From assembly GCF_004216665.1 (NCBI RefSeq), contig NZ_SGWY01000002.1, positions 844,685 to 908,684 of the forward strand: DNA of 64,000 nucleotides, given 5' to 3'. The position numbers and the translations under genes were made by a program. This document shows, one piece after another, positions 1 to 64,000 of the stretch (position 1 is the stretch's first letter; each line of letters begins with the position of its first letter). The notes below the pieces were generated by a model, which saw only the letters and a list, made by a program, of their open reading frames with translations, did not search any database and was not told the DNA's origin. The stretch is from Agromyces ramosus (lineage in GTDB: Bacteria; Actinomycetota; Actinomycetes; Actinomycetales; Microbacteriaceae).

Positions 1-218
1 GCCTGGCCGAGCTCATCAACGACGAGACCGGCATCGCGACCGACACGGTTGAGCTGGACAAGTCGTTCACCGATGACCTCGACATCGACTCCATCTCGAT
101 GATGACGATCGTCGTCAACGCCGAGGAGAAGTTCGACGTCAAGATCCCCGACGAAGAGGTGAAGAACCTCAAGACCGTCGGCGACGCCGTCGACTTCATC
201 GTCAAGGCCCAGGCCTAG
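1..218 (+). CDS. acpP: Acyl carrier protein, 5' end cut by window edge
   Basis: C-terminal 71 codons of an acyl carrier protein; the reading frame enters from the window edge with the first full codon at base 3 and ends at TAG 216-218. The phosphopantetheine site is the DIDSIS motif, with Ser encoded at bases 90-92; the following acidic helix (SMMTIVVNAEEKFDVKIPD) is the usual partner-binding surface. In the cytosol this protein carries the growing acyl chain of type II fatty acid synthesis. fabF follows 79 bases downstream on the same strand, which is the usual actinobacterial fab order. Ile follows the Ser instead of the commoner Leu, a tolerated variant. Identification is secure although only part of the gene is present. 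Confidence 0.93.
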   Translation, partial: LAELINDETGIATDTVELDKSFTDDLDIDSISMMTIVVNAEEKFDVKIPDEEVKNLKTVGDAVDFIVKAQA

Positions 219-297
219 TCGCTGATCGGGCGGGCGGGCACGATGCGTGCCGCCCGCCCATCCGCGTGACCCTTCCCTCCCACGGAGTGCTTTCGTT

Positions 298-1533
298 ATG
301 ACCAAGAAGATCGTGATCACCGGCATCGGCGCGACCTCGCCGCTCGGCGGAACAGCCCGCGACAGCTGGAACGCGCTGCTCGCCGGCGAGTCCGGCGCCC
401 GCCACCTCGAGCAGGAGTGGGTCACCGAACTCGAACTGCCCGTGACCTTCGCGGCGACCGCGAAGCAGCCGACCTCCGAGGTGCTCGAACGCCACGAGCA
501 GAAGCGGCTCGACCCGTCGAGCCAGTTCGCCCTGATCGCCGGCCGTGAGGCCTGGGCCGACGCGGGAGCACCCGAGGTCGCCCCCGAGCGCCTCGCCGTC
601 GACTGGTCGACCGGCATCGGCGGGGTCTGGACGCTGCTCGACGCCTGGGACACCCTGCGCGAGCGCGGCCCCCGGCGAGTGCTGCCCATGACCGTGCCGA
701 TGCTCATGCCGAACGGGCCGGGTGCGGCGATCGGCATGGACCTGCACGCCCGCGCGGGAATCCGCACCGTGGTCTCGGCCTGCGCATCGAGCACCGAGGC
801 GCTGGTGAACGCGTACGACCACCTGCAGCAGGGCCTCGCCGACGTCGTCATCGCCGGCGGCTCCGAGGCGGCCATCCACCCGCTTCCCATCGCGGCGTTC
901 GCCTCGATGCAGGCGCTGTCGCGTCGCAACGACGACCCGGCGGTCGCGTCGCGCCCCTACGACCTGGGCCGCGACGGCTTCGTGCTCGGCGAGGGCGCGG
1001 CCGCGCTCGTGGTCGAGACCGAGGAGCACGCCAAGGCCCGAGGCGCACGCATCTACGCCGAGCTGCTCGGCGGCGCGGTCACGAGCGACGCCTATCACAT
1101 CACCGCTCCCGACCCCGAGGGCTCCGCTGCCGCACGCGCGATGAAGGCGGCCATCGAGGGCGCCGGAGCATCGCTCGCCGATGTCCGGCACGTCAACGCG
1201 CACGCCACGAGCACGCCGGTGGGCGACATCGCCGAGTACAACGCCGTGCGTCGCGTCTTCGGCGACCTCCTCGACGGGATCGCCGTCACCGCCACGAAGG
1301 CCTCGACCGGGCACCTGCTCGGCGGCGCCGGCGCGATCGAGGCGCTCTTCACGGTGCTCGCCCTGCACGAGCGCACGGCTCCGCCGACGATCAACCTCAC
1401 CCAGCAGGACCCCGAGATCCCGCTCGACGTCGTCACCTCGCCGCGCGCGCTCGGCGAAGGCGAGCTCATCGCCATCTCGAACTCGTTCGGCTTCGGCGGC
1501 CACAATGCCGTCGCCGCGTTCCGCACCGCCTGA
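298..1533 (+). CDS. fabF: Beta-ketoacyl-ACP synthase II
   Basis: 411-residue condensing enzyme of fatty acid elongation, joining malonyl-ACP to acyl-ACP. The thiolase-fold catalytic set is complete: nucleophile Cys162 in SACASS, His302 in NAHATSTPVGD, Lys334 and His339 in KASTGHLLGGAGA; a glycine-rich NSFGFGGHN ends the core. I chose ATG 298 because GGAG at 284-287 lies ten bases upstream and the protein then begins MTKKIVITG, as family members do; an earlier in-frame start at 247 would add residues without homology. It is the last gene of the rightward fab unit and is closed by a strong hairpin at 1561-1597. Length is normal for FabF. Confidence 0.95.
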   Translation: MTKKIVITGIGATSPLGGTARDSWNALLAGESGARHLEQEWVTELELPVTFAATAKQPTSEVLERHEQKRLDPSSQFALIAGREAWADAGAPEVAPERLAVDWSTGIGGVWTLLDAWDTLRERGPRRVLPMTVPMLMPNGPGAAIGMDLHARAGIRTVVSACASSTEALVNAYDHLQQGLADVVIAGGSEAAIHPLPIAAFASMQALSRRNDDPAVASRPYDLGRDGFVLGEGAAALVVETEEHAKARGARIYAELLGGAVTSDAYHITAPDPEGSAAARAMKAAIEGAGASLADVRHVNAHATSTPVGDIAEYNAVRRVFGDLLDGIAVTATKASTGHLLGGAGAIEALFTVLALHERTAPPTINLTQQDPEIPLDVVTSPRALGEGELIAISNSFGFGGHNAVAAFRTA

Positions 1534-1560
1534 GCGGATGCCGCGGGGCGCACGCCCGTG

Positions 1561-1597
1561 AGAAGACCCCGGTCGCCGTGAGGCGCCGGGGTCTTCT
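1561..1597. terminator. Strong bidirectional hairpin terminator after fabF
   Basis: Perfect 12-bp inverted repeat, AGAAGACCCCGG at 1561-1572 against CCGGGGTCTTCT at 1586-1597. An inner CGCC (1574-1577)/GGCG (1582-1585) stem closes a GTGA tetraloop. It sits between the converging fabF and DUF3145 genes and can serve both. There is no long T tract, as is usual at this GC content. Confidence 0.85.
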
Positions 1598-1684
1598 CGT
1601 CATGGTCCGCGGGGTTTCGTCTCATGCGCCGCCGGGAAGCCACCACCGACCTCGCGTCACGCCACCGCGCGGACCGCGTCGCCC

Positions 1685-2206
1685 TCAGCCCACCTGGTGC
1701 AACCAGACGACCGGGGCGAAATCACTGGCGTGGCGGAACGGCTCGAGCTCGTCGTCCCACGCCTGTCCCAGCGCGAGGCGGAGCTCGCGGTGCAGTTCGA
1801 GGGCGTCGTTGCCGGCGACCTCCATCGCGTAGCGGATGCGATCCTCGGGGATCACGGCGTTGCCCGCGGTGTCGGTCTGGACGTAGAACACGCCGAGCTC
1901 GGGCGTATGCATCCATCGGGCACCGTCGGTGCCCGGCGTCGGATCCTCGGTCACCTCGAACCGCAGCTGCTCCCAGCCGCGAAGTGCCGACGCGAGCTTC
2001 GCGCCGCTGCCGGCCTCGCCTTCCCAGTAGAACTCGGCGCGCATGAGCCCGCGCGAGACGGGCTGCTCCACCCAGTCGAAGTTCACCGCCCCGCCCAGGG
2101 CGCCGCCTGCTGCCCATTCCACATGCGGGCACAGCGCCCGCGGCGAGGAGTGCACGAACAGCACGCCTCGCGCGGCGCGCACGGCCCGCGTGACCTTCTC
2201 CGCCAT
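1685..2206 (-). CDS. DUF3145 family protein
   Basis: 173-residue cytosolic protein of the actinobacterial DUF3145 family, whose function is unknown and which is commonly found beside fatty-acid synthesis genes, as here. No catalytic motif is evident; the chain alternates charged strands with a conserved-looking core (HSSPRALCPHVEWA, EFYWEGEAGSGAKLA, GVFYVQTDTAGN). I chose the ATG at 2206 (MAEKVTRAVRAA) because GGAGACGGAG directly precedes it; the frame is open much further upstream but that extension is low-complexity shadow sequence. It converges on fabF, with the terminator between them. The family call is from recalled sequence similarity; any acyl-CoA carboxylase or fab role is inference from context only. 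Confidence 0.8.
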   Translation of the reverse strand: MAEKVTRAVRAARGVLFVHSSPRALCPHVEWAAGGALGGAVNFDWVEQPVSRGLMRAEFYWEGEAGSGAKLASALRGWEQLRFEVTEDPTPGTDGARWMHTPELGVFYVQTDTAGNAVIPEDRIRYAMEVAGNDALELHRELRLALGQAWDDELEPFRHASDFAPVVWLHQVG

Positions 2207-2358
2207 CTCCGTCTCCGTTCTCGAGGTGCGTCTTCCCCTACGACCTCGGAACCGCCGGACGGCGACATGTTCGGTTGTGGACGGCGAGCCGTCATGGGCG
2301 ATTATGCCCCGGAATCCCGCGCAGGACAAGGTTCCCGCGCGGGTCGGGCCGGTACCCA

Positions 2359-2374
2359 CCGCGGCGCGCCGCGG
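2359..2374. promoter_or_regulatory. 16-bp perfect palindrome upstream of the PadR gene
   Basis: CCGCGGCGCGCCGCGG reads identically on both strands and ends 48 bases before the PadR-type start. It could be an autoregulatory operator. PadR operators described elsewhere are usually more AT-rich, and GC-only palindromes arise easily in this genome, so the call is tentative. Confidence 0.3.
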
Positions 2375-2422
2375 GGAACAGTATGCTCGGTGAAGCGTTC
2401 CCTCATCCCTCCCGGAGGCACC

Positions 2423-3121
2423 ATGGCCGTGCGCGACGCATTGCTCGCCCTGCTCACGGCGGGGCCCGCGTACGGGTTCCAACTCCACGGCGGCCTCGCG
2501 TCGCGCACCGGCGGGCGCCGCACGATCAACGTCGGCCAGACCTACGCGACCCTCGAGCGACTGACGAGGCAACGGCTCGTCGAACCGGCCGGCACCACCG
2601 ACGACGGGCTCCCGCTGCATCGCCTCACCACGGCGGGGGCGACGGCGGCCACGGCATGGCTCGAGGGGGCGGATGCCGCGGGCGCCGATCCGTGGGACGA
2701 GACGGTCGACCGCGTGCTGATCGCCCGCTCGCTGCCCGACTGCGACGCCGACGCCGTCGTGTCCGCCGAGCGGCGACGGTGGACGCAGCGACGCCGCGAG
2801 GCATCCGCCGCGACCGGGACGACGCTGGAGCCCGACCCCGTCGATCGGGCGGGTGCAGAACCGACCGACGAGGAACGCGCCGAGTCCGCCCTCGTGCGGC
2901 TGGCGGCATCCGCGGATCTCTCGCGTGCGGACGCCGCGCTCGCCTGGCTCGACGCGGTCGCCGCGGAGCCGCGCACGGCCTACGCCCCTCGCGCCGACCG
3001 CCCGAGACGGGGCCGCCGGCCGGGCGGGGTCGCGACGGGAGCCCAGCGCGCGGGCGCTCAGGCCGCTGGCGCTCAGGCCGCGGGAGCCCAGCCGTCCGGC
3101 GCTCAGCCGGCCGACGCGTAG
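2423..3121 (+). CDS. PadR-family transcriptional regulator with pentapeptide-repeat tail
   Basis: 232 residues. The N-terminal ~80 residues form the PadR winged helix (VRDALLALLTAGPAYGFQLH, then TYATLERLTRQRLVEP and a wing with PLHRLTTAG). A helical C-terminal region follows (residues 85-195), the usual dimerisation part. Residues 206-230 are five tandem GAQ-x-x units (GAQRA, GAQAA, GAQAA, GAQPS, GAQPA) encoded by 15-bp DNA repeats, ending in DA and the stop. ATG 2423 is preceded by GGAGG at 2414-2418. The gene ends inside the 3' end of the opposite-strand polymerase gene, so the repeats overlap that gene's last codons. The ligand and targets are unknown; a self-regulated repressor is the default family role. 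Confidence 0.8.
   Translation: MAVRDALLALLTAGPAYGFQLHGGLASRTGGRRTINVGQTYATLERLTRQRLVEPAGTTDDGLPLHRLTTAGATAATAWLEGADAAGADPWDETVDRVLIARSLPDCDADAVVSAERRRWTQRRREASAATGTTLEPDPVDRAGAEPTDEERAESALVRLAASADLSRADAALAWLDAVAAEPRTAYAPRADRPRRGRRPGGVATGAQRAGAQAAGAQAAGAQPSGAQPADA
3038..3112 (+). repeat. 15-bp tandem repeat, five units, inside the PadR gene
   Basis: Five imperfect 15-base units of the form GGCGCTCAGGCCGCT, in frame, give the GAQxx pentapeptides. The last unit overlaps the 3' end of the convergent polymerase-like gene (3103). Unit number could vary between strains by slippage without shifting frame. Confidence 0.8.
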
Positions 3122-4938
3122 CTGTCGACCACCGCGAGGTCGAGGGGGAACTCGACCGGGAAGTCGCCGAACAGCAGTCGCCCGGCGCCTCGCGCGGAGT
3201 CCCGCACGGCGGCGGCCACCTCGTCGGCGACCTCGCGCGGTGCGTGCACGATGATCTCGTCGTGCAGGAAGTAGACGAGATGCGGCGACCGGCCGAACAC
3301 CGGACCGGCGCCGCGGGCGTCGGGCGTGGTCGACGGGACGTCGGCCCCGATCGCGTGGAGACGGCCGCGGAGCGCGGCCATCCAGCAGAGCGACCACTCG
3401 GCCGCACTGCCCTGCACCACGAAGTTCCGCGTGAAGCGGCCCCAGTCGCGCGCCGTCGACCGTGCACGACGCTCATCGGCCGCCGTCGCGTCGGGCTCGG
3501 TCGCCCGTGCCTGCACCGCCCGCCACTCCGCCGGCGGCAGCGGCGACGAGCGCCCGAGCAGCGTGGTCACCGCCGCGCCGCGCTCGCCGTCGCGTGCCGC
3601 CTGGTCGACGAGTCGCATGGCACGCGGGAACGCACGGGCGAGCCGCGGCACGAGTCGCCCGCTCTCACCGGTGGTCGCCCCGTACATGGCGCCCAGGATC
3701 GCGATCTTCGCCTCATCACGGGTGGCGACGACCCCCGCGTCCACCAGGCCGCGGTAGAGGTCGCGACCCCGGCTCGCCTCGGCCATCGCCGCGTCGCGGG
3801 CCATGCCGGCGAGCACTCGCGGCTCGAGCTGTGCCGCGTCGGCGACGACGAGCGTCCAGCCCGGGTCGGCGACCACGGCGCTCCGCACGTTCTTCGGGAG
3901 CTGGAGGGCGCCGCCCCCCGACGTCGCCCAGCGACCGGTCGCCGTGCCGCCCGGGACGTACTCGGGGCGGAACCGACCGTCGACGACCCATTCGTCGAGC
4001 CAGGCCCATCCGTTCGCGCTGAGCAGTCGCGCGAGCTTCTTGTACGCGACGAGCGGGTCGATCGCCGGGTGGTCGTGCTCCCGCAGCTCCCAGCGCGCCG
4101 TCGAGCCGACCTGGATGCCCGCGCCACGCAGCGCGCGCAGCAGGTCGACCTGCGAATCGAGGTTCACGGATGCCGCGCCGAGCTCGTCGCGGACCCGGGA
4201 CGCGAGAGCCTCCATCCGAGTCGGCTTCCACCCCGGAGCGGGACGCGGGCCAAGCTCCTCCTCCAGCACGGCCTCGTGCACCGCGCGATCCCACGGCAGC
4301 CCGGCGGCCTGGAGCTCGACGCCGATCAGGGCGCCCGCCGACTCCGCGGCGAGGAGCAGCCGAAGTGCGCCCGGGTCGGTGCTCCCCTCGACGAGCGCGA
4401 GTTGTCGCGCGAGCTCATCGGCCACCTGCGTCGCGGTGGGCGTGGATCCACCCGACCTCGGCGCATCGTCCGTCGCCGTATCGACCCGGCGGGTCGGGTC
4501 GACCGGTGGTTCGGTGCCGCGGGGAACGCCCACCGCGTCGAAGTCGTCGAGGTCGAACAACGTGCTGTGGGGACTGGCGGACGCGACGACCGGGCCGGTC
4601 GCCGTCGCGGTCGCAGCATCGGCCGGGCCCGGGGGCAGCCACGCCGGCCGCGGCATGCCACCGGAGGCGCGCGCGGCCGACGTCGACGTCGACCGGTCGA
4701 GGATCGCGCCGCACAGCCGCAGGTCGTGGCAGCGTTCGACCCGGACGCCGGCCTGGAGGAGTCGCGGGTACCACCGCCGGGTCTCGACCCACACCCAGCG
4801 CGGATGCTCGCGCTCCTCGAGGTCTCGCACCGCCTCGGGGAGGGCGTCGGCTGCGACCACGGCGATCGGGGCGGGGCCCGCGTCGGGGTCGACGAGGACG
4901 ACGCGGTCCCCCTCCCCCGCCCCGACCACGATCTGCAC
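3103..4938 (-). CDS. Family A DNA polymerase-like protein (annotated elsewhere as bifunctional 3'-5' exonuclease/polymerase)
   Basis: 611 residues, GTG start at 4938 giving MQIVVGAGEGDRVVLVD. The C-terminal half carries the three polymerase motifs of the Pol I family: motif A in VVADAAQLEPRVLAGMARD, motif B in RDEAKIAILGAMYGATTGE, and motif C in YFLHDEIIVHAP, with the catalytic Asp of A and the HDE of C present. The N-terminal ~210 residues match the short exonuclease-like region of this actinobacterial family, but I see no clear DEDD motif there. It lacks the 5' nuclease domain and is much shorter than housekeeping PolA, so it is an auxiliary polymerase, probably in repair. It converges on the PadR gene, overlapping by 19 bases. 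Confidence 0.85.
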   Translation of the reverse strand: MQIVVGAGEGDRVVLVDPDAGPAPIAVVAADALPEAVRDLEEREHPRWVWVETRRWYPRLLQAGVRVERCHDLRLCGAILDRSTSTSAARASGGMPRPAWLPPGPADAATATATGPVVASASPHSTLFDLDDFDAVGVPRGTEPPVDPTRRVDTATDDAPRSGGSTPTATQVADELARQLALVEGSTDPGALRLLLAAESAGALIGVELQAAGLPWDRAVHEAVLEEELGPRPAPGWKPTRMEALASRVRDELGAASVNLDSQVDLLRALRGAGIQVGSTARWELREHDHPAIDPLVAYKKLARLLSANGWAWLDEWVVDGRFRPEYVPGGTATGRWATSGGGALQLPKNVRSAVVADPGWTLVVADAAQLEPRVLAGMARDAAMAEASRGRDLYRGLVDAGVVATRDEAKIAILGAMYGATTGESGRLVPRLARAFPRAMRLVDQAARDGERGAAVTTLLGRSSPLPPAEWRAVQARATEPDATAADERRARSTARDWGRFTRNFVVQGSAAEWSLCWMAALRGRLHAIGADVPSTTPDARGAGPVFGRSPHLVYFLHDEIIVHAPREVADEVAAAVRDSARGAGRLLFGDFPVEFPLDLAVVDSYASAG

Positions 4939-5018
4939 GCGTCCATTCTCGCGGGCGCCGACGACACTGTCGGCGGGCACCGCCACCATTGATGCATGGA
5001 TGACATGGTGAGGCGATC

Positions 5019-5780
5019 GTGGTCGCCGTGAGCTTCCGCTGCGGACACGGCGCAGCGGGCGACGACGCCGGCGTCGTCGCGCTCCGGCGCGTGTGCCCGC
5101 TCTGCATGCTGCTCGACGAGACGCACCGGTCGCGCGGCGAGCTGCTCCGCCGTGTCGCCCCCGCGCAGCGCTCGGCACTCGCCGACGAGACACGCGTGGG
5201 CGCGACCTACGACTGGAGGTGCGCACGCGGCCACGACCGCTACGCCGCGACGGTGCGCGCCGTGCTCACGGGCCCCGGCTGCCCGAAGTGCGGCGTCAAC
5301 GCCGCCGGGCCGAGTTCGGCGCGCGAGGCCGGGGTCGCGTTCATGAACCCCGGCCTGCGGACACGCACCTCGCAGACCGAGCAGCGCCTGAAGGTCCTGC
5401 TCGGCGAACGGATCCGCCTTCACCACGGCGTCAACGCCGTGCGCATCGCCCGCACGTTCTACGGGCGCCAGGAGGTCTGGCCCGACATCCTCGTGCCGCA
5501 GCTGCGGATCGCGGTGGAGTACGACGACCCCGGGCGTTCCCGGCGCGCCCACCTGGGCCTCAAGGAGGCCTCCGACCTCGAGAAGGACGAAGCCCTGCGC
5601 GAGGTCGGCTGGGAGGTCGTGCGCATCCGCGCGGGCGGTCTCCGATCACTCGGACCCCACAGCGTGGTGTGCCACGCGCTCACCCCCGCGGCCGTCGACG
5701 AAGTCGTCGCCTGCATGCGGCGCATCCGGGGCGACGCGGCGGTCGATGCGATCGCCACGGGGCATCCGGCGGCCTCGTGA
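5019..5780 (+). CDS. Zinc-ribbon protein with PD-(D/E)XK nuclease-like C-terminus
   Basis: 253 residues. Two metal-binding clusters are visible: C8/H10 with C26/C29, and C68/H72 with C88/C91 (WRCARGHDRY...GCPKCG), the second resembling the treble-clef zinc ribbons that precede nuclease domains. The C-terminal part has E121, the VWPDILVP...IAVEYD pair (D156, E167) and a following KDEALREVGWEVVRIR strand-helix-strand, which together look like a PD-(D/E)XK fold of the Vsr/DUF559 kind. GTG 5019 has GTGAGG five bases upstream; GTG 5028 is an alternative. The gene diverges from the polymerase-like gene with only 80 bases between starts. A nuclease or DNA-repair role is inference. Confidence 0.6.
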   Translation: MVAVSFRCGHGAAGDDAGVVALRRVCPLCMLLDETHRSRGELLRRVAPAQRSALADETRVGATYDWRCARGHDRYAATVRAVLTGPGCPKCGVNAAGPSSAREAGVAFMNPGLRTRTSQTEQRLKVLLGERIRLHHGVNAVRIARTFYGRQEVWPDILVPQLRIAVEYDDPGRSRRAHLGLKEASDLEKDEALREVGWEVVRIRAGGLRSLGPHSVVCHALTPAAVDEVVACMRRIRGDAAVDAIATGHPAAS

Positions 5781-5893
5781 CCCGTCGCGGCGAACGGGTC
5801 GCACACCGTTGATGCGATGCGGCTCGCGCGCCGATAGTGTTGGTCCACCCGCGGGCGTTCGCCCGCGGGATTCGCGCGCAGAGAGGCCCCTCG

Positions 5894-6364
5894 TTGCTCC
5901 TCCCGTTCCTGATCGCCGGAGGCGTCGGCCTCGTGCTGCTGCTCGTCTCCCTCGTGCTCGGCGACCTGCTCGACCACTTCGAGATCGGCGATGGCGCCAT
6001 CTCCAGCACGGCGCTCGCCGTCGGCCTCGTCGTCTTCGGCGCCGCGGGAGCGCTGACGATCAGCATTGGCCTCGACCTGGTCTGGGCGTACGTGCTCGCG
6101 GCGGTGCTCGCGGTGGTCGCCTACGCGCTCAGCGTGCTGGCCGTGCGGAGCCTTACCCGCAGCTCCGACGGCACGCCGCAGTCCGCGATCGGGCTCACGG
6201 GCGTCGCGAAGTCCGATGTGTCGTCGGCCGGGGGCGAGGTCAGCCTCGACGGTCCTGGTGAGATCGAGCGCCGGCTCGCCTACTCGGATTCGCCGATCGC
6301 CGAGGGCGCACGCATCCGGGTCGTCGAGCACGCCGGTACCCGGGTGAAGGTCGCCGCCGACTGA
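5894..6364 (+). CDS. NfeD-like membrane protein paired with flotillin
   Basis: 156 residues starting at TTG 5894 with AGAGAGG seven bases upstream; the longer frame to 5837 would add an arginine-rich leader without hydrophobic character. Transmembrane segments lie near residues 2-25, 36-60 and 64-85. A soluble C-terminal domain (residues ~95-156) has the small beta-barrel pattern of NfeD/OB-fold proteins: GLTGVAKSDVSSAGGEVSLDG, then GARIRVVEHAGTRVKV. NfeD-type proteins commonly sit next to flotillins and act with them in membrane microdomains. The flotillin gene follows 126 bases downstream. Its leader (AGAGAGGCCCCTCG before the start) resembles that of the flotillin gene (GAAAGGTCCCCTC). Confidence 0.7.
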   Translation: MLLPFLIAGGVGLVLLLVSLVLGDLLDHFEIGDGAISSTALAVGLVVFGAAGALTISIGLDLVWAYVLAAVLAVVAYALSVLAVRSLTRSSDGTPQSAIGLTGVAKSDVSSAGGEVSLDGPGEIERRLAYSDSPIAEGARIRVVEHAGTRVKVAAD

Positions 6365-6371
6365 CCGGGCG

Positions 6372-6467
6372 GCGCCCCCGCACGTCTGCACCACGCTCGT
6401 CTCACGCGCTCCCCCGCACGTCCGGCACCACCCGTCAACCGACGCGCTCCCCGCACGTCGGCCCACC
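6372..6467 (+). repeat. Three direct repeats of about 25 bp between the NfeD-like and flotillin genes
   Basis: Copies at 6372-6394, 6406-6431 and 6444-6467 share GCGC-C/T-CCCCGCACGTC followed by -GGCACCAC-like ends, spaced 34-38 bases. They fill most of the 126-base gap upstream of the flotillin start. They may be a multi-site protein-binding region or a small slippage array. Confidence 0.65.
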
Positions 6468-6490
6468 CCGAACGCACGAAAGGTCCCCTC

Positions 6491-7945
6491 ATGCTCGACC
6501 CCTTCGCGATCCAGGTGATCTCGATCATCGCGATCGTCGTCGCCCTGCTGTCCCTGCTCGTGTTCATCGCCCGGCGCATCCGTCGCGTGCCCCCCAACGA
6601 GGCGCTCGTGATCGTCGGCCGCGGCGCCGGCCGTGCCGCGCCCGAGAGCGCCGTCGGGCAGCGTGTCGTGATCGGCGGGCGCACCTTCGTCTGGCCGATC
6701 CTCCAGCAGGGCTTCTCGATCTCGCTCGAGCAGCGCCAGATCGGCATCACCGTCGAGGGCGTCGACAAGAACCGCATCAAGATCGCGATCAAGGCGTCGA
6801 TCAACTTCAAGGTCAGCGGCACCGAGGACGGCGTGCGGCGCGCGGCGCAGCGCTTCCTCTCGCAGCAGGAGCTCCTCACCGAGATCATCAAGGAGTCGCT
6901 CGAGGGATCCCTGCGCTCCATCGTCGGGGACATGACGATCGAGCAGATCATCTCCGACCGCAAGAGCCTCTCCGACCGCGTCGTGGCCGAGACCAAGACC
7001 GACCTCGTCGAGCAGGGACTCCAGGTCGACCTGCTGAACATCTCCGACATCTCCACGCCCGGCAGCGACTACCTCGCCAACCTCGGCCGTGCCGAGGCGG
7101 CCCGTGCCCGCCAGGTCGCCGAGGTCAGCGAGGCAGAGGCCGCTCGTGCCAGCGAGTTCGCGCGAATCGAGGCGGCCGAGCAGATCGCCGAACGCCAGAA
7201 GGCGCTGAACCTCAAGCAGGCCGTCATCAAGGCCGAGACCGACCGGGCCAACGCCGAGGCCGCCGCGGCGGGCCAGCTCGCGAAGGCCGAGCAGGACAAG
7301 CTCGTCGCGGTGCAGGAGCGCGACGCGCTGTCGGAGCAGGCGCTCGTGACGCAGGAGCGACTCGACATCGACATCCGGAAGCCCGCCGAGGCGGACGCCT
7401 ACGCGGAGGTGCAGCGGGCCACCGCACAGCGCGACGCCGCGAACGCGGCCACCGAGGCCGACGCGTACAAGCGCACGAAGATCGCCGAGGCGAACAAGGT
7501 CGCGGCCGTGCAGGACGCCGAAGCCGCGGCCAGCGCCGTGCGCTTCGCCGGCGAGGCCGAGCGCGACCGGCAGGTTGCCCTCGCCGCGGGTATCCGCGCC
7601 GAGGGCGAGGCGCGAGCCGCCGCCACGCAGGCGGAGGGCCTCGCGGACGCCGCCGCGACCGATGCGAAGGCGCTCGCCCTGAAGAAGTACGGCGAGGCCG
7701 CACTCGCGCAGGAGATCATCTCCCGGCTGCCCGAGATCGTGCGCGCCGCCGCCGAGCCGATCTCCAACATCAAGACCCTCACGGTCGTCTCCACCGACGG
7801 CGCGAGCGCGGTGACGAAGACCGTCGGCCAGGTGCTCGGCGAGGGCACCGAGGTCGTGAAGTCGCTCACCGGCCTCGACGTCCACTCGCTCCTCGCCGGG
7901 CTCGCCGGGGGCAAGCTCGTGCAGGGCGAGCTCGCCAAGGACTGA
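6491..7945 (+). CDS. Flotillin-like SPFH domain protein
   Basis: 484 residues. An N-terminal membrane anchor (residues 5-28, FAIQVISIIAIVVALLSLLVF) is followed by an SPFH/band 7 domain (residues ~30-200, with NEALVIVGRG and GVDKNRIKIAIKASINFKV). A long alanine- and glutamate-rich coiled coil spans residues ~200-400 (repeated AEAARAR, EADAYAE, AEANKVAA), ending in a shorter C-terminal region. This is the flotillin/FloT layout of membrane-scaffolding proteins that oligomerise on the inner leaflet. ATG 6491 is preceded by GAAAGG. It follows the NfeD-like gene, its usual partner, and ends at a hairpin shared with the next convergent gene. Length matches FloT-type proteins. Confidence 0.88.
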   Translation: MLDPFAIQVISIIAIVVALLSLLVFIARRIRRVPPNEALVIVGRGAGRAAPESAVGQRVVIGGRTFVWPILQQGFSISLEQRQIGITVEGVDKNRIKIAIKASINFKVSGTEDGVRRAAQRFLSQQELLTEIIKESLEGSLRSIVGDMTIEQIISDRKSLSDRVVAETKTDLVEQGLQVDLLNISDISTPGSDYLANLGRAEAARARQVAEVSEAEAARASEFARIEAAEQIAERQKALNLKQAVIKAETDRANAEAAAAGQLAKAEQDKLVAVQERDALSEQALVTQERLDIDIRKPAEADAYAEVQRATAQRDAANAATEADAYKRTKIAEANKVAAVQDAEAAASAVRFAGEAERDRQVALAAGIRAEGEARAAATQAEGLADAAATDAKALALKKYGEAALAQEIISRLPEIVRAAAEPISNIKTLTVVSTDGASAVTKTVGQVLGEGTEVVKSLTGLDVHSLLAGLAGGKLVQGELAKD

Positions 7946-7951
7946 GCCGAA

Positions 7952-7996
7952 CGGCAGCGGCCGGTCGGGAGCATCGGTTCCGGCCGGCCGCCGCCG
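7952..7996. terminator. Bidirectional hairpin between flotillin and STAND gene
   Basis: CGGCAGCGGCCGG (7952-7964) pairs with CCGGCCGCCGCCG (7984-7996) with one mismatch and a 19-base loop. It lies between the stops of two convergent genes (7945 and 8008). Confidence 0.65.
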
Positions 7997-8007
7997 TGTC
8001 GTGCGAG

Positions 8008-10659
8008 CTACCCTGCGGCCGGTCCGAGCGCCAGGCTCACGGCCTCCGTCCGCGACATCGCGCGGCCCTGCGCCCTCGCCGCCTCGAACCGCTCGGCTCC
8101 GTCCGAGGCGAGGATCTGCCGCACGAACGGCAGGTGGGTGATCCGCGCCCGGAGGTCGCTCATGCCGGTGCGCGTTCGAGCCGCCTCCGCCGCCCCGAGG
8201 AGAATCCCGCTTCGGCCGATGTCGCCAAGGAGGGCCGCGCACGCGCCAAGGCCCTCCAGTTCGTACCCCATACCGTCCTCGAATCCCAGTCCGAGCGAGA
8301 GCTCCAGCGCTCGCACGAAGAGCTCGGGCCGCGCGTCGCCCACGGCGAGCCGCGCCCAGCCGGCGTTCGTGAGCGCGACGGCCTCGACGAAGCGGTCGCC
8401 GGAGTCGACCGCAGCTGCGACCACGTCCTCGGCGATCGCGAGGGCGGCCTGCCCGTGCCCGCGGAAGAGCTCGATGGTGCCGAGGCCGGCGTGGAAGAAC
8501 GCGTGGAACGTCGGGTCCCGATCGGCGGTCACCAGCTCGAGCGCGCGTCGCTGCACCGCCTCCGCGCGGTCGAGATCGGGTGGCGACCGGTAGGTGCACG
8601 CGATGCTCAGGACCGTGAGCGCGCACCCCTCGCTGAACGCATCGCCGTCGGCGTGGAACAGCGCGGCGCTCTCCTCGATCGGCGCCAGGTCGACCTCGGG
8701 GCCGGGCTGCAGCAGCGAGACCCACGCCGAGAGCGCGAGGGCGATGGCCCGGGTCCGGTCCGCGAGCCGCGCGCCTGCGTCGAGGACATCCGCCATCCAT
8801 GCCTTCGCCTCGGGAAGCAGGTTCCGGATCCACCAGTACAGCAGCAGGCGCCACACCGCGTCGACGACCGCGTCGGAGTCCCCGAGGGCGATGAGGTGGC
8901 GATAGCCCGATCGGATGTTGTCCCGCTCCGCCTCGAGCCGGTCGAGCGCCCCGAGCTGAGTGGCTCCACGGAGGAGTGGCTCGGTGTCGACGGCGAGACG
9001 CACGTAGTGCTCGGCGTGCGCGCGGCGCACGGACGGCGCATCCGCATCGTGCTCGAACCGGGCGGCCGCGATCTCGCGGACCGGCACCAGCATCGAGAAG
9101 AACGGCACCCCTGCGGCGTCGCGCTGTCGCAGGAGGCTCCCGTCGACGAGCTCGAGGAGGGCCTCCAGCACGTCGGCGGTCCACCTGGCTCCGGCCGCGA
9201 CCGCCTCGACGGCCGCGAGGCTGAAGTCGCCCGAGAACACGCCCAGGCGCGTGAACAGGGCTCGGGCGTCCGGGCCGAGCAGGTCGACGCTCCACTCCAC
9301 GGTCGCGCGGATGGTGCGCTGGCGCTCCGGCACGTCGCGTGCGCTCGTCACCAGCAGCGGAAGCACATGGTCGAGTCGTTCCAGCATGGCCGACGGCGTG
9401 AGCACCCGGATGCGGGTCGCCGCGAGCTCGATCGCCAGCGGCACCCCGTCCAGCGCCCGGCAGATGCGTGCGACATCAGCGGCGTTGTCGTCGGTGACGT
9501 CGAATCGAGGATCGACCGCTCTCGCGCGGTCGCGGAACAACCGAACAGCGGGAGCGGCCATGATCTCGGCAGACGCCGCGCCGACCGGATCAGACGGCAG
9601 GTCCAGCGGATCGACGTCGAACACGTGCTCCTCGCGCAGCCGGAGCCGGAAGCGACTCGTCACCATCACCTTCGCATCGGGCAACGCCGTCAGCAACGTC
9701 GCCACCAGTGGGGCGGACGAGACCACCTGCTCGAAATTGTCGAGCAGGATGAGGTCGCGGCGGCCGGTGCGGGCGATCGCGATGCGGTCGAGCAGCGGCC
9801 GGTCGCCCATGTCGCGCACCCCGAGACCTCGCGCGATCGCCGGGAGCACGTCGCGGTCCTCGCGCACGTGCTCGAGCGCGACGAACGTCACGCGGTCGAA
9901 CCGGTCGTGTGCGCGGCGCGCGACCTCGAGTGCCAGGCGGGTCTTGCCGATGCCACCGGGGCCCACGAGCGTGATGAGCCTGCGACCGGCATCCTGAGCG
10001 AGCCACCCGAGGAGTGTCGCCACCTCCGCATCACGGCCGACGACGCCGGTCGATGGCATCGGGAGGGCCTCCGCCATCGGCACGTCGTCGGCGCCCGACG
10101 TGCTCGACGCGCTCGAGGCACTCGACGCATGCGACGCGTCGAACCGCTCGGCCAGCAGGGTCGCGAGGTCGGCCTCGATGAGTCGTTCGAGTTCGTCCGC
10201 GGTGGCGAACGGCGTGTAGGACGCGGTGTCGTCGTCCCGGATCCGTGACATGAGTCCCGCGAGGCGTGCCTCGCGTTGGGCGGGCTGCTTGAGGTAGATG
10301 AGCTTCGGCATCTCCCTCGGGGCGAGCCGGTACTCGTCCTCGAGCCCCGAGAGCTCCTCACCGGGCGCGATCCAGCCGTACTGCTGCCAGTACACGCCAA
10401 CGAACACGTCGCTCTGCGCGAGATACGCGCGGTAGAGCTCGCGAGGCGGATGCGGCCTCGCCCCGAGCTCGAACATCACGGGCGCGAGGTGCAGCCGCTC
10501 GATCGCGCGGCGCGCGGCCACCCGCTCCGGCTCGAGCTCACGGAGCGTGGAACTGACGAAGACCCGCAGCCGGTGGTCTGGCGTCCGGATCACCGGCGCG
10601 ACTGAGGGACCGCTCACGGCGAGGCCGCCGACCAGCGCGTGGACCACGACGGGTGCCAC
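8008..10659 (-). CDS. DUF4062-STAND ATPase, copy 1
   Basis: About 880 residues. The DUF4062 module starts IRTPDHRLRVFVSSTL and holds a Rossmann-like pattern with QSDVFVGVYWQQYGWIAPG. A STAND/NB-ARC ATPase follows, with Walker A in LVGPGGIGKTRLALE, Walker B-like RRDLILLDNFEQVV, and the GLGVRD and RLRLREEHVFDVDPL segments. Next comes the AfsR-type winged-helix stretch (RQRTIRATVEWSVDLL), then a helical TPR-like C-terminus. The start is uncertain: GTG 10659, GTG 10617 and GTG 10593 are all in frame, and the paralogue has only eight residues before its IRTPD. No DNA-binding domain is seen, so it is probably a signal-sensing or conflict ATPase rather than a plain regulator. It diverges from its paralogue at 10766. 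Confidence 0.75.
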   Translation of the reverse strand: MAPVVVHALVGGLAVSGPSVAPVIRTPDHRLRVFVSSTLRELEPERVAARRAIERLHLAPVMFELGARPHPPRELYRAYLAQSDVFVGVYWQQYGWIAPGEELSGLEDEYRLAPREMPKLIYLKQPAQREARLAGLMSRIRDDDTASYTPFATADELERLIEADLATLLAERFDASHASSASSASSTSGADDVPMAEALPMPSTGVVGRDAEVATLLGWLAQDAGRRLITLVGPGGIGKTRLALEVARRAHDRFDRVTFVALEHVREDRDVLPAIARGLGVRDMGDRPLLDRIAIARTGRRDLILLDNFEQVVSSAPLVATLLTALPDAKVMVTSRFRLRLREEHVFDVDPLDLPSDPVGAASAEIMAAPAVRLFRDRARAVDPRFDVTDDNAADVARICRALDGVPLAIELAATRIRVLTPSAMLERLDHVLPLLVTSARDVPERQRTIRATVEWSVDLLGPDARALFTRLGVFSGDFSLAAVEAVAAGARWTADVLEALLELVDGSLLRQRDAAGVPFFSMLVPVREIAAARFEHDADAPSVRRAHAEHYVRLAVDTEPLLRGATQLGALDRLEAERDNIRSGYRHLIALGDSDAVVDAVWRLLLYWWIRNLLPEAKAWMADVLDAGARLADRTRAIALALSAWVSLLQPGPEVDLAPIEESAALFHADGDAFSEGCALTVLSIACTYRSPPDLDRAEAVQRRALELVTADRDPTFHAFFHAGLGTIELFRGHGQAALAIAEDVVAAAVDSGDRFVEAVALTNAGWARLAVGDARPELFVRALELSLGLGFEDGMGYELEGLGACAALLGDIGRSGILLGAAEAARTRTGMSDLRARITHLPFVRQILASDGAERFEAARAQGRAMSRTEAVSLALGPAAG

Positions 10660-10900
10660 ATGGTGCCATTCTGGGCCGCCGCGCACGGCCGCGTCCAGTG
10701 CGCCAGGGACGCCCGACGCGCCCGCAGGGCTAGACTGCTGCCCAGTCGGCGGCCCTCGGGAGGTCATGGCGGTGGATATGACGACGATCCGGACTCCCGA
10801 CCAGCGACTTCGCGTCTTCGTCAGCTCGACGCTTCGGGAACTCGAGGCGGAACGCGCGGCGACTCGGGCGGCCATCGAACGCCTCATGCTCACTCCCGTC
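10480..10900. repeat. Inverted gene-duplication arms around the shared STAND promoter
   Basis: The first ~110 bases coding for the DUF4062 domain of each divergent gene form an imperfect inverted repeat (arms near 10480-10590 and 10787-10900). Shared blocks include ATCCGGAC, CGGGTCTTCGTCAG-like and GAGCTCGAG segments. The centre is the short intergenic region between the two starts. Confidence 0.6.
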
Positions 10901-13336
10901 ATGTTCGAGACGGGTTCGCGCCCGCATCCGCCGCGTGAGCTCTACCGCGCGTATCTCGCGCAGAGCGACATCTTCGTCGGCATCTACGGGGCCAGCTACG
11001 GCTGGATCGCACCCGGCGAGGAGCTCTCGGGCCTCGAGGACGAGTACCGGCTCGCCGAGGGTATGCCGCGACTGGTCTACCTCACCTCCGTTCACGGACC
11101 GCGGGAGGCGCGGCTCGAGGCCCTGATCGACCGCATCCGGGAGTACGACGACGTCGCCTATGCGACCTTCCGCGACCCGGAGGAGCTCGGCGAGCTCGTG
11201 GCCCGCGATCTCGCCCTGATGATCGGCGAGCGGTTCGATCGGGCGCGCGCCGCGGACGCGACCCACGAGGCCGGCCTCCTCCCCGCACCGCTCGACTCGT
11301 TCGTCGGGCGGCAGCACGAGGTCGAGGCCGTTCGTTCGCTCCTGCAGGAGCGCCGTGATCGCCTCGTCACCCTGATCGGCCCCGGTGGGGTCGGCAAGAC
11401 CCGGCTGGCGGTCGCGGCCGCCGCGGCCGCCGCTGATGCCTTCCCGGCTGGCGTGCACTTCGTCGACCTGACGCCGCTGCACGACCCGTCCCTCGTGATC
11501 TCCGCGATCGCGGCCGCACTCGGCGTCATCGACGTCGGCGACGGACGGCTCGAGCACCGCGTCGCCTCGGCGATCGGCGAGCGACCGAGGCTCCTCGTCA
11601 TCGACAACGTCGAGCACCTGCTCGACGCCGCCCCGCAGCTCGTCCGGCTCCTCGCCGCGGCGCCCGGCGCCGTCGTGCTCGCGACCAGCCGCGTGGCGCT
11701 CGGGGTCGCCGGGGAGCACCGCTTCGAGGTCCGGCCTCTCGCGGTCCGCGGCGACGACGCGGATGCCGCGACCGTCGGTCCGGCCGAGCAGCTCTTCCTG
11801 GACCGCGCGGCCGCCGTCGGCGGCGGTGAGCTCGACGGCAGCGACCTGGCGCACATCCGGGCGGTCTGCCGCGCACTCGACGGGCTGCCGCTCGCGATCG
11901 AGCTCGCGGCAGCCCGCACCCGTCTGTTGACGCCCGCGGAGCTCTGGGAACGGCTCGGACGCGGCCTCGACGTGCTGCCGGCCGCCGGTCCCGACCGTCC
12001 GGAACGACAACGGACCCTGGCTCGCACCATCGAGTGGAGCATCGACCTCCTCGACGAGGAGGCGCGCACGGTCTTCGACGCGCTCGGCGTGTTCTCAGGC
12101 GGATTCGACCTCGATGCGGCATCCGCCGTCGTCGGACACGATGCGCTCGAACCGCTCGCCCGGCTCGTCGACGCGAGCCTCGTGGTGCACGAGGCATCGG
12201 GCAGGTCGAGCCGGTTCACGATGCTCACCACGGTGCAGACGGCCTCGGCGGAGCGAGCGGCCGCGCAGGGCCGCGCAACCGCCCTCGCCGACCTCCACGC
12301 GGCGCACTACATCACCGTCGCGCGCCGGGAGGGTCCGCGGCTGTACGGGCCCGACGGCGTCGACACGCTCTGGCGGCTCCGAGCCGACAACGAGAACCTG
12401 CGGGCGGCGGCGCGGACCCTGCTCGACCAGGGCCGCGCGGAGGAGCTCACCGTCGTCGCCAGGCGCCTCTTCCCCTACTGGTGGGCGACCGGGCGCCAGG
12501 GCGAGGTACGCGCCTGGATGCGGGAGCTGCTCGCGACCCGCTCGCTCGAGGGGAGGCCGCGTGCCGCGGCGCTGTACTTCAGCGGCTCCATCACCTTCGG
12601 CGATGCCGATCGCACCGACGCGGTGCGGGAGCTGCGGGCCAGCGCCGAGGGATTCGCAGCCGCCGGCGACGTGCTCGGCGAGGCGTTCGCACGGAACTCG
12701 CTCGCACTGGCGCTCGCCGATCCGAGCGTGGGCGACATGCCCGCGGCGGAACAGGAGATCGCGCGGGCGTTCGAGCTCTTCGACGAGCGCCGCAACGGGC
12801 TGGGCGAGAGCCTCGCCCACGTCATCCACGGGCTGATGGGGCTCGCCGTGGGCGATGTCGACGAAGCGCACCGACGATTCCTCCTGGGAGACGAGATCGC
12901 CACCGCGGGCCGCGACGAGTTCAGCCGAGCGATGAGCGAGCACTTCGTCGGCGTCGCCGAGGTGCTCGCCGGAGACCTGACGACCGCGGAGCCGCACTTG
13001 CGCGACAGCCTCAGACGGTCCGTGCGTCTCTCGTACGTGGAGGGGATCGCGCACGGCCTCGAGGCGCTGTGCGCGATCGCGGCCCAACGACGCGACATCG
13101 AGCGGGCGGCGACGTTGCTGGGTGCCGCGCGCACCGCACGCGGGATCAGCGGCGTCTACAACAGCCCGCCGCTCCCCCACTTCGACCAGACCGCGCGCCG
13201 CCTGGCGGAGTCGCACGCCGGCGATCCGCAGTTCGCCTCGTGGGTGTCGGCCGGAGCGGACCTCGGGACGGCAGCGGCAGCGGCCTATGCACTCGCCGAC
13301 GAACCACCCGAGCACGGTCGGCAGCACGACACGTGA
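10766..13336 (+). CDS. DUF4062-STAND ATPase, copy 2
   Basis: 856 residues, ATG 10766 with GGGAGG three bases upstream (MAVDMTTIRTPDQRLRVFV). The DUF4062 domain (residues ~8-160) is closely similar to copy 1, for example QSDIFVGIYGASYGWIAPG and GEELSGLEDEYRLA. The ATPase has Walker A VTLIGPGGVGKTRLAVA, Walker B-like RPRLLVIDNVEHLL, and VVLATSRVALGVAGEHRFEV, followed by RQRTLARTIEWSIDLLDEEA. The C-terminal ~400 residues are helical, TPR-like repeats. The alanine-rich AAAAAAADA run after Walker A is unusual. Identity to copy 1 is high in DUF4062 and lower in the repeats, as expected if the C-terminus recognises different signals. DUF4062-STAND proteins are discussed as conflict or sensing ATPases; the role here is inferred. 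Confidence 0.8.
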   Translation: MAVDMTTIRTPDQRLRVFVSSTLRELEAERAATRAAIERLMLTPVMFETGSRPHPPRELYRAYLAQSDIFVGIYGASYGWIAPGEELSGLEDEYRLAEGMPRLVYLTSVHGPREARLEALIDRIREYDDVAYATFRDPEELGELVARDLALMIGERFDRARAADATHEAGLLPAPLDSFVGRQHEVEAVRSLLQERRDRLVTLIGPGGVGKTRLAVAAAAAAADAFPAGVHFVDLTPLHDPSLVISAIAAALGVIDVGDGRLEHRVASAIGERPRLLVIDNVEHLLDAAPQLVRLLAAAPGAVVLATSRVALGVAGEHRFEVRPLAVRGDDADAATVGPAEQLFLDRAAAVGGGELDGSDLAHIRAVCRALDGLPLAIELAAARTRLLTPAELWERLGRGLDVLPAAGPDRPERQRTLARTIEWSIDLLDEEARTVFDALGVFSGGFDLDAASAVVGHDALEPLARLVDASLVVHEASGRSSRFTMLTTVQTASAERAAAQGRATALADLHAAHYITVARREGPRLYGPDGVDTLWRLRADNENLRAAARTLLDQGRAEELTVVARRLFPYWWATGRQGEVRAWMRELLATRSLEGRPRAAALYFSGSITFGDADRTDAVRELRASAEGFAAAGDVLGEAFARNSLALALADPSVGDMPAAEQEIARAFELFDERRNGLGESLAHVIHGLMGLAVGDVDEAHRRFLLGDEIATAGRDEFSRAMSEHFVGVAEVLAGDLTTAEPHLRDSLRRSVRLSYVEGIAHGLEALCAIAAQRRDIERAATLLGAARTARGISGVYNSPPLPHFDQTARRLAESHAGDPQFASWVSAGADLGTAAAAAYALADEPPEHGRQHDT

Positions 13337-13356
13337 ACCCGTGACCGATGCCGACG

Positions 13357-14451
13357 TCACGTGTCGGTTCGCGATGGAGCGGCGGGGAGGTCCACCTCGA
13401 CACGGAGTCCCCCGGCGGCTCGGGGACTGAGGGTGAGGGTTCCGTCGTGTGCTCGGGTGATGCTCGTGACGATCGCCAGGCCGAGGCCGACACCCGCATG
13501 GTCGCCGTGCACGCGCTCGGTGCCGCGCTGGAACGGCTCGGTGAGGGTCGGGACCAGTCCCGGTGCGAGCTGCTCCCCCGTGTTCTCGACGATGAGCGTG
13601 ACCGACCCGCGGCGGGCCGCGGTGCTGACCCACACCGTGCCGGCTTCGGGGAGATTGTGGATGATCGCGTTGTGCACGAGGTTCGTGGTCATCTGCAGCA
13701 GCAGCGCCGGTGACCCGATCGCCGGGGTGACCTCGACGGAGGTCGTGAGGGTGACGCCGCGCTTCTCCGCGAGGTGAAGGAGCGTCTCGGTGGCCTCCTC
13801 CGCCAGGAGCGACAGGTCGACGCGTTCGCGAGTGAAGGACCGCTGGTCGGCTCGGCTGAGCACGAGCAGTGCTTCCGTCAGGTCGATCGCCCGGGTGTTG
13901 ACGGCGCGCAGGCGTTCGAGGAGCACCCCGACGTCCCGGTCGGGGTCGTTGCGGGCGACGTCGAGCAGCGCCTGGGTGGTCGCCAGCGGAGTCCGCAGCT
14001 CGTGCGAGGCGTTGGCCGCGAATCGCCGCTGCTCGGCGACATGGGCCTCGAGCTGGTCGAGCATGGCGTCGAAGGCGTCGGCGAGCTCGCGGAACTCGTC
14101 GCGGCGACCCGGCAGCCGGATTCGGTGGGAGAGCGAACCGTTCGCGATCTTGCGTGTGGCTGTCGTGATCCGAATCAGTGGGGCGAGCATGCGGCCGGCG
14201 AGGATCCACCCTCCCAGCAGCCCGAACACCAGTAGGAAGAGCACCGCCCAGACCGCCGCCGGGGCGAAGGCGCGCACGAGGTCGTCGCGTCCGGGTACGA
14301 AGCCTTCGATGGTGTTGATCGCGTCGGCGGGAACGTAGCGAAGGAGGAACGCCCAGACGACCGCGAGCAGCAGGACGACTGCGAGGATGAGGAAGCCGGC
14401 GTAACTGAGGGCGAGCTTGAGGCGGACGCTCAGCCCGGGCTCCCTATCCAT
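13357..14451 (-). CDS. VanS-type sensor histidine kinase
   Basis: 364 residues. Two transmembrane helices (residues ~15-38 and 66-86) flank a short extracytoplasmic loop of about 27 residues. They are followed by HAMP (RMLAPLIRITTATRKIANG), HisKA with phospho-acceptor His150 (NASHELRTPLATT) and a HATPase domain (NLVHNAIIHNL, GVGLGLAIVTSI). ATG 14451 overlaps the last codons of the response regulator by eight bases, so the pair is translationally coupled. The small sensor loop resembles VanS of glycopeptide responses. VanY- and VanZ-type genes lie divergently just upstream of the pair, so control of peptidoglycan trimming is the likely job. The signal is unknown. Confidence 0.82.
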   Translation of the reverse strand: MDREPGLSVRLKLALSYAGFLILAVVLLLAVVWAFLLRYVPADAINTIEGFVPGRDDLVRAFAPAAVWAVLFLLVFGLLGGWILAGRMLAPLIRITTATRKIANGSLSHRIRLPGRRDEFRELADAFDAMLDQLEAHVAEQRRFAANASHELRTPLATTQALLDVARNDPDRDVGVLLERLRAVNTRAIDLTEALLVLSRADQRSFTRERVDLSLLAEEATETLLHLAEKRGVTLTTSVEVTPAIGSPALLLQMTTNLVHNAIIHNLPEAGTVWVSTAARRGSVTLIVENTGEQLAPGLVPTLTEPFQRGTERVHGDHAGVGLGLAIVTSITRAHDGTLTLSPRAAGGLRVEVDLPAAPSRTDT

Positions 14452-15139
14452 GCCGGCCTCCTGCGTCCGGTCCCGTGTCGATGCGGTAGCCCACGCCGGC
14501 GACGGTGGCGATGAGCCAGGGCTCGCCGAGCCGCTTGCGCAGCGCCGAGACGGTGATGCGCACGGCATTGGTGAACGGGTCGGCGTTCTCGTCCCACGCC
14601 CGCTCGAGGAGCTCTTCGGCGCTGATGACACCGCCCTCTGCGGCGACGAGGACCTCGAGCACGGCGAACTGCTTGCGAGTGAGCGCGACGTAGCGGCCAT
14701 TCCGGTAGACCTCACGGCGGAACGGGTCCACGCGCAGCCCGGCGAGTTCACGCACGGGTGGCCGGTTGTGGGCGCGCCTGCGGTCGAGTGCCCGGAGCCT
14801 GAGCACCAGTTCTCGCAGCTCGAACGGCTTGGTGAGGTAGTCGTCGGCGCCGATCTCGAACCCGGTCGCCTTGTCGTCGAGCCGGTCGGCGGCCGTGAGC
14901 ATGATGATCGGCATGCCGCTGCCGGAGGCGACGATGCGCTCGGCGATCTCGTCGCCCGACGGCCCGGGGATGTCGCGGTCGAGCACGGCGATGTCGTAGG
15001 CATTGATGCTCAGCAACTCCAGGGCGGCGTCGCCCGTCCTCGCGATGTCGGCGGCGATCGCTTCCAGGCGCAGGCCGTCGCGGATGGCGTCGGCCAGGTA
15101 TGGCTCGTCCTCGACGATCAGCACTCGCACACTCGCCAT
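14444..15139 (-). CDS. OmpR/PhoB-family (VanR-type) response regulator
   Basis: 231 residues. The receiver domain (1-120) has acidic pocket E10/D11 and phospho-acceptor Asp54 (IAVLDRDIPG), with the LTAADR and LTKPFEL switch positions. A winged-helix effector domain (130-225) has RKQFAVLEVLVAAEGG and ITVSALRKRL plus the terminal VAGVGYRID wing. The D-R-D-I-P-G signature after the acceptor is typical of this actinobacterial VanR-like subgroup. ATG 15139 starts the chain at MASVRVLIVEDE; a longer frame to 15196 lacks homology. It is first in a two-gene unit with the kinase, and 78 bases separate it from the divergent carboxypeptidase gene it probably regulates. Confidence 0.85.
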   Translation of the reverse strand: MASVRVLIVEDEPYLADAIRDGLRLEAIAADIARTGDAALELLSINAYDIAVLDRDIPGPSGDEIAERIVASGSGMPIIMLTAADRLDDKATGFEIGADDYLTKPFELRELVLRLRALDRRRAHNRPPVRELAGLRVDPFRREVYRNGRYVALTRKQFAVLEVLVAAEGGVISAEELLERAWDENADPFTNAVRITVSALRKRLGEPWLIATVAGVGYRIDTGPDAGGRHG

Positions 15140-15217
15140 GCTACGAGCCGCCGCATATGGTCGGGATATCGAGATTCGCTGACGCGCCCGCAACACGCGG
15201 CGGCGTTGGCTGGAGGC

Positions 15218-15874
15218 ATGTCCTCCAGCGAATCAGCACCGACGGCAGCCCACCGCACCCGATCGGTCGTCACCGTCGCGGTGGCGACCGCGGTGGCAGT
15301 GGTCGTCGCCGGGATCGGCGCAGTCCTCGGCGGGCAGCAGTCGTCTGCCTCGTCTCCTCCGGCGGTACCGGATGCGCCACGCCTCGACGCAGCCGATGGT
15401 CCCGGCAGCGACCATGGTCATGATCTCGGGGCGGACGGCGACGTCCCCGACGGCGTGACGGTCTTCGACGACGTGCCGGCCGTGGCGAACCTCGACCCCG
15501 ACCTGCTCGATGCACTCCAACGGGCGGCGACCGACGCGGCCGTCGACGGGGTCGTGTTCCAGGTCAACAGCGGCTGGCGTTCCCCCGAGTACCAGGATCA
15601 GCTGCTGCGCGAAGCCGTCGCGCAGTACGGCTCGACAACCGAGGCGGCCCGATGGGTGGCCACCGCGGACACCTCCCCTCACGTGCAGGGGCACGCGATC
15701 GACGTCGGGCAGTGGGATGCCACGACGTGGCTGTCCGAGCACGGCGCCGGGTACGGGCTGTGCCAGGTCTACGACAACGAGCCGTGGCATTACGAGCTGC
15801 GCCCCGAAGCCGTCGACGACGGCTGCCCGGCCAGGTACGCCGACCCCACGCACGATCCGCGGATGCACCGGTGA
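15218..15874 (+). CDS. VanY-type D-alanyl-D-alanine carboxypeptidase, membrane-anchored
   Basis: 218 residues. An N-terminal signal-anchor (residues ~16-38) precedes a low-complexity acidic linker and an M15B peptidase domain. Zinc ligands are His155 and Asp162 in SPHVQGHAIDVG and His191 in EPWHYEL; Arg121 in NSGWRSPEYQ is the substrate-binding arginine of VanY. The enzyme would remove the terminal D-Ala of pentapeptide stems outside the membrane. ATG 15218 is only one base after TGGAGG, so the true start may differ slightly. The vanZ-type gene begins in the overlapping GTGA. The divergent two-component pair is the probable controller. No vanHAX genes are in the window. Confidence 0.85.
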   Translation: MSSSESAPTAAHRTRSVVTVAVATAVAVVVAGIGAVLGGQQSSASSPPAVPDAPRLDAADGPGSDHGHDLGADGDVPDGVTVFDDVPAVANLDPDLLDALQRAATDAAVDGVVFQVNSGWRSPEYQDQLLREAVAQYGSTTEAARWVATADTSPHVQGHAIDVGQWDATTWLSEHGAGYGLCQVYDNEPWHYELRPEAVDDGCPARYADPTHDPRMHR

Positions 15875-16542
15875 CCAGCATGTCCCACGCCCCCGAGCCC
15901 CGACCAGCCACCGGGGGCGCCCTCATGCCGACCCCCCAGCCGGCTACCCGGGAGACCCCGCTCGCCGGCGTGCGGAACCCGATGCCCGCCCTCATCGCGG
16001 TCTTCGCGGTCTACCTCGTCCTGCTCGCCTGGATCGTGCTGTGGAAGCTCGACGTCCCGTGGATCGGCGGTGTGCAGCGCGTGATCAAGCTCGTCCCGTT
16101 CGTCCCGAGCGGAGGGGATGGTGCCAGCGCACCGTCCGAGGTCGTCGCGAATCTCCTCCTGTTCGTCCCGTTCGGCGTCTACCTCGGGCTCCTCGCGCCG
16201 TCGTGGCCGTGGTGGAGGGTCGCGGGCACGGTCGCCGGGGCGAGCCTGTCCCTCGAAGCCACCCAGTACGTCCTCGCCATCGGGAGCTCCGACGTCACCC
16301 ACCTCATCGTCAACGCCGCCGGGAGCCTGGTCGGGATCGGGGTGCTCGCCCTGGCGCGCCGCAGGCTCCAGGCGAGGACGGCAGCCGTCATGGGGCGGAT
16401 CTGCTCGATCGGGACAGTGCTCGCCGTGCTCGCGTGCGGCATCCTCGTCGCGTCTCAGCTCCGCTACGGGCCGCCGCGTGAATTGCCCGTTTCCTCGATG
16501 CACTCCGTGGCCGTACCGGACACCGGAACACCGGGACGGTGA
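15871..16542 (+). CDS. VanZ-family membrane protein
   Basis: About 223 residues from GTG 15871, which overlaps the VanY-type stop in a GTGA; ATG 15880 is the alternative. Hydrophobic segments lie around residues 40-60, 90-112, 118-135, 145-165 and 175-200. The VanZ pattern is visible: VQRVIKLVPFVPSGG, EVVANLLLFVPFGVYLGLL, then SLEATQYVLAIGSSDVTHLIVNAAGSLVG written here in parts of one continuous region (residues ~125-155), with conserved acidic Glu and Asp in the membrane core. VanZ proteins raise teicoplanin tolerance by an unresolved membrane mechanism. The short proline-rich N-terminus has no known role. Confidence 0.82.
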   Translation: MTSMSHAPEPRPATGGALMPTPQPATRETPLAGVRNPMPALIAVFAVYLVLLAWIVLWKLDVPWIGGVQRVIKLVPFVPSGGDGASAPSEVVANLLLFVPFGVYLGLLAPSWPWWRVAGTVAGASLSLEATQYVLAIGSSDVTHLIVNAAGSLVGIGVLALARRRLQARTAAVMGRICSIGTVLAVLACGILVASQLRYGPPRELPVSSMHSVAVPDTGTPGR

Positions 16543-16572
16543 ACGTTCCGTCGGCCTGCGGTTGCGGATGGG

Positions 16573-17943
16573 TCAGTGGCGGCCCACCGCCTGGAGGTGG
16601 TTCGCGGCGCCGTAGTCCGCCACGTTCACGCCGAGCAGCTGGCCCTCGACGTCGGCATGGCGATAGTGCAGGCCCGCCCAGATGCGAGCGTCGATGAGCT
16701 CGGCGAGGGGCTGCGAGAACGTGTCGAACGTGCGCACCTTCGGCTCAGCGGGGCCGAGGAGTGCGGAAGCGCTCGTGATCTGGAAGCCACCGTCGATCGC
16801 GTCGCCGAAGTACATGCGCAGGATCGTGACGTGTGCGCCATCGAGGCAGTTGTGCCCCGACGGGTGGTCGGGATACGGCGCCGTGATCAGCGCGGTCCAG
16901 CCCGTCTCGGCATCCGTCGCGGGATTGTCGTCCTCACCCGCCCGAGGTATCGCGTTCCAGGGCCGCCAGAAGTCGTAGTAGTACTTGTCGTTCCAGCAGT
17001 TGATCGCGGCATCCGCCCCACTCAGGTTCTGGAGCGCTAGGAGCCTCGCGCTGTCGGCGGCGTTGAGGTCGTTCCGAACGATGAGCTGCCGAGCCACTTC
17101 GTTCCAGCTCAGGATGGGCGCGCTCTGCCACCACTTGGCGACGTACGTCTGGTGATCGGTCCGGGTGGACCCCGTGGCCCTGCCGATATCCTTCACGTCG
17201 TTGAACTCCTCCGCATACGCGGCGCTGTCGAGTGCCAGCGGTGGCGTGGTGCGGAACTGCGAGGAGCTCTGGATGAGGAACGGCTCGACGCCGCCCACCC
17301 ACGGAGTCGGGTCGAGGATCTGCTGGCCAGCCGCATTGAGGAGCGGCCACCAGTGTCCGGGCCGAGTGTCGGGCACCCACTGGGACGGACCGAACCGTCC
17401 GTCGTCCGCCCTCGCCTCGAGCATGGCGACGGCCGCTGCGTGCCCTGCGGCGATGCCCTGCTGCTTCGAGGGGCCATCGGTGATCGCCGCGAGCGAGGCG
17501 GCGTATACGGTGGACAGCGTCTGCAGGAGTGCCGCGCGGCCGGGGAACGGCGCTCGCTCCGGTGCGGTCGAAACCAGATTCGAGAGCACCTCGTAGGCGG
17601 CAGTCGCCACGGCGGCGTCCGTCGAGGCCGTCGCCCCGACACGCTTCTGGAGGAGATAGGGCTGATGCTGTTTCGGCCCGATCGCATTCACCGCGTCGTA
17701 CACGGCGCCCTGGGTCATGCCCATGTTGATCTGGAACGCTGGCGGCGCACCGCCGTCCGGTCCCGGAACGGCGACGAGCGTCGATACCGCGACTTGGTTC
17801 CAATGGGTGACCTCAGTGGCGTCGGCTGCAACGGGCGGTGCGGCCGATGCGACGAGCGGTCCGGCCGATGCGCCGTATGCACCGAGAGCGACCGATGCGA
17901 CGAGCGCTGCGGCCACCAGGCTGAAGGATCGACGACGGGTCAT
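16573..17943 (-). CDS. Exported vanadium-dependent haloperoxidase-like protein (PAP2 superfamily)
   Basis: 456 residues. A Sec signal peptide covers residues 1-35 (MTRRRSFSLVAAALVA, cleavage near ASA-AP). The mature protein is helical and ends with the three vanadate/phosphate-binding motifs: Lys and Arg in DKYYYDFWRPWNAI (~320), PDHPSGHN with the Ser-Gly-His core (~360), and RIWAGLHYRHAD with the catalytic His (~425). These identify the haloperoxidase branch of the PAP2 family rather than an ordinary phosphatase. ATG 17943 follows GGGGGGAC. Halide oxidation is inferred; related actinobacterial proteins have rarely been tested. It is monocistronic, converging on the VanZ-type gene 30 bases away. 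Confidence 0.82.
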   Translation of the reverse strand: MTRRRSFSLVAAALVASVALGAYGASAGPLVASAAPPVAADATEVTHWNQVAVSTLVAVPGPDGGAPPAFQINMGMTQGAVYDAVNAIGPKQHQPYLLQKRVGATASTDAAVATAAYEVLSNLVSTAPERAPFPGRAALLQTLSTVYAASLAAITDGPSKQQGIAAGHAAAVAMLEARADDGRFGPSQWVPDTRPGHWWPLLNAAGQQILDPTPWVGGVEPFLIQSSSQFRTTPPLALDSAAYAEEFNDVKDIGRATGSTRTDHQTYVAKWWQSAPILSWNEVARQLIVRNDLNAADSARLLALQNLSGADAAINCWNDKYYYDFWRPWNAIPRAGEDDNPATDAETGWTALITAPYPDHPSGHNCLDGAHVTILRMYFGDAIDGGFQITSASALLGPAEPKVRTFDTFSQPLAELIDARIWAGLHYRHADVEGQLLGVNVADYGAANHLQAVGRH

Positions 17944-18223
17944 GATGTCCCCCCACGTGTCGCGATCCGAGGCGAAGCCCCGGGTACCTCCGACTGTCCC
18001 ACTAAAGCGCGAGCTTGTCTATAGCACAGAACGGCTGAAAATTCCATCGATTTCTCGAGCGCGTCGCGTTCGGGCGGATGTCGCGCTCGCCCGAGTGCAC
18101 GCCGCGGCGCAATCCAAGCGGTTCGGGCAGCGTACTCGGGGACGAATCCTCGACCCGCGCGGCGGCGGCATCCATCGACTGGTCCTCCTCCCCCACGCAT
18201 GCCCGGCGGAGGATGATGGATCC
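17944..18223. other. Intergenic region between haloperoxidase and arfB
   Basis: 280 bases between divergent starts, with a locally AT-richer stretch at 18001-18055. It holds the candidate haloperoxidase promoter and nothing else I can support. The low-GC pocket contrasts with the surrounding genes. Confidence 0.5.
18018..18046 (-). promoter_or_regulatory. Candidate housekeeping promoter for the haloperoxidase gene
   Basis: On the minus strand TGGAAT (18046-18041) and TATAGA (18023-18018) are separated by exactly 17 bases, matching three and four of six consensus positions. The predicted start point lies about 65 bases before ATG 17943. Confidence 0.4.
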
Positions 18224-18661
18224 ATGCCCACTGCCCACCGCCCCGGTCTTCGGGTCGACTCAGGCCTCACGATCCCCGAGTCCGAGCTGTCGTGGCGGTT
18301 CTCGCGGTCATCCGGCCCCGGCGGGCAAGGCGTGAACACCGCCGACTCCCGGGCGGAACTCGTGTGGGATGTGGCAGGCTCGGCCGTCCTCACTCCGCTC
18401 CAGCGGGAACGACTCCTCGAGCGTCTGCGCAGTCGCGTCGTCGACGGGGTAGTGACGATCACCGCGTCCGAGCACCGCTCGCAATTGCGCAACAGGGATG
18501 CTGCGCGCGCTCGGCTCGCCGCCGTCGTTGCCGACGCGCTGCGGCCGCCGTCCCCGTCGCGACGAGCGACGAGTCCCAGTCGCGGTGCCAAGGAACGGCG
18601 CCTGGAAGCCAAGAAGCGGCGCACCGACGTCAAGCGACTGCGTCGCCCACCGGGTGACTGA
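18224..18661 (+). CDS. arfB: Peptidyl-tRNA hydrolase ArfB (ribosome rescue)
   Basis: 145 residues. The release-factor catalytic domain carries the GGQ motif at residues 33-35 (SSGPGGQGVNTADSR). After ~110 residues the chain becomes strongly basic (GAKERRLEAKKRRTDVKRLRR), the tail that enters the empty mRNA channel of stalled ribosomes in ArfB/YaeJ. It lacks the codon-recognition domain of RF1/RF2, so it acts on non-stop complexes. ATG 18224 is twelve bases after GGAGG (18207-18211). The length is typical of ArfB. It stands alone between the divergent haloperoxidase gene and dinB. Confidence 0.88.
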   Translation: MPTAHRPGLRVDSGLTIPESELSWRFSRSSGPGGQGVNTADSRAELVWDVAGSAVLTPLQRERLLERLRSRVVDGVVTITASEHRSQLRNRDAARARLAAVVADALRPPSPSRRATSPSRGAKERRLEAKKRRTDVKRLRRPPGD

Positions 18662-18748
18662 CCACCAAGGTGGCACTCCGGGACGGAAGGACGCGATCGA
18701 CCTGAGCGGGCTCCGCCCCTCGGGATCCTCTCGCGCGGCGGGAATCGA

Positions 18749-18762
18749 GCGCATGCATGCGC
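18749..18762. promoter_or_regulatory. 14-bp perfect palindrome upstream of dinB
   Basis: GCGCATGCATGCGC is self-complementary and lies 87 bases before the dinB start. It does not match the actinobacterial LexA box. It might be an operator, but function is unproven. Confidence 0.25.
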
Positions 18763-18849
18763 CCGCTGGTCCGGGCGCCAGGCACGGAGCATCCCGTGTC
18801 CCCGGTGCGTGCGACGATCCGCAGGAGGGACGATCGGCGGGAGGACGGG

Positions 18850-20046
18850 ATGCGGGGCGAGGCGACGGTGTTGCACGCGGATCTCGACGCGTTCTACGCC
18901 TCTGTCGAGCAGCGTGACGCGCCCGAGCTGCGCGGCCGTCCCGTCATCGTCGGCGGCGGTGTCGTGCTGGCGGCGAGTTACGAGGCGAAGGCACGTGGGG
19001 TGCGCACCGCGATGGGCGGCCGGCAGGCGCGCGAGCTGTGCCCCGATGCCGTGGTGGTACCACCACGCATGGACGCGTATTCGGAGGCCAGTCGAGCCGT
19101 GTTCGCGATCTTCCGCGATACGACGCCGCTCGTGGAGGGGCTCTCCATCGACGAGGCGTTCCTCGAAGTCGGGGGTCTCCGACGCATCGCTGGCACGCCC
19201 GAGCAGATCGCGGTGCGGTTGCGTGAGCGGGTTCGGGCGGAGGTCGGGCTGGCCATCTCGGTCGGGGTCGCGCGGACCAAGTTCCTCGCGAAGGTCGCGA
19301 GCGCGGTCAGCAAGCCCGACGGGCTGCTGGTGGTAGAACCCGAGCGGGAGCAGGAGTTCCTGCTCCCGCTCCCGGTGGAACGGCTGTGGGGAGTCGGTGC
19401 CGTGACCGCCGAGAAGCTGCATCGGCTCGGCATCCGCACGGTCGGGCAGTTGGCCGAGCTCGAAGCCGCGACCGCCGAGCGACTGCTGGGCAAGGCGACC
19501 GGCGCACATCTGCACGCGCTCGCCCGGCTGCGCGACCCGCGCCCGGTCGACACCACGCACCGCCGCGGCTCCATCGGCTCCCAGCGTGCGCTCGGCAGCC
19601 GCTCTCGCACGGCCGACGAACTGGACCTCATCCTCACCCAGCTCGTCGATCGGCTCGCCCGCCGTCTCCGCGATGGGGACCGCGTGTGCCGCACGGTCGT
19701 GCTGCGTCTTCGCTACGGCGACTTCGGGAAGGCCACCCGATCGCGCACCCTCCGCTCCGCGTCCGACCGGACCGCCGTGCTGCTGATCGTCGCTCGAGGG
19801 CTGCTCGCCGGCGCGCAGCCCGAGATCGCGGAGCGCGGCATCACCCTGATCGGCGTCTCGCTGTCGCAGTTGGCGCGTGCCGACAGCCTCCCGCCGGAGC
19901 TGCCGATCGACTGGGACGACGGGGTGCGCCTCGACACGGTGCTCGACGCGGTGCGCGATCGCTTCGGTGCCGCGTCGGTCGCCCGAGCTGCGCACCTCGG
20001 TCGCGATCCGGGCTGGTCGCCGCCGCTACTGCCCGAACACGAGTGA
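18850..20046 (+). CDS. dinB: DNA polymerase IV (Y family)
   Basis: 398 residues. The Y-family catalytic acids are present: Asp11 in LHADLDAFYASVE and Asp101-Glu102 in SIDEAF. The YEAK/ARG segment, ISVGVARTKFLAKVAS and the helix-hairpin-helix thumb (RLWGVGAVTAEKLHRLGIRTVGQLA) follow, and then the little-finger domain from about residue 240. It performs error-prone bypass synthesis. ATG 18850 follows GGAGG closely and gives the normal N-terminus; a longer frame from 18757 adds an arginine-rich leader without homology. No beta-clamp motif is obvious at the C-terminus (SPPLLPEHE). No LexA box is visible upstream, so SOS control is not supported. Confidence 0.9.
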   Translation: MRGEATVLHADLDAFYASVEQRDAPELRGRPVIVGGGVVLAASYEAKARGVRTAMGGRQARELCPDAVVVPPRMDAYSEASRAVFAIFRDTTPLVEGLSIDEAFLEVGGLRRIAGTPEQIAVRLRERVRAEVGLAISVGVARTKFLAKVASAVSKPDGLLVVEPEREQEFLLPLPVERLWGVGAVTAEKLHRLGIRTVGQLAELEAATAERLLGKATGAHLHALARLRDPRPVDTTHRRGSIGSQRALGSRSRTADELDLILTQLVDRLARRLRDGDRVCRTVVLRLRYGDFGKATRSRTLRSASDRTAVLLIVARGLLAGAQPEIAERGITLIGVSLSQLARADSLPPELPIDWDDGVRLDTVLDAVRDRFGAASVARAAHLGRDPGWSPPLLPEHE

Positions 20047-20106
20047 ACACGATGAACGATGCCGGCGGCCGTTCCGGGTGCGCGCCCGCCTCGCTCCGCC
20101 TGGCCG

Positions 20107-20604
20107 TCACCGTGCGGCGCTTCTCAGGTCCTGGATGAGCCGGGGCGTGCGCCACTGGCCCACCGTCGTGAACCAGCGCCCGATCGGATACGAGAGGCGC
20201 ACGACGAAGTAGTTCACGTACTCGAGTACGCCGAACAGCCAGACCGCCGACAGTCCGAGCGCTGCGGCGATGGACGAGGGCCACCAGATGACCAGCCCGA
20301 CGAGCCCGGCCACGAGCAGTACCACGTCGATCACGCGGAACGCCCGGTACGTGGCGGCGAATCCCGGCGGCATCGGCCGGCGTTCCACCCATCCGCGGGC
20401 CGCGAGCCAGTAGACGCCCGCCTGCACGAGTATCACGAGCAACGGAATCAGGGCCGACCACAGCGCCGCGGCATCCGACCGATGCTCGAGGCGGGGCGCG
20501 ACGACCGCGGCGGCGATGAGCGTGAAGACGAGCGTGGCGACCAGTTCGCCGACGCCGAGGTTCACGTACTTTCGACGCAGGTCCAGTTCGAGCTCGGCGG
20601 TCAT
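20107..20604 (-). CDS. Four-helix membrane protein of unknown function
   Basis: 165 residues. A charged N-terminus (MTAELELDLRRKYVN) precedes four hydrophobic segments near residues 18-38, 45-65, 90-110 and 112-132. The C-terminus is cytoplasmic and basic (RWFTTVGQWRTPRLIQDLRSAAR). I do not recognise a named family; the pattern resembles small conserved actinobacterial membrane proteins. ATG 20604 is the only good start before the antisense-looking low-complexity extension. It converges on dinB with 60 bases between stops and shares no obvious operon; the next minus-strand gene upstream ends 175 bases away. Confidence 0.6.
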   Translation of the reverse strand: MTAELELDLRRKYVNLGVGELVATLVFTLIAAAVVAPRLEHRSDAAALWSALIPLLVILVQAGVYWLAARGWVERRPMPPGFAATYRAFRVIDVVLLVAGLVGLVIWWPSSIAAALGLSAVWLFGVLEYVNYFVVRLSYPIGRWFTTVGQWRTPRLIQDLRSAAR

Positions 20605-20779
20605 CCGGCCAGCGTATCGAGCGTGCAGCCTCACGTCGGCGGCAGGCGCGCACGATGGAGCAGCTCGAGTCGCAACTGGAACCCTCGACCGATTTCGACG
20701 CCATTGTGGCCGGCCGCTCGAACGAGTGGTCGGCTTCAGCCCGTTCGCGGCTCGGGGACGCGACGACGGGCATGCGGCG

Positions 20780-21601
20780 TCACGCCTCGCGGAGCTCGCC
20801 ACGCACGATGGAGTCACCCGAATGCGCTGGGTCTCCGTCCACGGGCTCCGCGGACACGTCGACGAGCGTGTACTCGTCGAGGTCGATGCCGGCCGGCACG
20901 GCGAAGCGGCCTTCCGAGCCCTCGAGCAGCCCGAGGCTGACGAGCCCTGAAGCATCCGAACGGATGAGCCAGACCTCGCGCACGTCGTCCGACGGGACGT
21001 CGGCGTCGAGGGTGACGACGATCGAGCGGACCCCGTCATCATCCTCCTCGACGAGGGCCGTGCCTGACGTCGACCAGCCCGGGAACGCATCCAGGGATGC
21101 GCTCGCGACGATCGTCTGCCGCCCCGCCTGTCCGACGCCGAGACCGGAGAGCGCGACACCCAGCGCGATGCCGGCCACGATGCCCACGGCCGCGGCCGCA
21201 GCCGCGATGGGCCACCAGTGGCGCCGCGATGCAGCGGCCTCCGATGCAGAGACGTCGCGTGCACGGGCCGAGGTGTCGGGCATCCGCGTGACGACGGCCT
21301 GGCGCCGGTGGGGCTCGTGCTCCCCGTCGAGCGGTTCGGCTTCCGTCGACCGCGACGCCAACGGATCATCGGCGAGACCGGGAGCGAGACCGAGTTCGCT
21401 GTGGATGGCCGTCCACACGGATGAAGGCGGCGATTCGAGATCTTCGACGGGGTCGTGGCGACCGAGCTCGACCGTGCGAACGAGCGCGCCGTACTCCGCG
21501 CGGCATGCAGCGCACTCGTCGAGGTGGGATCGAGTGACACCCTCCGGCGTGACTCCATCGAGCGCGAGCGTCGCGAGGTCGTCAGGTTCGATATGGTTCA
21601 T
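20780..21601 (-). CDS. RskA-type anti-sigma factor
   Basis: 273 residues. The N-terminal zinc-binding anti-sigma motif is His26-x3-Cys30-x2-Cys33 (SHLDECAACRAEYG). A single transmembrane helix spans residues ~129-153. The outer C-terminal domain (~155-273) is the RskA/anti-sigma-K type beta fold (STSGTALVEEDDDGVRSIVVTL, then REVWLIRSDASGLVSLGLL). It should hold the ECF sigma factor at the membrane until the outer domain is proteolysed. Its start at 21601 overlaps the sigma gene by 20 bases, so the two are translated in a coupled way. No stress signal can be read from sequence. Confidence 0.87.
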   Translation of the reverse strand: MNHIEPDDLATLALDGVTPEGVTRSHLDECAACRAEYGALVRTVELGRHDPVEDLESPPSSVWTAIHSELGLAPGLADDPLASRSTEAEPLDGEHEPHRRQAVVTRMPDTSARARDVSASEAAASRRHWWPIAAAAAAVGIVAGIALGVALSGLGVGQAGRQTIVASASLDAFPGWSTSGTALVEEDDDGVRSIVVTLDADVPSDDVREVWLIRSDASGLVSLGLLEGSEGRFAVPAGIDLDEYTLVDVSAEPVDGDPAHSGDSIVRGELREA

Positions 21602-22142
21602 CGCCCACCTCCCATCGCGTCCTGAGCCTGCTGAGACTGCGTCGCACGTGACTCTTCACAGTACCCACGGGAAGCCCGAGGGTTTCGGCGATCTCCGAGT
21701 GGCTCAGCTGCTCATAGAACGCCAGCTGCATGACCCGACGCGGGACTGGCTCGAGCCGCTCGAGCTCCTCGGCCACCATGACGCGTTGGACGATCTCATC
21801 GCCCTCACCAGCTGGCCGAACGGACGCCTCGGCGACGAGCGCCTGCTCGATTCGCCGCACGCGGGAGCGGGCTTCGTGCGCGTCGGCGATGCGATGCCGC
21901 GTGATCCCGACGATCCAGGCACTGAGCGCGGAGCGCGACGGATCGAAGCCCTCGCGCGTGCGCCACGCCGAGATGTAGACCTGTTGCGTGACGTCCTCCG
22001 CATCGGTCCGATCGCCGAGAGAACGCATCGCGAGCCGGAAGACGAGCGGCGACCAGCGTGCGTACGCTTCGCGCAGCGCCCACTCGTCGCCGGCCGCGAA
22101 GTTCGTGCCGAGCGCCTGGTCGTCGACGGATTCCGAAGCCAT
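21582..22142 (-). CDS. ECF RNA polymerase sigma factor (SigK-like)
   Basis: 186 residues from ATG 22142. Sigma region 2 covers ~20-85 (YARWSPLVFRLAMRSLGD, DRTDAEDVTQQVYISAWR). Region 4 covers ~120-175 (PVPRRVMQLAFYEQLSHSEIAE, LGLPVGTVKSHVRRSL). The group resembles SigK/SigL, partners of RskA-type anti-sigmas. An in-frame GTG at 22259 overlaps the sortase stop as GTGA and would add 39 basic residues without homology; I prefer 22142 but cannot exclude the longer form. It is third in the leftward unit DUF4397-sortase-sigma-anti-sigma and probably activates the two matching promoters at 23823-23852 and 24215-24244, which would make the loop positive. Confidence 0.88.
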   Translation of the reverse strand: MASESVDDQALGTNFAAGDEWALREAYARWSPLVFRLAMRSLGDRTDAEDVTQQVYISAWRTREGFDPSRSALSAWIVGITRHRIADAHEARSRVRRIEQALVAEASVRPAGEGDEIVQRVMVAEELERLEPVPRRVMQLAFYEQLSHSEIAETLGLPVGTVKSHVRRSLSRLRTRWEVGDEPYRT

Positions 22143-22255
22143 CGAATTGCTCAGCTGACGCTCACCCCTTCGCGATCGTCGCACGCGATCTTCCGAAGCA
22201 GAATCCTGCAACGGGTTCGCAACCTGCTCCCGAGGCGCTTCGACCAGCATATCGA

Positions 22256-22927
22256 TCACTCACTTCCGCCTGTGGGGGTTGCGGTGAGCACGAGATTGCT
22301 CAAGTAGCGACGGTTCTCGTCATCGAACTCCCCGCCGCACGTGACGAGGGTGAGTCGAGGTGGCCCGGAGCGGTCGAAGGCCGCCGGCCAGTCCACGTCG
22401 GCCTTGCCCGTGATCTCGAGGCGCTCCACGGCGTACGCATGCACGGTACCTGCGGCGTCCGTGACGAACACCGGCATGGCAGCGATCGCGTCCTTGAGCC
22501 GAGCGAAAGGAAGCAGGTCGTATTCGAGTGAGTCGACGTGCGCCGCGATCACGGTCGATCCGGTCGCACTCGCCGGGGCCGACCCCCACTGATACCACGC
22601 GGCGATGGACGGATCGTCGAAAAGGCCCATCCGACCTTGGGCATCCAGCCCGACGGGCTGCACGCGCACATCGATGCCGAGGTCTGGGATCTCGATTCGA
22701 CTCGGCGGGGGCGCCGTCAGAGCACGGTTGTCCTCGAGTGCGGCCGATCTGCGTGGCACGGCCGGAGGCGTCGCGGTCGGCGCCTGGTGCATCGACCGGG
22801 TTCCGGTTTCCTCCGCCGGTGATGCGATGTCGGCGGCCCGCCCGTCAGGAACACCGCACGCGGACAGCGCGACGAGCATGGCGAAGGCCGCGATCAGGGT
22901 TCCCACCACCTTGGTCGCGGCCTTCAC
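22256..22927 (-). CDS. Lipoprotein sortase (class E/F-like)
   Basis: 223 residues. The signal ends in a lipobox LSAC (Cys24), so the enzyme is lipid-anchored rather than held by a transmembrane helix. The sortase fold has catalytic His130 (VIAAHVDSLEYD), Cys197 in TLVTCGGEF and Arg206/207 (DENRRYLSN). It resembles the short actinobacterial sortases that anchor surface proteins. GTG 22927 has GGGGGAT seven bases upstream. The gene follows the DUF4397 gene by 14 bases, and that protein ends with an LAATN-hydrophobic-basic tail that may be its substrate signal. A lipid anchor on a sortase is unusual. Confidence 0.83.
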   Translation of the reverse strand: MKAATKVVGTLIAAFAMLVALSACGVPDGRAADIASPAEETGTRSMHQAPTATPPAVPRRSAALEDNRALTAPPPSRIEIPDLGIDVRVQPVGLDAQGRMGLFDDPSIAAWYQWGSAPASATGSTVIAAHVDSLEYDLLPFARLKDAIAAMPVFVTDAAGTVHAYAVERLEITGKADVDWPAAFDRSGPPRLTLVTCGGEFDDENRRYLSNLVLTATPTGGSE

Positions 22928-22941
22928 CAGCTCATCCCCCT

Positions 22942-23772
22942 TCAGCGCCGGCTCTCCGCCGCCGGGCGACGCAGCGCCGTGAAGGCCAGTGCGAGACCCG
23001 CGAGCACGGCGCCGCCGATGGCGACCCACGTCCCGCCGTCGGACCCGGGAGCGTTGGTCGCCGCGAGGCCGGCCACACCAGCGGGGACACCGTTGGGGGT
23101 GGAGTGCAGGCCGGTGATCGTCTGCACGGCGAGGTCGAGGTTGTCGTCCTCGAGGCTGCCCCACGCGTACACGATCGTGCTCGCGCCTTCGGCGACGTCG
23201 ACGTCGGCGGGCCCGATGAGGGGCTCCGTGGTGCCGGCCGCGGCGACCGACGCGGACACGACGCCGGCCGGCAGGTTGAGGACCTGCTCGTTCGGATTGG
23301 TCAGGTTCGTGATCACCGGGGCACCACCCGCGAGCACGTCGACTGCGGGCGCGGCGGCGACGTGCCGGACGGTCAGCCTGCCCTCACCCGCTGCGGTCTG
23401 CGCGATGTCGTTCGTGAACAGCGTGGCCGTCGGATCACCCGATTCCGTGAGGTGGGCCACAGTGGTGTAGTTCTTCCCCGCTTCGAGCGAGAGGTCCACC
23501 GGTCCGATCGCAGGCGACGAGGCGTCCGCGGCATCCGACGCCGTGATGGCGACCGAGTACGCGCCGGCTGGGAGCTCCAGCGGGCCCGCGAGGTCCCCGG
23601 GCTCGAAGTCGTCGAGCGTGAGTGCGTCGTCGACGTACACGTCGACGGTGAGGCCCGGCACGCCGTGTAGGACGGAGAGCTGAGCGGGGCCTTCAGCCGC
23701 GTTGGCCGGCCCGACGGCGCCGAGGGCGACGAGCGTTCCGGCGCCGATTGCGGCGGCGAGGATCTTCTTCAT
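22942..23772 (-). CDS. DUF4397 surface protein with candidate sorting signal
   Basis: 276 residues. A signal peptide (1-26, MKKILAAAIGAGTLVALGAV, cleavage after ANA) is followed by two DUF4397-type beta repeats (starting AQLSVLHGVPGLTVDVYVDD and GRLTVRHVAAAPAVDVLAGG) over residues ~30-225. A C-terminal membrane helix (~247-267) ends in RRPAAESRR. LAATN at residues 236-240 precedes the helix, an arrangement like the class E LAxTG sorting signal with Asn for Gly. ATG 23772 follows GGAGGG. First gene of the sortase-sigma-anti-sigma unit; its promoter is the bipartite ECF-like element at 23823-23852. DUF4397 function is unknown, thought to be extracellular. Confidence 0.82.
   Translation of the reverse strand: MKKILAAAIGAGTLVALGAVGPANAAEGPAQLSVLHGVPGLTVDVYVDDALTLDDFEPGDLAGPLELPAGAYSVAITASDAADASSPAIGPVDLSLEAGKNYTTVAHLTESGDPTATLFTNDIAQTAAGEGRLTVRHVAAAPAVDVLAGGAPVITNLTNPNEQVLNLPAGVVSASVAAAGTTEPLIGPADVDVAEGASTIVYAWGSLEDDNLDLAVQTITGLHSTPNGVPAGVAGLAATNAPGSDGGTWVAIGGAVLAGLALAFTALRRPAAESRR
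23053..23067 (-). other. LAATN candidate sortase recognition motif
   Basis: Codons 236-240 of the DUF4397 protein encode L-A-A-T-N, followed by six residues, a hydrophobic helix and an arginine tail. Class E sortases use LAxTG; the final Gly is Asn here, so the assignment is provisional. Confidence 0.4.
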
Positions 23773-23822
23773 GGTTCCCTCCAAGTCTGCCCCGTGGTGG
23801 GGCGCGAGTTGCCTTCACCACC

Positions 23823-23852
23823 TACTTCCGCCGCCCGGTCGGAATTGGATGC
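23823..23852 (-). promoter_or_regulatory. ECF-type promoter of the DUF4397 operon
   Basis: On the minus strand GCATCC (23852-23847) and GAAGTA (23828-23823) are separated by 18 bases, and GCAGGT precedes the -35 element. The -10 element lies 50 bases before ATG 23772. The same two boxes with the same spacing precede the next secreted-protein gene (24215-24244). The upstream half resembles the CCATCC -35 reported for mycobacterial SigK; the -10 differs. Confidence 0.65.
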
Positions 23853-23950
23853 ACCTGCATGGAACTTCTTGCGCAACGCTCGGACTCGAGTCGGCGGCCC
23901 GGACGCGAGGTTCCGAGCCGCCGACGGGAGCACTGACCCGTCAGGGTGTG

Positions 23951-24169
23951 TCAGTCGCCGCAGATCCCCCTGGCGGTCTCGTTCTTGCCCGCGCCGCCGA
24001 TCGCCTTGACGACGTCGCCGACATTCGTGAAACCGAGGGCCCCTTCGGTGTTGATGGTCTTGTGCACCTGGCCGAAGCAGGCAGCGTCGGCGGGCGCAGC
24101 GTGGGCGGTGCCGGCGACGCCGAACGTGGCGAGAGCGGCGATGAATCCGGTGGCGAGAATGCGCTTCAT
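23951..24169 (-). CDS. Small secreted two-cysteine protein
   Basis: 72 residues: a signal peptide (1-24, cleavage after AHA) and a 48-residue mature part with Cys31 and Cys70, probably one disulfide joining its ends. The mature sequence (CFGQVHKTINTEGALGF, then VGDVVKAIGGAGKN) has no motif I can name. ATG 24169 has GGAGAAG seven bases upstream. It is transcribed from its own copy of the bipartite promoter that drives the DUF4397-sortase-sigma operon, so it is a likely target of that sigma factor. It could be a cell-surface or signalling peptide; similar small exported actinobacterial proteins are uncharacterised. Confidence 0.72.
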   Translation of the reverse strand: MKRILATGFIAALATFGVAGTAHAAPADAACFGQVHKTINTEGALGFTNVGDVVKAIGGAGKNETARGICGD

Positions 24170-24214
24170 TGAACTTCTCCTTCAATCGGCGGGTGCGTAT
24201 TCACCCGATACCTG

Positions 24215-24244
24215 TACTTCCACCGGAAGCCCGGTTTCGGATGC
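24215..24244 (-). promoter_or_regulatory. ECF-type promoter of the small secreted protein
   Basis: Minus-strand GCATCC (24244-24239) and GAAGTA (24220-24215), 18 bases apart, with the same GCAGGT before the -35 as in the element at 23823-23852. The -10 is 45 bases before ATG 24169. Confidence 0.65.
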
Positions 24245-24597
24245 ACCTGCCGCAGCTGCGATCCGGAAATCCGCGCATGTGATTCCCGAACGACAACAGG
24301 ACTCGGCCGGCGCAGGACCTCATGGGAACTTCGTGCCGACCGATTCGGTCACGGCTGGGTCCGCCCGCGCATGTGGTCTGCGACGCGGGTTCGCGGATCT
24401 TGCAGCGGGCTCGCAAACACGACGAGCTGGCCGTGTCGCGCTTCATCCCCGCATTTGATTGAGCGTGAGGGCGCCGTGAGGATCGGGCGGGTGGGCGTTA
24501 GGGATCCGTGAGGATGGGCTCCGCAACATGTGCTCGGGTGTTGCATCGCAGGTGCGATGACGTCGGTCCGCCGAGGTATTGCAGGAGGAGCTTGCAG
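24245..24597. other. Leader region of the KimA-like permease gene
   Basis: 353 bases without a credible ORF. It contains three CGTGAGG direct repeats (24464-24513) and a purine-rich Shine-Dalgarno AGGAGGAG before 24598. I looked for the conserved blocks of the c-di-AMP (ydaO) riboswitch that controls kimA in Bacillus and did not find them. Confidence 0.5.
24464..24513 (+). promoter_or_regulatory. Three CGTGAGG direct repeats, candidate KdpE-type binding sites
   Basis: Copies begin at 24464, 24475 and 24507, so they are 11 and 32 bases apart, close to one and three helical turns. Direct repeats on one face of the helix are what OmpR-family regulators bind. A fourth CGTGAGG occurs at 26604-26610 before the KdpC remnant. 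Binding is inferred. Confidence 0.4.
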
Positions 24598-26577
24598 ATG
24601 CGCGATTGGACCGAGTTCGAGTTCCCGGCCACCGTGCCCGGCCCGGCCGTGGGCCGCCCGAGGACGCCGCTCTCGCAATGGCTCTTCCAGCACAAGGTGC
24701 CGCCCGCCGGCCCGGAGATCGGGGAGTCGACGGTCCCGCAGCATTCCTGGTGGAAGGTGATGTCCCTGACGGGCGTCGACTACTTCTCCACACTGTCGTA
24801 CCTTCCCTCGATCGCCGTCCTCGCCGCCGGCGCGGTCTCGCCGATCGCCACGCTGTTGATCGTCGCGCTGACCCTGCTCGGCGTGTTGCCGATGTATCGG
24901 CGGGTTGCCGAGGAGAGTCCCCATGGACAGGGCTCGATCGCGATGCTCGAGCGGTTGCTCCCGTTCTGGCGGGGAAAGATCTTCGTCCTCGCGCTGCTCG
25001 GCTTCGTCGCGACGTCGTGGATCATCACCATCACGCTGTCATCCGCGGATGCGTCGGTGCACCTCATCGAGAATCCCCTCGCGCCCGAGGCGCTGGACGG
25101 GCAGGCGGTCACGATCACGATCGTGTTGCTGCTCATACTGGGCGGCGTGTTCCTGCTCGGATTCACGGAGGCGGTGAATGTCGCCATTCCCCTCGTGGCG
25201 GTCTTCCTCGGGCTCAACGCGATCGTCATCATCACGGGCCTGATCGATCTGGCCGCCGACCCGGTGGTGGTCGACGACTGGTGGGCGGTGCTGACCTCGA
25301 GCGGCGGGGGCTTCTCCGGCGTCCTGCTCCCGGCCCTGCTCGCATTCCCCCTGCTCGTGCTCGGGCTCTCGGGCTTCGAGACCGGTGTCAGCCTGATGCC
25401 CCTCGTCAGCGCGACAGGTGAGACCCCGCAGGAACGGCTTGCATCACGGATCCGGAACACCAAGAAGCTCCTCACTACGGCAGCGCTGATCATGAGCGTG
25501 TACCTGATCTCGAGCAGCTTCGTCACGACGTTGCTGATCCCGCCGGAGGCGATCGAGCCGGGCGGGGAGGCGAACGGCCGAGCGCTCGCGTACCTTGCTC
25601 ATGGGTTCTTCGGGGACGCGTTCGGAACCGTTTACGACATCAGCAGCATCCTGATCCTCTGGTTCGCCGGGGCGTCGGCGATGGCCGGATTGATCAACAT
25701 CGTGCCGCGGTACCTCCCGGCATACGGGATGGCGCCCGAATGGAGCCGCGCGATCCGCCCCGTCGTGCTGGTGTACACGACGATCAGCATCATCATCACG
25801 ATCGCGTTCGACGCGGATGTCGATGCGCAGGCAGGTGCGTATGCCACCGGCATCCTGGCGATGATGGTGTCGGCCTCGGTCGCTGTGCTGATCTCCGCGG
25901 TCCGCCGTCGCCAGCCGCTCTCGATCGTCGGGTTCGCCGCGCTGACCGTCATCCTCGGCTACGCGCTCGTGGCCAACGTGATCGAGAGGCCCGACGGTCT
26001 TGCGATCTCGGCGATGTTCATCCTCGCCATCGTCGTGGTGTCGATCATCTCCCGGGTGTCACGCACGACCGAGATACGCGCCGAACGGATCGAGTTCGAC
26101 GAGACTGCCCGCCGGTTCATTGCGGACTCGCTCGCGTACGACGGCCAGCTCAACCTGATCGCGAATCGACCCGGCGTCGGCGACGCCGCCGAATACGCCG
26201 AGAAGGAACTCAATCAGCGCCGCCTCAATCCGGTGCCCGGTATGGCCGACGTGATATTCCTCGAGATCCACGTCGTCGACCCATCCGTGTTCCGCGAGGT
26301 GCTGCAGGTTCGTGGCGTCGAGGTCGACGGTCATCGGGTGCTTCGTGCCGAGAGTCCCGCTGCGCCGAACGCGATCGCTGCGATCCTGATGGCGATGCGC
26401 GATGCGACCGGCGTGCAACCTCACGCCTACTTCGAGTGGTCCGAGGGCAATCCGCTCTTGCACATGGTCCGCTACATCCTCCTCGGACGCGGTGACACTC
26501 CTCCGGTCGTGCGTGAGATCATCCGCGAGGTGGAGAAGGATCCAGCCGAGCGACCCGTGATCCACGTGGGCGGGTAG
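24598..26577 (+). CDS. KimA-like APC-superfamily permease, probable K+ importer
   Basis: 659 residues. About twelve hydrophobic segments occupy residues 60-500, beginning with the highly characteristic [20 protein letters not shown] and [20 protein letters not shown], which match the KimA/YdaO branch as I recall it, rather than general amino-acid permeases. A cytosolic C-terminal domain follows (~510-659, [20 protein letters not shown] and later alpha/beta pattern), as in KimA of Bacillus subtilis (607 residues). KimA is a proton-coupled potassium symporter. ATG 24598 follows AGGAGGAG. It lies immediately upstream of a KdpC remnant, kdpD and kdpE, which supports potassium rather than amino acids as substrate. 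Transport itself is inferred. Confidence 0.78.
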
Positions 26578-26585
26578 CTGACCGA

Positions 26586-26612
26586 CGCACCTCATCCATG
26601 GTGCGTGAGGTG
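26586..26612 (+). promoter_or_regulatory. Overlapping alternative hairpins at the KdpC-remnant ribosome site
   Basis: CGCACC (26586-26591) can pair with GGTGCG (26600-26605), or CACCTCA (26588-26594) with TGAGGTG (26606-26612). The two pairings exclude each other, and the second covers the GAGG that would serve TTG 26617. Confidence 0.4.
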
Positions 26613-26616
26613 ATCA

Positions 26617-26823
26617 TTGGGATCGGGCTCGGGCCTGGACCCGCACATCAGTCCCGAGTACGCGCTGCTGCAGGTGGGCCGCGTTGCGGAGGCGCGGGGT
26701 CTCGAGGCATCCGAACTGCGCGAACTCGTGGAGTCTAGGATTCAGGCACGGGACCTCGGGTACCTGGGCGAACCCACCGTGAACGTGCTGCAACTGAATC
26801 TCGCCCTCGCGGAACTCGGCTAG
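26617..26823 (+). pseudogene. kdpC: KdpC C-terminal remnant, open frame of 68 residues
   Basis: The encoded chain begins [20 protein letters not shown] and ends [18 protein letters not shown], which is the conserved C-terminal half of KdpC, including [10 protein letters not shown]. The N-terminal membrane helix and the first ~100 residues of a normal (~190-residue) KdpC are absent. A TGA at 26611-26613 closes the frame just upstream, so TTG 26617 is the only usable start; GTGAGG precedes it. The frame has no internal stop, and kdpD begins ten bases after its TAG. kdpFAB are not in the window. It is either a relic of a deleted kdpFABC operon or a retained mini-protein; intactness of its motif favours recent loss or selection. 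Confidence 0.75.
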
Positions 26824-26833
26824 GAGCAGGCGC

Positions 26834-29317
26834 ATGAAGAGGGGGCAGCTTCGGGTGTTCCTGGGCGCCGCTCCCGGCGTCGGCAAGACCTACACCATGC
26901 TCGAGGAGGGCCGACGCCTTCGCAACGACGGCCATGACGTCGTCGCGGCCTTCGTCGAGACACATGGCCGGGCGGCCACCGCCGCGGTGATCGGCGACCT
27001 CGAGGTCGTGCCCCGCCGCTCCGAGACGCACCGGGGCATGGCCCTCGAGGAGATGGACGTCGGCGCCGTGCTGGCGCGCAAGCCCGAGATCGCCCTCGTC
27101 GACGAACTCGCGCACACGAACGCGCCCGGCTCGCGGCATCCGAAGCGCTGGCAGGACGTCGAGGACCTGCTCGCCGCGGGCATCGACGTGCTCTCGACGG
27201 TGAACGCCCAGCACATCGAGTCGCTCGGCGACGTCGTGCTGCAGATCACGGGCGTGCCCCAACCCGAGACGATCCCCGACTCGGTGCTGCGCTCCGCCGA
27301 CCAGATCGAGGTGATCGACCTCGCCCCGCAAGCGCTGCGCGATCGACTCGCGAGCGGACTCGTCTACCCCGCCGAGCGCATCGACGCCGCCCTGTCGAAC
27401 TACTTCCGGCTCGGCAACCTCACCGCGCTCCGCGAGCTCGCGCTGCTCTGGCTCGCCGACGAGGTCGAGAAGGCGCTCAAGGCCTACCGTGCCGAGCACG
27501 GCATCACGGGCAAGTGGGAGGCGAGGGAGCGAGTGGTCGTCGCACTGACCGGCGGCCCCGAAGGAGAGACGCTGCTCCGTCGCGGCGCACGCATCGCCGC
27601 CCGCAGCTCCGGCGGCGAGCTGCTCGCCGTGCACGTCACGACCCCCGACGGGCTGCGGGCCCGTCACCCTGAGGCCCTGGCCAGACAGCGTGCCCTCGTC
27701 GAGCAGCTCGGCGGCACCTTCCACCAAGTCGTCGGCGAGGACGTACCGCGAGCCCTCGTCGACTTCGCGAGGGCGTCGGATGCCACGCAGCTGGTGCTCG
27801 GCGTCAGCCGCCGATCCCGCCTCGCCGCCGCCTTCACCGCGCCGGGCATCGGCGCGACCGTCATCCGCGAGTCGGGCGACATCGACGTGCACATCGTGAC
27901 GCACGCGGCCGCCGGCTCCGCATTCTCGCTTCCCCGGCTCGGCGGCGCGCTCAGCCGCACGAGGCTCGTCGCGGGTTTCGTCGTCGCGCTCGTCGTGGGC
28001 CCGCTGCTCAGTTGGGTCCTCACGATCTTCCATACCGAGTCCTCGATCACGAGCGACGTGCTCGCCTACCAGCTGCTCGTCATCGTCGTGGCGCTCGTGG
28101 GAGGGCTCTGGCCCGCGCTCTTCACCGCCGTGCTCTCGGGCGTCACCCTCAACTACCTCTTCATCGAGCCCCTCCACACGCTCACGATCGCCGAGCCCCG
28201 GCAGCTGCTCGTCCTCGTGCTCTACGTCGCCAATGCCCTGCTCGTGAGCATCGTGGTCGACCAGGCGGCGCGGCGCACCCGCGAGGCCCGGCGTGCCGCC
28301 GCCGAATCGCAGCTGCTCGCCACGATGTCAGGAAGCGTGCTCCGCGGCGAAGATGCGCTGCAGGCGATGGTGACCCGCACCCGCGAGGCGTTCGGCCTCA
28401 CCGGGGTTCGCCTCCTCGTCGACGGCGAGCCGCGAGTTGCCGACGGCGAGCCGACCCGCGACGACCGGGTGACGAACATCCCGATCGGCACGCGGGGCGT
28501 GCTCGAGCTGCACGGACCCGACCTGGAAGCATCCGAGCGCCGCCTGCTGCAGGTCATCGCCACCCAGCTGGACGCCGCGATCGAACACGGCACCCTCGCG
28601 AGCGCCGCCGAAGCTGCCGACGAGCTCGCTGAGACGGACAAGGTGCGCTCGGCGCTCCTCGCCGCCGTTGGACACGACCTGCGCCGCCCGCTCACGTCGG
28701 CGTCGGCCGCCATCAGCGCGCTGCGCTCGCCCGAGGTCTCGCTCCCGCCAGAGCAGAGGACGGAGTTGCTCGACACCGCCGCCGAGAGCCTCGATTCCCT
28801 CGCCGCGCTCGTCACCAACCTGCTCGACGCGAGCCGGCTCCAGGCGGGCGCGCTCGCCGTCACACTCGCACCGACCGACATGGCCGACGTCGTATTCCCG
28901 GCGCTCGACGAGCTCGAGTTCGGCCCCGGAGAGGTCGAGCTCGACCTTGCCGACGAACTGCGGCCGGTGCTCGCCGACGCGGGGCTCCTGCAGCGCGTCA
29001 TCGTGAACCTGCTCGCGAACGCGGTGCGCCACTCCCCCGACGGCGAGCGGGTGCGGGTCGCCGCAAGCTCGTTCCGCGGCCGTACCGAGCTGCGGGTCGT
29101 CGACCGCGGACCCGGAATTCCCGCCGAGCGACGCGACGGGGTGTTCACGCCGTTCCAACGGCTCGGCGACACCGACAACGACACGGGCCTCGGCTTGGGC
29201 CTTGCGCTCTCGAAGGGGTTCGTCGAAGGCATGGACGGCACGATCGACGTCGAGGACACGCCAGGCGGCGGGCTCACCATGGTCGTCACGCTCCCCACCG
29301 CAGAGGAGGCGCCATGA
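26834..29317 (+). CDS. kdpD: KdpD-type sensor histidine kinase
   Basis: 827 residues. Order: KdpD sensor domain (1-~215) with Walker A GAAPGVGKT (11-19) and VDELAHTNAPGSRHPKRW; a UspA-like domain (~225-360); four transmembrane helices of the DUF4118 region (~375-480); a GAF-like stretch; HisKA with His614 (VGHDLRRPLTSA); and HATPase (NLLANAVRHSP, then GLGLGLALSKGF). This is the complete KdpD architecture that senses potassium or ionic state. ATG 26834 follows TAGGAG, ten bases after the KdpC remnant. Its stop overlaps kdpE by ATGA. The adjacent transporter is KimA-like instead of KdpFAB, so the kinase has probably been redirected. Confidence 0.9.
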   Translation: MKRGQLRVFLGAAPGVGKTYTMLEEGRRLRNDGHDVVAAFVETHGRAATAAVIGDLEVVPRRSETHRGMALEEMDVGAVLARKPEIALVDELAHTNAPGSRHPKRWQDVEDLLAAGIDVLSTVNAQHIESLGDVVLQITGVPQPETIPDSVLRSADQIEVIDLAPQALRDRLASGLVYPAERIDAALSNYFRLGNLTALRELALLWLADEVEKALKAYRAEHGITGKWEARERVVVALTGGPEGETLLRRGARIAARSSGGELLAVHVTTPDGLRARHPEALARQRALVEQLGGTFHQVVGEDVPRALVDFARASDATQLVLGVSRRSRLAAAFTAPGIGATVIRESGDIDVHIVTHAAAGSAFSLPRLGGALSRTRLVAGFVVALVVGPLLSWVLTIFHTESSITSDVLAYQLLVIVVALVGGLWPALFTAVLSGVTLNYLFIEPLHTLTIAEPRQLLVLVLYVANALLVSIVVDQAARRTREARRAAAESQLLATMSGSVLRGEDALQAMVTRTREAFGLTGVRLLVDGEPRVADGEPTRDDRVTNIPIGTRGVLELHGPDLEASERRLLQVIATQLDAAIEHGTLASAAEAADELAETDKVRSALLAAVGHDLRRPLTSASAAISALRSPEVSLPPEQRTELLDTAAESLDSLAALVTNLLDASRLQAGALAVTLAPTDMADVVFPALDELEFGPGEVELDLADELRPVLADAGLLQRVIVNLLANAVRHSPDGERVRVAASSFRGRTELRVVDRGPGIPAERRDGVFTPFQRLGDTDNDTGLGLGLALSKGFVEGMDGTIDVEDTPGGGLTMVVTLPTAEEAP

Positions 29318-30015
29318 GGATCCTCGTCGCCGACGACGACGCCCAGCTCCAGCGGGCGCTTCGCATCACGCTCGCCTCGCGCGGGTACGAGGTGGTCTCC
29401 GCGGGCGACGGTGCCGAGGCGATCGAGCTCGCGGCAAGCGCCCATCCCGATCTCCTCCTGCTCGACCTCGGGATGCCCCAGGTCGACGGCATGGACGTGA
29501 TCCGGGCGGTGCGCGCGTGGTCCAGAATGCCGATCCTCGTGCTGTCGGGACGCACCGACTCGGCCGAGAAGGTCGAGGCGCTCGACGCCGGCGCCGACGA
29601 CTACGTCACGAAGCCCTTCGCCATGGACGAGCTGCTCGCCCGGATCCGGGCCCGAGCCCGTGCCACGGGGGCCGACGAGTCGGATGCCGCGACGGTCGCG
29701 ATCGGCGACCTCGTCGTCGACCTCGCGGCCAGGACGATCCGACGCGCGACGTCGACGAACGCCGACGGCAGCGCCGCGGCATCCGTGCGCCTGACACCGA
29801 CGGAATGGCGGCTGCTCGAACAGTTCCTCAAGAACCCCGGCAAGCTCCTCACGCGCCAGATGCTGCTCTCGGAGGTGTGGGGGCCGTACCACGCGAACGA
29901 CGCCGGCTACCTGCGCCTCTACGTGGCGCAACTGCGCCGCAAGCTCGAACCCATCCCATCCGAGCCGACGCACTTCCTCACCGAGCCCGGGATGGGGTAC
30001 CGGTTCGAACCCTGA
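29314..30015 (+). CDS. kdpE: KdpE-type response regulator
   Basis: 233 residues. A receiver domain with acidic triad D7-D8-D9 region and phospho-acceptor Asp51 (LLLLDLGMPQVDG), the DAGADDYVTKPF signature, and an OmpR-type winged helix (PTEWRLLEQFLKNPGKLL, YLRLYVAQLRRKLEP, GMGYRFEP). The start overlaps kdpD by four bases. It should bind direct repeats upstream of its target; CGTGAGG repeats before the KimA-like gene are candidates. An insertion of ~15 residues (RATSTNADGSAAASVR) lies between the domains. It ends the operon. Confidence 0.88.
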   Translation: MRILVADDDAQLQRALRITLASRGYEVVSAGDGAEAIELAASAHPDLLLLDLGMPQVDGMDVIRAVRAWSRMPILVLSGRTDSAEKVEALDAGADDYVTKPFAMDELLARIRARARATGADESDAATVAIGDLVVDLAARTIRRATSTNADGSAAASVRLTPTEWRLLEQFLKNPGKLLTRQMLLSEVWGPYHANDAGYLRLYVAQLRRKLEPIPSEPTHFLTEPGMGYRFEP

Positions 30016-30311
30016 TTCACTGAGGGTGCCGCGCCAGGGCCCGAGCTGGACTACCGACGCAATGCAGCACCGCGGTGACGTCATGGGAGGACCCCGCGCA
30101 ACGCTCGCTCGCACCCGCTCGACGGTGCTCGCGCTGATCTCGCCTGTCATGTCGGTACCGCTCTCGCGTGTGACACGTCAGTGTCTTCTCCACCAAGCAC
30201 CCCGGGGGTCACCAGTACCCCTGGCCAGTAGCGACGACGGGCGCGACGAGCCGAGGGGACGGGCAGGCTCGTTGCTGTCACCGACCACCCAGGTCATGAA
30301 AGGACAGCATC
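30016..30311. other. Intergenic region between kdpE and the epoxide hydrolase
   Basis: 296 bases. It holds the 5-bp inverted repeat GACAC-GTCA-GTGTC at 30172-30185 and a CCCCGGGGG/CCCCTGG-rich patch. No promoter I can defend, no ORF of substance and no clear terminator for kdpE were found. Confidence 0.5.
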
Positions 30312-31508
30312 ATGAGCACCATCATCGACAGCATCACCAGCATCCGGCCGTTCGCGGTCGAGTTCTCGCAGGAACAGATCGACGACGCGCGCCGGCGGAT
30401 CGCGGCGACGCGATTCCCGAGCCGGGAGCTCGTCCAGGATCGCTCGCAGGGGGTGCAGCTCGCGACGCTGCACGCGCTTGCGCGGTACTGGTCGGACGAG
30501 TACGACTGGCGCAGGGTCGAACGACGGCTGAATGCGCTGCCGCAGTTCACGACCGAGATCGACGGGGTCGAGATCCACTTCATCCACGTGAGGTCGCCGC
30601 ACGAGAACGCGATGCCGCTGATCATGACGCACGGCTGGCCTGGTTCGGTCATCGAGCTGCTCGACACCGTCGGCCCACTGACCGACCCGACCGCGCACGG
30701 CGGCTCCGCCGAGGACGCGTTCCACGTCGTGCTGCCGTCCCTGCCCGGCTACGGCTTCTCGGGCGAACCGACCGAGCTCGGCTGGGAGAACGGCCCCATC
30801 GCGAGCGCCTGGGCCAAGCTCATGGACCGCCTCGGCTACACGCGCTACGTCGCCCAGGGCGGCGACGTGGGCGCCGCGGTCACCGACGCGATGGGCCGCC
30901 AGGGACCCGACGGGCTGATCGGCATCCACATGAACCTGCTCGCCCTCGCGATCGGCGTCAAGGACATCCTCCCGGCCGAGTCGGAGCCGGAACGCGCCGC
31001 GCACGCCGCCCTCGACACGTTCACCACGGACGGCTTCGGCTACTTCCTCGAGCAGTCCACGCGTCCGCAGACGATCGGCTACTCGCTGCTCGACTCGCCG
31101 ATCGGCCTCGCCGCCTGGATGCTCGACCACGACACCGACAGCTACCTCAAGATCACCCGCGCGTTCGTCGACGGCGACCCCGTCGGCAACCTCACCCGTG
31201 ACCAGATCCTCGACAACATCACCCTGTACTGGATGACGGGAACCGGCGCGTCGGCCGCCCGGTGGTACTGGGAGTTCGGCCGGTTCCTGGCCGCGTCCCA
31301 CGGCCACACCCCGCCGCCGGTGCAGGTCCCGGTCACGTTCACGACCTTCCCGGGCGAGCTCTTCCCATCTCCGCGCACCTGGGTCGAGACGGTCTACCCG
31401 ACCACCACGTACTTCAACGAGGTCGACCGCGGTGGTCACTTCGCGGCCTGGGAGGAGCCCGAGCTCTTCACGGCCGAGGTGCGTGCTGCGTTCAGGTCGC
31501 TGCGCTGA
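30312..31508 (+). CDS. Epoxide hydrolase (alpha/beta hydrolase with EHN domain)
   Basis: 398 residues. An N-terminal EHN domain (~10-115, IRPFAVEFSQEQIDDARRRI, RFPSREL) precedes the alpha/beta hydrolase core: oxyanion HGWPG (107-111), nucleophile Asp185 in AQGGDVGAAVTD, and His376 in VDRGGHFAAWEEP. The cap Tyr residues expected to activate the epoxide are in the lid region. Microsomal-type epoxide hydrolases turn epoxides into diols; the natural substrate cannot be read. ATG 30312 is preceded by AAAGGA. The oxidoreductase gene follows with a one-base TGATG overlap, so the two are co-translated. Confidence 0.87.
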   Translation: MSTIIDSITSIRPFAVEFSQEQIDDARRRIAATRFPSRELVQDRSQGVQLATLHALARYWSDEYDWRRVERRLNALPQFTTEIDGVEIHFIHVRSPHENAMPLIMTHGWPGSVIELLDTVGPLTDPTAHGGSAEDAFHVVLPSLPGYGFSGEPTELGWENGPIASAWAKLMDRLGYTRYVAQGGDVGAAVTDAMGRQGPDGLIGIHMNLLALAIGVKDILPAESEPERAAHAALDTFTTDGFGYFLEQSTRPQTIGYSLLDSPIGLAAWMLDHDTDSYLKITRAFVDGDPVGNLTRDQILDNITLYWMTGTGASAARWYWEFGRFLAASHGHTPPPVQVPVTFTTFPGELFPSPRTWVETVYPTTTYFNEVDRGGHFAAWEEPELFTAEVRAAFRSLR

Positions 31509-32452
31509 TGTTCGCGCTCCGCGCCTACGCACCGGGTGAGCCGGCACGACTCGCCTTCGACGAGGCCCCTTCGCCCGACCTCGGACCACGGGATGTCCTG
31601 GTCCGAGTGCACGCCAGCGGCGTCAGCCCGGGCGAGCTGGACTGGCCGGGGGCGTGGCTCGACCACGACGCCACGCCCCGCGTGCCGCCGATCGTCCCGG
31701 GGCACGAAGTCGCCGGCGTCATCGAGGCGGTCGGCTCGGACGCGACGGGCTTCGCCGTCGGGAACGAGGTCTTCGGCTACATCGACGTCCATCGTGACGG
31801 AGCCGACGCGGAGTACGTCGCCGTCCGGGCCGACACCGGCGAACTCGCTCCGAAGCCCAGCAGGCTGACCCACCCGGAGGCGGCGGCGGTCCCGCTGTCC
31901 GCCCTGACGGCGTGGCAGGCGCTCTTCGATCACGCGGACCTGCAACCCGACCAGCGAGTGCTCGTCCACGGCGGTGCCGGGGGCGTCGGGACGTTCGCCG
32001 TCCAGTTCGCCCGCTGGCGGGGCGCCCACGTCGTGGCGACGAGTTCCGAGCGCGATCGTTCGTTCGTGAGCGAACTGGGAGCCGACGAGGTGATCGACTA
32101 TCGCGGCACGCGGTTCGAGGACACCGTGGCGGAGGTGGATCTGGTCCTGGACACGGTGGGAGGAGACACGTGGTCGCGATCATGGGACGTGATCCGCCCC
32201 GGGGGGCGACTCGTGTCGATCGCCGTCCCGCGTCCACCCGACCGCGACGAAGCCGACGGGCGCCGGGCGGTCTGGTTCGTCGTCCGGCCGGATGTCCGGC
32301 AGCTGGTCGAGATCGGCCGGTTGCTCGACGCCGGGCTCGTCCGGTCGATCGTCTCTGACATCCTGCCGCTCGCCCGTGGCGCAGAGGCCTACGGGCCCGG
32401 CGCCCGGCGCAGCGGGCCGGGCAAGGTGGTGCTGTCCGTGGCCGGCGACTGA
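31508..32452 (+). CDS. NADP-dependent quinone oxidoreductase-like MDR protein
   Basis: 314 residues of the medium-chain dehydrogenase/reductase superfamily. A GroES-like N-terminal domain (~1-120, VLVRVHASGVSPGELDW, IVPGHEVAGVIEAVG) is followed by a Rossmann domain with VLVHGGAGGVGTFAVQFARW. The Cys/His zinc ligands of alcohol dehydrogenases are missing, so it belongs with zinc-free quinone or enone reductases. The start ATG is embedded in the stop of the epoxide hydrolase. The pairing suggests detoxification of reactive epoxides, enones or quinones, but no substrate is shown. It converges on the LuxR gene with an intervening hairpin at 32472-32508. Confidence 0.83.
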   Translation: MFALRAYAPGEPARLAFDEAPSPDLGPRDVLVRVHASGVSPGELDWPGAWLDHDATPRVPPIVPGHEVAGVIEAVGSDATGFAVGNEVFGYIDVHRDGADAEYVAVRADTGELAPKPSRLTHPEAAAVPLSALTAWQALFDHADLQPDQRVLVHGGAGGVGTFAVQFARWRGAHVVATSSERDRSFVSELGADEVIDYRGTRFEDTVAEVDLVLDTVGGDTWSRSWDVIRPGGRLVSIAVPRPPDRDEADGRRAVWFVVRPDVRQLVEIGRLLDAGLVRSIVSDILPLARGAEAYGPGARRSGPGKVVLSVAGD

Positions 32453-32471
32453 CTGAGAGACCGAACCCACC

Positions 32472-32508
32472 GCCGGCTGGCGCCGCCCCTCTGACAGCGC
32501 TAGCCGGC
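32472..32508. terminator. Hairpin between the oxidoreductase and LuxR genes
   Basis: GCCGGCTGGC (32472-32481) pairs with GCTAGCCGGC (32499-32508), nine of ten positions plus one G-T, with a 17-base loop. The right arm overlaps the stop of the convergent LuxR gene. Confidence 0.5.
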
Positions 32509-35262
32509 GAGCGGCTCGTACTTCGGGAGGGTGGTTCTCAGCGCCCTGCGCGAATTGATCTGGAGCTTCATGAAGACCTTCTTGAGGTGCCATTCGACCG
32601 TACGGGGACTCAGGTACAGCGTGGCGCCGATCTCGGCGTTCGTCCTCCCGTCGGCAGCCAGTCGCGCCACGTGCGCCTCCTGAGGGGTGAGCCCCTCGTG
32701 CTGTGCCTCCGTGCGCTTGCGCACCGTCGCTCCGGTCGCGAGCAGCTCATCCCGGGCGCGTTCCGCGAAGCCCTCAGCGCCCAGGTCGGTGAACATCGAG
32801 TGTGCCGTCCGGAGTTGCTCGCGGGCGTCGACCCGCCGGCCCTCGCGTCGAAGCCACTCACCGTACAGGAGATGCGCACGCGCCACCTCCGGACGCAGAC
32901 GAGTCGTGCTGAGCCGTTCGATCGCCGTGACGTAGTGCGGTTCCGCCTCCGCTGCGTCGCTGAGCAGGGCGGTCGACCGCTCCGAGATGCCGATCGCCCA
33001 TTCGGTGCCGCCCACGCTCGCGCTCGCCGTGAGTCGCCGGAGGGAATCCGCCGCTCGCTCCGGCTGGCCGAGCCTCGCGGCCGCCTCGATGAGCTCCGCC
33101 GAGGCGAAGATGGAGACGAACCAGTCGGGCCATGCATCCCATGCTCGCTGAGCGGCATCCAGGGCCTCGTCATATCTCCGCAGGCCGTTCAGGAACACGG
33201 CGCCGGTCCAGTGCGCCCATTGGAGCCCGAAGCCGGATCCGCTCGCGCGGGCCTTCCGCGTGGCTTCCTCCAGCAGGGTGAAGCCCGCGGATTCACGACC
33301 GCGAAGTGCTGCCAGCAGCATCGCACCGAATGGGGGAACCCGACTGCCGATCGCCTGGTTCACGGCATCCGCCTCGGCACACAGTCGCAGGGCGGCTTCG
33401 AACTGCCCCGTCAGCGCCATCGTGATCGCGGAACCGTTCAGACCGAACGCGAGGGGGGTCAGTGCGCCTGCATCTCGCGCCAGCTGCAACTGCCGCGTCG
33501 TGATCTCGTTCCGGACCTCGAAGTCCCAGAGCTCGAGTGCGGCGCATGACGCGATCACACTCCACCGCATCCCCCGGTCCACCGGGAGGTTCTCGACGAG
33601 GAATTCGCTGAGCGCGCGACGGAGCGCGGGTGCTGCCGCCTCGCGACCGTCGGTCATCAGCACGGACATCCCGTGCAGGAGGAGATCCGTACCGTGCTGA
33701 TCGTCTCGGAAGAGTCGCCGTCCGCGAACGACGCGCGAGACCTCGCGCATGTTGGCTCCGGCCCGATCGCCGGCGAAGAGCGCCGCTCCCCATGCATCGA
33801 GATAGGCCTCGCGAGCCACAACCGGATCGAGGGGCTCCAGCCGCTCGGCCGCGGCGACCAGGAGAGCGGGCACTTCCTCGAGCGCTCCCGAGGCCGACAC
33901 GATCTGGGCCCGGATCAGGTCGGCGCGAGCGCGCTGAAGCTCGTCGAGCCCGGATGCGTCGGCCGTCTGGAGTACGTGCAGCGCGGACGCGAACTCGCCT
34001 GCGTGCAGGCTCGCCTGGGCTGCCGCGAGGGCGCGTTCCGCCCGCACGGCGGGGTCGTTCGTCAACTCGACCGAGCGCGCGAGGAATGCTGCAGCTGCGG
34101 AGAGACCGCCTCGGGCGCGCGCGCGCCCCGCCGATCGCTCCAGTTCCGTGGCGACGGCCTCGTCCGGCACGACGGTCGCAGCAGCGAGATGCCACGCGCG
34201 CCGATCGGGATCGGCCTCCGGGTCGATGGACTCCGCGAGGGCGAGGTGCGCGGCGCGCCGGTCCTGCGCCGACGCCGCTCGGTAGATCGCGGAACGCACG
34301 AGCGGATGTCGGAAGCGCACGCCGCTGTCGACGGCCAGGAGGCCCTCGCTCTCCACGGCCTCCGCAGCCGCGGCATCGATGCCGAGACGTTCCGCGGCCC
34401 GCCAGAGCAGTATCGGATCGTCAGTGGGCTCGGCCGCGGCGAGGAGGAGCAGAAGTCGCGCCTCCGTGGAGAGTGCCTCCAGACGAGCGACGAAGGCCTC
34501 TTCGATTCGCTCGGGCAGCTCGCGCTCGTCGTGCAGGACGAAGGCACCCGGGAGCTGCGTCGAGCTCAGTCGCCGCGGCAGCTCGAGCAACGCGAGCGGA
34601 TTGCCGCGGGTCTCCGTGAGGAGGCGATCGCGCACGCGCGCGTCGAGTCGGCCGGGGATGACCGTCTGGAGGAGTTCGCGAGCGTCGTCCTCGGCGAGAC
34701 CTTCCAGCCGCAGTTCCGGCAGTCCGTCGAGTTCGCGATTCGCGGCGGGCTCCCGCACGGCGAAGACCATGCCGATCGAATCCGCGAGCAGCCGTCTTGC
34801 AACGAAGGCGAAGGCTTGCCCGGAGGCGCTGTCGACCCATTGCGCATCATCGATCAGGCAAAGCATCGGCTGCTGCGCAGCGGACTCCGAGAGGAGGCTC
34901 AGCGCAGCGAGCGACACGAGGAACGGGTCGGGGGTCGCGCCGTCGATGAGCCCCAGCGCAACGCTCAGCGCCACCTCCTGCGGTCGAGGGAGCGAGCCCA
35001 CTCGTTCGAGGATCGGCCGACAGAGCTGATGCAGGGACGCGAACGGCAGCTGCATCTCCGACTGCACGCCGGCCGTACGGAGAAGCTGGAGGCCAGCGGC
35101 GTGATCGGCGCAGTGGCGCAGAAGGCTCGTCTTGCCCACCCCGGCTTCGCCGCGGATCACCAGGACTGCCCCATGACCGCCTCGTGCTTCGGCAAGGAGA
35201 TCCTCCAGCAGCTTCAGCTCGCGCGCACGACCCAGCAGCAGCCGGTCATCGTGTACGCCCAT
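32500..35262 (-). CDS. Large ATP-binding LuxR-family regulator (LAL)
   Basis: 920 residues. An N-terminal AAA/STAND-like ATPase has Walker A GEAGVGKTS (38-46, IRGEAGVGKTSLLRHCADHA) and Walker B MLCLIDDAQWVD. A long helical, TPR-like middle (~300-850) follows. The C-terminal LuxR helix-turn-helix is LTPQEAHVARLAADGRTNAE, then GATLYLSPRTVEWHLKKVF. LAL proteins are ligand-triggered transcription activators, often of secondary metabolism or sugar use. ATG 35262 follows AAGGAGG by seven bases. It converges on the quinone oxidoreductase, and the epoxide hydrolase pair may or may not be its target. Length is typical of the group. Confidence 0.87.
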   Translation of the reverse strand: MGVHDDRLLLGRARELKLLEDLLAEARGGHGAVLVIRGEAGVGKTSLLRHCADHAAGLQLLRTAGVQSEMQLPFASLHQLCRPILERVGSLPRPQEVALSVALGLIDGATPDPFLVSLAALSLLSESAAQQPMLCLIDDAQWVDSASGQAFAFVARRLLADSIGMVFAVREPAANRELDGLPELRLEGLAEDDARELLQTVIPGRLDARVRDRLLTETRGNPLALLELPRRLSSTQLPGAFVLHDERELPERIEEAFVARLEALSTEARLLLLLAAAEPTDDPILLWRAAERLGIDAAAAEAVESEGLLAVDSGVRFRHPLVRSAIYRAASAQDRRAAHLALAESIDPEADPDRRAWHLAAATVVPDEAVATELERSAGRARARGGLSAAAAFLARSVELTNDPAVRAERALAAAQASLHAGEFASALHVLQTADASGLDELQRARADLIRAQIVSASGALEEVPALLVAAAERLEPLDPVVAREAYLDAWGAALFAGDRAGANMREVSRVVRGRRLFRDDQHGTDLLLHGMSVLMTDGREAAAPALRRALSEFLVENLPVDRGMRWSVIASCAALELWDFEVRNEITTRQLQLARDAGALTPLAFGLNGSAITMALTGQFEAALRLCAEADAVNQAIGSRVPPFGAMLLAALRGRESAGFTLLEEATRKARASGSGFGLQWAHWTGAVFLNGLRRYDEALDAAQRAWDAWPDWFVSIFASAELIEAAARLGQPERAADSLRRLTASASVGGTEWAIGISERSTALLSDAAEAEPHYVTAIERLSTTRLRPEVARAHLLYGEWLRREGRRVDAREQLRTAHSMFTDLGAEGFAERARDELLATGATVRKRTEAQHEGLTPQEAHVARLAADGRTNAEIGATLYLSPRTVEWHLKKVFMKLQINSRRALRTTLPKYEPLAG

Positions 35263-35567
35263 GCGGAGGCCTCCTTGCCAACCGCTCCTCACGACCCTGA
35301 GGCCGCCGAACGGCTGATACACGACGTTGCATCGCTGTCGAGCCGAGCCGGCGGGCGGCGGCACCGAGGGCACGAGATGAGGAAGTCTCGCTTGGCTCGG
35401 AGTGTAATCCGAGGGCATGATCCGCCGCAAACACGTCCGACGGCCAGTGGCTTCACCGGGTGCGAGCCCGGCGGTCCAGCGGCGAGGCTGCATCCACATC
35501 ACACCGCGCCGGCATCGTTCCCCGCGTCATTCGCACGACCTACGGTTGGCGACCCACCCCCGGCGTC
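35263..35567. other. Region upstream of the LuxR gene
   Basis: 305 bases between the LuxR start and the stop of the split permease (both minus strand). It contains a 6-bp inverted repeat CTCGGA-GTGTAA-TCCGAG at 35396-35413, a possible operator of the LuxR promoter. Nothing else is supported. Confidence 0.5.
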
Positions 35568-35999
35568 CTAACGATCGAGCTGCAGGCGGCGCCAGGCGAG
35601 TACCGTAGCCGGCCAGAAGGCGACGGGGACGATCATGGCGCACGCGAGCTGGACCAGGTTGACCGTCTCCGGCGAGATCGCCCACATCGCTGGCGCCGCG
35701 AAGGGCATCCAGCCGCCTGCCCCTGACACCACACCGAACTGGGCTATCACGACGATGCCGACACCGGACGCGATCCCGGAGAGAAGGCCGCGCCCGAGCG
35801 TGGATACCCAACCGACAGGGATCGCGATGAACGTCGACAGTACCGTGAGTAGGAAGATCCGGCCCAGGGAGGCGAATGCGGTTCGGTCCGGAAGTCCGTA
35901 CCCAAGGCCGATGCCCACTACCGCGACCACGAGCACCAGGATGGCGCCGGTCGCCGAACCCCAGATGACGAACACGAGAAGCTTCGCCGATGCGATCAC
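35568..35999 (-). pseudogene. ABC-2 type permease, 3' half (split gene)
   Basis: 143 residues from GTG 35999, four hydrophobic segments (residues ~7-30, 45-68, 72-100, 115-135). It is the C-terminal half of a single ~254-residue ABC-2 permease of the BcrB/NosY kind; the N-terminal half is 35996-36328. The halves meet at a G5 run (CCGGGGGTGATC). The first frame ends there in TGA, while adding one G would read PISRG directly into VIASAKLL, the continuity seen in intact family members. The GTGA overlap might allow reinitiation, so function is not excluded. A sequencing indel in the G run is the simplest alternative. Confidence 0.6.
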
Positions 36000-36328
36000 C
36001 CCCGGCTGATCGGCTGAGCGAACAGGGCCGCGATCGTGCCGTCCGCGAATTCGCGACCGACGATCCAGCTGAGTGCCACGGCGAAGGCGATGAGCCCACC
36101 CGCGGCGGCGATCTGGGTGACGACATTCGTCAGCAGTGGCCAGCCCTCGTGCCGGCCGAATGGGGCGAGCCGAGCGATGATCTGCTCGTTACCTGATCGC
36201 AACGCGAGCACCATGCTGACGGTCAGTGCTGCAGTCCCGATGACCAGTAGCAGGCTGATCATGCGGAAGACGAGGGAGGCCGCGGCCTTACGTGTCTCTG
36301 TTGCGATGGCGATTCCGAGGCTGTTCAT
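35996..36328 (-). pseudogene. ABC-2 type permease, 5' half (split gene)
   Basis: 110 residues with two hydrophobic segments (~20-42 and 68-90), ending in EFADGTIAALFAQPISRG and TGA. The FADGTI-x-x-LFA-x-P-x-SR motif normally sits in the middle of the permease, just before the third helix, so the chain is cut. ATG 36328 overlaps the ATPase stop by ATGA. Together with the ATPase and the second half it would form a bacitracin/lantibiotic-type exporter. Confidence 0.6.
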
Positions 36329-37044
36329 GCGCGGGTCTCGTCATCCGCGAGCACCGCGGCGAAGAAAGCACGCTCGATGTCAGGGGTGGAAGGTTCGAGT
36401 GTTCCGATGATCGAGCCACGGTTCATGACGCTGATACGGTCGGCGACGCGGGTGACCTCGTCGAGGTGATGGCTCGATACGAGCACAGCTGCTCCGTCGT
36501 TCCGCCGCCGGCGAATCGCCTCCCGCACCAGGATGACTCCGGCCGGGTCGAGTGCATTGGTGGGTTCATCGAGCACGACGAGCCCTGGGTTGTGCTGCAA
36601 TGCCGCCGCGACGCCCAGCCGCTGCTTGTTTCCGAGCGAGAGCCGGCCGGCGCGCACATTCGCGAACGATGCGAGGCCGAATTCCTCTACTGCTGCGCCG
36701 ACCATGTTGCCGACAGCTGACGGAGCTGTGAGTCTGAGCTGCGCGGCCATCTTGAGGTTGGAGGTGGTGTCGAGCTCGGCGTACGCGAACGGCGTCTCGA
36801 CGAGGTGGCCGACGCTCGCCCACGCGGACGATACGACGGCACCAACGCCGACGCCATCGATCGTGACGCTGCCGCTATCGGGCCGCAGCATGCCGAGCAT
36901 GAGGCGCATGAGTGTGGTCTTGCCCGCGCCGTTGAGCCCGACGAGCGCGTGCACCTCGCCCTGCTCGACAACGATCGATACATTTTTCACGCCGACGCCT
37001 CCCGCGAAGGCGCGTGAGACAGCTCTCGTCTCGAGTCGCGTCAT
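36325..37044 (-). CDS. ABC transporter ATP-binding protein
   Basis: 239 residues. Walker A GLNGAGKTT (36-44), signature LSLGNKQRLGVA, Walker B LVVLDEPTNALDP and the H-loop VLVSSHHLDEV are all intact. The sequence belongs to the BcrA/CcmA-like exporter group working with ABC-2 permeases, such as those for antimicrobial peptides. ATG 37044 follows CGGAG; the frame is open to 37083. Its stop overlaps the split permease (ATGA). The ATPase remains intact while its permease is split, which suggests that the permease break is recent, decoded by frameshift, or an error. Confidence 0.85.
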   Translation of the reverse strand: MTRLETRAVSRAFAGGVGVKNVSIVVEQGEVHALVGLNGAGKTTLMRLMLGMLRPDSGSVTIDGVGVGAVVSSAWASVGHLVETPFAYAELDTTSNLKMAAQLRLTAPSAVGNMVGAAVEEFGLASFANVRAGRLSLGNKQRLGVAAALQHNPGLVVLDEPTNALDPAGVILVREAIRRRRNDGAAVLVSSHHLDEVTRVADRISVMNRGSIIGTLEPSTPDIERAFFAAVLADDETRA

Positions 37045-37363
37045 GGGAACTCCGATGTCGAACATGAGTGATCGATCGACCACCCGCCGACCAGACTTCC
37101 CGGCGCTCCACAGGCGACACTACCTGCGATCGTCTTCCCGCGGCCGTCGCGAGGCGTCGTTACCGGTCATGGCTGCGGCGCAGGCTGCTTGTGAATCGCT
37201 GTCCCCCGCAACCGATCGCACCGTGAACGCGCTCGGCAACCAGACCGAGGATCTGAACTGGCTGCACGACTACTCACCCTTCAGCTGGGCCTACGGCGCC
37301 GACCCGCTCACCGACGGGTGGCACTGGCGACAGAACCTGAACCCGTGACCCGATGGATCCACC
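37045..37363. other. Intergenic region with a decayed ABC-permease tail
   Basis: 319 bases between the ATPase start and the stop of the epimerase gene (both minus strand). Only the plus-strand fragment at 37172-37348 is recognisable; no promoter for the ATPase gene could be assigned with confidence. Confidence 0.4.
37172..37348 (+). pseudogene. Possible 3' remnant of an ABC-2 permease
   Basis: The plus-strand frame ends VNALGNQTEDLNWLHDYSP, then FSWAYGADPLTDGWHW and a stop. The SP-F/Y-x-W-x-Y/F-G-x-x-P-L-x-x-G-W/D pattern resembles the C-terminal part of large actinobacterial ABC permeases. No start, no membrane helices and no upstream partner are present, so I read it as a relic on the strand opposite the intact exporter genes. 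Confidence 0.3.
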
Positions 37364-38803
37364 CTACGCATCGACGACCTGGGCGAGGAACGTGTTGCGC
37401 TCGGCCTGCCGTGCGTACCCCGCGACATCCGTCACGCACGCCGGGCACCAGTGGCCGCCCGTCAGCACGAGGCGCGGGCTCGCAGCGAACTCGTGGTCGA
37501 AGCCGCAGCACCAGGTGAGCGGGCTAGCGATGTCGCCCCGCTGGAACCGCGTGGTCAGCAGGGCCCCGCCGCGGTGTGCCGCGACCGTGGCGTAGTCGTG
37601 CGACGTCCACTCGGGCGGCGGCGTGTGCTCGTCGTAGCCGTGGTCGAGCAGGGTCGGCATGCGCGACGGCTGCGGGTCCTCGAAGGTCGACCAGTCGCCG
37701 ATCGCCTCCCACGCCTCGAACGAGCCGAAGTGCGCGGCGATCTCGGCCTCGTCGCGGCGGGCGATGGCGTGCATGGTGCCGCGGGGCTTGCGAGTGAGCG
37801 GCTTCATGACGAGGTGCTTGACGATCCAGGCGGGCACGCGGCCCGCCGAGCGCACCGACGCCGGCGCGGCGGCGATCGCCCGATCGAGCGCATCGTCGAA
37901 CGTGTCCCGCCGGAACGGCACGATCTCCTCCAGCCGGTCGCTGTCGGCGTACCACTGGCCGTGGAAGTTGCCGGTTGCGAACCAGTTCCGGTCGTACCAG
38001 CGGCGGATGTCGCGCACGCCCATCGCGCCGCCGATCGCGGTCTGCAGCTCCCAGTTCGCCAGGCGCCATCCGTCGCCGCCGCCGATGTTGTAGATCCCGC
38101 CCCAGAACTCGTCGGGCACATCGGGCTCGCAGACGTTCGCGAGCAGCCGTGCGGAGTCCTCGGCGCTCACCCACTCCATGACCGCGCCGAACGGCGAGTG
38201 CGTCATGATCGGGTCGCGGATCTCGAGCATGCCCGGGTGGAAGATGCCGGTCTGCCGTAGCTGCGCCCACTTCGGCAGGCCGGAGTCGACGAGGAGTCGC
38301 TCGGCGACGACCTTGCTCTGCCCGTACTCGTCGAACTGCGACACACGGATCGGGTCGCCGACGCGGCCCCAGTGGTGCGGCGGGTTGCGGTTGCCGGTCT
38401 GGGCGACGGTGCCGACGCCGACGACCGCGACGGCGGCAGGGTCGGGAAGTGCCTTCACCGCGGCGATGATGTTGCGCATGCTGCCGACGTTCACGCGGTG
38501 CGCGAGCTCCGGCTGCTCGTCGGCGAGCGGCGACACGATCGCGCCGACGTGCAGCACGATGTCGATCCGGCGAACGCAGGCGGCGACGGCCGCGGCATCC
38601 GTCAGGTCGCCCCATGCCACCTCGAGGTTCTCCATGCCGTCGAACTCGGCGAGCGCCGCCCGGTCGCGATCGGTGGGCATCGCGAACGCGAGAACGGTCA
38701 TGCGGTCGGCGCGCTTGGAGAACTCGCGAAGGGCGGCTCGCCCCCAGTTGCCGGTGGCGCCGGTGAGCAGCACGCGCGTGCGGTCGCCGCGGTCGTCGGT
38801 CAT
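37364..38803 (-). CDS. NAD-dependent epimerase/dehydratase with cysteine-rich C-terminal extension
   Basis: 479 residues. The extended SDR domain has TGATGNWG (14-21) for NAD binding and the Y160-x3-K164 pair (EYGQSKVVAERLL). The region RFHPGML-like substrate pocket (GIFHPGMLEIRDPI) follows. After ~330 the chain continues for ~150 residues with WCCGFDHEF and HWCPACVTDV, a possible metal site not found in ordinary epimerases. ATG 38803 follows AAGGAG. It may act on a sugar nucleotide or aglycone. Its neighbours upstream are the hydrolase fragment and the GH78-GH3 gene, and it could be the last gene of that leftward unit. Confidence 0.75.
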   Translation of the reverse strand: MTDDRGDRTRVLLTGATGNWGRAALREFSKRADRMTVLAFAMPTDRDRAALAEFDGMENLEVAWGDLTDAAAVAACVRRIDIVLHVGAIVSPLADEQPELAHRVNVGSMRNIIAAVKALPDPAAVAVVGVGTVAQTGNRNPPHHWGRVGDPIRVSQFDEYGQSKVVAERLLVDSGLPKWAQLRQTGIFHPGMLEIRDPIMTHSPFGAVMEWVSAEDSARLLANVCEPDVPDEFWGGIYNIGGGDGWRLANWELQTAIGGAMGVRDIRRWYDRNWFATGNFHGQWYADSDRLEEIVPFRRDTFDDALDRAIAAAPASVRSAGRVPAWIVKHLVMKPLTRKPRGTMHAIARRDEAEIAAHFGSFEAWEAIGDWSTFEDPQPSRMPTLLDHGYDEHTPPPEWTSHDYATVAAHRGGALLTTRFQRGDIASPLTWCCGFDHEFAASPRLVLTGGHWCPACVTDVAGYARQAERNTFLAQVVDA

Positions 38804-38879
38804 GCGATCTCCTTCGGATTGTTGGGTTCGACGGATGCCGCGGCCTGCCGTTCGGTCGGGCGGTCCAGGTTCGGCCGGG

Positions 38880-39020
38880 CTACCAGCGCTCGAGCCAGCG
38901 GACGGCGTGTTCGATGCCGTCGTCGAAACCCGCGGTGCGCGGTCGGTCGAGGAACCCGTGCGATGACTCCGGCACGACCTGGTGCACGTCGGCCCGGGAA
39001 CCGACGTCCGCGAGCGTCAT
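38880..39020 (-). pseudogene. Alpha/beta hydrolase C-terminal fragment
   Basis: 46 residues, MTLADVGSRADVHQVVPESS, then HGFLDRPRTAGFDDGIEHAV and RWLERW. The E-S-S-H-G-F...FDDGIEHAVRWL pattern is the C-terminal end of acetyl-esterase-like alpha/beta hydrolases, with the catalytic His. The nucleophile and oxyanion parts are absent. Its ATG overlaps the GH78-GH3 stop as ATGA, so an internal deletion apparently joined the original start to the gene end. Confidence 0.55.
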
Positions 39021-42000
39021 GCCGGCGCACCCGACTCCGCGAGGCTCAGCGCGATGAGCTGCTCGAGCGCCTCGTCCGGGATCTCCACGCCGGGGAACCT
39101 CGCGAACTGCCCCATCGGCATGGAGTCGACCAACTTGAGCATGTCCGCGTTCGCCTCGGCGGCGGCCTGCTGCTCGGGCGTGGCGTTCGCCATCATGCCG
39201 TGCATGAGCGCAGGCCCGACGACGGGGTGGCCGAACCACTCCTTGACGGTCGACTCGAGGCTGAGCGGCTTGGGCCGGTCGACGTCGCCCTCGAGGGTGA
39301 GCTCACGGCGCTCGACGATGTGGGCGACCGAGCGACCGAGCTCGACCGCGTACGTGCCGGGCTCGACCCACCAGCGGTCGCCCGTGACGTCCCAGAACGC
39401 GAAGGCGCGGCGCTCGAGCGCGATCTCGACGGCGGATGCCTCGCCCGCCTCGAGGTGCACCTTCGCGAAGCCCGCCAGCTCGCGAACCGGCCGCCGCACG
39501 GCCGACGACGCGGGCGAGACGTACAGCTGCACGACCTCGGCGCCCGTCACCGCGCCGGTGTTGCGCACGGTGACCCGAGCGACCGCGGTGTCGGGTCCGG
39601 TCGCCTCGACCTCGAAGGACTCGTGCGCGAACGTCGTGTAGCTCAGGCCATGGCCGAACGGGTACCGCACGGGCCGATCGGCGGTCGCGTAGTACCGGTA
39701 GCCGACGAAGACGCCCTCGCCATAGCGGACGACCTCGTTCTCGCCGGGGAAGTTGAGGTACGACGGGCTGTCCGAGAGCGCCAGCGGGATGGTCTCCGCC
39801 AGCCGGCCCGACGGAGACACCGCGCCGGTGAGGACGTCGGCGAGCGCGCCGCCCACGGCCTGGCCGAGCGCCCAGCCCTCGACGATCGCGTCGACGCGGT
39901 CGTGCCACGGCTCGAGCGAGACCACACCGCCGTTCATGAGCACGACGACGGTCCTCGGGGCGGCGCTCGCCACCGCCTGGATCAGCGCGACATGATCGGC
40001 CGGCAGGTCGAGGTTCTCGCGGTCGAAGCCCTCCGACTGGTCATGCTCGTGCAGGCCGACGAATACCAGGGCGACCTCGGCGGCCTCGGCCGCGTCGCGC
40101 GCCTCGGCGAGCAGCGCGTCGGCGTCGGCGTCGGCGTCGGCCGCGCGCGACACGCCGGGCGCGTAGACCACGTGCGCATCGCCGAGCGCGCGGCGCAACT
40201 CGTCGAGCGGCCGGTCGACCCGGATCGCGTTGACGTTCGAGCTGCCGCCGCCCTGGTACTGCGGGGCGACCGCGAACTCGCCGACGACGGCGACCCGCTG
40301 TCCGGCGCGCAACGGAAGCGTCTCGTGCTCGTTGCGCAGGAGCACCACGGACGCCGCGGCCGCACGCCGCGCGAGTGCGTGGTGCGCCTCGGCGTCGGCC
40401 TGCGCGACATCGCCGGGCTCGGTGGCGCCCTCGGCCGGCGCCGTGCGCTCGGCGAGCCTGCGCAGCCGCTCGACCGCGCGCTCCACGATCGCCCGGTCGA
40501 GCCGTCCCTCGCGCACTGCGGCGACGATCGCTGCCGTGCCCTCGTCGCCGGTCCCGGGCATCTCGAGGTCGAGCCCGGCGGCGAGCGCCTCGACACGGTC
40601 CTTGATCGCCCCCCAGTCCGAGAGGACGAGTCCGTCGAAGCCCCATTCGTCGCGCAGCAGCCTGGTGAGCAGCCAGCGGTTCTCCGAGGCGAACACGCCG
40701 TTGATCGCGTTGTACGCGCTCATGACGGTCGTCGGCGCGGCCTCCCTCACGACCTGCTCGAACGCCGGCAGGTAGATCTCGCGCAGTGTACGTGCGTCGA
40801 CCTCGGCGCTCACGCGCATCCGAGCGGTCTCCTGGTTGTTGACCGCGAAGTGCTTGAGGGACGTGCCGACGCCCTCGCCCTGCACCCCGCGGATCCACTC
40901 GGTCGCGATCGCGCCCGTGAGGCGCGGGTCCTCCGAGAGGTACTCGAAGTTGCGGCCGCCCAGCGGCGAGCGCTTGATGTTCACGCCCGGACCGAGCACG
41001 ACGTCGACGCCGAGCGCGCGCGCCTCACGGGCGATCGCGGCGCCGACCTCGCGCGCGAGCGCCGGGTCCCAGCTGGAGCCGAGCGCGACCCCGGGCGGGA
41101 AGCACGTCGCCGGTACGCTCGCGTTGAGCCCGAGGTGGTCCTCGCCCTCTCGCTGCAGGCGGATGCCGTGCGGGCCGTCGCTGACGGTGAGCGAGCGGAT
41201 GCCGCTGCCGTCACGGGTGCGCCAGAAGTCCTCGCCCGTGAGCAGCGTGGCCATCGCCTCGAGCTCCGCATCCTCCGCGGCGGCCTCCTCGGCTGCGGGC
41301 TCGGACGCGGTCGGTACATCGGCCGGCGCCTCCTCGCCTGCCGACACGGCCGCGAAGCCGCGCTCGAGGTCGGCGAGCACCTCCTCCGAGCGCGGCAGCA
41401 TGCCGGCGACCTGGCGTGGGGTCATGTCGTCCTGTCCGCGCAGGCCGCCGGTCATGTGCTCGGCCGCCTCGGGCACGTACTTGGTGACGACCCCCATGAA
41501 CACCGCCATGGCCGCGCGGTCGTCGACGAGGTCGCCGAAGCGCGTGTCGACAGTCACCGCGGGTCGCTCGTCGGGGTCGACCTGGAACGGCTCGGCGAAG
41601 CGGTACTCGCCGTGGGCGACGACGTGCGTCACGCCCGACGGCAGCACGACGTCGGCGGTCGCGCCGACGGGAATGGTCACGCGCAGCTCGAGCGCGCCGT
41701 CGGCGAGCGTCCATGCCGAGCTGGCCTCGCCGTACGGGGTGTGGAGCGAAGCGGACGCCTCGGTGAGCCCGCGGCGCGGCGGTTGCGGGGCGATGCGCAG
41801 GCGACGGTAGCCCGGCGCCGCAGGGGCGAGGCCCGCGACCACCCGGTGGAGCCAGTCGGCGACCGCGCCGAACGCGTAGTGGTTGAACGAGGTCATGCCG
41901 CTGGGGTGCACGGTCCCGTCGGGCAGCAGCGAGTCCCACCGCTCCCAGATGGTGGTGGCGCCATGCGTGACGGCGTAGAGCCACGACGGGTTCTCGGTCG

Positions 42001-44158
42001 CGAACAGCAGTCGGTAGGCGACATCCGTGTGCCCGTTCGAGCTCAGGGCGTCGGTGATGAGCGGGGTTCCGATGAAGCCCGTGGAGATTCGGTACCCGTT
42101 GTCGCGCACGATCTGCGCGAGGCGGTCGGCGGCATGGCGGCGCTCGTCGTCGTCGGTGATGATATCGAACTGCAGTGCGAGTGCGTAGGCGGTGGCCGAA
42201 TCGGAGAGGACCCGGCCCGAGCGGGCGACGTACTCGCGGTGGAACGCGGCGCGCGCCTCGTCGGCGAGGGCGCCGTAGCGTGCGGCGTCCTCGCCGCGAC
42301 CGAGCAGCGCCGCGGCATCCGCGACGATCCGGGCGGAGCGGGCGAAGTAGGCCGTCGCGACGATCTCGGCGTAGGTCTGCGCCGCCTCGGGCCGGCCGGC
42401 GGGCGCGAGCGGGTCGAGCCAGTCGCCGAACTGGAAGCCCGTGTCCCAGAGCCGGGTCTCGCCGGCGAGCTCGGCCACCTGGTCGACCCACGCCGCCATG
42501 CTGTCGAACTGGCGGCGCAGCACCTCGAGGTCGCCGAACCGCTGGTAGATGGTCCACGGCACGACGGTCGCGGCATCCGCCCACCCGGCCATCGCCCCCG
42601 AACCGGCGACCTCGATCGGCGAGGGCACGATCATCGGCACACCGCCGAGTCGGCGCTGCTCGGACTCGAGGTCGCGCAGCCAGGACGTGAGGAACCCGGC
42701 GCTGTCGTAGAGGAACGACGCCGTCGGCGCGAACACCTGCAGATCGCCCGTCCAGCCGAGGCGCTCGTCGCGCTGCGGGCAGTCGGTGGGCACGTCGACG
42801 AAGTTGCCGCGCATGCCCCAGACGACGTTCTCGTGCAGGCGATTCACGAGCGGGTCGGATGCCGCGAACCGGCCGGTGCGCTCCATGTCGGAGTGCAGCA
42901 CCTCGGCGACGACCGCGGCGGGGTCGAACTCGCCCGGCCATCCGGTGACCTCGGCGAAGCGGAACCCGTGGAACGTGAACCGCGGCGCCCAGGTCTCCTC
43001 GCCGTCGCCGCGCAGGATGTACGTGTCGACCTGCTTCGCGGTGCGCAGCGGCCCGGTGGCGAGTTCGCCGTGCTCGAGCACCTCGGCGTGCCGCAGGGTC
43101 ACGACATCGCCCGCGGCGCCGGTCACGGTGATGCGCAGCCGCCCGACGAGGTTCTGTCCGAAGTCGAGGATGGCCGTCCCCGAGGGGCTCGCCAGCACCT
43201 CCTGCACGGCGACCGTCTCGACGTGTCGGACGGGCGGACCGTCGGGCGCGACGAGCGTTGCGGTGTCGAGCTCGCGTACCGCGGCCGGCTCCCAGCCGAC
43301 GGCGTCGTACGCACTCGTCGACCAGGCCGCGTCGTACCGCCGGGCGTCGAAGTCCTCGCCGTGGTAGAGGTCGGCCGAGCGGATGGCGCCGGCGCCGACG
43401 GTCCAGTCGGGTCCGGATGCCACGACCTGCCGCGTGCCGTCGGCGTACTCGATCTCGAGCTGGGCGAGCAGGCCGAGCTCCCTGCCGTACAGCTCACGTT
43501 TTCCGTCCCAGCCGAGGTGGCCGCGCCACCAGCCGTCGCCGAGCCATGCGCCGAGCACGTTTCCGCCGGTGCGCACGGTGTCGGTGACGTCGAAGGTCGC
43601 GTATCGGAGCCGGCCCTGGTAGGCCGTCCATCCGGGCGTGAGCTCGTGGTCGCCGACGCGGACTCCGTTGAGCTCGAGCTCGACGAGTCCGTGCGCGGTG
43701 ACGTACACGCGGGCGCGGCGGATCGCCGCATCCGTCACCTCGAACGCCGTGCGGACGAGCGGCGCGGACTCGGCCGCGAACGCACCGTCGGCGTCGGGGC
43801 CGACCATGGTCGCCGTCCAGTCGGATGCCTCGAGCAGGCCCGTCTCGACGGCGGACCAGTCGCTCCACGCGGAGGCCGTGCCATCCTCGCCGACGACGCG
43901 CACGCGCACCTCGCGGCGCTCGCGCGACGCGAGCGGCGCGAACGGCCACGGCACCAGCACCGAATCGGCGCTGTCGACCGCGACGACCGACGACGCCGGC
44001 CCCGCGGCATCCGCTGCCCGCCCTTCGGCCTCGTAGTGCGCCTGCTGCCAGCCGGACGGGGCCGACGCGACGAGCCAGCTCAAGCGGGGCGTCGTTTCGC
44101 CGATGCCGAGGGCCTCGCGGTGGTGCTCGAAGCGGACGGGGGTGACGGTGATGCTCAC
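39017..44158 (-). CDS. GH78 alpha-L-rhamnosidase fused to GH3 beta-glucosidase
   Basis: 1713 residues, no signal peptide. Residues ~1-890 form a bacterial alpha-L-rhamnosidase: beta domains, then the (alpha/alpha)6 barrel with VPTDCPQRDERLGWTGD (general acid Glu near 466) and TTIWERWDSL (base Glu near 739). Residues ~890-1010 are a linker, partly acidic and alanine-rich (SEPAAEEAAAEDAELEAM). Residues ~1010-1713 form a GH3 enzyme with GPGVNIKRSPLGGRNFEYLS, nucleophile Asp in LVLSDWGAI (near 1179), the second GH3 domain and a fibronectin-like end. Both halves look full length and active. It would act on rhamnosyl-glucosides in the cytosol. The MFS gene lies upstream, LacI-controlled. Confidence 0.85.
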   Translation of the reverse strand: MSITVTPVRFEHHREALGIGETTPRLSWLVASAPSGWQQAHYEAEGRAADAAGPASSVVAVDSADSVLVPWPFAPLASRERREVRVRVVGEDGTASAWSDWSAVETGLLEASDWTATMVGPDADGAFAAESAPLVRTAFEVTDAAIRRARVYVTAHGLVELELNGVRVGDHELTPGWTAYQGRLRYATFDVTDTVRTGGNVLGAWLGDGWWRGHLGWDGKRELYGRELGLLAQLEIEYADGTRQVVASGPDWTVGAGAIRSADLYHGEDFDARRYDAAWSTSAYDAVGWEPAAVRELDTATLVAPDGPPVRHVETVAVQEVLASPSGTAILDFGQNLVGRLRITVTGAAGDVVTLRHAEVLEHGELATGPLRTAKQVDTYILRGDGEETWAPRFTFHGFRFAEVTGWPGEFDPAAVVAEVLHSDMERTGRFAASDPLVNRLHENVVWGMRGNFVDVPTDCPQRDERLGWTGDLQVFAPTASFLYDSAGFLTSWLRDLESEQRRLGGVPMIVPSPIEVAGSGAMAGWADAATVVPWTIYQRFGDLEVLRRQFDSMAAWVDQVAELAGETRLWDTGFQFGDWLDPLAPAGRPEAAQTYAEIVATAYFARSARIVADAAALLGRGEDAARYGALADEARAAFHREYVARSGRVLSDSATAYALALQFDIITDDDERRHAADRLAQIVRDNGYRISTGFIGTPLITDALSSNGHTDVAYRLLFATENPSWLYAVTHGATTIWERWDSLLPDGTVHPSGMTSFNHYAFGAVADWLHRVVAGLAPAAPGYRRLRIAPQPPRRGLTEASASLHTPYGEASSAWTLADGALELRVTIPVGATADVVLPSGVTHVVAHGEYRFAEPFQVDPDERPAVTVDTRFGDLVDDRAAMAVFMGVVTKYVPEAAEHMTGGLRGQDDMTPRQVAGMLPRSEEVLADLERGFAAVSAGEEAPADVPTASEPAAEEAAAEDAELEAMATLLTGEDFWRTRDGSGIRSLTVSDGPHGIRLQREGEDHLGLNASVPATCFPPGVALGSSWDPALAREVGAAIAREARALGVDVVLGPGVNIKRSPLGGRNFEYLSEDPRLTGAIATEWIRGVQGEGVGTSLKHFAVNNQETARMRVSAEVDARTLREIYLPAFEQVVREAAPTTVMSAYNAINGVFASENRWLLTRLLRDEWGFDGLVLSDWGAIKDRVEALAAGLDLEMPGTGDEGTAAIVAAVREGRLDRAIVERAVERLRRLAERTAPAEGATEPGDVAQADAEAHHALARRAAAASVVLLRNEHETLPLRAGQRVAVVGEFAVAPQYQGGGSSNVNAIRVDRPLDELRRALGDAHVVYAPGVSRAADADADADALLAEARDAAEAAEVALVFVGLHEHDQSEGFDRENLDLPADHVALIQAVASAAPRTVVVLMNGGVVSLEPWHDRVDAIVEGWALGQAVGGALADVLTGAVSPSGRLAETIPLALSDSPSYLNFPGENEVVRYGEGVFVGYRYYATADRPVRYPFGHGLSYTTFAHESFEVEATGPDTAVARVTVRNTGAVTGAEVVQLYVSPASSAVRRPVRELAGFAKVHLEAGEASAVEIALERRAFAFWDVTGDRWWVEPGTYAVELGRSVAHIVERRELTLEGDVDRPKPLSLESTVKEWFGHPVVGPALMHGMMANATPEQQAAAEANADMLKLVDSMPMGQFARFPGVEIPDEALEQLIALSLAESGAPA

Positions 44159-44212
44159 GATGGATCCTTCGGTGGTGGGTCGGAGGTGGTGGCGGGCGGC
44201 CGGCGAAGCGGC

Positions 44213-45556
44213 TCAGCGCACCGAGCGGATGCGGAGGATGACCAGCCCGCCGGCGAGCACGAGGCCCGCGGCGATCAAGAAGAGCAGCGAGTAGTTCTTC
44301 TCGTCGCCCGTCACGCCGACGAGCAGGATCGACGATGCGACGAGCGGCGCGACCGACTGCGGGATCGACGTGGCGAAGCCGGTGATGCCCATGAAGCGTC
44401 CGGCGTCCGTGGCCTTCTCGGGCAGCACGTCGAGCAGCAGGGCCTGGTCGACCGCGGAGAACATGCCGATGCCGGTGGAGACGATGAGCGAGCCCGCGAT
44501 GAGGGCGGGAAGGTCGGACGAGACCGCCATGAGCACCATGCCACCAGCCATGAGCGCGCCGCCGGTGACGACGAAGACCTTGCGACGCCGGAACCGGTCG
44601 GAGAGGAACCCGCCACCGAGCGCACCCGCGGTCACCGCGAGCACGCCGACGCCGCCCAGGGTTGCGATGATGCCGGCGACCTCGGTGACCTGCATGCCGA
44701 GGCGGCTCGCGAAGAAGAACGCCGTGAAGGTGGTGTTGAGCGTGAGGCCGAAGTAGAAGAGGAAGCGGCCGAGCCAATTGAGGGAGAAGTCGGGGTACTG
44801 GGCGGGGTTGTAGAGGTACTTGCGCAGCAGTCCGCCGACGGTGAGGGCCTCCTTCGGGAGTCCGCGGCTGTCGTCCTCGTGCACGAGCGCGACGAAGAGG
44901 GTGACGAGCACGACGCCGACGAGGCCCGGGATCAGGAACAGGAGCAGCGAGTTGCCGACGAAGCCCACGGTCAGGATGACACCGAAGACGGGCGCGACCT
45001 GCGTGGCGAACCCGGTGAGGCCGGCGACCTTGCCGCGCTGCTCCTCGGGCAGGCGGTCGGCCGTCGAGATCTGCAGGTTGCTGAGCACCGTGCCCCAGCC
45101 CCACTGGGCGAGCACCCAGCCGAATCCGAGCACGAACACGTTCGGCGCGAGCGCCATGACGACGAGCGAGATCACGCCGACGATCATGCCGCCGATCATG
45201 AACGGGCGGCGGCGGCCGATGCGCGTGCGCGTTCGGTCGCTCCACACACCCATGAACGGCGCGGTGAGCATCACGAAGAGCGCGCCGGCGCCGGTGATGT
45301 AGCCGAGCAGCTCCTCGCGGCCGGGGGCGAGTTCGTTCACACGGATGGAGAGCGAGATCGCGAGTGGGGTGATGAAGGCCATGAAGACGCCGAACTGGGC
45401 CAGCACCATGAACCAGATGTAGCGGGCGTCCACCTTGGGCAGGTCGGGCGCGGAGTCGTGCTCCTCGGCGATGACTTCCGGATCGACGGTGGCGGTCGGG
45501 AAGGGGGACGGAACCGGGGTGACGGTCGGCTCGTCGTCGCGGGCGGTCGGGTTCAT
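44213..45556 (-). CDS. MFS sugar transporter
   Basis: 447 residues. About twelve transmembrane segments from residue ~45, with an MFS loop motif GVWSDRTRTRIGRRRP and a central loop near 240-260. The N-terminal 40 residues are soluble and Pro/Thr-rich. The family branch resembles sucrose/glycoside permeases. ATG 45556 follows GGAGT. It lies upstream of the GH78-GH3 gene with 54 bases between, so it probably imports the glycoside that the fusion enzyme cleaves inside the cell. Twin operators lie between this gene and lacI-type regulator. Substrate is inferred. Confidence 0.83.
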   Translation of the reverse strand: MNPTARDDEPTVTPVPSPFPTATVDPEVIAEEHDSAPDLPKVDARYIWFMVLAQFGVFMAFITPLAISLSIRVNELAPGREELLGYITGAGALFVMLTAPFMGVWSDRTRTRIGRRRPFMIGGMIVGVISLVVMALAPNVFVLGFGWVLAQWGWGTVLSNLQISTADRLPEEQRGKVAGLTGFATQVAPVFGVILTVGFVGNSLLLFLIPGLVGVVLVTLFVALVHEDDSRGLPKEALTVGGLLRKYLYNPAQYPDFSLNWLGRFLFYFGLTLNTTFTAFFFASRLGMQVTEVAGIIATLGGVGVLAVTAGALGGGFLSDRFRRRKVFVVTGGALMAGGMVLMAVSSDLPALIAGSLIVSTGIGMFSAVDQALLLDVLPEKATDAGRFMGITGFATSIPQSVAPLVASSILLVGVTGDEKNYSLLFLIAAGLVLAGGLVILRIRSVR

Positions 45557-45615
45557 TGGGACTCCGTTGTCGTGTCGGGGCTGGGCATCCGCTCGCCGGT
45601 TCTCACCAAGGGGTC

Positions 45616-45631
45616 ACTAGCGCGTGCTAGC
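45616..45631. promoter_or_regulatory. LacI-type operator O1
   Basis: ACTAGCGCGTGCTAGC, with a perfect inner CTAGC-GCGT-GCTAG. It lies 60 bases upstream of the MFS start in the divergent region. It shares the ACTAGCGCG half with O2 at 45658-45673. Confidence 0.7.
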
Positions 45632-45657
45632 GGATGTGGACGATGCTACAGTGAGGA

Positions 45658-45673
45658 ACTAGCGCGCGCAAGT
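45658..45673. promoter_or_regulatory. LacI-type operator O2
   Basis: ACTAGCGCGCGCAAGT, a palindrome with one mismatch around a central CG, as LacI-family repressors prefer. Its centre is 42 bases from that of O1, four helical turns, and 33 bases before the LacI start. Confidence 0.7.
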
Positions 45674-45698
45674 AACGTTTCAATCGGAGGCCGAGCGG

Positions 45699-46697
45699 AT
45701 GTCGCAGACGACCAGCACTCGCCGGGTCACGGCGGCGGACATCGCGCGCTCGCTCGGAATCTCACGAGCCACGGTGGGCTTCGTGCTGAACGACACGCCG
45801 GGCCAGACGATCTCGGAGGCGACCCGCACCCGCGTGCTCGATGAGGCCAAGCGGCTGGGCTATCGCACCAACATCGCGGCACGAGCCCTCGCCAGCGGTC
45901 GCTCGCGGATCGTGCTGCTCGTGCTGCCCGACTGGCCGCTCGACTTCAACCTGCGCCGCAACATCGAGGAGGCCTCCCTCGCCCTCGACGAGGCCGGCTA
46001 CGCGCTCATCACCTACACACCGCACCCCACCGGCCACTCCCGCCCACTGTGGGAGAAACTGCAGCCCGACGTCGTCATGTCGATGACGCCATTCGCACCC
46101 GGCCAGGCGGAGTCGATCCGCGCCGCCGGCGTGACCAGGCTTATCCCCGACCCCGAGGCCCCGGTCGGCGAGGAGTACCCGGAAGAGGGTCCGGTGCTGC
46201 AGGTGCAGTACCTGGTCGACCTCGGGCACCGGTCGATCGCCTTCGCCGGCTCGGCGGATCCCCGCGTCGCTGACCTCGTGGCCCTCCGCCGCCGCCGCGC
46301 GAACGATGCCGCTTTGGCGCTCGGCCTTCCGCCGCTGCCGTCGTCCGACATCCAGTTGACGGATGCCTCGGCGGGCGACGCGATCGACCGCTGGCGCGAA
46401 GCGGGCGTTACGGCCATAGCCGCCTACAACGACGACGTCGCCGCGGCACTCGTCGGCGCCGGCCTGCGGATGGGGCTCACCCTCCCCCGCGACCTCTCCG
46501 TCATCGGCCACGACGACACCCCGCTCGCCTCGATGTTCGAACCGCGCCTCTCGACCATCAGCGTGAACACCGTCGGGCTGGGCCGCTATCTCGCCGGGCT
46601 CGCGCTCAGCGCGGTCGAGAACCGGCCGCTGCCCCCTGCCGGGCCTGAGTTGCGTGTCGCGCTCGTGCCACGGGCGTCGACCGCGCCACTCGGCTGA
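45699..46697 (+). CDS. LacI-family transcriptional repressor
   Basis: 332 residues. The N-terminal helix-turn-helix (RRVTAADIARSLGISRATVG) and hinge helix (AARALASGRS) are followed by a periplasmic-binding-like ligand domain (~60-330) with HRSIAFAGS and GHDDTPLASMFEPRLSTI. ATG 45699 follows CGGAGG. The gene is divergent from the MFS and GH78-GH3 genes, and two matched operators lie in the shared 142-base region, so it represses that unit and itself until a glycoside or sugar binds. It is the probable regulator of the rhamnoside locus. Confidence 0.9.
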   Translation: MSQTTSTRRVTAADIARSLGISRATVGFVLNDTPGQTISEATRTRVLDEAKRLGYRTNIAARALASGRSRIVLLVLPDWPLDFNLRRNIEEASLALDEAGYALITYTPHPTGHSRPLWEKLQPDVVMSMTPFAPGQAESIRAAGVTRLIPDPEAPVGEEYPEEGPVLQVQYLVDLGHRSIAFAGSADPRVADLVALRRRRANDAALALGLPPLPSSDIQLTDASAGDAIDRWREAGVTAIAAYNDDVAAALVGAGLRMGLTLPRDLSVIGHDDTPLASMFEPRLSTISVNTVGLGRYLAGLALSAVENRPLPPAGPELRVALVPRASTAPLG

Positions 46698-46820
46698 CGC
46701 CGACTGCGATCAGATCGCCAGCCGCGGATCTCGCTTCGATGCTGCACGGCACGAAGGTCTCACGTCCGGACCCGCATCCTGCCACCCGAATGCCGACGGA
46801 CGGGCTTTGGGGGACGCGCC

Positions 46821-47279
46821 CTAGGTGGCCGCGGCTTCCGCTGCCTTCTTCAGGTCGGCGGTGAACTGCTCGAAGTTCTCGTCGAACGGCGGGATCAGCC
46901 GGGCGAAGAATGGGAAGAACGGACCGCCGATGCGCTCGACGACCTCCACTCGCGTGCCGTCGGCGTCGCCGCTGAGGGAGTACGTGCGAGTGGACATCGC
47001 ATCGCCGAACGTCAGGCGCGCGTTCGGCTCGAACTCCTTGACCTTCAACGAAAACGTGCGGCTCGGGACGAGTGTCGAGACGAGCTTGACCTTCGAGCCG
47101 AGAGCGATCTGGCCATCCAGCGAGACGACCGTCGAGTTCCACCTCGGCCACTCGGCTGCAGCGGTGAGCAGTCGCCACACCGTGGCGGCGTCGGCGTCGA
47201 TGTGCCGGGCGATGCGGGTGGAGCGGCTGAACGTGGTCCGGGTCGTGGAGGCGACTCCATCGGGCGCAGTGGTGGACAT
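46821..47279 (-). CDS. SRPBCC-family (START-like) protein
   Basis: 152 residues. The fold pattern is that of the polyketide cyclase/SRPBCC family: an N-terminal strand and helix (FSRSTRIARHIDADAATVWR), LLTAAAEWPRWNSTVVS, beta strands to SLSGDADGTRVEVVERIGG, and a long C-terminal helix (NFEQFTADLKKAAEAAA). Such proteins bind hydrophobic ligands in a cavity; no catalytic residue can be assigned. ATG 47279 follows GGGGAAT. It converges on the LacI gene with 123 bases between stops. The neighbouring plus-strand fragment is unrelated. Confidence 0.75.
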   Translation of the reverse strand: MSTTAPDGVASTTRTTFSRSTRIARHIDADAATVWRLLTAAAEWPRWNSTVVSLDGQIALGSKVKLVSTLVPSRTFSLKVKEFEPNARLTFGDAMSTRTYSLSGDADGTRVEVVERIGGPFFPFFARLIPPFDENFEQFTADLKKAAEAAAT

Positions 47280-47371
47280 GTGATTCCCCGTTCTCTGCTT
47301 GAGGCCGGTTGTAGGGCGCACGGTCACCCGCTTGAGTGGATCGTCAGGTTGTGCTCCGACGGCGCCCGGCG

Positions 47372-47700
47372 CGGATCGAGAACCACCTCGGAATCCCCTC
47401 GGGGATCTCGGGCGCAGAACTCGCCGAGGCGCGCGAGTGCGGCACCGAACCGGTCGTCGTGGTCGGTGGCGGAAACTCGGCCGGGCAGGCGGCCGTCTTC
47501 CTGGCCGGGACCGCCTCGCGCGTTCACCTGGTCGTGCGCGCGGCGGACCTGACGGCGAGCATGGCGCGATACCTGGTCGCCCAGGTGGAGGCTCATCCGC
47601 GGATCAGCGTGCACCGGCGAACCGAGGTGGTCGAGGCGACCGGCACAACTCCTCGAGTCGGTCCTCGTCGAGCATCTGCCCTCCGGCACGCGAACAGGAG
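47372..47700 (+). pseudogene. Thioredoxin-reductase-like gene remnant
   Basis: The plus-strand frame from 47372 reads RIENHLGIPSGISGAELAEA, then jumps to ECGTEPVVVVGGGNSAGQAA and VFLAGTASRVHLVVRAADLT. These two pieces are normally about 60 residues apart in bacterial thioredoxin-reductase-like proteins. After GTT the homology continues in the +1 frame as LESVLVEHLPSGTRT from 47652. The N-terminal FAD domain and the redox CxxC are missing. An internal deletion plus a frameshift make it non-functional. Confidence 0.7.
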
Positions 47701-47727
47701 GATCACGGGCGTCAGCGGGTACGCAGG

Positions 47728-49626
47728 TCACTGGCGTTCGGGATGCTGATCAGGTGCCAGCGCCTGCATGACGGGCACGAACGCTGCTGCGCTCCACGCT
47801 TGTGGCCTGCACGCGGTCGGGTAGGGCGTTGGGCCATCGCCGTTGCCGCTATAGAGCTCGGGAATGCGATAGTCGAACCATTCAGCGGCGTCAACAAGCT
47901 GTTGCGCCAGTCGCCGCGCATGCTCGGTGAATCCGGACCGCCGTAGGCCATTGATGATGATCGCCGTGTCGTGTGGCCACACCGAGCCGCAATGATAGGA
48001 GAGCGGCCAGTATCCCGCCTCATCGTTGCTGAGGGTGCGCACGCCGAAACCGCTGGCCAAACGCGTGGAGAGGAGAAGGTCGGCCACGAGACGTTCCTCG
48101 TTGCCATCGAGCAAGCCTGTGCCGAGCAGGTGGCCGATGTTCGAGCTCAGCGAGGCCACGGGGTGCTTCGCACCGTCGAGCGCAATCGCCGGAAAGCGAA
48201 CGCCGTCGACTTCGACCCAGAATCGCTCGCGGAACCGCGTACGAAGCGCATCCGCGTAGGCCCGCCAGGCCCCGGAACCCGGCTCGCCGAAGGCGTCGAG
48301 CATCGCCGCCGCGTCGAGCGCGGCCTCGCACGCATAACCCTGCGCCTCGCAGAGCGCGATCGGGCCCTCGGCGCGGCTGCCGTTGCGGTGGCGGACCGCA
48401 TCGAACGAGTCCTTCCAGCCCTGGTTGGCGAGCCCGCGCCCGCTGCGGTCGATGTACTCCAGGAACCCGTCGTCATCGCTATCGCCCGAGTCACGGAGCC
48501 ATCCGAGCGCGGCGATCAGGTTGGGCAGCAGCGGTCGAAGATCCTCGATCGGAACTCCCGCCCGCCATGTGTCGTGCAGCAGGCAGATCCACAACGGAGT
48601 GGCGTCGATCGTGCCGTAGTACACCGGCGGTAGGACGATACCCTCGCGCGGGATCCGCAGGGGAGCGGCGCGCAGCTCGTGCAGTATCTTGCCCGGCGAC
48701 TCGGCGCCGATCGGATCGTCCTTGGTGCCCTGCCGTCGCGCGAGCGCTCGGAGCGTTCCGAGCGCGAGGTCGGTGCCCAGCGGCAGCAGCAGGCGGGCGG
48801 CCGTGATCGAGTCGCGGCCGAACAGGGTCAGGTACCAGGGGGCGCCAGCGGCGAGGAACGGTTCGTCGGAGTGATCAACAGTGACCATGGCGAGCCCGGC
48901 GAGCTCGAGGGACGCGGTCGATGCCCACCGATCGAGGCGGGCATCGCCCGTGGGAGCGGGCTCCGCCCACAGCGGGCGCGAGATGGCTGCGGTCACCGCA
49001 GCGCTGTCGGCGATCGCGAGGTCCAGCTGCACCTCCGCGGCGTTCCCCGACTCGACGGCGACGAACCACGTCGCCGCGACGCGGCTTTCGTCGCGGCGGA
49101 GGACGACCCCTCCGCCGGCGCTCGCGTGGACGGTGCGGGTGTCCTGGGTGATCGTGAGTCGGGACCCCGACCCCGCTGCAGTGAACGGTGCGACGACGTC
49201 GCTGCCGGCACGCACGAGGTCGAGGGAAGTGAAAGCCAGCGTGACGGTCAGGGTGATCCGAGCCCGGACGAGGCGATCGGTCGCGTTGGCGAGCTTCACC
49301 GTCTCGCTGACAGCACCCGGGCGCACCTCGCGAGTGTGCTCGGTGATGACACGCGGATCCTTGGTGGCATCGTCGAGGTGCGGGCAGACGCCGGTGAACA
49401 CGGCACGGCCGGTCGTGCGCCGCGTGCCGAGCGGCTCGGGTCGCCGTCCATCGACGGTCAGCTCGATCCCGCTGGCGATGCGCCAGTCCCCGTGGTAGAG
49501 GCCGTCGATCGTTTCCGGTCGCGTCGAGCCGTCGAGCTCGCACCACGCCTGCGTCGGCGCGGCGAGCAGGACGAGTCGATCGTTCAACATCGGGGCAGCG
49601 GTGCGTTTCTCGGCGGCATCAAACAC
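47728..49626 (-). CDS. Glycogen-debranching-type amylo-alpha-1,6-glucosidase-like protein
   Basis: 632 residues, GTG start at 49626. An N-terminal beta-rich domain (~1-220) of the GDE_N_bis type precedes an (alpha/alpha)6 barrel (~240-630) with FGRDSITAARLLL, EILHE-like segment (PGKILHELRA), DATPLWICLLHDTW, and SYHCGSVWPHDTAII. These are features of amylo-glucosidase or MGH1-like hydrolases. It is the last gene of the leftward sugar operon, seven bases after the Gfo/Idh gene. The true substrate is unlikely to be glycogen given the context; a small glycoside is more plausible. An alternative start is ATG 49590. Confidence 0.78.
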   Translation of the reverse strand: MFDAAEKRTAAPMLNDRLVLLAAPTQAWCELDGSTRPETIDGLYHGDWRIASGIELTVDGRRPEPLGTRRTTGRAVFTGVCPHLDDATKDPRVITEHTREVRPGAVSETVKLANATDRLVRARITLTVTLAFTSLDLVRAGSDVVAPFTAAGSGSRLTITQDTRTVHASAGGGVVLRRDESRVAATWFVAVESGNAAEVQLDLAIADSAAVTAAISRPLWAEPAPTGDARLDRWASTASLELAGLAMVTVDHSDEPFLAAGAPWYLTLFGRDSITAARLLLPLGTDLALGTLRALARRQGTKDDPIGAESPGKILHELRAAPLRIPREGIVLPPVYYGTIDATPLWICLLHDTWRAGVPIEDLRPLLPNLIAALGWLRDSGDSDDDGFLEYIDRSGRGLANQGWKDSFDAVRHRNGSRAEGPIALCEAQGYACEAALDAAAMLDAFGEPGSGAWRAYADALRTRFRERFWVEVDGVRFPAIALDGAKHPVASLSSNIGHLLGTGLLDGNEERLVADLLLSTRLASGFGVRTLSNDEAGYWPLSYHCGSVWPHDTAIIINGLRRSGFTEHARRLAQQLVDAAEWFDYRIPELYSGNGDGPTPYPTACRPQAWSAAAFVPVMQALAPDQHPERQ

Positions 49627-49633
49627 GATGGGG

Positions 49634-50566
49634 TCATTTCTTCCGGTGAACGTCGATGAAGGACGCCTGCTCCGCGAGCGAACGGCGGCACGCGTCGATC
49701 AACTCGGCGAGCTCGGCGCCGCGATCGGCGTCGACGGTGACGGGCGAACCGGTGCGTGCCGCGCGGGCGAACTCCTCACGCAGCTGATCGAACGCCGGTG
49801 CCATATCGAGGCCGCGGGTGTCGAGCTCCTCCCGGCCTGCTGGTCCGTATGCCGTGAGCGTCGTCGCGGCGGGGGTGCGAACCGAGCCCGACACGGCGTA
49901 CTGCCCGAGAGCCCCGCTTGCGTGGTCGGCGTCGATGGCAGTGTAGCCGCCGTGGTCTCGAACCTTGACGCGGAGGATCGGGCCGGCGACCTGCTCGGCG
50001 AGATCGAGCAGGTGCGGCCCGAGGTCGACGAGCGCTCCGAGCTCGTCGCGCCAGCCTGACGGCTCCGCCACGAAGCCGCCCGTGAGGAATCCACCATGGA
50101 CGTGGACTCCTGCAACGCCCGTCGGAGGCGCCTCGAGGGCGTTGACCGTTTCGAGAAACCTTCGCACGACAGGGTGGAATCGCCGGGTCAGCGTGAGCGC
50201 GCTCACGACTCCAGACGCCGCGACGGCATCGGCGAGCTGCCAGGCATCGGCAGGGTCGATCGCCGACGGCTTCTCGAGGAGGACGTGGCGACCGGCGTGT
50301 ACCGCGCGCATCGCGAGCGAGGACTGCACTGTCGGCGGCACGGCGAAGTCGACGGCCTCCGAGGCTTCGAGGAGCGCGTCGAACGTGTCGAAGACCGGTA
50401 CCCCGTCGGCCTGGAGCCGTTCGCGCGCGTCCGTGGCCCGCGCCCACACGCCGGTCAGCACGGTCGGGCCGGGGCTCGTGTGCATCGGAATGTGGGCCGT
50501 GCGGGCCCACATTCCCGCGCCGACGACGCCGACGCCTAATGGCGCGAACTGGGCAGATTCCGTCAC
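49634..50566 (-). CDS. Gfo/Idh/MocA-family oxidoreductase
   Basis: 310 residues. The N-terminal Rossmann domain has GVGVVGAGMWARTAH and LLEKPSAI with the conserved EKP. The C-terminal alpha/beta domain includes a candidate acid/base stretch (WRDELGALVDLGPHLLDLAE) with the D-x-G-x-H-x-x-D pattern. Enzymes of this family oxidise or reduce sugars at C1, C2 or C3 with NAD(P). GTG 50566 overlaps the GH63-like gene as GTGA. In this operon it probably oxidises a sugar or glycoside, which the TIM-barrel isomerase could then process. Substrate not known. Confidence 0.87.
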   Translation of the reverse strand: MTESAQFAPLGVGVVGAGMWARTAHIPMHTSPGPTVLTGVWARATDARERLQADGVPVFDTFDALLEASEAVDFAVPPTVQSSLAMRAVHAGRHVLLEKPSAIDPADAWQLADAVAASGVVSALTLTRRFHPVVRRFLETVNALEAPPTGVAGVHVHGGFLTGGFVAEPSGWRDELGALVDLGPHLLDLAEQVAGPILRVKVRDHGGYTAIDADHASGALGQYAVSGSVRTPAATTLTAYGPAGREELDTRGLDMAPAFDQLREEFARAARTGSPVTVDADRGAELAELIDACRRSLAEQASFIDVHRKK

Positions 50567-51858
50567 AGTGCTGCGCCTTCGCGCCCGTGGAGGCGCTCAT
50601 ACAGGTCGAGGCTGAGCGCCGCCGTCCAGCTGAACCGCAACGTGCCGCGAGGCTCGCCGCTGATCGGGTCGACGTACTCGGGGAAGTCGTGCTCGAGTCC
50701 GAGGTCGGCCATTTGGCTGGCGAGCGATCGGGCTTCGTCGTGGAAGCCGCGCTCGTGCAGCGCCTCGGCGATGAGCCAGGCGGTGTTGAACCACGACGGG
50801 CCGCGCCAGTACCGAGAGGAGTCGAACGTCGGCGCGGTGAGGTCGTGGCTGGGCACGAGTGCGGCCTGCCCGAGCCCGAAGTGCTCGCTCTCGAGCATCG
50901 TGAGGAGTTCGTCGGTGTGCGGGAGGTCTGGAATCAGCAGCGGCGCGAGGCCCGAGACAGTGCGGTACGGCTGCAGCTCACCTGAGACCACATCGCGGGC
51001 GACATAGCACCCGAGCTCGGGTGCCCAGAGGGTCTCGAGCGCCTCGGTCAGCGCGTGCGCGCGATCAGCGTGCGGCGCCGGGTCATTGCCCAGCAGCTCC
51101 GCGATTCTGCCGAGCGCCCACTCCGACCGCGCGTACAGGGCATTCACCGCCGGGTCCTCCAGCACGAACGGGTACCCGGCGTCGCGGTCGTCGCAGTCGT
51201 GGTCGCGATAGCGGGCCGCGAGGTAGAGGTACTTGCCGTACTCGGCGTTCGAGGGTCGGTGGCTCGCGTCGGCGTGGTCGAGATCGGGGCGCGGGATGTC
51301 CCCGCGGAAGGTCTCGCCGATGGCCGCGAGCGGTGCATCCCAGTACGGCGAGTTGTCCATTCCGCTCTCCCAGGGATGCAGCACGTGCACGAGCCCCGAT
51401 GGGTCTGTGCGGCGGTCGGCGAGATAGCCGTGCCAGGCGAGCAGTCGCTCGTAGGCCCGTGGCAGGAACCGGCGACGAGCGGATGCCTCGGGGTCGGCTT
51501 GGTGCACGAGCAACACGGCGAGGGCGTGGTTCGGCGGCTGGATGAGGCCTGAGGTCGGCACCGGGGGCGAGCCCGGGATCCGCTCGCTGCGCCAGAATGC
51601 GGCCCCGGGCGAGTAGTGCACGTCGAGCCGCGGGTTGAAGACGATCTGCGGCAGGCGGCCGTCGGCCCACTGGGCGCTGAAGATGGTGTCGAGCTCCTGC
51701 TGGGCGCGACGTGGTGAGATGTGGCGCAGGCCGATGGCGATGAAGGCGGAGTCCCAGCTCCACTGGTGCGGGTAGAGTCCCGCGGCAGGCACCGTGTAGC
51801 TGCCGCGCCAGTTGCGGGCGAGCACGCGGGTCGCCGCAGCCATCGCGAGGTCGTTCAC
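50563..51858 (-). CDS. GH63-like (mannosylglycerate hydrolase type) glycoside hydrolase
   Basis: 431 residues forming an (alpha/alpha)6 barrel throughout. The sequence GLYPHQWSWDSAFIAIGL near the start, HPWESGMDNSPYWDAPL in the middle and YWRGPSWFNTAWLIAEAL near the end are the marks of the MGH1-like branch of GH63. The Asp of the ESGMDNS segment is the expected general acid and a C-terminal Glu the base. Related enzymes split mannosyl- or glucosylglycerate and other small alpha-glycosides. GTG 51858 overlaps the isomerase gene as GTGA. No signal peptide, so it acts in the cytosol on imported material. Confidence 0.82.
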   Translation of the reverse strand: MNDLAMAAATRVLARNWRGSYTVPAAGLYPHQWSWDSAFIAIGLRHISPRRAQQELDTIFSAQWADGRLPQIVFNPRLDVHYSPGAAFWRSERIPGSPPVPTSGLIQPPNHALAVLLVHQADPEASARRRFLPRAYERLLAWHGYLADRRTDPSGLVHVLHPWESGMDNSPYWDAPLAAIGETFRGDIPRPDLDHADASHRPSNAEYGKYLYLAARYRDHDCDDRDAGYPFVLEDPAVNALYARSEWALGRIAELLGNDPAPHADRAHALTEALETLWAPELGCYVARDVVSGELQPYRTVSGLAPLLIPDLPHTDELLTMLESEHFGLGQAALVPSHDLTAPTFDSSRYWRGPSWFNTAWLIAEALHERGFHDEARSLASQMADLGLEHDFPEYVDPISGEPRGTLRFSWTAALSLDLYERLHGREGAAL

Positions 51859-52661
51859 AGGTACCGCCGCAGCAGGGGCGGAACCGACGGCAGCACGTCA
51901 GCCGCCGCGCCGGAGAGTCGGCTCTCGATCGCGATCGGACCGTCGTAGCCGATGGCCTGGAGCGTGGCGCCGAAGAGTGCCCAGTCGATGTGGCCGGCAC
52001 CCGGCTCGAGCCGGTTGGAATCGCTTGCCTGCACGTGGCCGATGTACGGGCCTGCCTCGATGAGGGCCGCCGCGGGGTCGGCCTCCTCGATGTTCATATG
52101 GTAGGTATCGGCGCCGATTCGCACGGAGTCGAGGCCGACGAGGCGGATCAGCTCGACGGCGTCACCGAGCCGGTTGACCATGTGGTCCTCATACCGATTG
52201 AGAGGCTCGAGGTAGAGCGTGACCGCGAGTTCGGATGCGAGCTCGCCGAGCGTGCCGAGCGCGTCTACGAGCACCGTCGTGTCGTCCTCGGGCGAGCGCG
52301 GCGGCTCGAACGGTGGCAGGCGTCGCGAGAACATGCCCCACGAGGCCGGCGTCATGGCGCCGCGACCGCCGAGGTCGGCGATGACCCTGAGCTGCTCCCC
52401 CATCTGCGTGATGGCGTCACGCCGCAGGTCGTCATCAAATGCCCCGATGAAGTGGCTCATCTCCACGCAGACCGTGGGCATCGGCACGCCGTTCGCCGCC
52501 GCTCGGCGCAGGTCCCTCAGCCGAGCCGCGAAGGCACCGTCGCCACCGCCGCGGAGCTCGATGCCGTCGAATCCCCATGCCTGCGCGATCTCCCACTTCT
52601 GCTCCAAGGTGTCGCCCTCGAGCACTTGCTCCTGCACGCAGATGGCGTTGAGGACGGTCAT
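51855..52661 (-). CDS. TIM-barrel sugar phosphate isomerase/epimerase family protein
   Basis: 268 residues of the xylose-isomerase-like TIM-barrel fold. Metal-binding positions look intact: Glu in YLEPLNRYEDHMVN, Asp in RIGADTYHMNIEE, His in IGHVQASDSNRLEPG and Glu in IAIESR near the end. Members act as epimerases, isomerases or keto-sugar lyases. ATG 52661 overlaps the dehydrogenase gene as ATGA. A second family member lies in the rightward operon at 59431, and the two are only loosely alike. Its position between a dehydrogenase and hydrolases fits processing of an oxidised sugar. Confidence 0.85.
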   Translation of the reverse strand: MTVLNAICVQEQVLEGDTLEQKWEIAQAWGFDGIELRGGGDGAFAARLRDLRRAAANGVPMPTVCVEMSHFIGAFDDDLRRDAITQMGEQLRVIADLGGRGAMTPASWGMFSRRLPPFEPPRSPEDDTTVLVDALGTLGELASELAVTLYLEPLNRYEDHMVNRLGDAVELIRLVGLDSVRIGADTYHMNIEEADPAAALIEAGPYIGHVQASDSNRLEPGAGHIDWALFGATLQAIGYDGPIAIESRLSGAAADVLPSVPPLLRRYL

Positions 52662-53707
52662 CGCCCCTCCTCCCTCATGTCGATCACGACCTGCAATGCG
52701 TCGCCCGGATGTTCGTCGAGCATGCGGTAGACGTCGGCGACATCGCGCAGAGGGACGGTGCGCGAGATGAGCGAGAGGAGATCGAGCCGGCCGGCCGCGG
52801 CGAGCTCGATGGCCGTGCGGTTCAGCCGGAGCCGGTTCCAGCGATGCGCCACCGCCGGACCGGATCCTGAGATCTGGGAGCTGATGAGTTGGACGCGGTT
52901 GTGGTGGAACTCCTCGCCGAGTCGCAGTCCCACGGCGTCGCCCTGGAGGAAGCCGGCCGCGACGACGCGCGAGTTATAGCCCACCGACCGCACCGCCTCG
53001 TGCAGGGCACGGGCATTGCCGGTGATCTCGATCGCCACGTCGGCGCCGCGGCCGTCGGTCAGTTCGCGGATACGCTCGGCGACGGGCTCCGCGGGATCGA
53101 GCACGTACTCCGCCCCGAGCCTGGTCGCGAGTGCCCGACGAGGCTCGATGCCATCGACGGCGATCACGCGAGCGCCGTTGAGGCGTGCGAGCTGTGCGAC
53201 GATCTGCCCAGGCACGCCAAGCCCGAACACCGCCACCGTCTCGCCGACGTGGATGTCGGCGTCGATCACGGCGTTCAGCGCCACTGCACCGATATGCGAG
53301 AAGATCCCGATCCGCGGGTCGACGCCATCGGCGAGCAGTCGCGCGCCGGCGAACTCCGCGTCGATGACCGCGGACGTGCGGTGCCCCCAAGTTCCCCAGA
53401 CCCGGTCGCCCACGACCACGCCCGCAGCATCGGGATCGGCGACCTCGACGATCTCGCCGACCTCCTCGTAGCCCAGCGTGGTGACTGGGAACGAAGGAGT
53501 CGAAGCGCCCTCGGTGAACAGCCTGGACTCGGCATCCCATTGCTTGGTGAGATGCGGGCTCGTGCCCCGGTAGGCCGTGAGTTCGGTGCCGGCCGAGATG
53601 CCCGAGAAGAGGGTGCGCACCCGCACCTGCCCCGGTCGGAGCAGCGCCTCCGCCTCATCGACGAGATCAACGACCCGAGCCTCGGGGAACGTCACGCTCG
53701 AGCCCAT
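52658..53707 (-). CDS. MDR-superfamily dehydrogenase lacking zinc ligands (leftward operon)
   Basis: 349 residues. The GroES-like domain (~1-140) reads LFSGISAGTELTAYRG and TTLGYEEVGEIVEV where alcohol dehydrogenases have GICGTDL and GHE, so the catalytic-zinc Cys and His are replaced. The Rossmann domain has VAVFGLGVPGQIVAQLARLN. This subgroup is often annotated as zinc-binding dehydrogenase in sugar clusters. ATG 53707 follows GAGGAGGG. It begins a leftward operon of five overlapping genes. A paralogue with the same substitution starts the second half of the rightward operon (60283). Confidence 0.83.
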   Translation of the reverse strand: MGSSVTFPEARVVDLVDEAEALLRPGQVRVRTLFSGISAGTELTAYRGTSPHLTKQWDAESRLFTEGASTPSFPVTTLGYEEVGEIVEVADPDAAGVVVGDRVWGTWGHRTSAVIDAEFAGARLLADGVDPRIGIFSHIGAVALNAVIDADIHVGETVAVFGLGVPGQIVAQLARLNGARVIAVDGIEPRRALATRLGAEYVLDPAEPVAERIRELTDGRGADVAIEITGNARALHEAVRSVGYNSRVVAAGFLQGDAVGLRLGEEFHHNRVQLISSQISGSGPAVAHRWNRLRLNRTAIELAAAGRLDLLSLISRTVPLRDVADVYRMLDEHPGDALQVVIDMREEGR

Positions 53708-53987
53708 TCGTCCCTACCCTCCTCGTCACCCTCCACGTCGTGGCGACGGTGACACCATACGCGGCCGCGTCAGAACTTGCAACCAGTTTCGTCCGGGAAT
53801 CGGACGGAACGTGAGCCGTGATTTCGGGGGTCCATTCCATCAATTCTGTCATTAGGACTTGTGGTCGGACATATATCGGTGTTCAATGAGCGCAGCACTG
53901 CACGGTCTCGTGGAATGTGTCGACGTCGACCATGCGAGTGCTCCGCCCTCCGGCGGCACCATGACCGTGCGATCGAAATGAGAACTC
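53708..53987. other. Divergent control region of the sugar locus
   Basis: 280 bases between the dehydrogenase start and the binding-protein start. It is AT-richer around 53825-53885. Inverted repeats include CGTCCG-GGAAT-CGGACG at 53790-53806 and the palindrome GTCGACGTCGAC at 53919-53930. I could not assign -35/-10 pairs reliably. The ROK regulator encoded at 57395 probably binds here. Confidence 0.5.
53790..53806. promoter_or_regulatory. Inverted repeat, candidate operator
   Basis: CGTCCG (53790-53795) and CGGACG (53801-53806) flank five bases. It sits 83 bases upstream of the leftward dehydrogenase start and about 180 before the rightward binding-protein start. Confidence 0.35.
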
Positions 53988-55379
53988 ATGCGCAACGTCC
54001 GCGCAGGCATCATCGCCGCTGTAGCGGCATCCGCCCTTCTCCTCACCGGCTGCTCACCCGATGGCGGCGACGACGCCACCGGTGATGAGACCATCACCGT
54101 CTGGACACTCGAAGACGTCGCCGAGCGAGTCGAGGCGCAGCAGGCGATCCTCGACGAGTACGCGGCCGACGCCGGCGTTGAGATCGAGCTCGTGGCCCTC
54201 GCCACCGACCAGCTCGCCACGGTGCTCGCCTCGTCCGCAGCCGCGGGCGAGCTGCCCGACGTGATCGGGGCGGTTCCGCTCAACTCGCTGTACCAGCTGC
54301 AGACCGACGGCGTGCTCGACGAGTCTGCCGCCGCCCAGATCGTCGACTCACTCGGCGCCGACACGTTCGCTGAGCGACCGCTCGCGCTGACCCAGTCCGA
54401 CGGCGACCAGCTCGGCGTGCCGAGCGACGCCTGGGCCCAGCTGCTGTTCTATCGCGCTGACCTCTTCGAGGCGGCCGGGCTCGAGGCGCCCACCGACTAC
54501 GACTCGATCATGACGGCTGCCACGACGCTCCAATCCCCGGAGCTCGCCGGCATCGTCGCCGCGACCGCACCTGCCGACTCCTTCACGCAGCAGACGTTCG
54601 AGCATTTCGCGCTCGCCAACGGCTGCGAACTCGTGGACGACGACGCCGAGATCGTGCTCGACAGCCCTGAGTGTGTGGAGGCGATCGACTTCTACACCTC
54701 GCTCATCCGCGACGGCTCCGTGGCCGGCAACCAGGACGCCGACACGACGCGCGCCGAGTACTTCTCCGGCGGCGCCGGCATGATCGTGTGGTCGTCGTTC
54801 CTCCTCGACGAGCTCGCGGGCCTGCGAGCCGACGCACTGCCGACCTGCCCTGAGTGCCAGGCTGACGCGACGTTCCTCGCGGAGAACACCGGCATCGTGA
54901 GCGCGGTCGAGGGACCGAGCGGGTCGGAGCCCGCCTCGTTCGGCGAGGTCGTGTCGTGGGCCGTCCTCGATGGGGCATCCGACGGCACCAACGAACTCGT
55001 CGAGTACCTGATGGGCGACGGCTACCTGGAGTGGCTGGCCATCGCGCCCGAGGGCAAGGTGCCGACGCGACTCGGCACCGCCGACGAGGCCACCGCGTAC
55101 GCCGACGGTTGGAAGGAGCTCGAAGCGGGTGTCGACACCAAGGCGCTGCTGTCATCGGTCTACCCCGCGGAGGTGCTCCAGTCGGTCGTCGAGGCGCCCG
55201 AATCGTTCAACCGATGGGGCCTGCCGCAGGGTCAGGGCGCCCTCGCCGGCGCGGTCGCCGGCCAGTTCGTGATGCCTGGCGTGCTGTCGGAGACGATCAA
55301 CTCCGGCGTGAGCGCCGAGGACGCGGCGAACCAGGCGGCCGAGGAAGCCAACGTGATCAAGGAAGACCTCGGCCTCTAG
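53988..55379 (+). CDS. ABC sugar transporter, solute-binding lipoprotein
   Basis: 463 residues. The signal ends in lipobox LLTGC with Cys22. A family 1 extracellular solute-binding fold follows: ITVWTLEDVAERVEAQQAIL, ELPDVIGAVP, GVPSDAWAQLLFYRADLFEA, and YFSGGAGMIVWSSFLL. It captures sugar outside the membrane and hands it to the two permeases encoded next. Cys in CELVDD, SPECVEA, and CPECQAD could form disulfides. ATG 53988 is preceded by a weak GAGAA. The gap to the first permease holds a stable hairpin. It is the first gene of the rightward operon. Confidence 0.88.
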   Translation: MRNVRAGIIAAVAASALLLTGCSPDGGDDATGDETITVWTLEDVAERVEAQQAILDEYAADAGVEIELVALATDQLATVLASSAAAGELPDVIGAVPLNSLYQLQTDGVLDESAAAQIVDSLGADTFAERPLALTQSDGDQLGVPSDAWAQLLFYRADLFEAAGLEAPTDYDSIMTAATTLQSPELAGIVAATAPADSFTQQTFEHFALANGCELVDDDAEIVLDSPECVEAIDFYTSLIRDGSVAGNQDADTTRAEYFSGGAGMIVWSSFLLDELAGLRADALPTCPECQADATFLAENTGIVSAVEGPSGSEPASFGEVVSWAVLDGASDGTNELVEYLMGDGYLEWLAIAPEGKVPTRLGTADEATAYADGWKELEAGVDTKALLSSVYPAEVLQSVVEAPESFNRWGLPQGQGALAGAVAGQFVMPGVLSETINSGVSAEDAANQAAEEANVIKEDLGL

Positions 55380-55393
55380 CCGACCGAGCGATG

Positions 55394-55428
55394 GGTGCCC
55401 GGTTCGCGGAGGACGCGGACCGGGCACC
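55394..55428 (+). terminator. Intra-operon hairpin after the binding-protein gene
   Basis: GGTGCCCGGT (55394-55403) and ACCGGGCACC (55419-55428) pair perfectly over ten bases with a 15-base loop. It lies between binding-protein and permease genes, where partial termination or 3' protection often raises binding-protein levels. Confidence 0.7.
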
Positions 55429-55446
55429 TGATCGGAGGAAGAACCC

Positions 55447-56460
55447 ATGACGGCAACCGAGCCAGGCCTCGAGCAGGCGACGCCGCCCCCCGAGCCCACC
55501 GCTGCGCCGACGTCGCGAACCAGGCGGCGACGCACGCTCACCCAGCACGACGCGCGAACCGGCTTCGTGCTGATGAGTCCGACGCTGATCATCCTGCTCA
55601 CCGTGGTCGTGCTGCCCCTCATCTGGGCCGTGATCATCTCGTTCCAGGAGCTGACGCTCATCCAGATCGGCACCGCCGATCCGTTCAGCGGATTCACGCT
55701 CGAGAATTACCAGCGGGTACTGAGCTCCGGCGCGCTGTGGTCGAGCCTCGCGACGACCATCGGCTACACCATCGGATCGGTGTTCCTCGTCATTCTGTTC
55801 GGTACGATCGCCGCGCTCGTGGTACGTCGCCCGTTCCGCGGCCGCACGTTGGTCCGCGCGGCATTCCTGCTGCCGTATGTGGCTCCCGTCGTCGCCGTCA
55901 CGTTCGTGTGGCGCATCATGCTGAACCCCGAGTTCGGCATCGTCAACGAGTTCGGCCAGAACGTGCTCGGATGGGAGGCGCCGATCCCCTTCCTCACCCA
56001 GGCCGTGGCCGAATGGGAGGTCCTCGGGCTCACCATCCCCGTGCCGACCGCGCTGCTGACCGTCATCGTCTTCGAGGGCTGGCGGTACTTCCCGTTCGCG
56101 TTCCTCTTCATCATGGCCCGCCTCGAGGGGATGTCGGCGGAGCCCGAGGAGGCCGCGCTCGTCGACGGCGCCGGCCCCTGGCAGACGTTCCGGTACATCG
56201 TATGGCCGCAACTCGTGCCCATCATCGGGGTGCTGGCGGTGCTGCGCACGATCTGGACCTTCAACGAGTTCGACGACATCTTCCTGCTCACCGGCGGCGC
56301 GGCCGGGACCGAGGTCGCAAGCGTCCTCGTGTACCAACTGCTCACCGTGCAGCGAAACGTCGGTGCCGCGTCGGCCATGTCGGTCGTGCTCGCCGTGCTG
56401 CTCATCATCATGCTGGGCGCGTACGTGCTCATCATGCGACGGAGGGGAGAGAAGCTGTGA
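55447..56460 (+). CDS. ABC sugar transporter permease 1
   Basis: 337 residues. Six transmembrane segments from residue ~40; the EAA loop is EPEEAALVDGAGPWQTFRYIVWP, which contacts the ATPase. It is of the MalF/UgpA type. A soluble, Arg-rich N-terminal segment precedes the first helix. ATG 55447 follows GGAGGA. It overlaps the second permease by GTGA. It forms the channel with permease 2; no ATPase gene is in the window. Confidence 0.88.
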   Translation: MTATEPGLEQATPPPEPTAAPTSRTRRRRTLTQHDARTGFVLMSPTLIILLTVVVLPLIWAVIISFQELTLIQIGTADPFSGFTLENYQRVLSSGALWSSLATTIGYTIGSVFLVILFGTIAALVVRRPFRGRTLVRAAFLLPYVAPVVAVTFVWRIMLNPEFGIVNEFGQNVLGWEAPIPFLTQAVAEWEVLGLTIPVPTALLTVIVFEGWRYFPFAFLFIMARLEGMSAEPEEAALVDGAGPWQTFRYIVWPQLVPIIGVLAVLRTIWTFNEFDDIFLLTGGAAGTEVASVLVYQLLTVQRNVGAASAMSVVLAVLLIIMLGAYVLIMRRRGEKL

Positions 56461-57395
56461 GCACCGCAACCGCGAGCGCCGTCGCCGCCGAAGTCGTCGA
56501 AGCCCCGGCCCGCAGGCGACGGAGCCGGCCGCCGGCCTCGCGACGACAGCGTGCGTTCCTCGGAACCCTGAGGTGGGTGACGATCGCGCTCTTCCTCATC
56601 GCGACCCTGCTGCCGTTCCTCTACATGCTGCTGCTGTCGGTTCGACCCATCGAGAGTCTGCTGCGCGACCCGAGCTCACTGCTCCCCTCACTCGACGAGC
56701 TCACGCTCGAGACATACCGCGACGTGCTCGCGCCGGTGTCCGAGGGCGGGCAGGGCTTCCTGACCTTCCTCGGCAATAGCGCGATCGTGGCGGTCAGCTC
56801 GGTGATCCTCGCGCTCGTGATCGGAATCCCGGGCGCGTACGCCATCGCCCGGCTGCCCTTCCGCGGGAGACGGCAGGTCAGCGGGCTGTTCCTCGCGACG
56901 TACCTCTTCCCGGCGATCATCATCGCCATCCCGTTGTTCGTCATCTTCACGAGGATCGGGCTGCGCGGGTCGCTCGTCGGATTGGTGATCGTCTATCTTG
57001 CGCAGACCGTACCGGTCGCGATCTACATGATGCGCAACTACTTCCAGACCGTTCCCGAGTCGGTCGAGGAGGCCGGACTGATGGACGGGCTCTCGCGGCT
57101 CGGCGTCATGTGGCGGATTACGCTCCCGCTGTCGATGCCGTCGCTGATGGCCACGGGGCTGTTCGTCTTCATGATCGCCTGGAACGAGTTCCTGTTCGCG
57201 CTGCTGTTCCTCGTCGACAAGCGCCCGCTCTGGACGGTCTCGCTCGGCCTGTCCCAGTTGTCTGGCAGTATCGAGGTTCCGACGACCGTGCTGATGGCGG
57301 GGTCCGTCGTGCTGACGTTGCCGATCATCATCCTGTTCTTCCTGACCGAGCGGCTCCTCACCGGCGGGCTCACCGCCGGGGCCGAGAAGGGGTAG
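56457..57395 (+). CDS. ABC sugar transporter permease 2
   Basis: 312 residues, GTG start overlapping permease 1 (GTGA), preceded by GGAGGGGAGAG. Six transmembrane segments follow a basic N-terminal stretch (PARRRRSRPPASRRQR). The EAA loop is SVEEAGLMDGLSRLGVMWRI with the terminal LP. It is of the MalG/UgpE type. Its stop TAG shares one base with the GTG start of the ROK regulator. A shared MsmK-like ATPase encoded elsewhere probably drives the importer. Confidence 0.88.
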   Translation: MSTATASAVAAEVVEAPARRRRSRPPASRRQRAFLGTLRWVTIALFLIATLLPFLYMLLLSVRPIESLLRDPSSLLPSLDELTLETYRDVLAPVSEGGQGFLTFLGNSAIVAVSSVILALVIGIPGAYAIARLPFRGRRQVSGLFLATYLFPAIIIAIPLFVIFTRIGLRGSLVGLVIVYLAQTVPVAIYMMRNYFQTVPESVEEAGLMDGLSRLGVMWRITLPLSMPSLMATGLFVFMIAWNEFLFALLFLVDKRPLWTVSLGLSQLSGSIEVPTTVLMAGSVVLTLPIIILFFLTERLLTGGLTAGAEKG

Positions 57396-58576
57396 TGAGC
57401 GTGGCGGGCACCTCAGCAAGCGCATCGGCCGGCGAGATCCTGGCACTGGTCAGGTCGGGCCGGGCGCGCACGCGTCGCGACGTGCAGGAGATCACCGGCC
57501 TTTCGCGATCGACCCTCGCCTTGCGGATGTCGCAGCTCATCAACGCCGGATACGTGCGCGAGGTGGGTCAGGCCGCGGGGTCCACCGGCCGCCCCGCGAA
57601 GATCCTCTCGTTCGATGAGGCACGGCAACTCGTGCTCGCGGTCGACCTCGGGGCCACCCACGCCAACCTCGCCATCGTCGACGCTGGCGGCCAGATCATC
57701 GCGCAGGCGCACGCCGAGCTCAGGATCGAGGTCGCACCCGACGAAACACTTCGAATGCTGGCCAAGCGACTCGGCGAGCTGCTCGCCCGTGCCGGACGCG
57801 GAATCTCCGAGGTCGTCGGCGTCGGCGTCGGCATCCCGGCGCCGGTGCGCTTCGCGACGCAGCGTCCGAATAATCCGCCGCTGATGCCCAGTTGGCACGA
57901 TTTCCCGGTCGGCGAGACCCTTCGATCCTTGCTCGGGGTGCCGGTGTTCGTCGACAACGACGCCAACCTGATGGGACTCGGCGAGACCCGGGAGCGGTAC
58001 CCCGACGCGCCCAGCCTGCTGTTCGTGAAGATCGGCACCGGCATCGGCGCAGGTGTCATCCTGCACGGCGAACCGGAGCGCGGCATCGCCGGAGGCGCGG
58101 GTGATATCGGGCACATCCGCCTTCCCGACGCCCACCACCGCTGCACCTGCGGCGCATCCGGATGTCTCGCCACCGAGGCGAGCGGCGGCGCCATCGCGCG
58201 GATGCTCCGCGATGAGGGTCGCGACGTGCTCTCGGCCACCGAGGTGAGCCGGCTCGTCGGCGAGGGCGACCCGCGCGCGATCGCCCTCACGGAGCGGGCC
58301 GGCCACCTGCTGGGCGATGTGCTGGCAACCTCTGTGGCGCTCCTCAACCCGTCGGTCCTGGTGCTCGGGGGTGCAATGTCGGCACACGGCACCACGCTGC
58401 TCGAAGCCGCGCGCGAGCGGATCTACGAGCGCACCGTGCCGCTGGCGACTCGGGAGCTCTTCATCGCTTCCAGCTCGCTGGGCGCCGATGCGGCAATCCA
58501 AGGCGCCCGCCATCTGGTCATCGACCAGACGTTCTCCGCCGACGCCGTCGACTCGCGCCTCGAGCTGGTGGGATGA
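57395..58576 (+). CDS. ROK-family transcriptional regulator
   Basis: 393 residues. An N-terminal winged helix (~12-57, SRSTLALRMSQLINAGYVRE) is joined to a ROK kinase-like sugar-binding domain with DLGATHANLAIVD (84-96) and the zinc motif H-x-CTCGASGCLATE near residue 250. ROK repressors respond to sugars or sugar phosphates. The GTG start at 57395 shares a base with the permease stop; GTG 57401 is an alternative. It lies within the rightward operon and probably controls both divergent units. Downstream ATG follows directly after its TGA. Confidence 0.87.
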   Translation: MSVAGTSASASAGEILALVRSGRARTRRDVQEITGLSRSTLALRMSQLINAGYVREVGQAAGSTGRPAKILSFDEARQLVLAVDLGATHANLAIVDAGGQIIAQAHAELRIEVAPDETLRMLAKRLGELLARAGRGISEVVGVGVGIPAPVRFATQRPNNPPLMPSWHDFPVGETLRSLLGVPVFVDNDANLMGLGETRERYPDAPSLLFVKIGTGIGAGVILHGEPERGIAGGAGDIGHIRLPDAHHRCTCGASGCLATEASGGAIARMLRDEGRDVLSATEVSRLVGEGDPRAIALTERAGHLLGDVLATSVALLNPSVLVLGGAMSAHGTTLLEAARERIYERTVPLATRELFIASSSLGADAAIQGARHLVIDQTFSADAVDSRLELVG

Positions 58577-59431
58577 ATGGACCTCACGTTCGAGGGACAC
58601 GAGTTCGCCCGCTATCGACCCGACGCCACTCCACGCCCGCACCTGGATCGACTGGCCACCGTCGACGGCGTACAACTCCTGCGGGTGCTCGATGCACCGC
58701 TGCCAGGAGGATCGGATGACCATCCGCACCATCGCGGCATCTGGTGGGGCCACCGGAACGTGAACGGCGCAGACGTCTGGACCGAGTATCCCGGCCACGG
58801 CTCGATCGTCTCCCACGGCGACGTGACGCGCACCGAGACATCCGAGGTCGTCGACATCGCCCACGAGGCCGACTGGCTGGATGCCTCGGGCGACGTGCTG
58901 CTGTCGGAGCAGCGCACCATCCGCGCCCACCGGCCCAATGCCGACGGAACGCAGGCGCTCGACCTCGAGGGCACGCTCATCGCCGGCGCGGGGCCTGTGA
59001 GACTCGGCGATACGAAAGAAGCCGGACTCGTCGCGGTGCGCCTTGCACCGAGTCTCGAGGAGCGAAGGGGTGGGCAGATCCAGACCGCGACCGGCGCGAT
59101 CGGCGAGGCGCAGGCATGGGGAACGCCGGCGCGGTGGTGCGCTTACTCCGGACTCGTGGGAGACGCAGAGGTCGGGCTCGCCGTGTTCGACCACCCTTCG
59201 AATCCGCGGCATCCGGTGCGGTGGCACGTCCGCGACTACGGCTTGCTGGCAGCCAACCCGTTCGGTCTCTCGGATTTCCTCGGCGACGGTGAATCCGACG
59301 ACCTCGCCGACGGCACGATGACCCTTGCGATCGGTGAGCGCGCCACGTTCCGCTACCGTCTGCTGACGTTCCGCGGCGCAGTCGACGCGCCATCCCTCGA
59401 CCGCCATTTCGAGCGATTCGCGGATGCCTGA
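58577..59431 (+). CDS. DUF6807 (PmoA-like) family protein
   Basis: 284 residues. The HPHHRGIWWGHRNVNGADVW segment is the signature of the DUF6807/PmoA-like family, a beta-sandwich found widely in bacterial sugar clusters with Gfo/Idh oxidoreductases. Further conserved-looking positions are FDHPSNPRHPVRWHVRDYG and NPFGLSDFLGDGE. Despite one family name it has no relation to methane oxidation. The catalytic role is not established. ATG 58577 follows the ROK stop without a gap, and its stop overlaps the isomerase gene as TGATG. Confidence 0.75.
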   Translation: MDLTFEGHEFARYRPDATPRPHLDRLATVDGVQLLRVLDAPLPGGSDDHPHHRGIWWGHRNVNGADVWTEYPGHGSIVSHGDVTRTETSEVVDIAHEADWLDASGDVLLSEQRTIRAHRPNADGTQALDLEGTLIAGAGPVRLGDTKEAGLVAVRLAPSLEERRGGQIQTATGAIGEAQAWGTPARWCAYSGLVGDAEVGLAVFDHPSNPRHPVRWHVRDYGLLAANPFGLSDFLGDGESDDLADGTMTLAIGERATFRYRLLTFRGAVDAPSLDRHFERFADA

Positions 59432-60255
59432 TGCGGTGGGCCATCTGCAATGAGATCCTCGAGGACCGACCGCTCGCCGTCGCCTTCGCTGCGTTCGCGG
59501 ACGCAGGCTACAAGGCGCTCGAGATCGCCCCGTTCACACTCGCGGCCGGCGCGGCGCCGAGCGAACTCGACGCCGAGCGCGTGCGGCGCATCGCCGCCGA
59601 CCAGGGGCTCGCGATCCTGGGCATGCACTGGCTGCTCGCCCGCACCGAAGGCCTCCACGTCGCCGATCCCGCCCGCCGGGAGCAGACCCTCGAGCGACTC
59701 CGCTCGCTCACCCGAGCCTGTGCCGCGATGGGTGGCAGCATCATGGTGTTCGGCTCGCCCGCGCAACGAAGCACCCCTCCCGGCATGGACCCGGCCGAGG
59801 CGCGTTCGCGTGCGTTGGAGGTATTCGGCGCGTGGGCCGAGAGCGCCCACGACGCGGGCGTGACGGTCTGCCTCGAGGCGCTCCCGCGCGACGAGACCGA
59901 CTTCATGACCACGACCCAGGAGGTCATCGACGTCGTTCGAGAGCTGGACTCGCCCGCGGTTCGTCTGGTGCTCGACGTGAAGAGCATGGCCGATGAGAGA
60001 ACCCCGATGCCCGAACTCATCCACCTCGCGGCCCCATACGTCGCACACGTGCAAGCGAACGACGCGAACCGCGGAGGCCCAGGGTTCGGCGATACCGATT
60101 TCGTGCCGATCCTGTCGGCCCTGCACGAAATCGGCTACGACGGGGATGTCTCCGTCGAGGCATTCGACTACCGACCCGACCCGATGACCGTGGTCACCGG
60201 CAGCATCCGAACCCTGCGGCTCGCCGCCCGGGCCGCGGGCATCCCCACCACCTGA
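59431..60255 (+). CDS. TIM-barrel sugar phosphate isomerase/epimerase family protein 2
   Basis: 274 residues with the same fold as the leftward member. Metal-site residues: Glu in CLEALPRDETDFM, Asp in RLVLDVKSMADE, His in YVAHVQANDANRGGPG, Glu in VSVEAFDYRPD. The N-terminal MRWAICNEILEDRP and ALEIAPFTLA are typical of the D-psicose epimerase-like group, though the exact reaction cannot be told. ATG 59431 overlaps DUF6807 by one base. It precedes the second dehydrogenase by 27 bases. Confidence 0.85.
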   Translation: MRWAICNEILEDRPLAVAFAAFADAGYKALEIAPFTLAAGAAPSELDAERVRRIAADQGLAILGMHWLLARTEGLHVADPARREQTLERLRSLTRACAAMGGSIMVFGSPAQRSTPPGMDPAEARSRALEVFGAWAESAHDAGVTVCLEALPRDETDFMTTTQEVIDVVRELDSPAVRLVLDVKSMADERTPMPELIHLAAPYVAHVQANDANRGGPGFGDTDFVPILSALHEIGYDGDVSVEAFDYRPDPMTVVTGSIRTLRLAARAAGIPTT

Positions 60256-60282
60256 CAAACGCCCTCCGAAAGGCACTCTCGC

Positions 60283-61293
60283 ATGCACGTCCGCCAACTC
60301 GTCTCCCGCGCCGTCGGGCAGATCGACCTCGAATCGGTCGAGATCCCCGACGCACCGGCATCCGGCGGCATCATCGCCACGGCCGGCGCCACGCTCATCA
60401 GCCCTGGCACCGAGGTCGCGAACTACCTCGGCAAGACGACACAGCGCACCCCCGAGACGACCGAGCCCTACCTGCCCGGGTACTCGTTCGCGGGCATCGT
60501 CACCGCGGCCCACCCGGATGCACCCTTCCAGGTCGGCGACCGCATCGCCGGCCCGCTGCCCCATGCCTCGGTGGCCGACGAGGCCCGACCCGAGCGACTC
60601 GCGCGGATGACCCGCATCCCCGACGGCGTCAGCGACACCGAGGCCGCATTCACGCAGCTCGCCGCCATCGCGCTCAACGCCGTCCGAGCAGGTGAACTCC
60701 AGCTCGGCCATCGCGTCGTCGTCATCGGGGCAGGACTGGTGGGCCTCCTCGCCGCCCAGCTTGCACGCCTGAATGGCGCCCATCCGGTGGTCACGCTCGA
60801 CCTCTTCCCCGAACGACGGGCGAAGGCCGCAGAACTGGGCTTCGCGAGCTTCGACTCCGACAACGCTCACGATCAGGCGGAGCTGCACGAACTCGCACCT
60901 GACGGCTTCGACGTCGTCATCGAGGCAACGGGCTCGCCCCTCGCATTCGTTCCGGCGCTACGGCTCGCAACGCGAGGCGGGCGCGTCGTGCTGCTTGGCA
61001 GCACCCGCGGAACGATCCCCGACTTCAGCCCGTACGATGACATCCACCTGAAGGGGCTTACCGTGGTCGGCGCACATGTCTCCACCTCCCCGCGCCAGGC
61101 GACGGTCCGAGACAAGTGGACCGAGGCGGAGAATCGCCGCCTGCTGCTGGAACTGATCGCCGACAGCCGACTCGACGTCGATGGGCTCGTCACCGACTTC
61201 GTCGCGCCCACGGAGGCTCCGGCGGCGTTCGACGCCCTCGCCGACGACCCCGCCCGACACCTGGGAATCGCAATCGATTGGAGCCGACCATGA
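60283..61293 (+). CDS. MDR-superfamily dehydrogenase lacking zinc ligands (rightward operon)
   Basis: 336 residues. The GroES-like domain reads TLISPGTEVANYLGKT and PGYSFAGIV, again without the zinc Cys and His of classic dehydrogenases. The Rossmann domain has VVIGAGLVGLLAAQLARLNG. It resembles the leftward paralogue at 52658 and others annotated as zinc-binding alcohol dehydrogenase. ATG 60283 follows GAAAGG. The cupin gene starts in an ATGA overlap. A role in oxidising a sugar hydroxyl or reducing a keto sugar is likely; direction unknown. Confidence 0.83.
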   Translation: MHVRQLVSRAVGQIDLESVEIPDAPASGGIIATAGATLISPGTEVANYLGKTTQRTPETTEPYLPGYSFAGIVTAAHPDAPFQVGDRIAGPLPHASVADEARPERLARMTRIPDGVSDTEAAFTQLAAIALNAVRAGELQLGHRVVVIGAGLVGLLAAQLARLNGAHPVVTLDLFPERRAKAAELGFASFDSDNAHDQAELHELAPDGFDVVIEATGSPLAFVPALRLATRGGRVVLLGSTRGTIPDFSPYDDIHLKGLTVVGAHVSTSPRQATVRDKWTEAENRRLLLELIADSRLDVDGLVTDFVAPTEAPAAFDALADDPARHLGIAIDWSRP

Positions 61294-61994
61294 CGATCCC
61301 GTTCCCGGGGGCGACGAGCGTTTCGATCCTCGACGTCTACTCCTGGGAGGCACCCGACGGGTTGCCGGGTGGAAGTCCGCACCTGCACACGGCATGCACG
61401 GAGGGCTACGTCGTCGTCGGCGGTCGTGGGCGAGTGCAGACGCTGGACGCGAGCGGCTTCCGCGAGACGCCGCTCCACGAGCGGTCGGTGGTGTGGTTCG
61501 GGCCGGGCGTGATTCATCGGCTCATCAACGACGAAGACCTGCGCATCGTCGTGGTGATGCAGAACAATGGACTCCCTGAGGCCGGAGATGCTGTGCTGAC
61601 CTTCACAGCCGAGGTCGTGGGCGACAACGACCGGTATGCCGAGTGGGCCAAACTCACGCCCGGAGACGAGGAGACGTCGGCGCGTCAGCGGCAATCGCGC
61701 GCAGTGGCGGGATTCACCGAGCTCCGAGCGCAACTGGACGCTGAAGGACCGGCAGCACTCCAGCGCTTCTACGACGCAGCCGCTCGCATCGTGGGGCCGA
61801 AGGTGCCTCGGTGGCGTCAGGCATGGCGCGATGGACCGATGCGGGCGGCCACCGCCACGGGTGAGCAGTTGGACGCCCTTGAACGCGGTCTCGCCGATCA
61901 TCTCGCGGCCGGACGGGTGAACGCTCAGGAACCCGCGCCACGATTCGGCATGTGCGGTCGGCTCTCCACGTATTCGTTCGCCCTCGGCTCCTGA
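61290..61994 (+). CDS. Cupin-domain protein
   Basis: 234 residues. The beta-barrel cupin motif carries metal-type ligands His-x-His in GGSPHLHTACTEGYVVV and His in PGVIHRLINDEDLRI. After residue ~110 the protein has an extra helical domain (NDRYAEWAKLTPGDEETSAR, then ALERGLADHLAAGR). Such proteins can be sugar isomerases or ligand binders. ATG 61290 overlaps the dehydrogenase by ATGA. It is the last gene of the rightward operon. Confidence 0.78.
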   Translation: MTIPFPGATSVSILDVYSWEAPDGLPGGSPHLHTACTEGYVVVGGRGRVQTLDASGFRETPLHERSVVWFGPGVIHRLINDEDLRIVVVMQNNGLPEAGDAVLTFTAEVVGDNDRYAEWAKLTPGDEETSARQRQSRAVAGFTELRAQLDAEGPAALQRFYDAAARIVGPKVPRWRQAWRDGPMRAATATGEQLDALERGLADHLAAGRVNAQEPAPRFGMCGRLSTYSFALGS

Positions 61995-62119
61995 CCATGA
62001 CCGAAGTCGGGCTGCTCGACGTCTGACGCGGCCGCGGCACGCTCTCGGGTGGCTGAAGGTCCTCTGCACGTCGATTGACCTTGCCCGTAGGGGGAAGGCC
62101 CGCGTAGAAGTGGAGTGGA
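61995..62119. other. End of sugar operon, convergent gap
   Basis: 125 bases between the cupin and TetR stops. AAGGTC (62056-62061) and GACCTT (62077-62082) can pair over six bases and might be a weak terminator. Confidence 0.35.
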
Positions 62120-62713
62120 TCAGCGAGCCGAGAGGTTTTCCTGCCCGACGCGGCGCTCGAGCTTGTCGAGCACGATGTCGCGTACCTCATGCCATTCGCG
62201 CCGCAGGTCGACGTGCTCGGGGTCACGGAGCCGGCGGAATCGCAGCCCTTCGAACACCGCCCGAAGCAGCATGAAGACGCGGTCGGGGTCTTCGAACTCG
62301 CGCTCCACCAGCGGGCGGAGCGCGGCGAACGAGCGCGCGTCGCGCTCCAGGTAGTAGGCGTGGGCCGGATGCTTCGGATCGATGGCTTCGGCCTCGAGCG
62401 CGTCGTACCGCCGGGTCGTCTCGCCCGCGCGCTCGTAGTAGCGGAGTGCGGTCTCGACGAAGTCGTCGAATCGGGCATCCTCGGGCTGGCTGGCGGCGAT
62501 CGCGGCGAGGTCGACCTCGTCGCGATGCTGGAGCACGGCGTGCAGCAGGCTCTCCATGTCGGGGAAGTAGTGCATCAGCCCGGGGGCGGACATCCCGCAG
62601 CGGCGTGCGACCTCGCGGAGGCTCAGCGAGCGGTAGCCCTCGGCGGCGATGATCGCGTCGGTGGTCTCGACGATCTCCTCCCGACGGACCTCGGGGCTCA
62701 GCCTGCGTGCCAT
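62120..62713 (-). CDS. TetR-family transcriptional regulator
   Basis: 197 residues. The N-terminal helix-turn-helix (~10-55) reads REEIVETTDAIIAAEGYRSL, SLREVARRCGMSAPGLMHYF and the rest is the helical ligand domain. ATG 62713 follows GGAGGTTGG. A 22-bp inverted repeat is 32 bases upstream and suggests autoregulation. It lies just downstream of the GPH transporter gene, which it may also control through further genes outside the window. The target is unknown. Confidence 0.87.
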   Translation of the reverse strand: MARRLSPEVRREEIVETTDAIIAAEGYRSLSLREVARRCGMSAPGLMHYFPDMESLLHAVLQHRDEVDLAAIAASQPEDARFDDFVETALRYYERAGETTRRYDALEAEAIDPKHPAHAYYLERDARSFAALRPLVEREFEDPDRVFMLLRAVFEGLRFRRLRDPEHVDLRREWHEVRDIVLDKLERRVGQENLSAR

Positions 62714-62744
62714 GCGTCCAACCTCCAGAGAACGAACTCTCATC

Positions 62745-62766
62745 GTATCTGACATCCGACAGATAC
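62745..62766. promoter_or_regulatory. TetR-type operator
   Basis: GTATCTG (62745-62751) and CAGATAC (62760-62766) are perfect inverted 7-mers separated by eight bases, 32 bases before the TetR start. Confidence 0.6.
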
Positions 62767-62778
62767 GGGTGATGGCGA

Positions 62779-62809
62779 AGGGGCGGATACCGTGGCGGCA
62801 TCCGCCCCT
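62779..62809 (-). terminator. Terminator of the GPH transporter gene
   Basis: AGGGGCGGAT (62779-62788) and ATCCGCCCCT (62800-62809) pair perfectly with an 11-base loop, 17 bases after the transporter stop on the minus strand. Confidence 0.75.
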
Positions 62810-62825
62810 CTACTCTGGCAGTTCG

Positions 62826-64000
62826 TCAGTCGACGATCTGCTCGTGCTTGCGGTTGTCCTCGACCATGACCTTGAGCTTGGCCTCGGTCAGGTCGTAGAA
62901 CTTCAGCAGGATGAACGCGCCGATCGCGGAGCCCACGACGGCACCCAGATTGAAGGTCGCCCACATCACGTCGAGCGCCTGCGCCGACTGCGTCACTGCC
63001 TCGCCCGCCACCGTCGACTGGTACCCGGCGATGCCGATGATCCAGAGCGCGACGCCGCCGGAGATCGCCATCGAGGCCTTGGCCATCATCGTCTGCATGG
63101 CGAAGGTCGCGGCCTCGACGCGGCGCTTGTTCCTGTAGAAGTCGTACTCGATCGAGTCCGCGAACAGCAGCGAGAACATGAACACCTGCGGGGCCAGCAC
63201 GACGCCCTTCAGCGCCGTCACCGCGATGAGCAGCGCGAACGAGTCGCGGCAGAACAGGAACGCGACCAGCCCGAGCAGCGCGCCGGCGATGTACGAGAAG
63301 GCGAGCAGCCGGATCTTGCCGAATCGGCGGATCAGGCGGGCGCCGAACGGGGCGACGACCACGACGGGGAGGATGCCGAGCATGAGCAGCAGCGAGGCCG
63401 CCTCAGGGCTGCCGTAGAGGTCGGATGCCACGAACGGAGCGAGCGACATTGCGAAGTTCGTGCCGTTGGCGAGCAGGCCCATCACGACCGTGAGCATCAG
63501 GTACTTGTTCGAGATCACGCCACGCCAGATCCCGAGGATCGACGGACGCTCGCGGACCTCTGGGCGGACCCGCTCCTTCGCGGCCCGGATGGGGATCATC
63601 GTGATCAGGCCGACGACGCCGAGCACGAGAATGCTGAACATCCAGTTGTTCGCCGTGGCGGCCAGCAGCTGCGGCAGCGCGACGATGCCGACCAGGATGC
63701 CCAGGATGCCCGCGACGTGGTTGTTGGAGAGCAGCACGTTGCGCTCGGCCGGCAGCGGCGACATGACGGCGCCGAGGGCGTAGCCCGGGCCGTCCGACGC
63801 CGCGTAAACCGTGCCCCAGATCAGGTAGGTGATGAACGCATACCCGATCCGCACGGCGAGATCCTGCTCGAGCAGGACGTCTTGGAATCCGAAGCAGAGC
63901 ACGGTGAACAGCGGCACGGTGATCGCCGCGAGGAAGACCCAGGGCTTGAACTTGCCGCCCTTGAGGTCGATCCGCTCGATGATCGTCGCGAGGATCGGGT
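62826..64000 (-). CDS. GPH/MFS sugar-cation symporter, N-terminus cut by window edge
   Basis: C-terminal ~391 residues visible; the frame stays open to base 64000, so the start is outside. The first visible part reads ILATIIERIDLKGGKFKPWV, the loop between helices 2 and 3 in melibiose-type transporters. About ten further transmembrane segments follow, with ERIDLKGGKFKP- and FGKIRLL-like loops and a short cytosolic tail with KLKVMVEDNRKH. Such proteins import glycosides or sugar acids with a cation. It ends 17 bases before a hairpin. TetR lies downstream; the rest of the unit is outside the window. Confidence 0.82.
   Translation of the reverse strand, partial: PILATIIERIDLKGGKFKPWVFLAAITVPLFTVLCFGFQDVLLEQDLAVRIGYAFITYLIWGTVYAASDGPGYALGAVMSPLPAERNVLLSNNHVAGILGILVGIVALPQLLAATANNWMFSILVLGVVGLITMIPIRAAKERVRPEVRERPSILGIWRGVISNKYLMLTVVMGLLANGTNFAMSLAPFVASDLYGSPEAASLLLMLGILPVVVVAPFGARLIRRFGKIRLLAFSYIAGALLGLVAFLFCRDSFALLIAVTALKGVVLAPQVFMFSLLFADSIEYDFYRNKRRVEAATFAMQTMMAKASMAISGGVALWIIGIAGYQSTVAGEAVTQSAQALDVMWATFNLGAVVGSAIGAFILLKFYDLTEAKLKVMVEDNRKHEQIVD

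Follow-up and report, generated by a model that had tools for sequence, protein, structure and literature searches.

A KimA-like permease beside kdpDE and a kdpC remnant in Agromyces ramosus: a likely potassium-uptake operon with a changed output

Gene content of the locus and loss of the KdpFABC pump

The window analyzed here is a stretch of 64,000 nucleotides from Agromyces ramosus, whose genome assembly has a size of 3.84 Mb, is 99.98% complete, and consists of six contigs. Four adjacent genes on the plus strand of the window follow each other in the order permease, kdpC piece, kdpD, and kdpE, exactly as the preliminary description of this DNA had placed them. The first gene (24598..26577) encodes an APC/KUP-type permease of 659 amino acids with a predicted KimA-like fold. 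It is followed by a kdpC remnant of 68 codons with a TTG start (26617..26823), by a complete kdpD encoding a sensor kinase of 827 amino acids (26834..29317), and by a complete kdpE encoding a response regulator of 233 amino acids (29314..30015). Neither kdpF nor kdpB lies between the permease and the kdpC remnant. The last three genes are tightly spaced: kdpD starts 10 nt past the kdpC stop codon, and the start of kdpE overlaps the stop of kdpD.

The KdpD/KdpE sensor pair normally controls the K+-pumping KdpFABC ATPase. In A. ramosus, the sensor kinase has the KdpD N-terminal domain, the Usp domain, the membrane domain DUF4118, and the HisKA and HATPase_c domains of the kinase core, and the regulator has the receiver (Response_reg) and winged-helix (Trans_reg_C) domains of the OmpR type, all according to Pfam; the best NCBIfam matches of the two proteins are KdpD and KdpE, each below the equivalog cut-off. 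The Pfam KdpC match (PF02669, E 3.5e-26) spans only positions 118-181 of 182, so the first two thirds of KdpC are missing and the remnant is the C-terminal third. Immediately 5' of its TTG codon at 26617 are an in-frame stop and a serine codon.

Just upstream of the locus, on the minus strand (20780-23784), are genes for an RskA-type anti-sigma factor, an ECF-like sigma factor, a sortase, and a DUF4397 protein. The genes downstream (30312-35502) encode an epoxide hydrolase and a zinc-type dehydrogenase, and one on the opposite strand encodes an AAA/LuxR regulator of 1000 residues; these downstream neighbors have no DNA match in the compared stretches of relatives. More generally, the flanks 20000-24450 and 30020-36000 gave no DNA match above 60 bits around the kdp and permease genes of relatives, except 64 nt in one congener (G200).

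KdpA was not found anywhere in the A. ramosus genome; the same search, positive in five of 14 control genomes, finds it in 32 of 60 Agromyces genomes (A. ramosus counted). KdpC is present in 33 of these 60 genomes, A. ramosus again counted. The gene order at the locus is not a matter of chance, since KdpC is full length in 32 genomes of the genus and has no match in 27, and the truncated form occurs in A. ramosus alone. At the family level, KdpC has a match in 78 of 150 genomes, including A. ramosus, and no second stub was seen in the 60 genus or 150 family genomes, aside from partial matches at contig ends (two in G032 and one in G124, the only other partial matches among the 150). The genome contains a single KdpD, and its single KdpC match is the truncated one. 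Taking KdpA together with a full-length KdpC as the mark of the ATPase, A. ramosus lacks it in the whole genome, and its KdpD and KdpE are thus not accompanied by kdpFABC. An intact kdpFABC elsewhere, which the preliminary description had named as an observation that would speak against its reading, is excluded as judged through the KdpA and KdpC searches.

The sensor genes are not visibly decaying, because their pairwise pN/pS values resemble those of pump-bearing congeners: 0.208 with A. ramosus versus 0.220 among seven congeners having the pump for kdpD, and 0.237 versus 0.247 for kdpE. The permease was left out of this comparison, the G193 gene with its internal stop being misaligned. For the end of kdpC, the values are 0.205 with A. 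ramosus and 0.229 among the seven congeners, which fits constraint and recent deletion alike. The KdpC fragment is most likely an inert relic devoid of a membrane anchor, serving at most as a translational lead-in to kdpD.

The permease

The permease has no credible Pfam family, and comparison with PDB sequences by phmmer and by profile gave no match to KimA. The KimA homolog of A. ramosus is a separate protein on another contig (C3, L250) that matches Bacillus subtilis KimA (6s3k) at 2.3e-119, and the similarity of the permease to this homolog is weak (23% identity, E 9e-7; hhalign probability 34%, E 4e-4). The earlier designation of the permease as KimA thus has no sequence match behind it, and holds at the level of the predicted fold, where KimA ranks first. 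In a Foldseek search of PDB, the top three matches of the structural model (pLDDT 69, pTM 0.60) are three entries of B. subtilis KimA, with E-values from 1.8e-13 to 1.0e-10, 13-14% identity, and TM-scores of 0.51 normalized by the query and 0.58-0.60 by the target. The KimA alignments cover 642-650 columns versus about 450-490 for amino acid transporters, which rank lower; human cation-chloride cotransporters, with about 680-820 gapped columns, also rank below KimA. Since the pLDDT of the model is 69, we regard this as moderate evidence for a KimA fold.

Eight KimA residues have mutants described in the portion of PMC6994465 available to us. Six of them, D36, Y43, T121, S125, E233, and Y377, have identical counterparts in the permease (D61, Y68, T144, S148, E261, and Y415, respectively), which are invariant in 30 homologs; the mapping was made by hand from the alignments, and the TM6 residues were placed by spacing only. 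The two others are serines in the permease: D117, the proposed inner K+ sensor of KimA, corresponds to S140, and T230, whose mutant grew like the wild type according to the same portion of PMC6994465, corresponds to S258. From the KimA-type segments that had been claimed for the permease, what stands is the D..Y pair at a spacing of seven, corresponding to D36 and Y43. The modeled fold and these residues suggest that the permease probably works like KimA, yet is not a KimA member by sequence, and we consider it a probable distant structural relative of KimA and a predicted potassium importer. It would not be the sole K+ importer of the cell, since the genome also encodes two TrkH proteins, each followed by TrkA, along with the KimA homolog.

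Candidate KdpE sites and origin of the arrangement

Two direct repeats precede the permease gene on the plus strand. The upstream box, CGTGAGG-N4-CGTGAGG (24464..24483), has exact half-sites and was detected with a pattern allowing up to two mismatches. The main box, CGTTAGG-N4-CGTGAGG (24496..24515), has no mismatches and aligns with the kdpF promoters of the genus. Further downstream, an alignment with eight congeners identified the GGGTGTTGCATCG element (24536..24548, plus strand), common to kdpF promoters and, by its position, a possible core promoter. The regions upstream of the permease in A. ramosus, G179, and Agromyces albus DSM 15934 (G151) can all be aligned with eight kdpF promoters, and the alignment takes in GGTGTTGCATC at a more downstream position. 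In 27 of 32 congeners, a strict direct repeat (CGTTAGG-N4-CGTGAGG or alike) lies upstream of kdpA, at 323-393 nt from where the KdpA match begins; near misses are present in the stretch covered for four of the remaining five promoters, and the upstream stretch of the fifth (G189) is too short to include the region.

Sixteen chosen genomes out of the 60, namely the 11 with a close permease and five others, were scanned with CGTTAGGGNNCCGTGAGGAT at up to two mismatches. The A. ramosus genome contains two matches, the boxes starting at 24464 and 24496. In the other genomes, the matches fall in kdpF promoters and ahead of the permeases of G179 and A. albus, apart from three stray ones with two mismatches (in G152, G183, and G167). 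The reversed control pattern gave no match in any of the 16 genomes, and no box was found in the four scanned genomes lacking both KdpC and KdpA (G200, G079, G186, and G176). In the available text of PMC5401905, the Mycobacterium smegmatis KdpE requires the 22-mer CCGTAAAGAAACCATCAAGGCC, which we read as the same half-site pair in a direct repeat with a period of 11 bp. Because kdpF promoters and permeases share the box and the M. smegmatis site has the same architecture, the direct repeat in A. ramosus is very probably a KdpE site. The proposal that potassium control by KdpDE is coupled here to a different transporter thereby gains support at the sequence level, in that the permease gene is preceded by a promoter element of the kdpF type. 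A c-di-AMP riboswitch was considered and rejected, as Rfam gave no match to one within 22000-32000.

Relatives of the permease with 77-91% identity occur in 11 of the 60 Agromyces genomes (A. ramosus included), and more distant ones in two genomes at 56-57%; in G164, there is a weak stretch of 38%. The box precedes three of the 11 genes, those of A. ramosus, G179, and A. albus, and is absent ahead of the other eight, including that of G170; the three do not form one clade in the permease tree, so two changes are needed. A. albus has the arrangement box, permease, box, kdpFABC, and kdpDE, which resembles a likely precursor of the A. ramosus locus. According to coordinates and alignments, both A. 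albus and G170 have the permease immediately 5' of kdpFABC-kdpDE and in the same orientation. The permease of G167 comes after kdpE, that of G156 is located 8.7 kb beyond the kdp genes, and in G179, Agromyces sp. Soil535 (G192), G193, and A. tardus (G205) the permease and kdp genes are on separate contigs; G152 and G200 have the permease and no KdpA. Altogether, eight of the 60 genomes, including A. albus, have both the pump and a close permease, 24 have the pump without a close permease, and the genome of the genus having the permease with KdpDE and no pump is A. ramosus. The G193 copy (L109, G193:C1:574799-576775) contains one internal TAG stop, has no box, and is not linked to kdp; a permease fragment of 68 residues lies 12.6 kb from this main copy.

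The DNA similarity of the A. ramosus locus to its congeners ends at 26573-26584, at or just past the permease stop codon, and restarts at 26619-26623 inside kdpC. The segment 26578-26628 resembles 32 kdpF promoters, with one of 300 shuffled sequences scoring equally well. By this promoter similarity, positions 26604..26626 of the plus strand are a probable remnant of the upstream half-box of the kdpF promoter joined to kdpC, that is, a deletion scar; the likeness is suggestive, not overwhelming. This half-box and the kdpC breakpoint are 4593 nt apart in A. albus and 19 nt apart in A. ramosus. The simplest reading of these sequences is that about 4.6 kb, starting in the kdpF promoter and ending within kdpC, were deleted from a cluster in which both importers were already present. 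An alternative, in which the permease was inserted into kdpFABC in A. ramosus, was rejected as the simplest account, because A. albus and G170 have the order permease-kdpFABCDE. The idea that the importer replaced the ATPase is therefore supported in its result, with KdpA gone and KdpDE intact, and needs correction in its route, which was probably a deletion downstream of a permease already in place. The loss of the pump may be recent, since the stub is confined to A. ramosus among the 60 genomes. In the permease tree, A. ramosus groups with G179 (support 99/98), and in the tree of the kdpC end and kdpD start, which includes 30 of the 32 other genomes with kdpC, it groups with G170 (0.999). 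With the two parts siding with different relatives, sequence was likely exchanged between lineages at some stage, and recombination besides deletion may have shaped the locus.

The permease family extends beyond Agromyces. A survey of named genomes covered 80 loci, those with the best matches among 213 stretches. Clear kdp genes lie within flanks of up to 7 kb in seven of the best 80 (A. albus L166, and L169, L170, L174, L181, L188, and L222), and the only kdp-like neighbor in L171 is a 36% regulator. Three of these, L169, L170, and L174 from Pseudarthrobacter and Arthrobacter, have the order kdpD-kdpE-permease and carry CGTTAAG-N4-CATTAAG between kdpE and the permease (for L169, the alignment reached only the C-terminal part of KdpD). 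The kdpDE genes are divergent in L181, and the order kdpD-kdpE-permease recurs in G044, a member of the same family as A. ramosus. KdpA is absent from five of the eight examined genomes with kdpDE beside the permease (those of L169, L170, L174, L181, and G044) and present in G035, G110, and G122; these five absences are weaker than that in A. ramosus, given the 90% completeness of G044 and the lack of a completeness value for the other four genomes.

A relaxed box pattern, CRTNARG-N4-CRTNARG, gave 13 matches in the best 80 of the 213 loci, which amount to 1.13 Mb. In 12 of the best 80, a box is situated no more than 300 nt ahead of the permease gene, oriented with the gene in eight cases and inverted in four that are counted as boxes (L175, L193, L213, and L219); the other 68 have no box, and the reversed control gave none in those upstream stretches. 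The loci are not independent, as several are from Arthrobacter and three from Kibdelosporangium. Four of the seven kdp-linked loci carry a box, and L181, L188, and L222 do not; G044 had none in a narrower scan. L173, L175, L177, L192, L193, L213, L219, and L221 have a box and no kdp genes in the fetched flank. We lean toward the view that control by KdpE has shifted repeatedly from KdpFABC to one uncharacterized family of KimA-like permeases, across several actinobacterial genera and both in cis and in trans. The permease would then be a second standard target of KdpDE, and the sole one in some genomes (A. ramosus, members of the Arthrobacter group, and one other family member).

Some further observations concern individual loci. 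In G035, G110, and G122 (L129, L130, and L131), perfect half-sites in inverted orientation lie between kdpE and the permease. In G035, about 370 kb separate kdpFABC from the only KdpD, and kdpA is nonetheless preceded by a box at a distance of about 320 nt. On plasmid 3 of Deinococcus deserti (L246 5412-10308), a TrkH gene directly follows a permease of the same family, and another two-component system divergently precedes it. A general genomic neighbor of the permease was sought and rejected, the commonest neighbor cluster being found in 11 of the best 80 loci.

Functional interpretation and comparison with known systems

We consider it likely, from the sequence evidence above, that the A. 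ramosus locus is a KdpDE-controlled K+-uptake operon in which a secondary transporter has become the output in place of a P-type ATPase. It would have arisen when a cluster holding both importers lost the DNA reaching from the kdpF promoter to a point inside kdpC. Under low K+ or osmotic stress, KdpD would phosphorylate KdpE, which would bind both direct-repeat boxes ahead of the permease gene and switch on a single transcript of the permease, the kdpC remnant, kdpD, and kdpE; the permease would then import K+ by proton symport in a KimA-like manner.

The strongest competitor, still an unlikely one, takes the locus as a relic, in which KdpDE and the KdpC piece are leftovers of the pump loss and the permease is a neighbor under unrelated control. 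The restriction of the stub to one of 60 genomes and the lack of a kdp-type box ahead of eight of the 11 genus permeases agree with it; it is opposed by the two boxes, one of them perfect, that precede the permease and occur nowhere else in the genome, by kdpD and kdpE showing no relaxation in pN/pS, and by the tight spacing of the three kdp genes. Slightly less probable still is that the permease carries an amino acid or another solute in place of K+, in which case KdpDE would control an osmolyte importer. Such a role would accord with the absence of a sequence match to KimA, with the annotation of relatives on plasmids, mostly as 'amino acid transporter' or 'APC family permease', and with the moderate confidence of the model; the first rank and longer alignments of the KimA structures, the invariance of the K+ and H+ residues of KimA, and the TrkH gene following the D. 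deserti family member argue against it.

It seems very improbable that the KdpC fragment was kept for a function, as a small cytosolic protein modulating KdpD or the permease. The mean pN between the fragment and its counterparts in congeners (0.092) does not exceed that of the congeners among themselves (0.110), and the TTG codon is preceded by a GAGGTGATC stretch, read as a possible ribosome-binding site. However, a recent deletion yields the same low divergence, the fragment is known from a single genome of the 60, its start falls within the scar, and the soluble domain of KdpC acts outside the cell membrane within the complex. Finally, loss of the 4.6 kb during assembly, conceivable in that there is one assembly only, is scarcely credible, given that no KdpA occurs in a genome of 99.98% completeness and that the sequence at the joint looks like the remainder of a promoter leading into kdpC.

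If the reading as a KdpDE-controlled operon with a changed output is true, A. ramosus is a natural case of a sensor that was kept while the machine it commands was swapped, a natural experiment in regulatory rewiring with possible intermediates alive in sister species. It also predicts that a large permease family, mostly named 'amino acid transporter' (213 stretches in one scan), consists of K+ importers that are partly KdpDE-inducible, and it would allow a test of what KdpD senses and how it acts without the pump. In this last connection, KdpD is reported to control the pump at the transcriptional level and also after translation (PMC11018627). Among the open-licence papers matched in literature searches, no title or abstract opening describes KdpDE control of a KimA-type importer; a review on Streptomyces (PMC10117811) mentions two KimA-like proteins with 39-42% identity to B. 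subtilis KimA and a KdpDE that has not been studied.

The A. ramosus locus resembles the kdpFABC-kdpDE systems of Escherichia coli and M. smegmatis in its complete KdpD and KdpE, encoded downstream of the importer, and in the box-type promoter ahead of the importer, and differs from them in the absence of KdpA from the genome, in the reduction of kdpC to its last third, and in the secondary transporter that stands first in the row. With B. subtilis KimA, a member of the KUP superfamily, the permease shares the predicted fold, aligned over nearly the full length, and the six residue counterparts; it differs in giving no sequence match to KimA itself, in having serine at the positions of D117 and T230, and in the lack of an Rfam riboswitch match in 22000-32000, and the KimA homolog of A. 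ramosus is encoded elsewhere. Further parallels are the Arthrobacter and Pseudarthrobacter loci L169, L170, and L174, where KdpDE also lies beside the same permease family, with a box and without KdpA. These loci, however, have the reverse gene order, no kdpC piece, and a KdpD only about 37-42% identical to that of A. ramosus, and we read their kdpD-kdpE-permease order as an independent arrangement.
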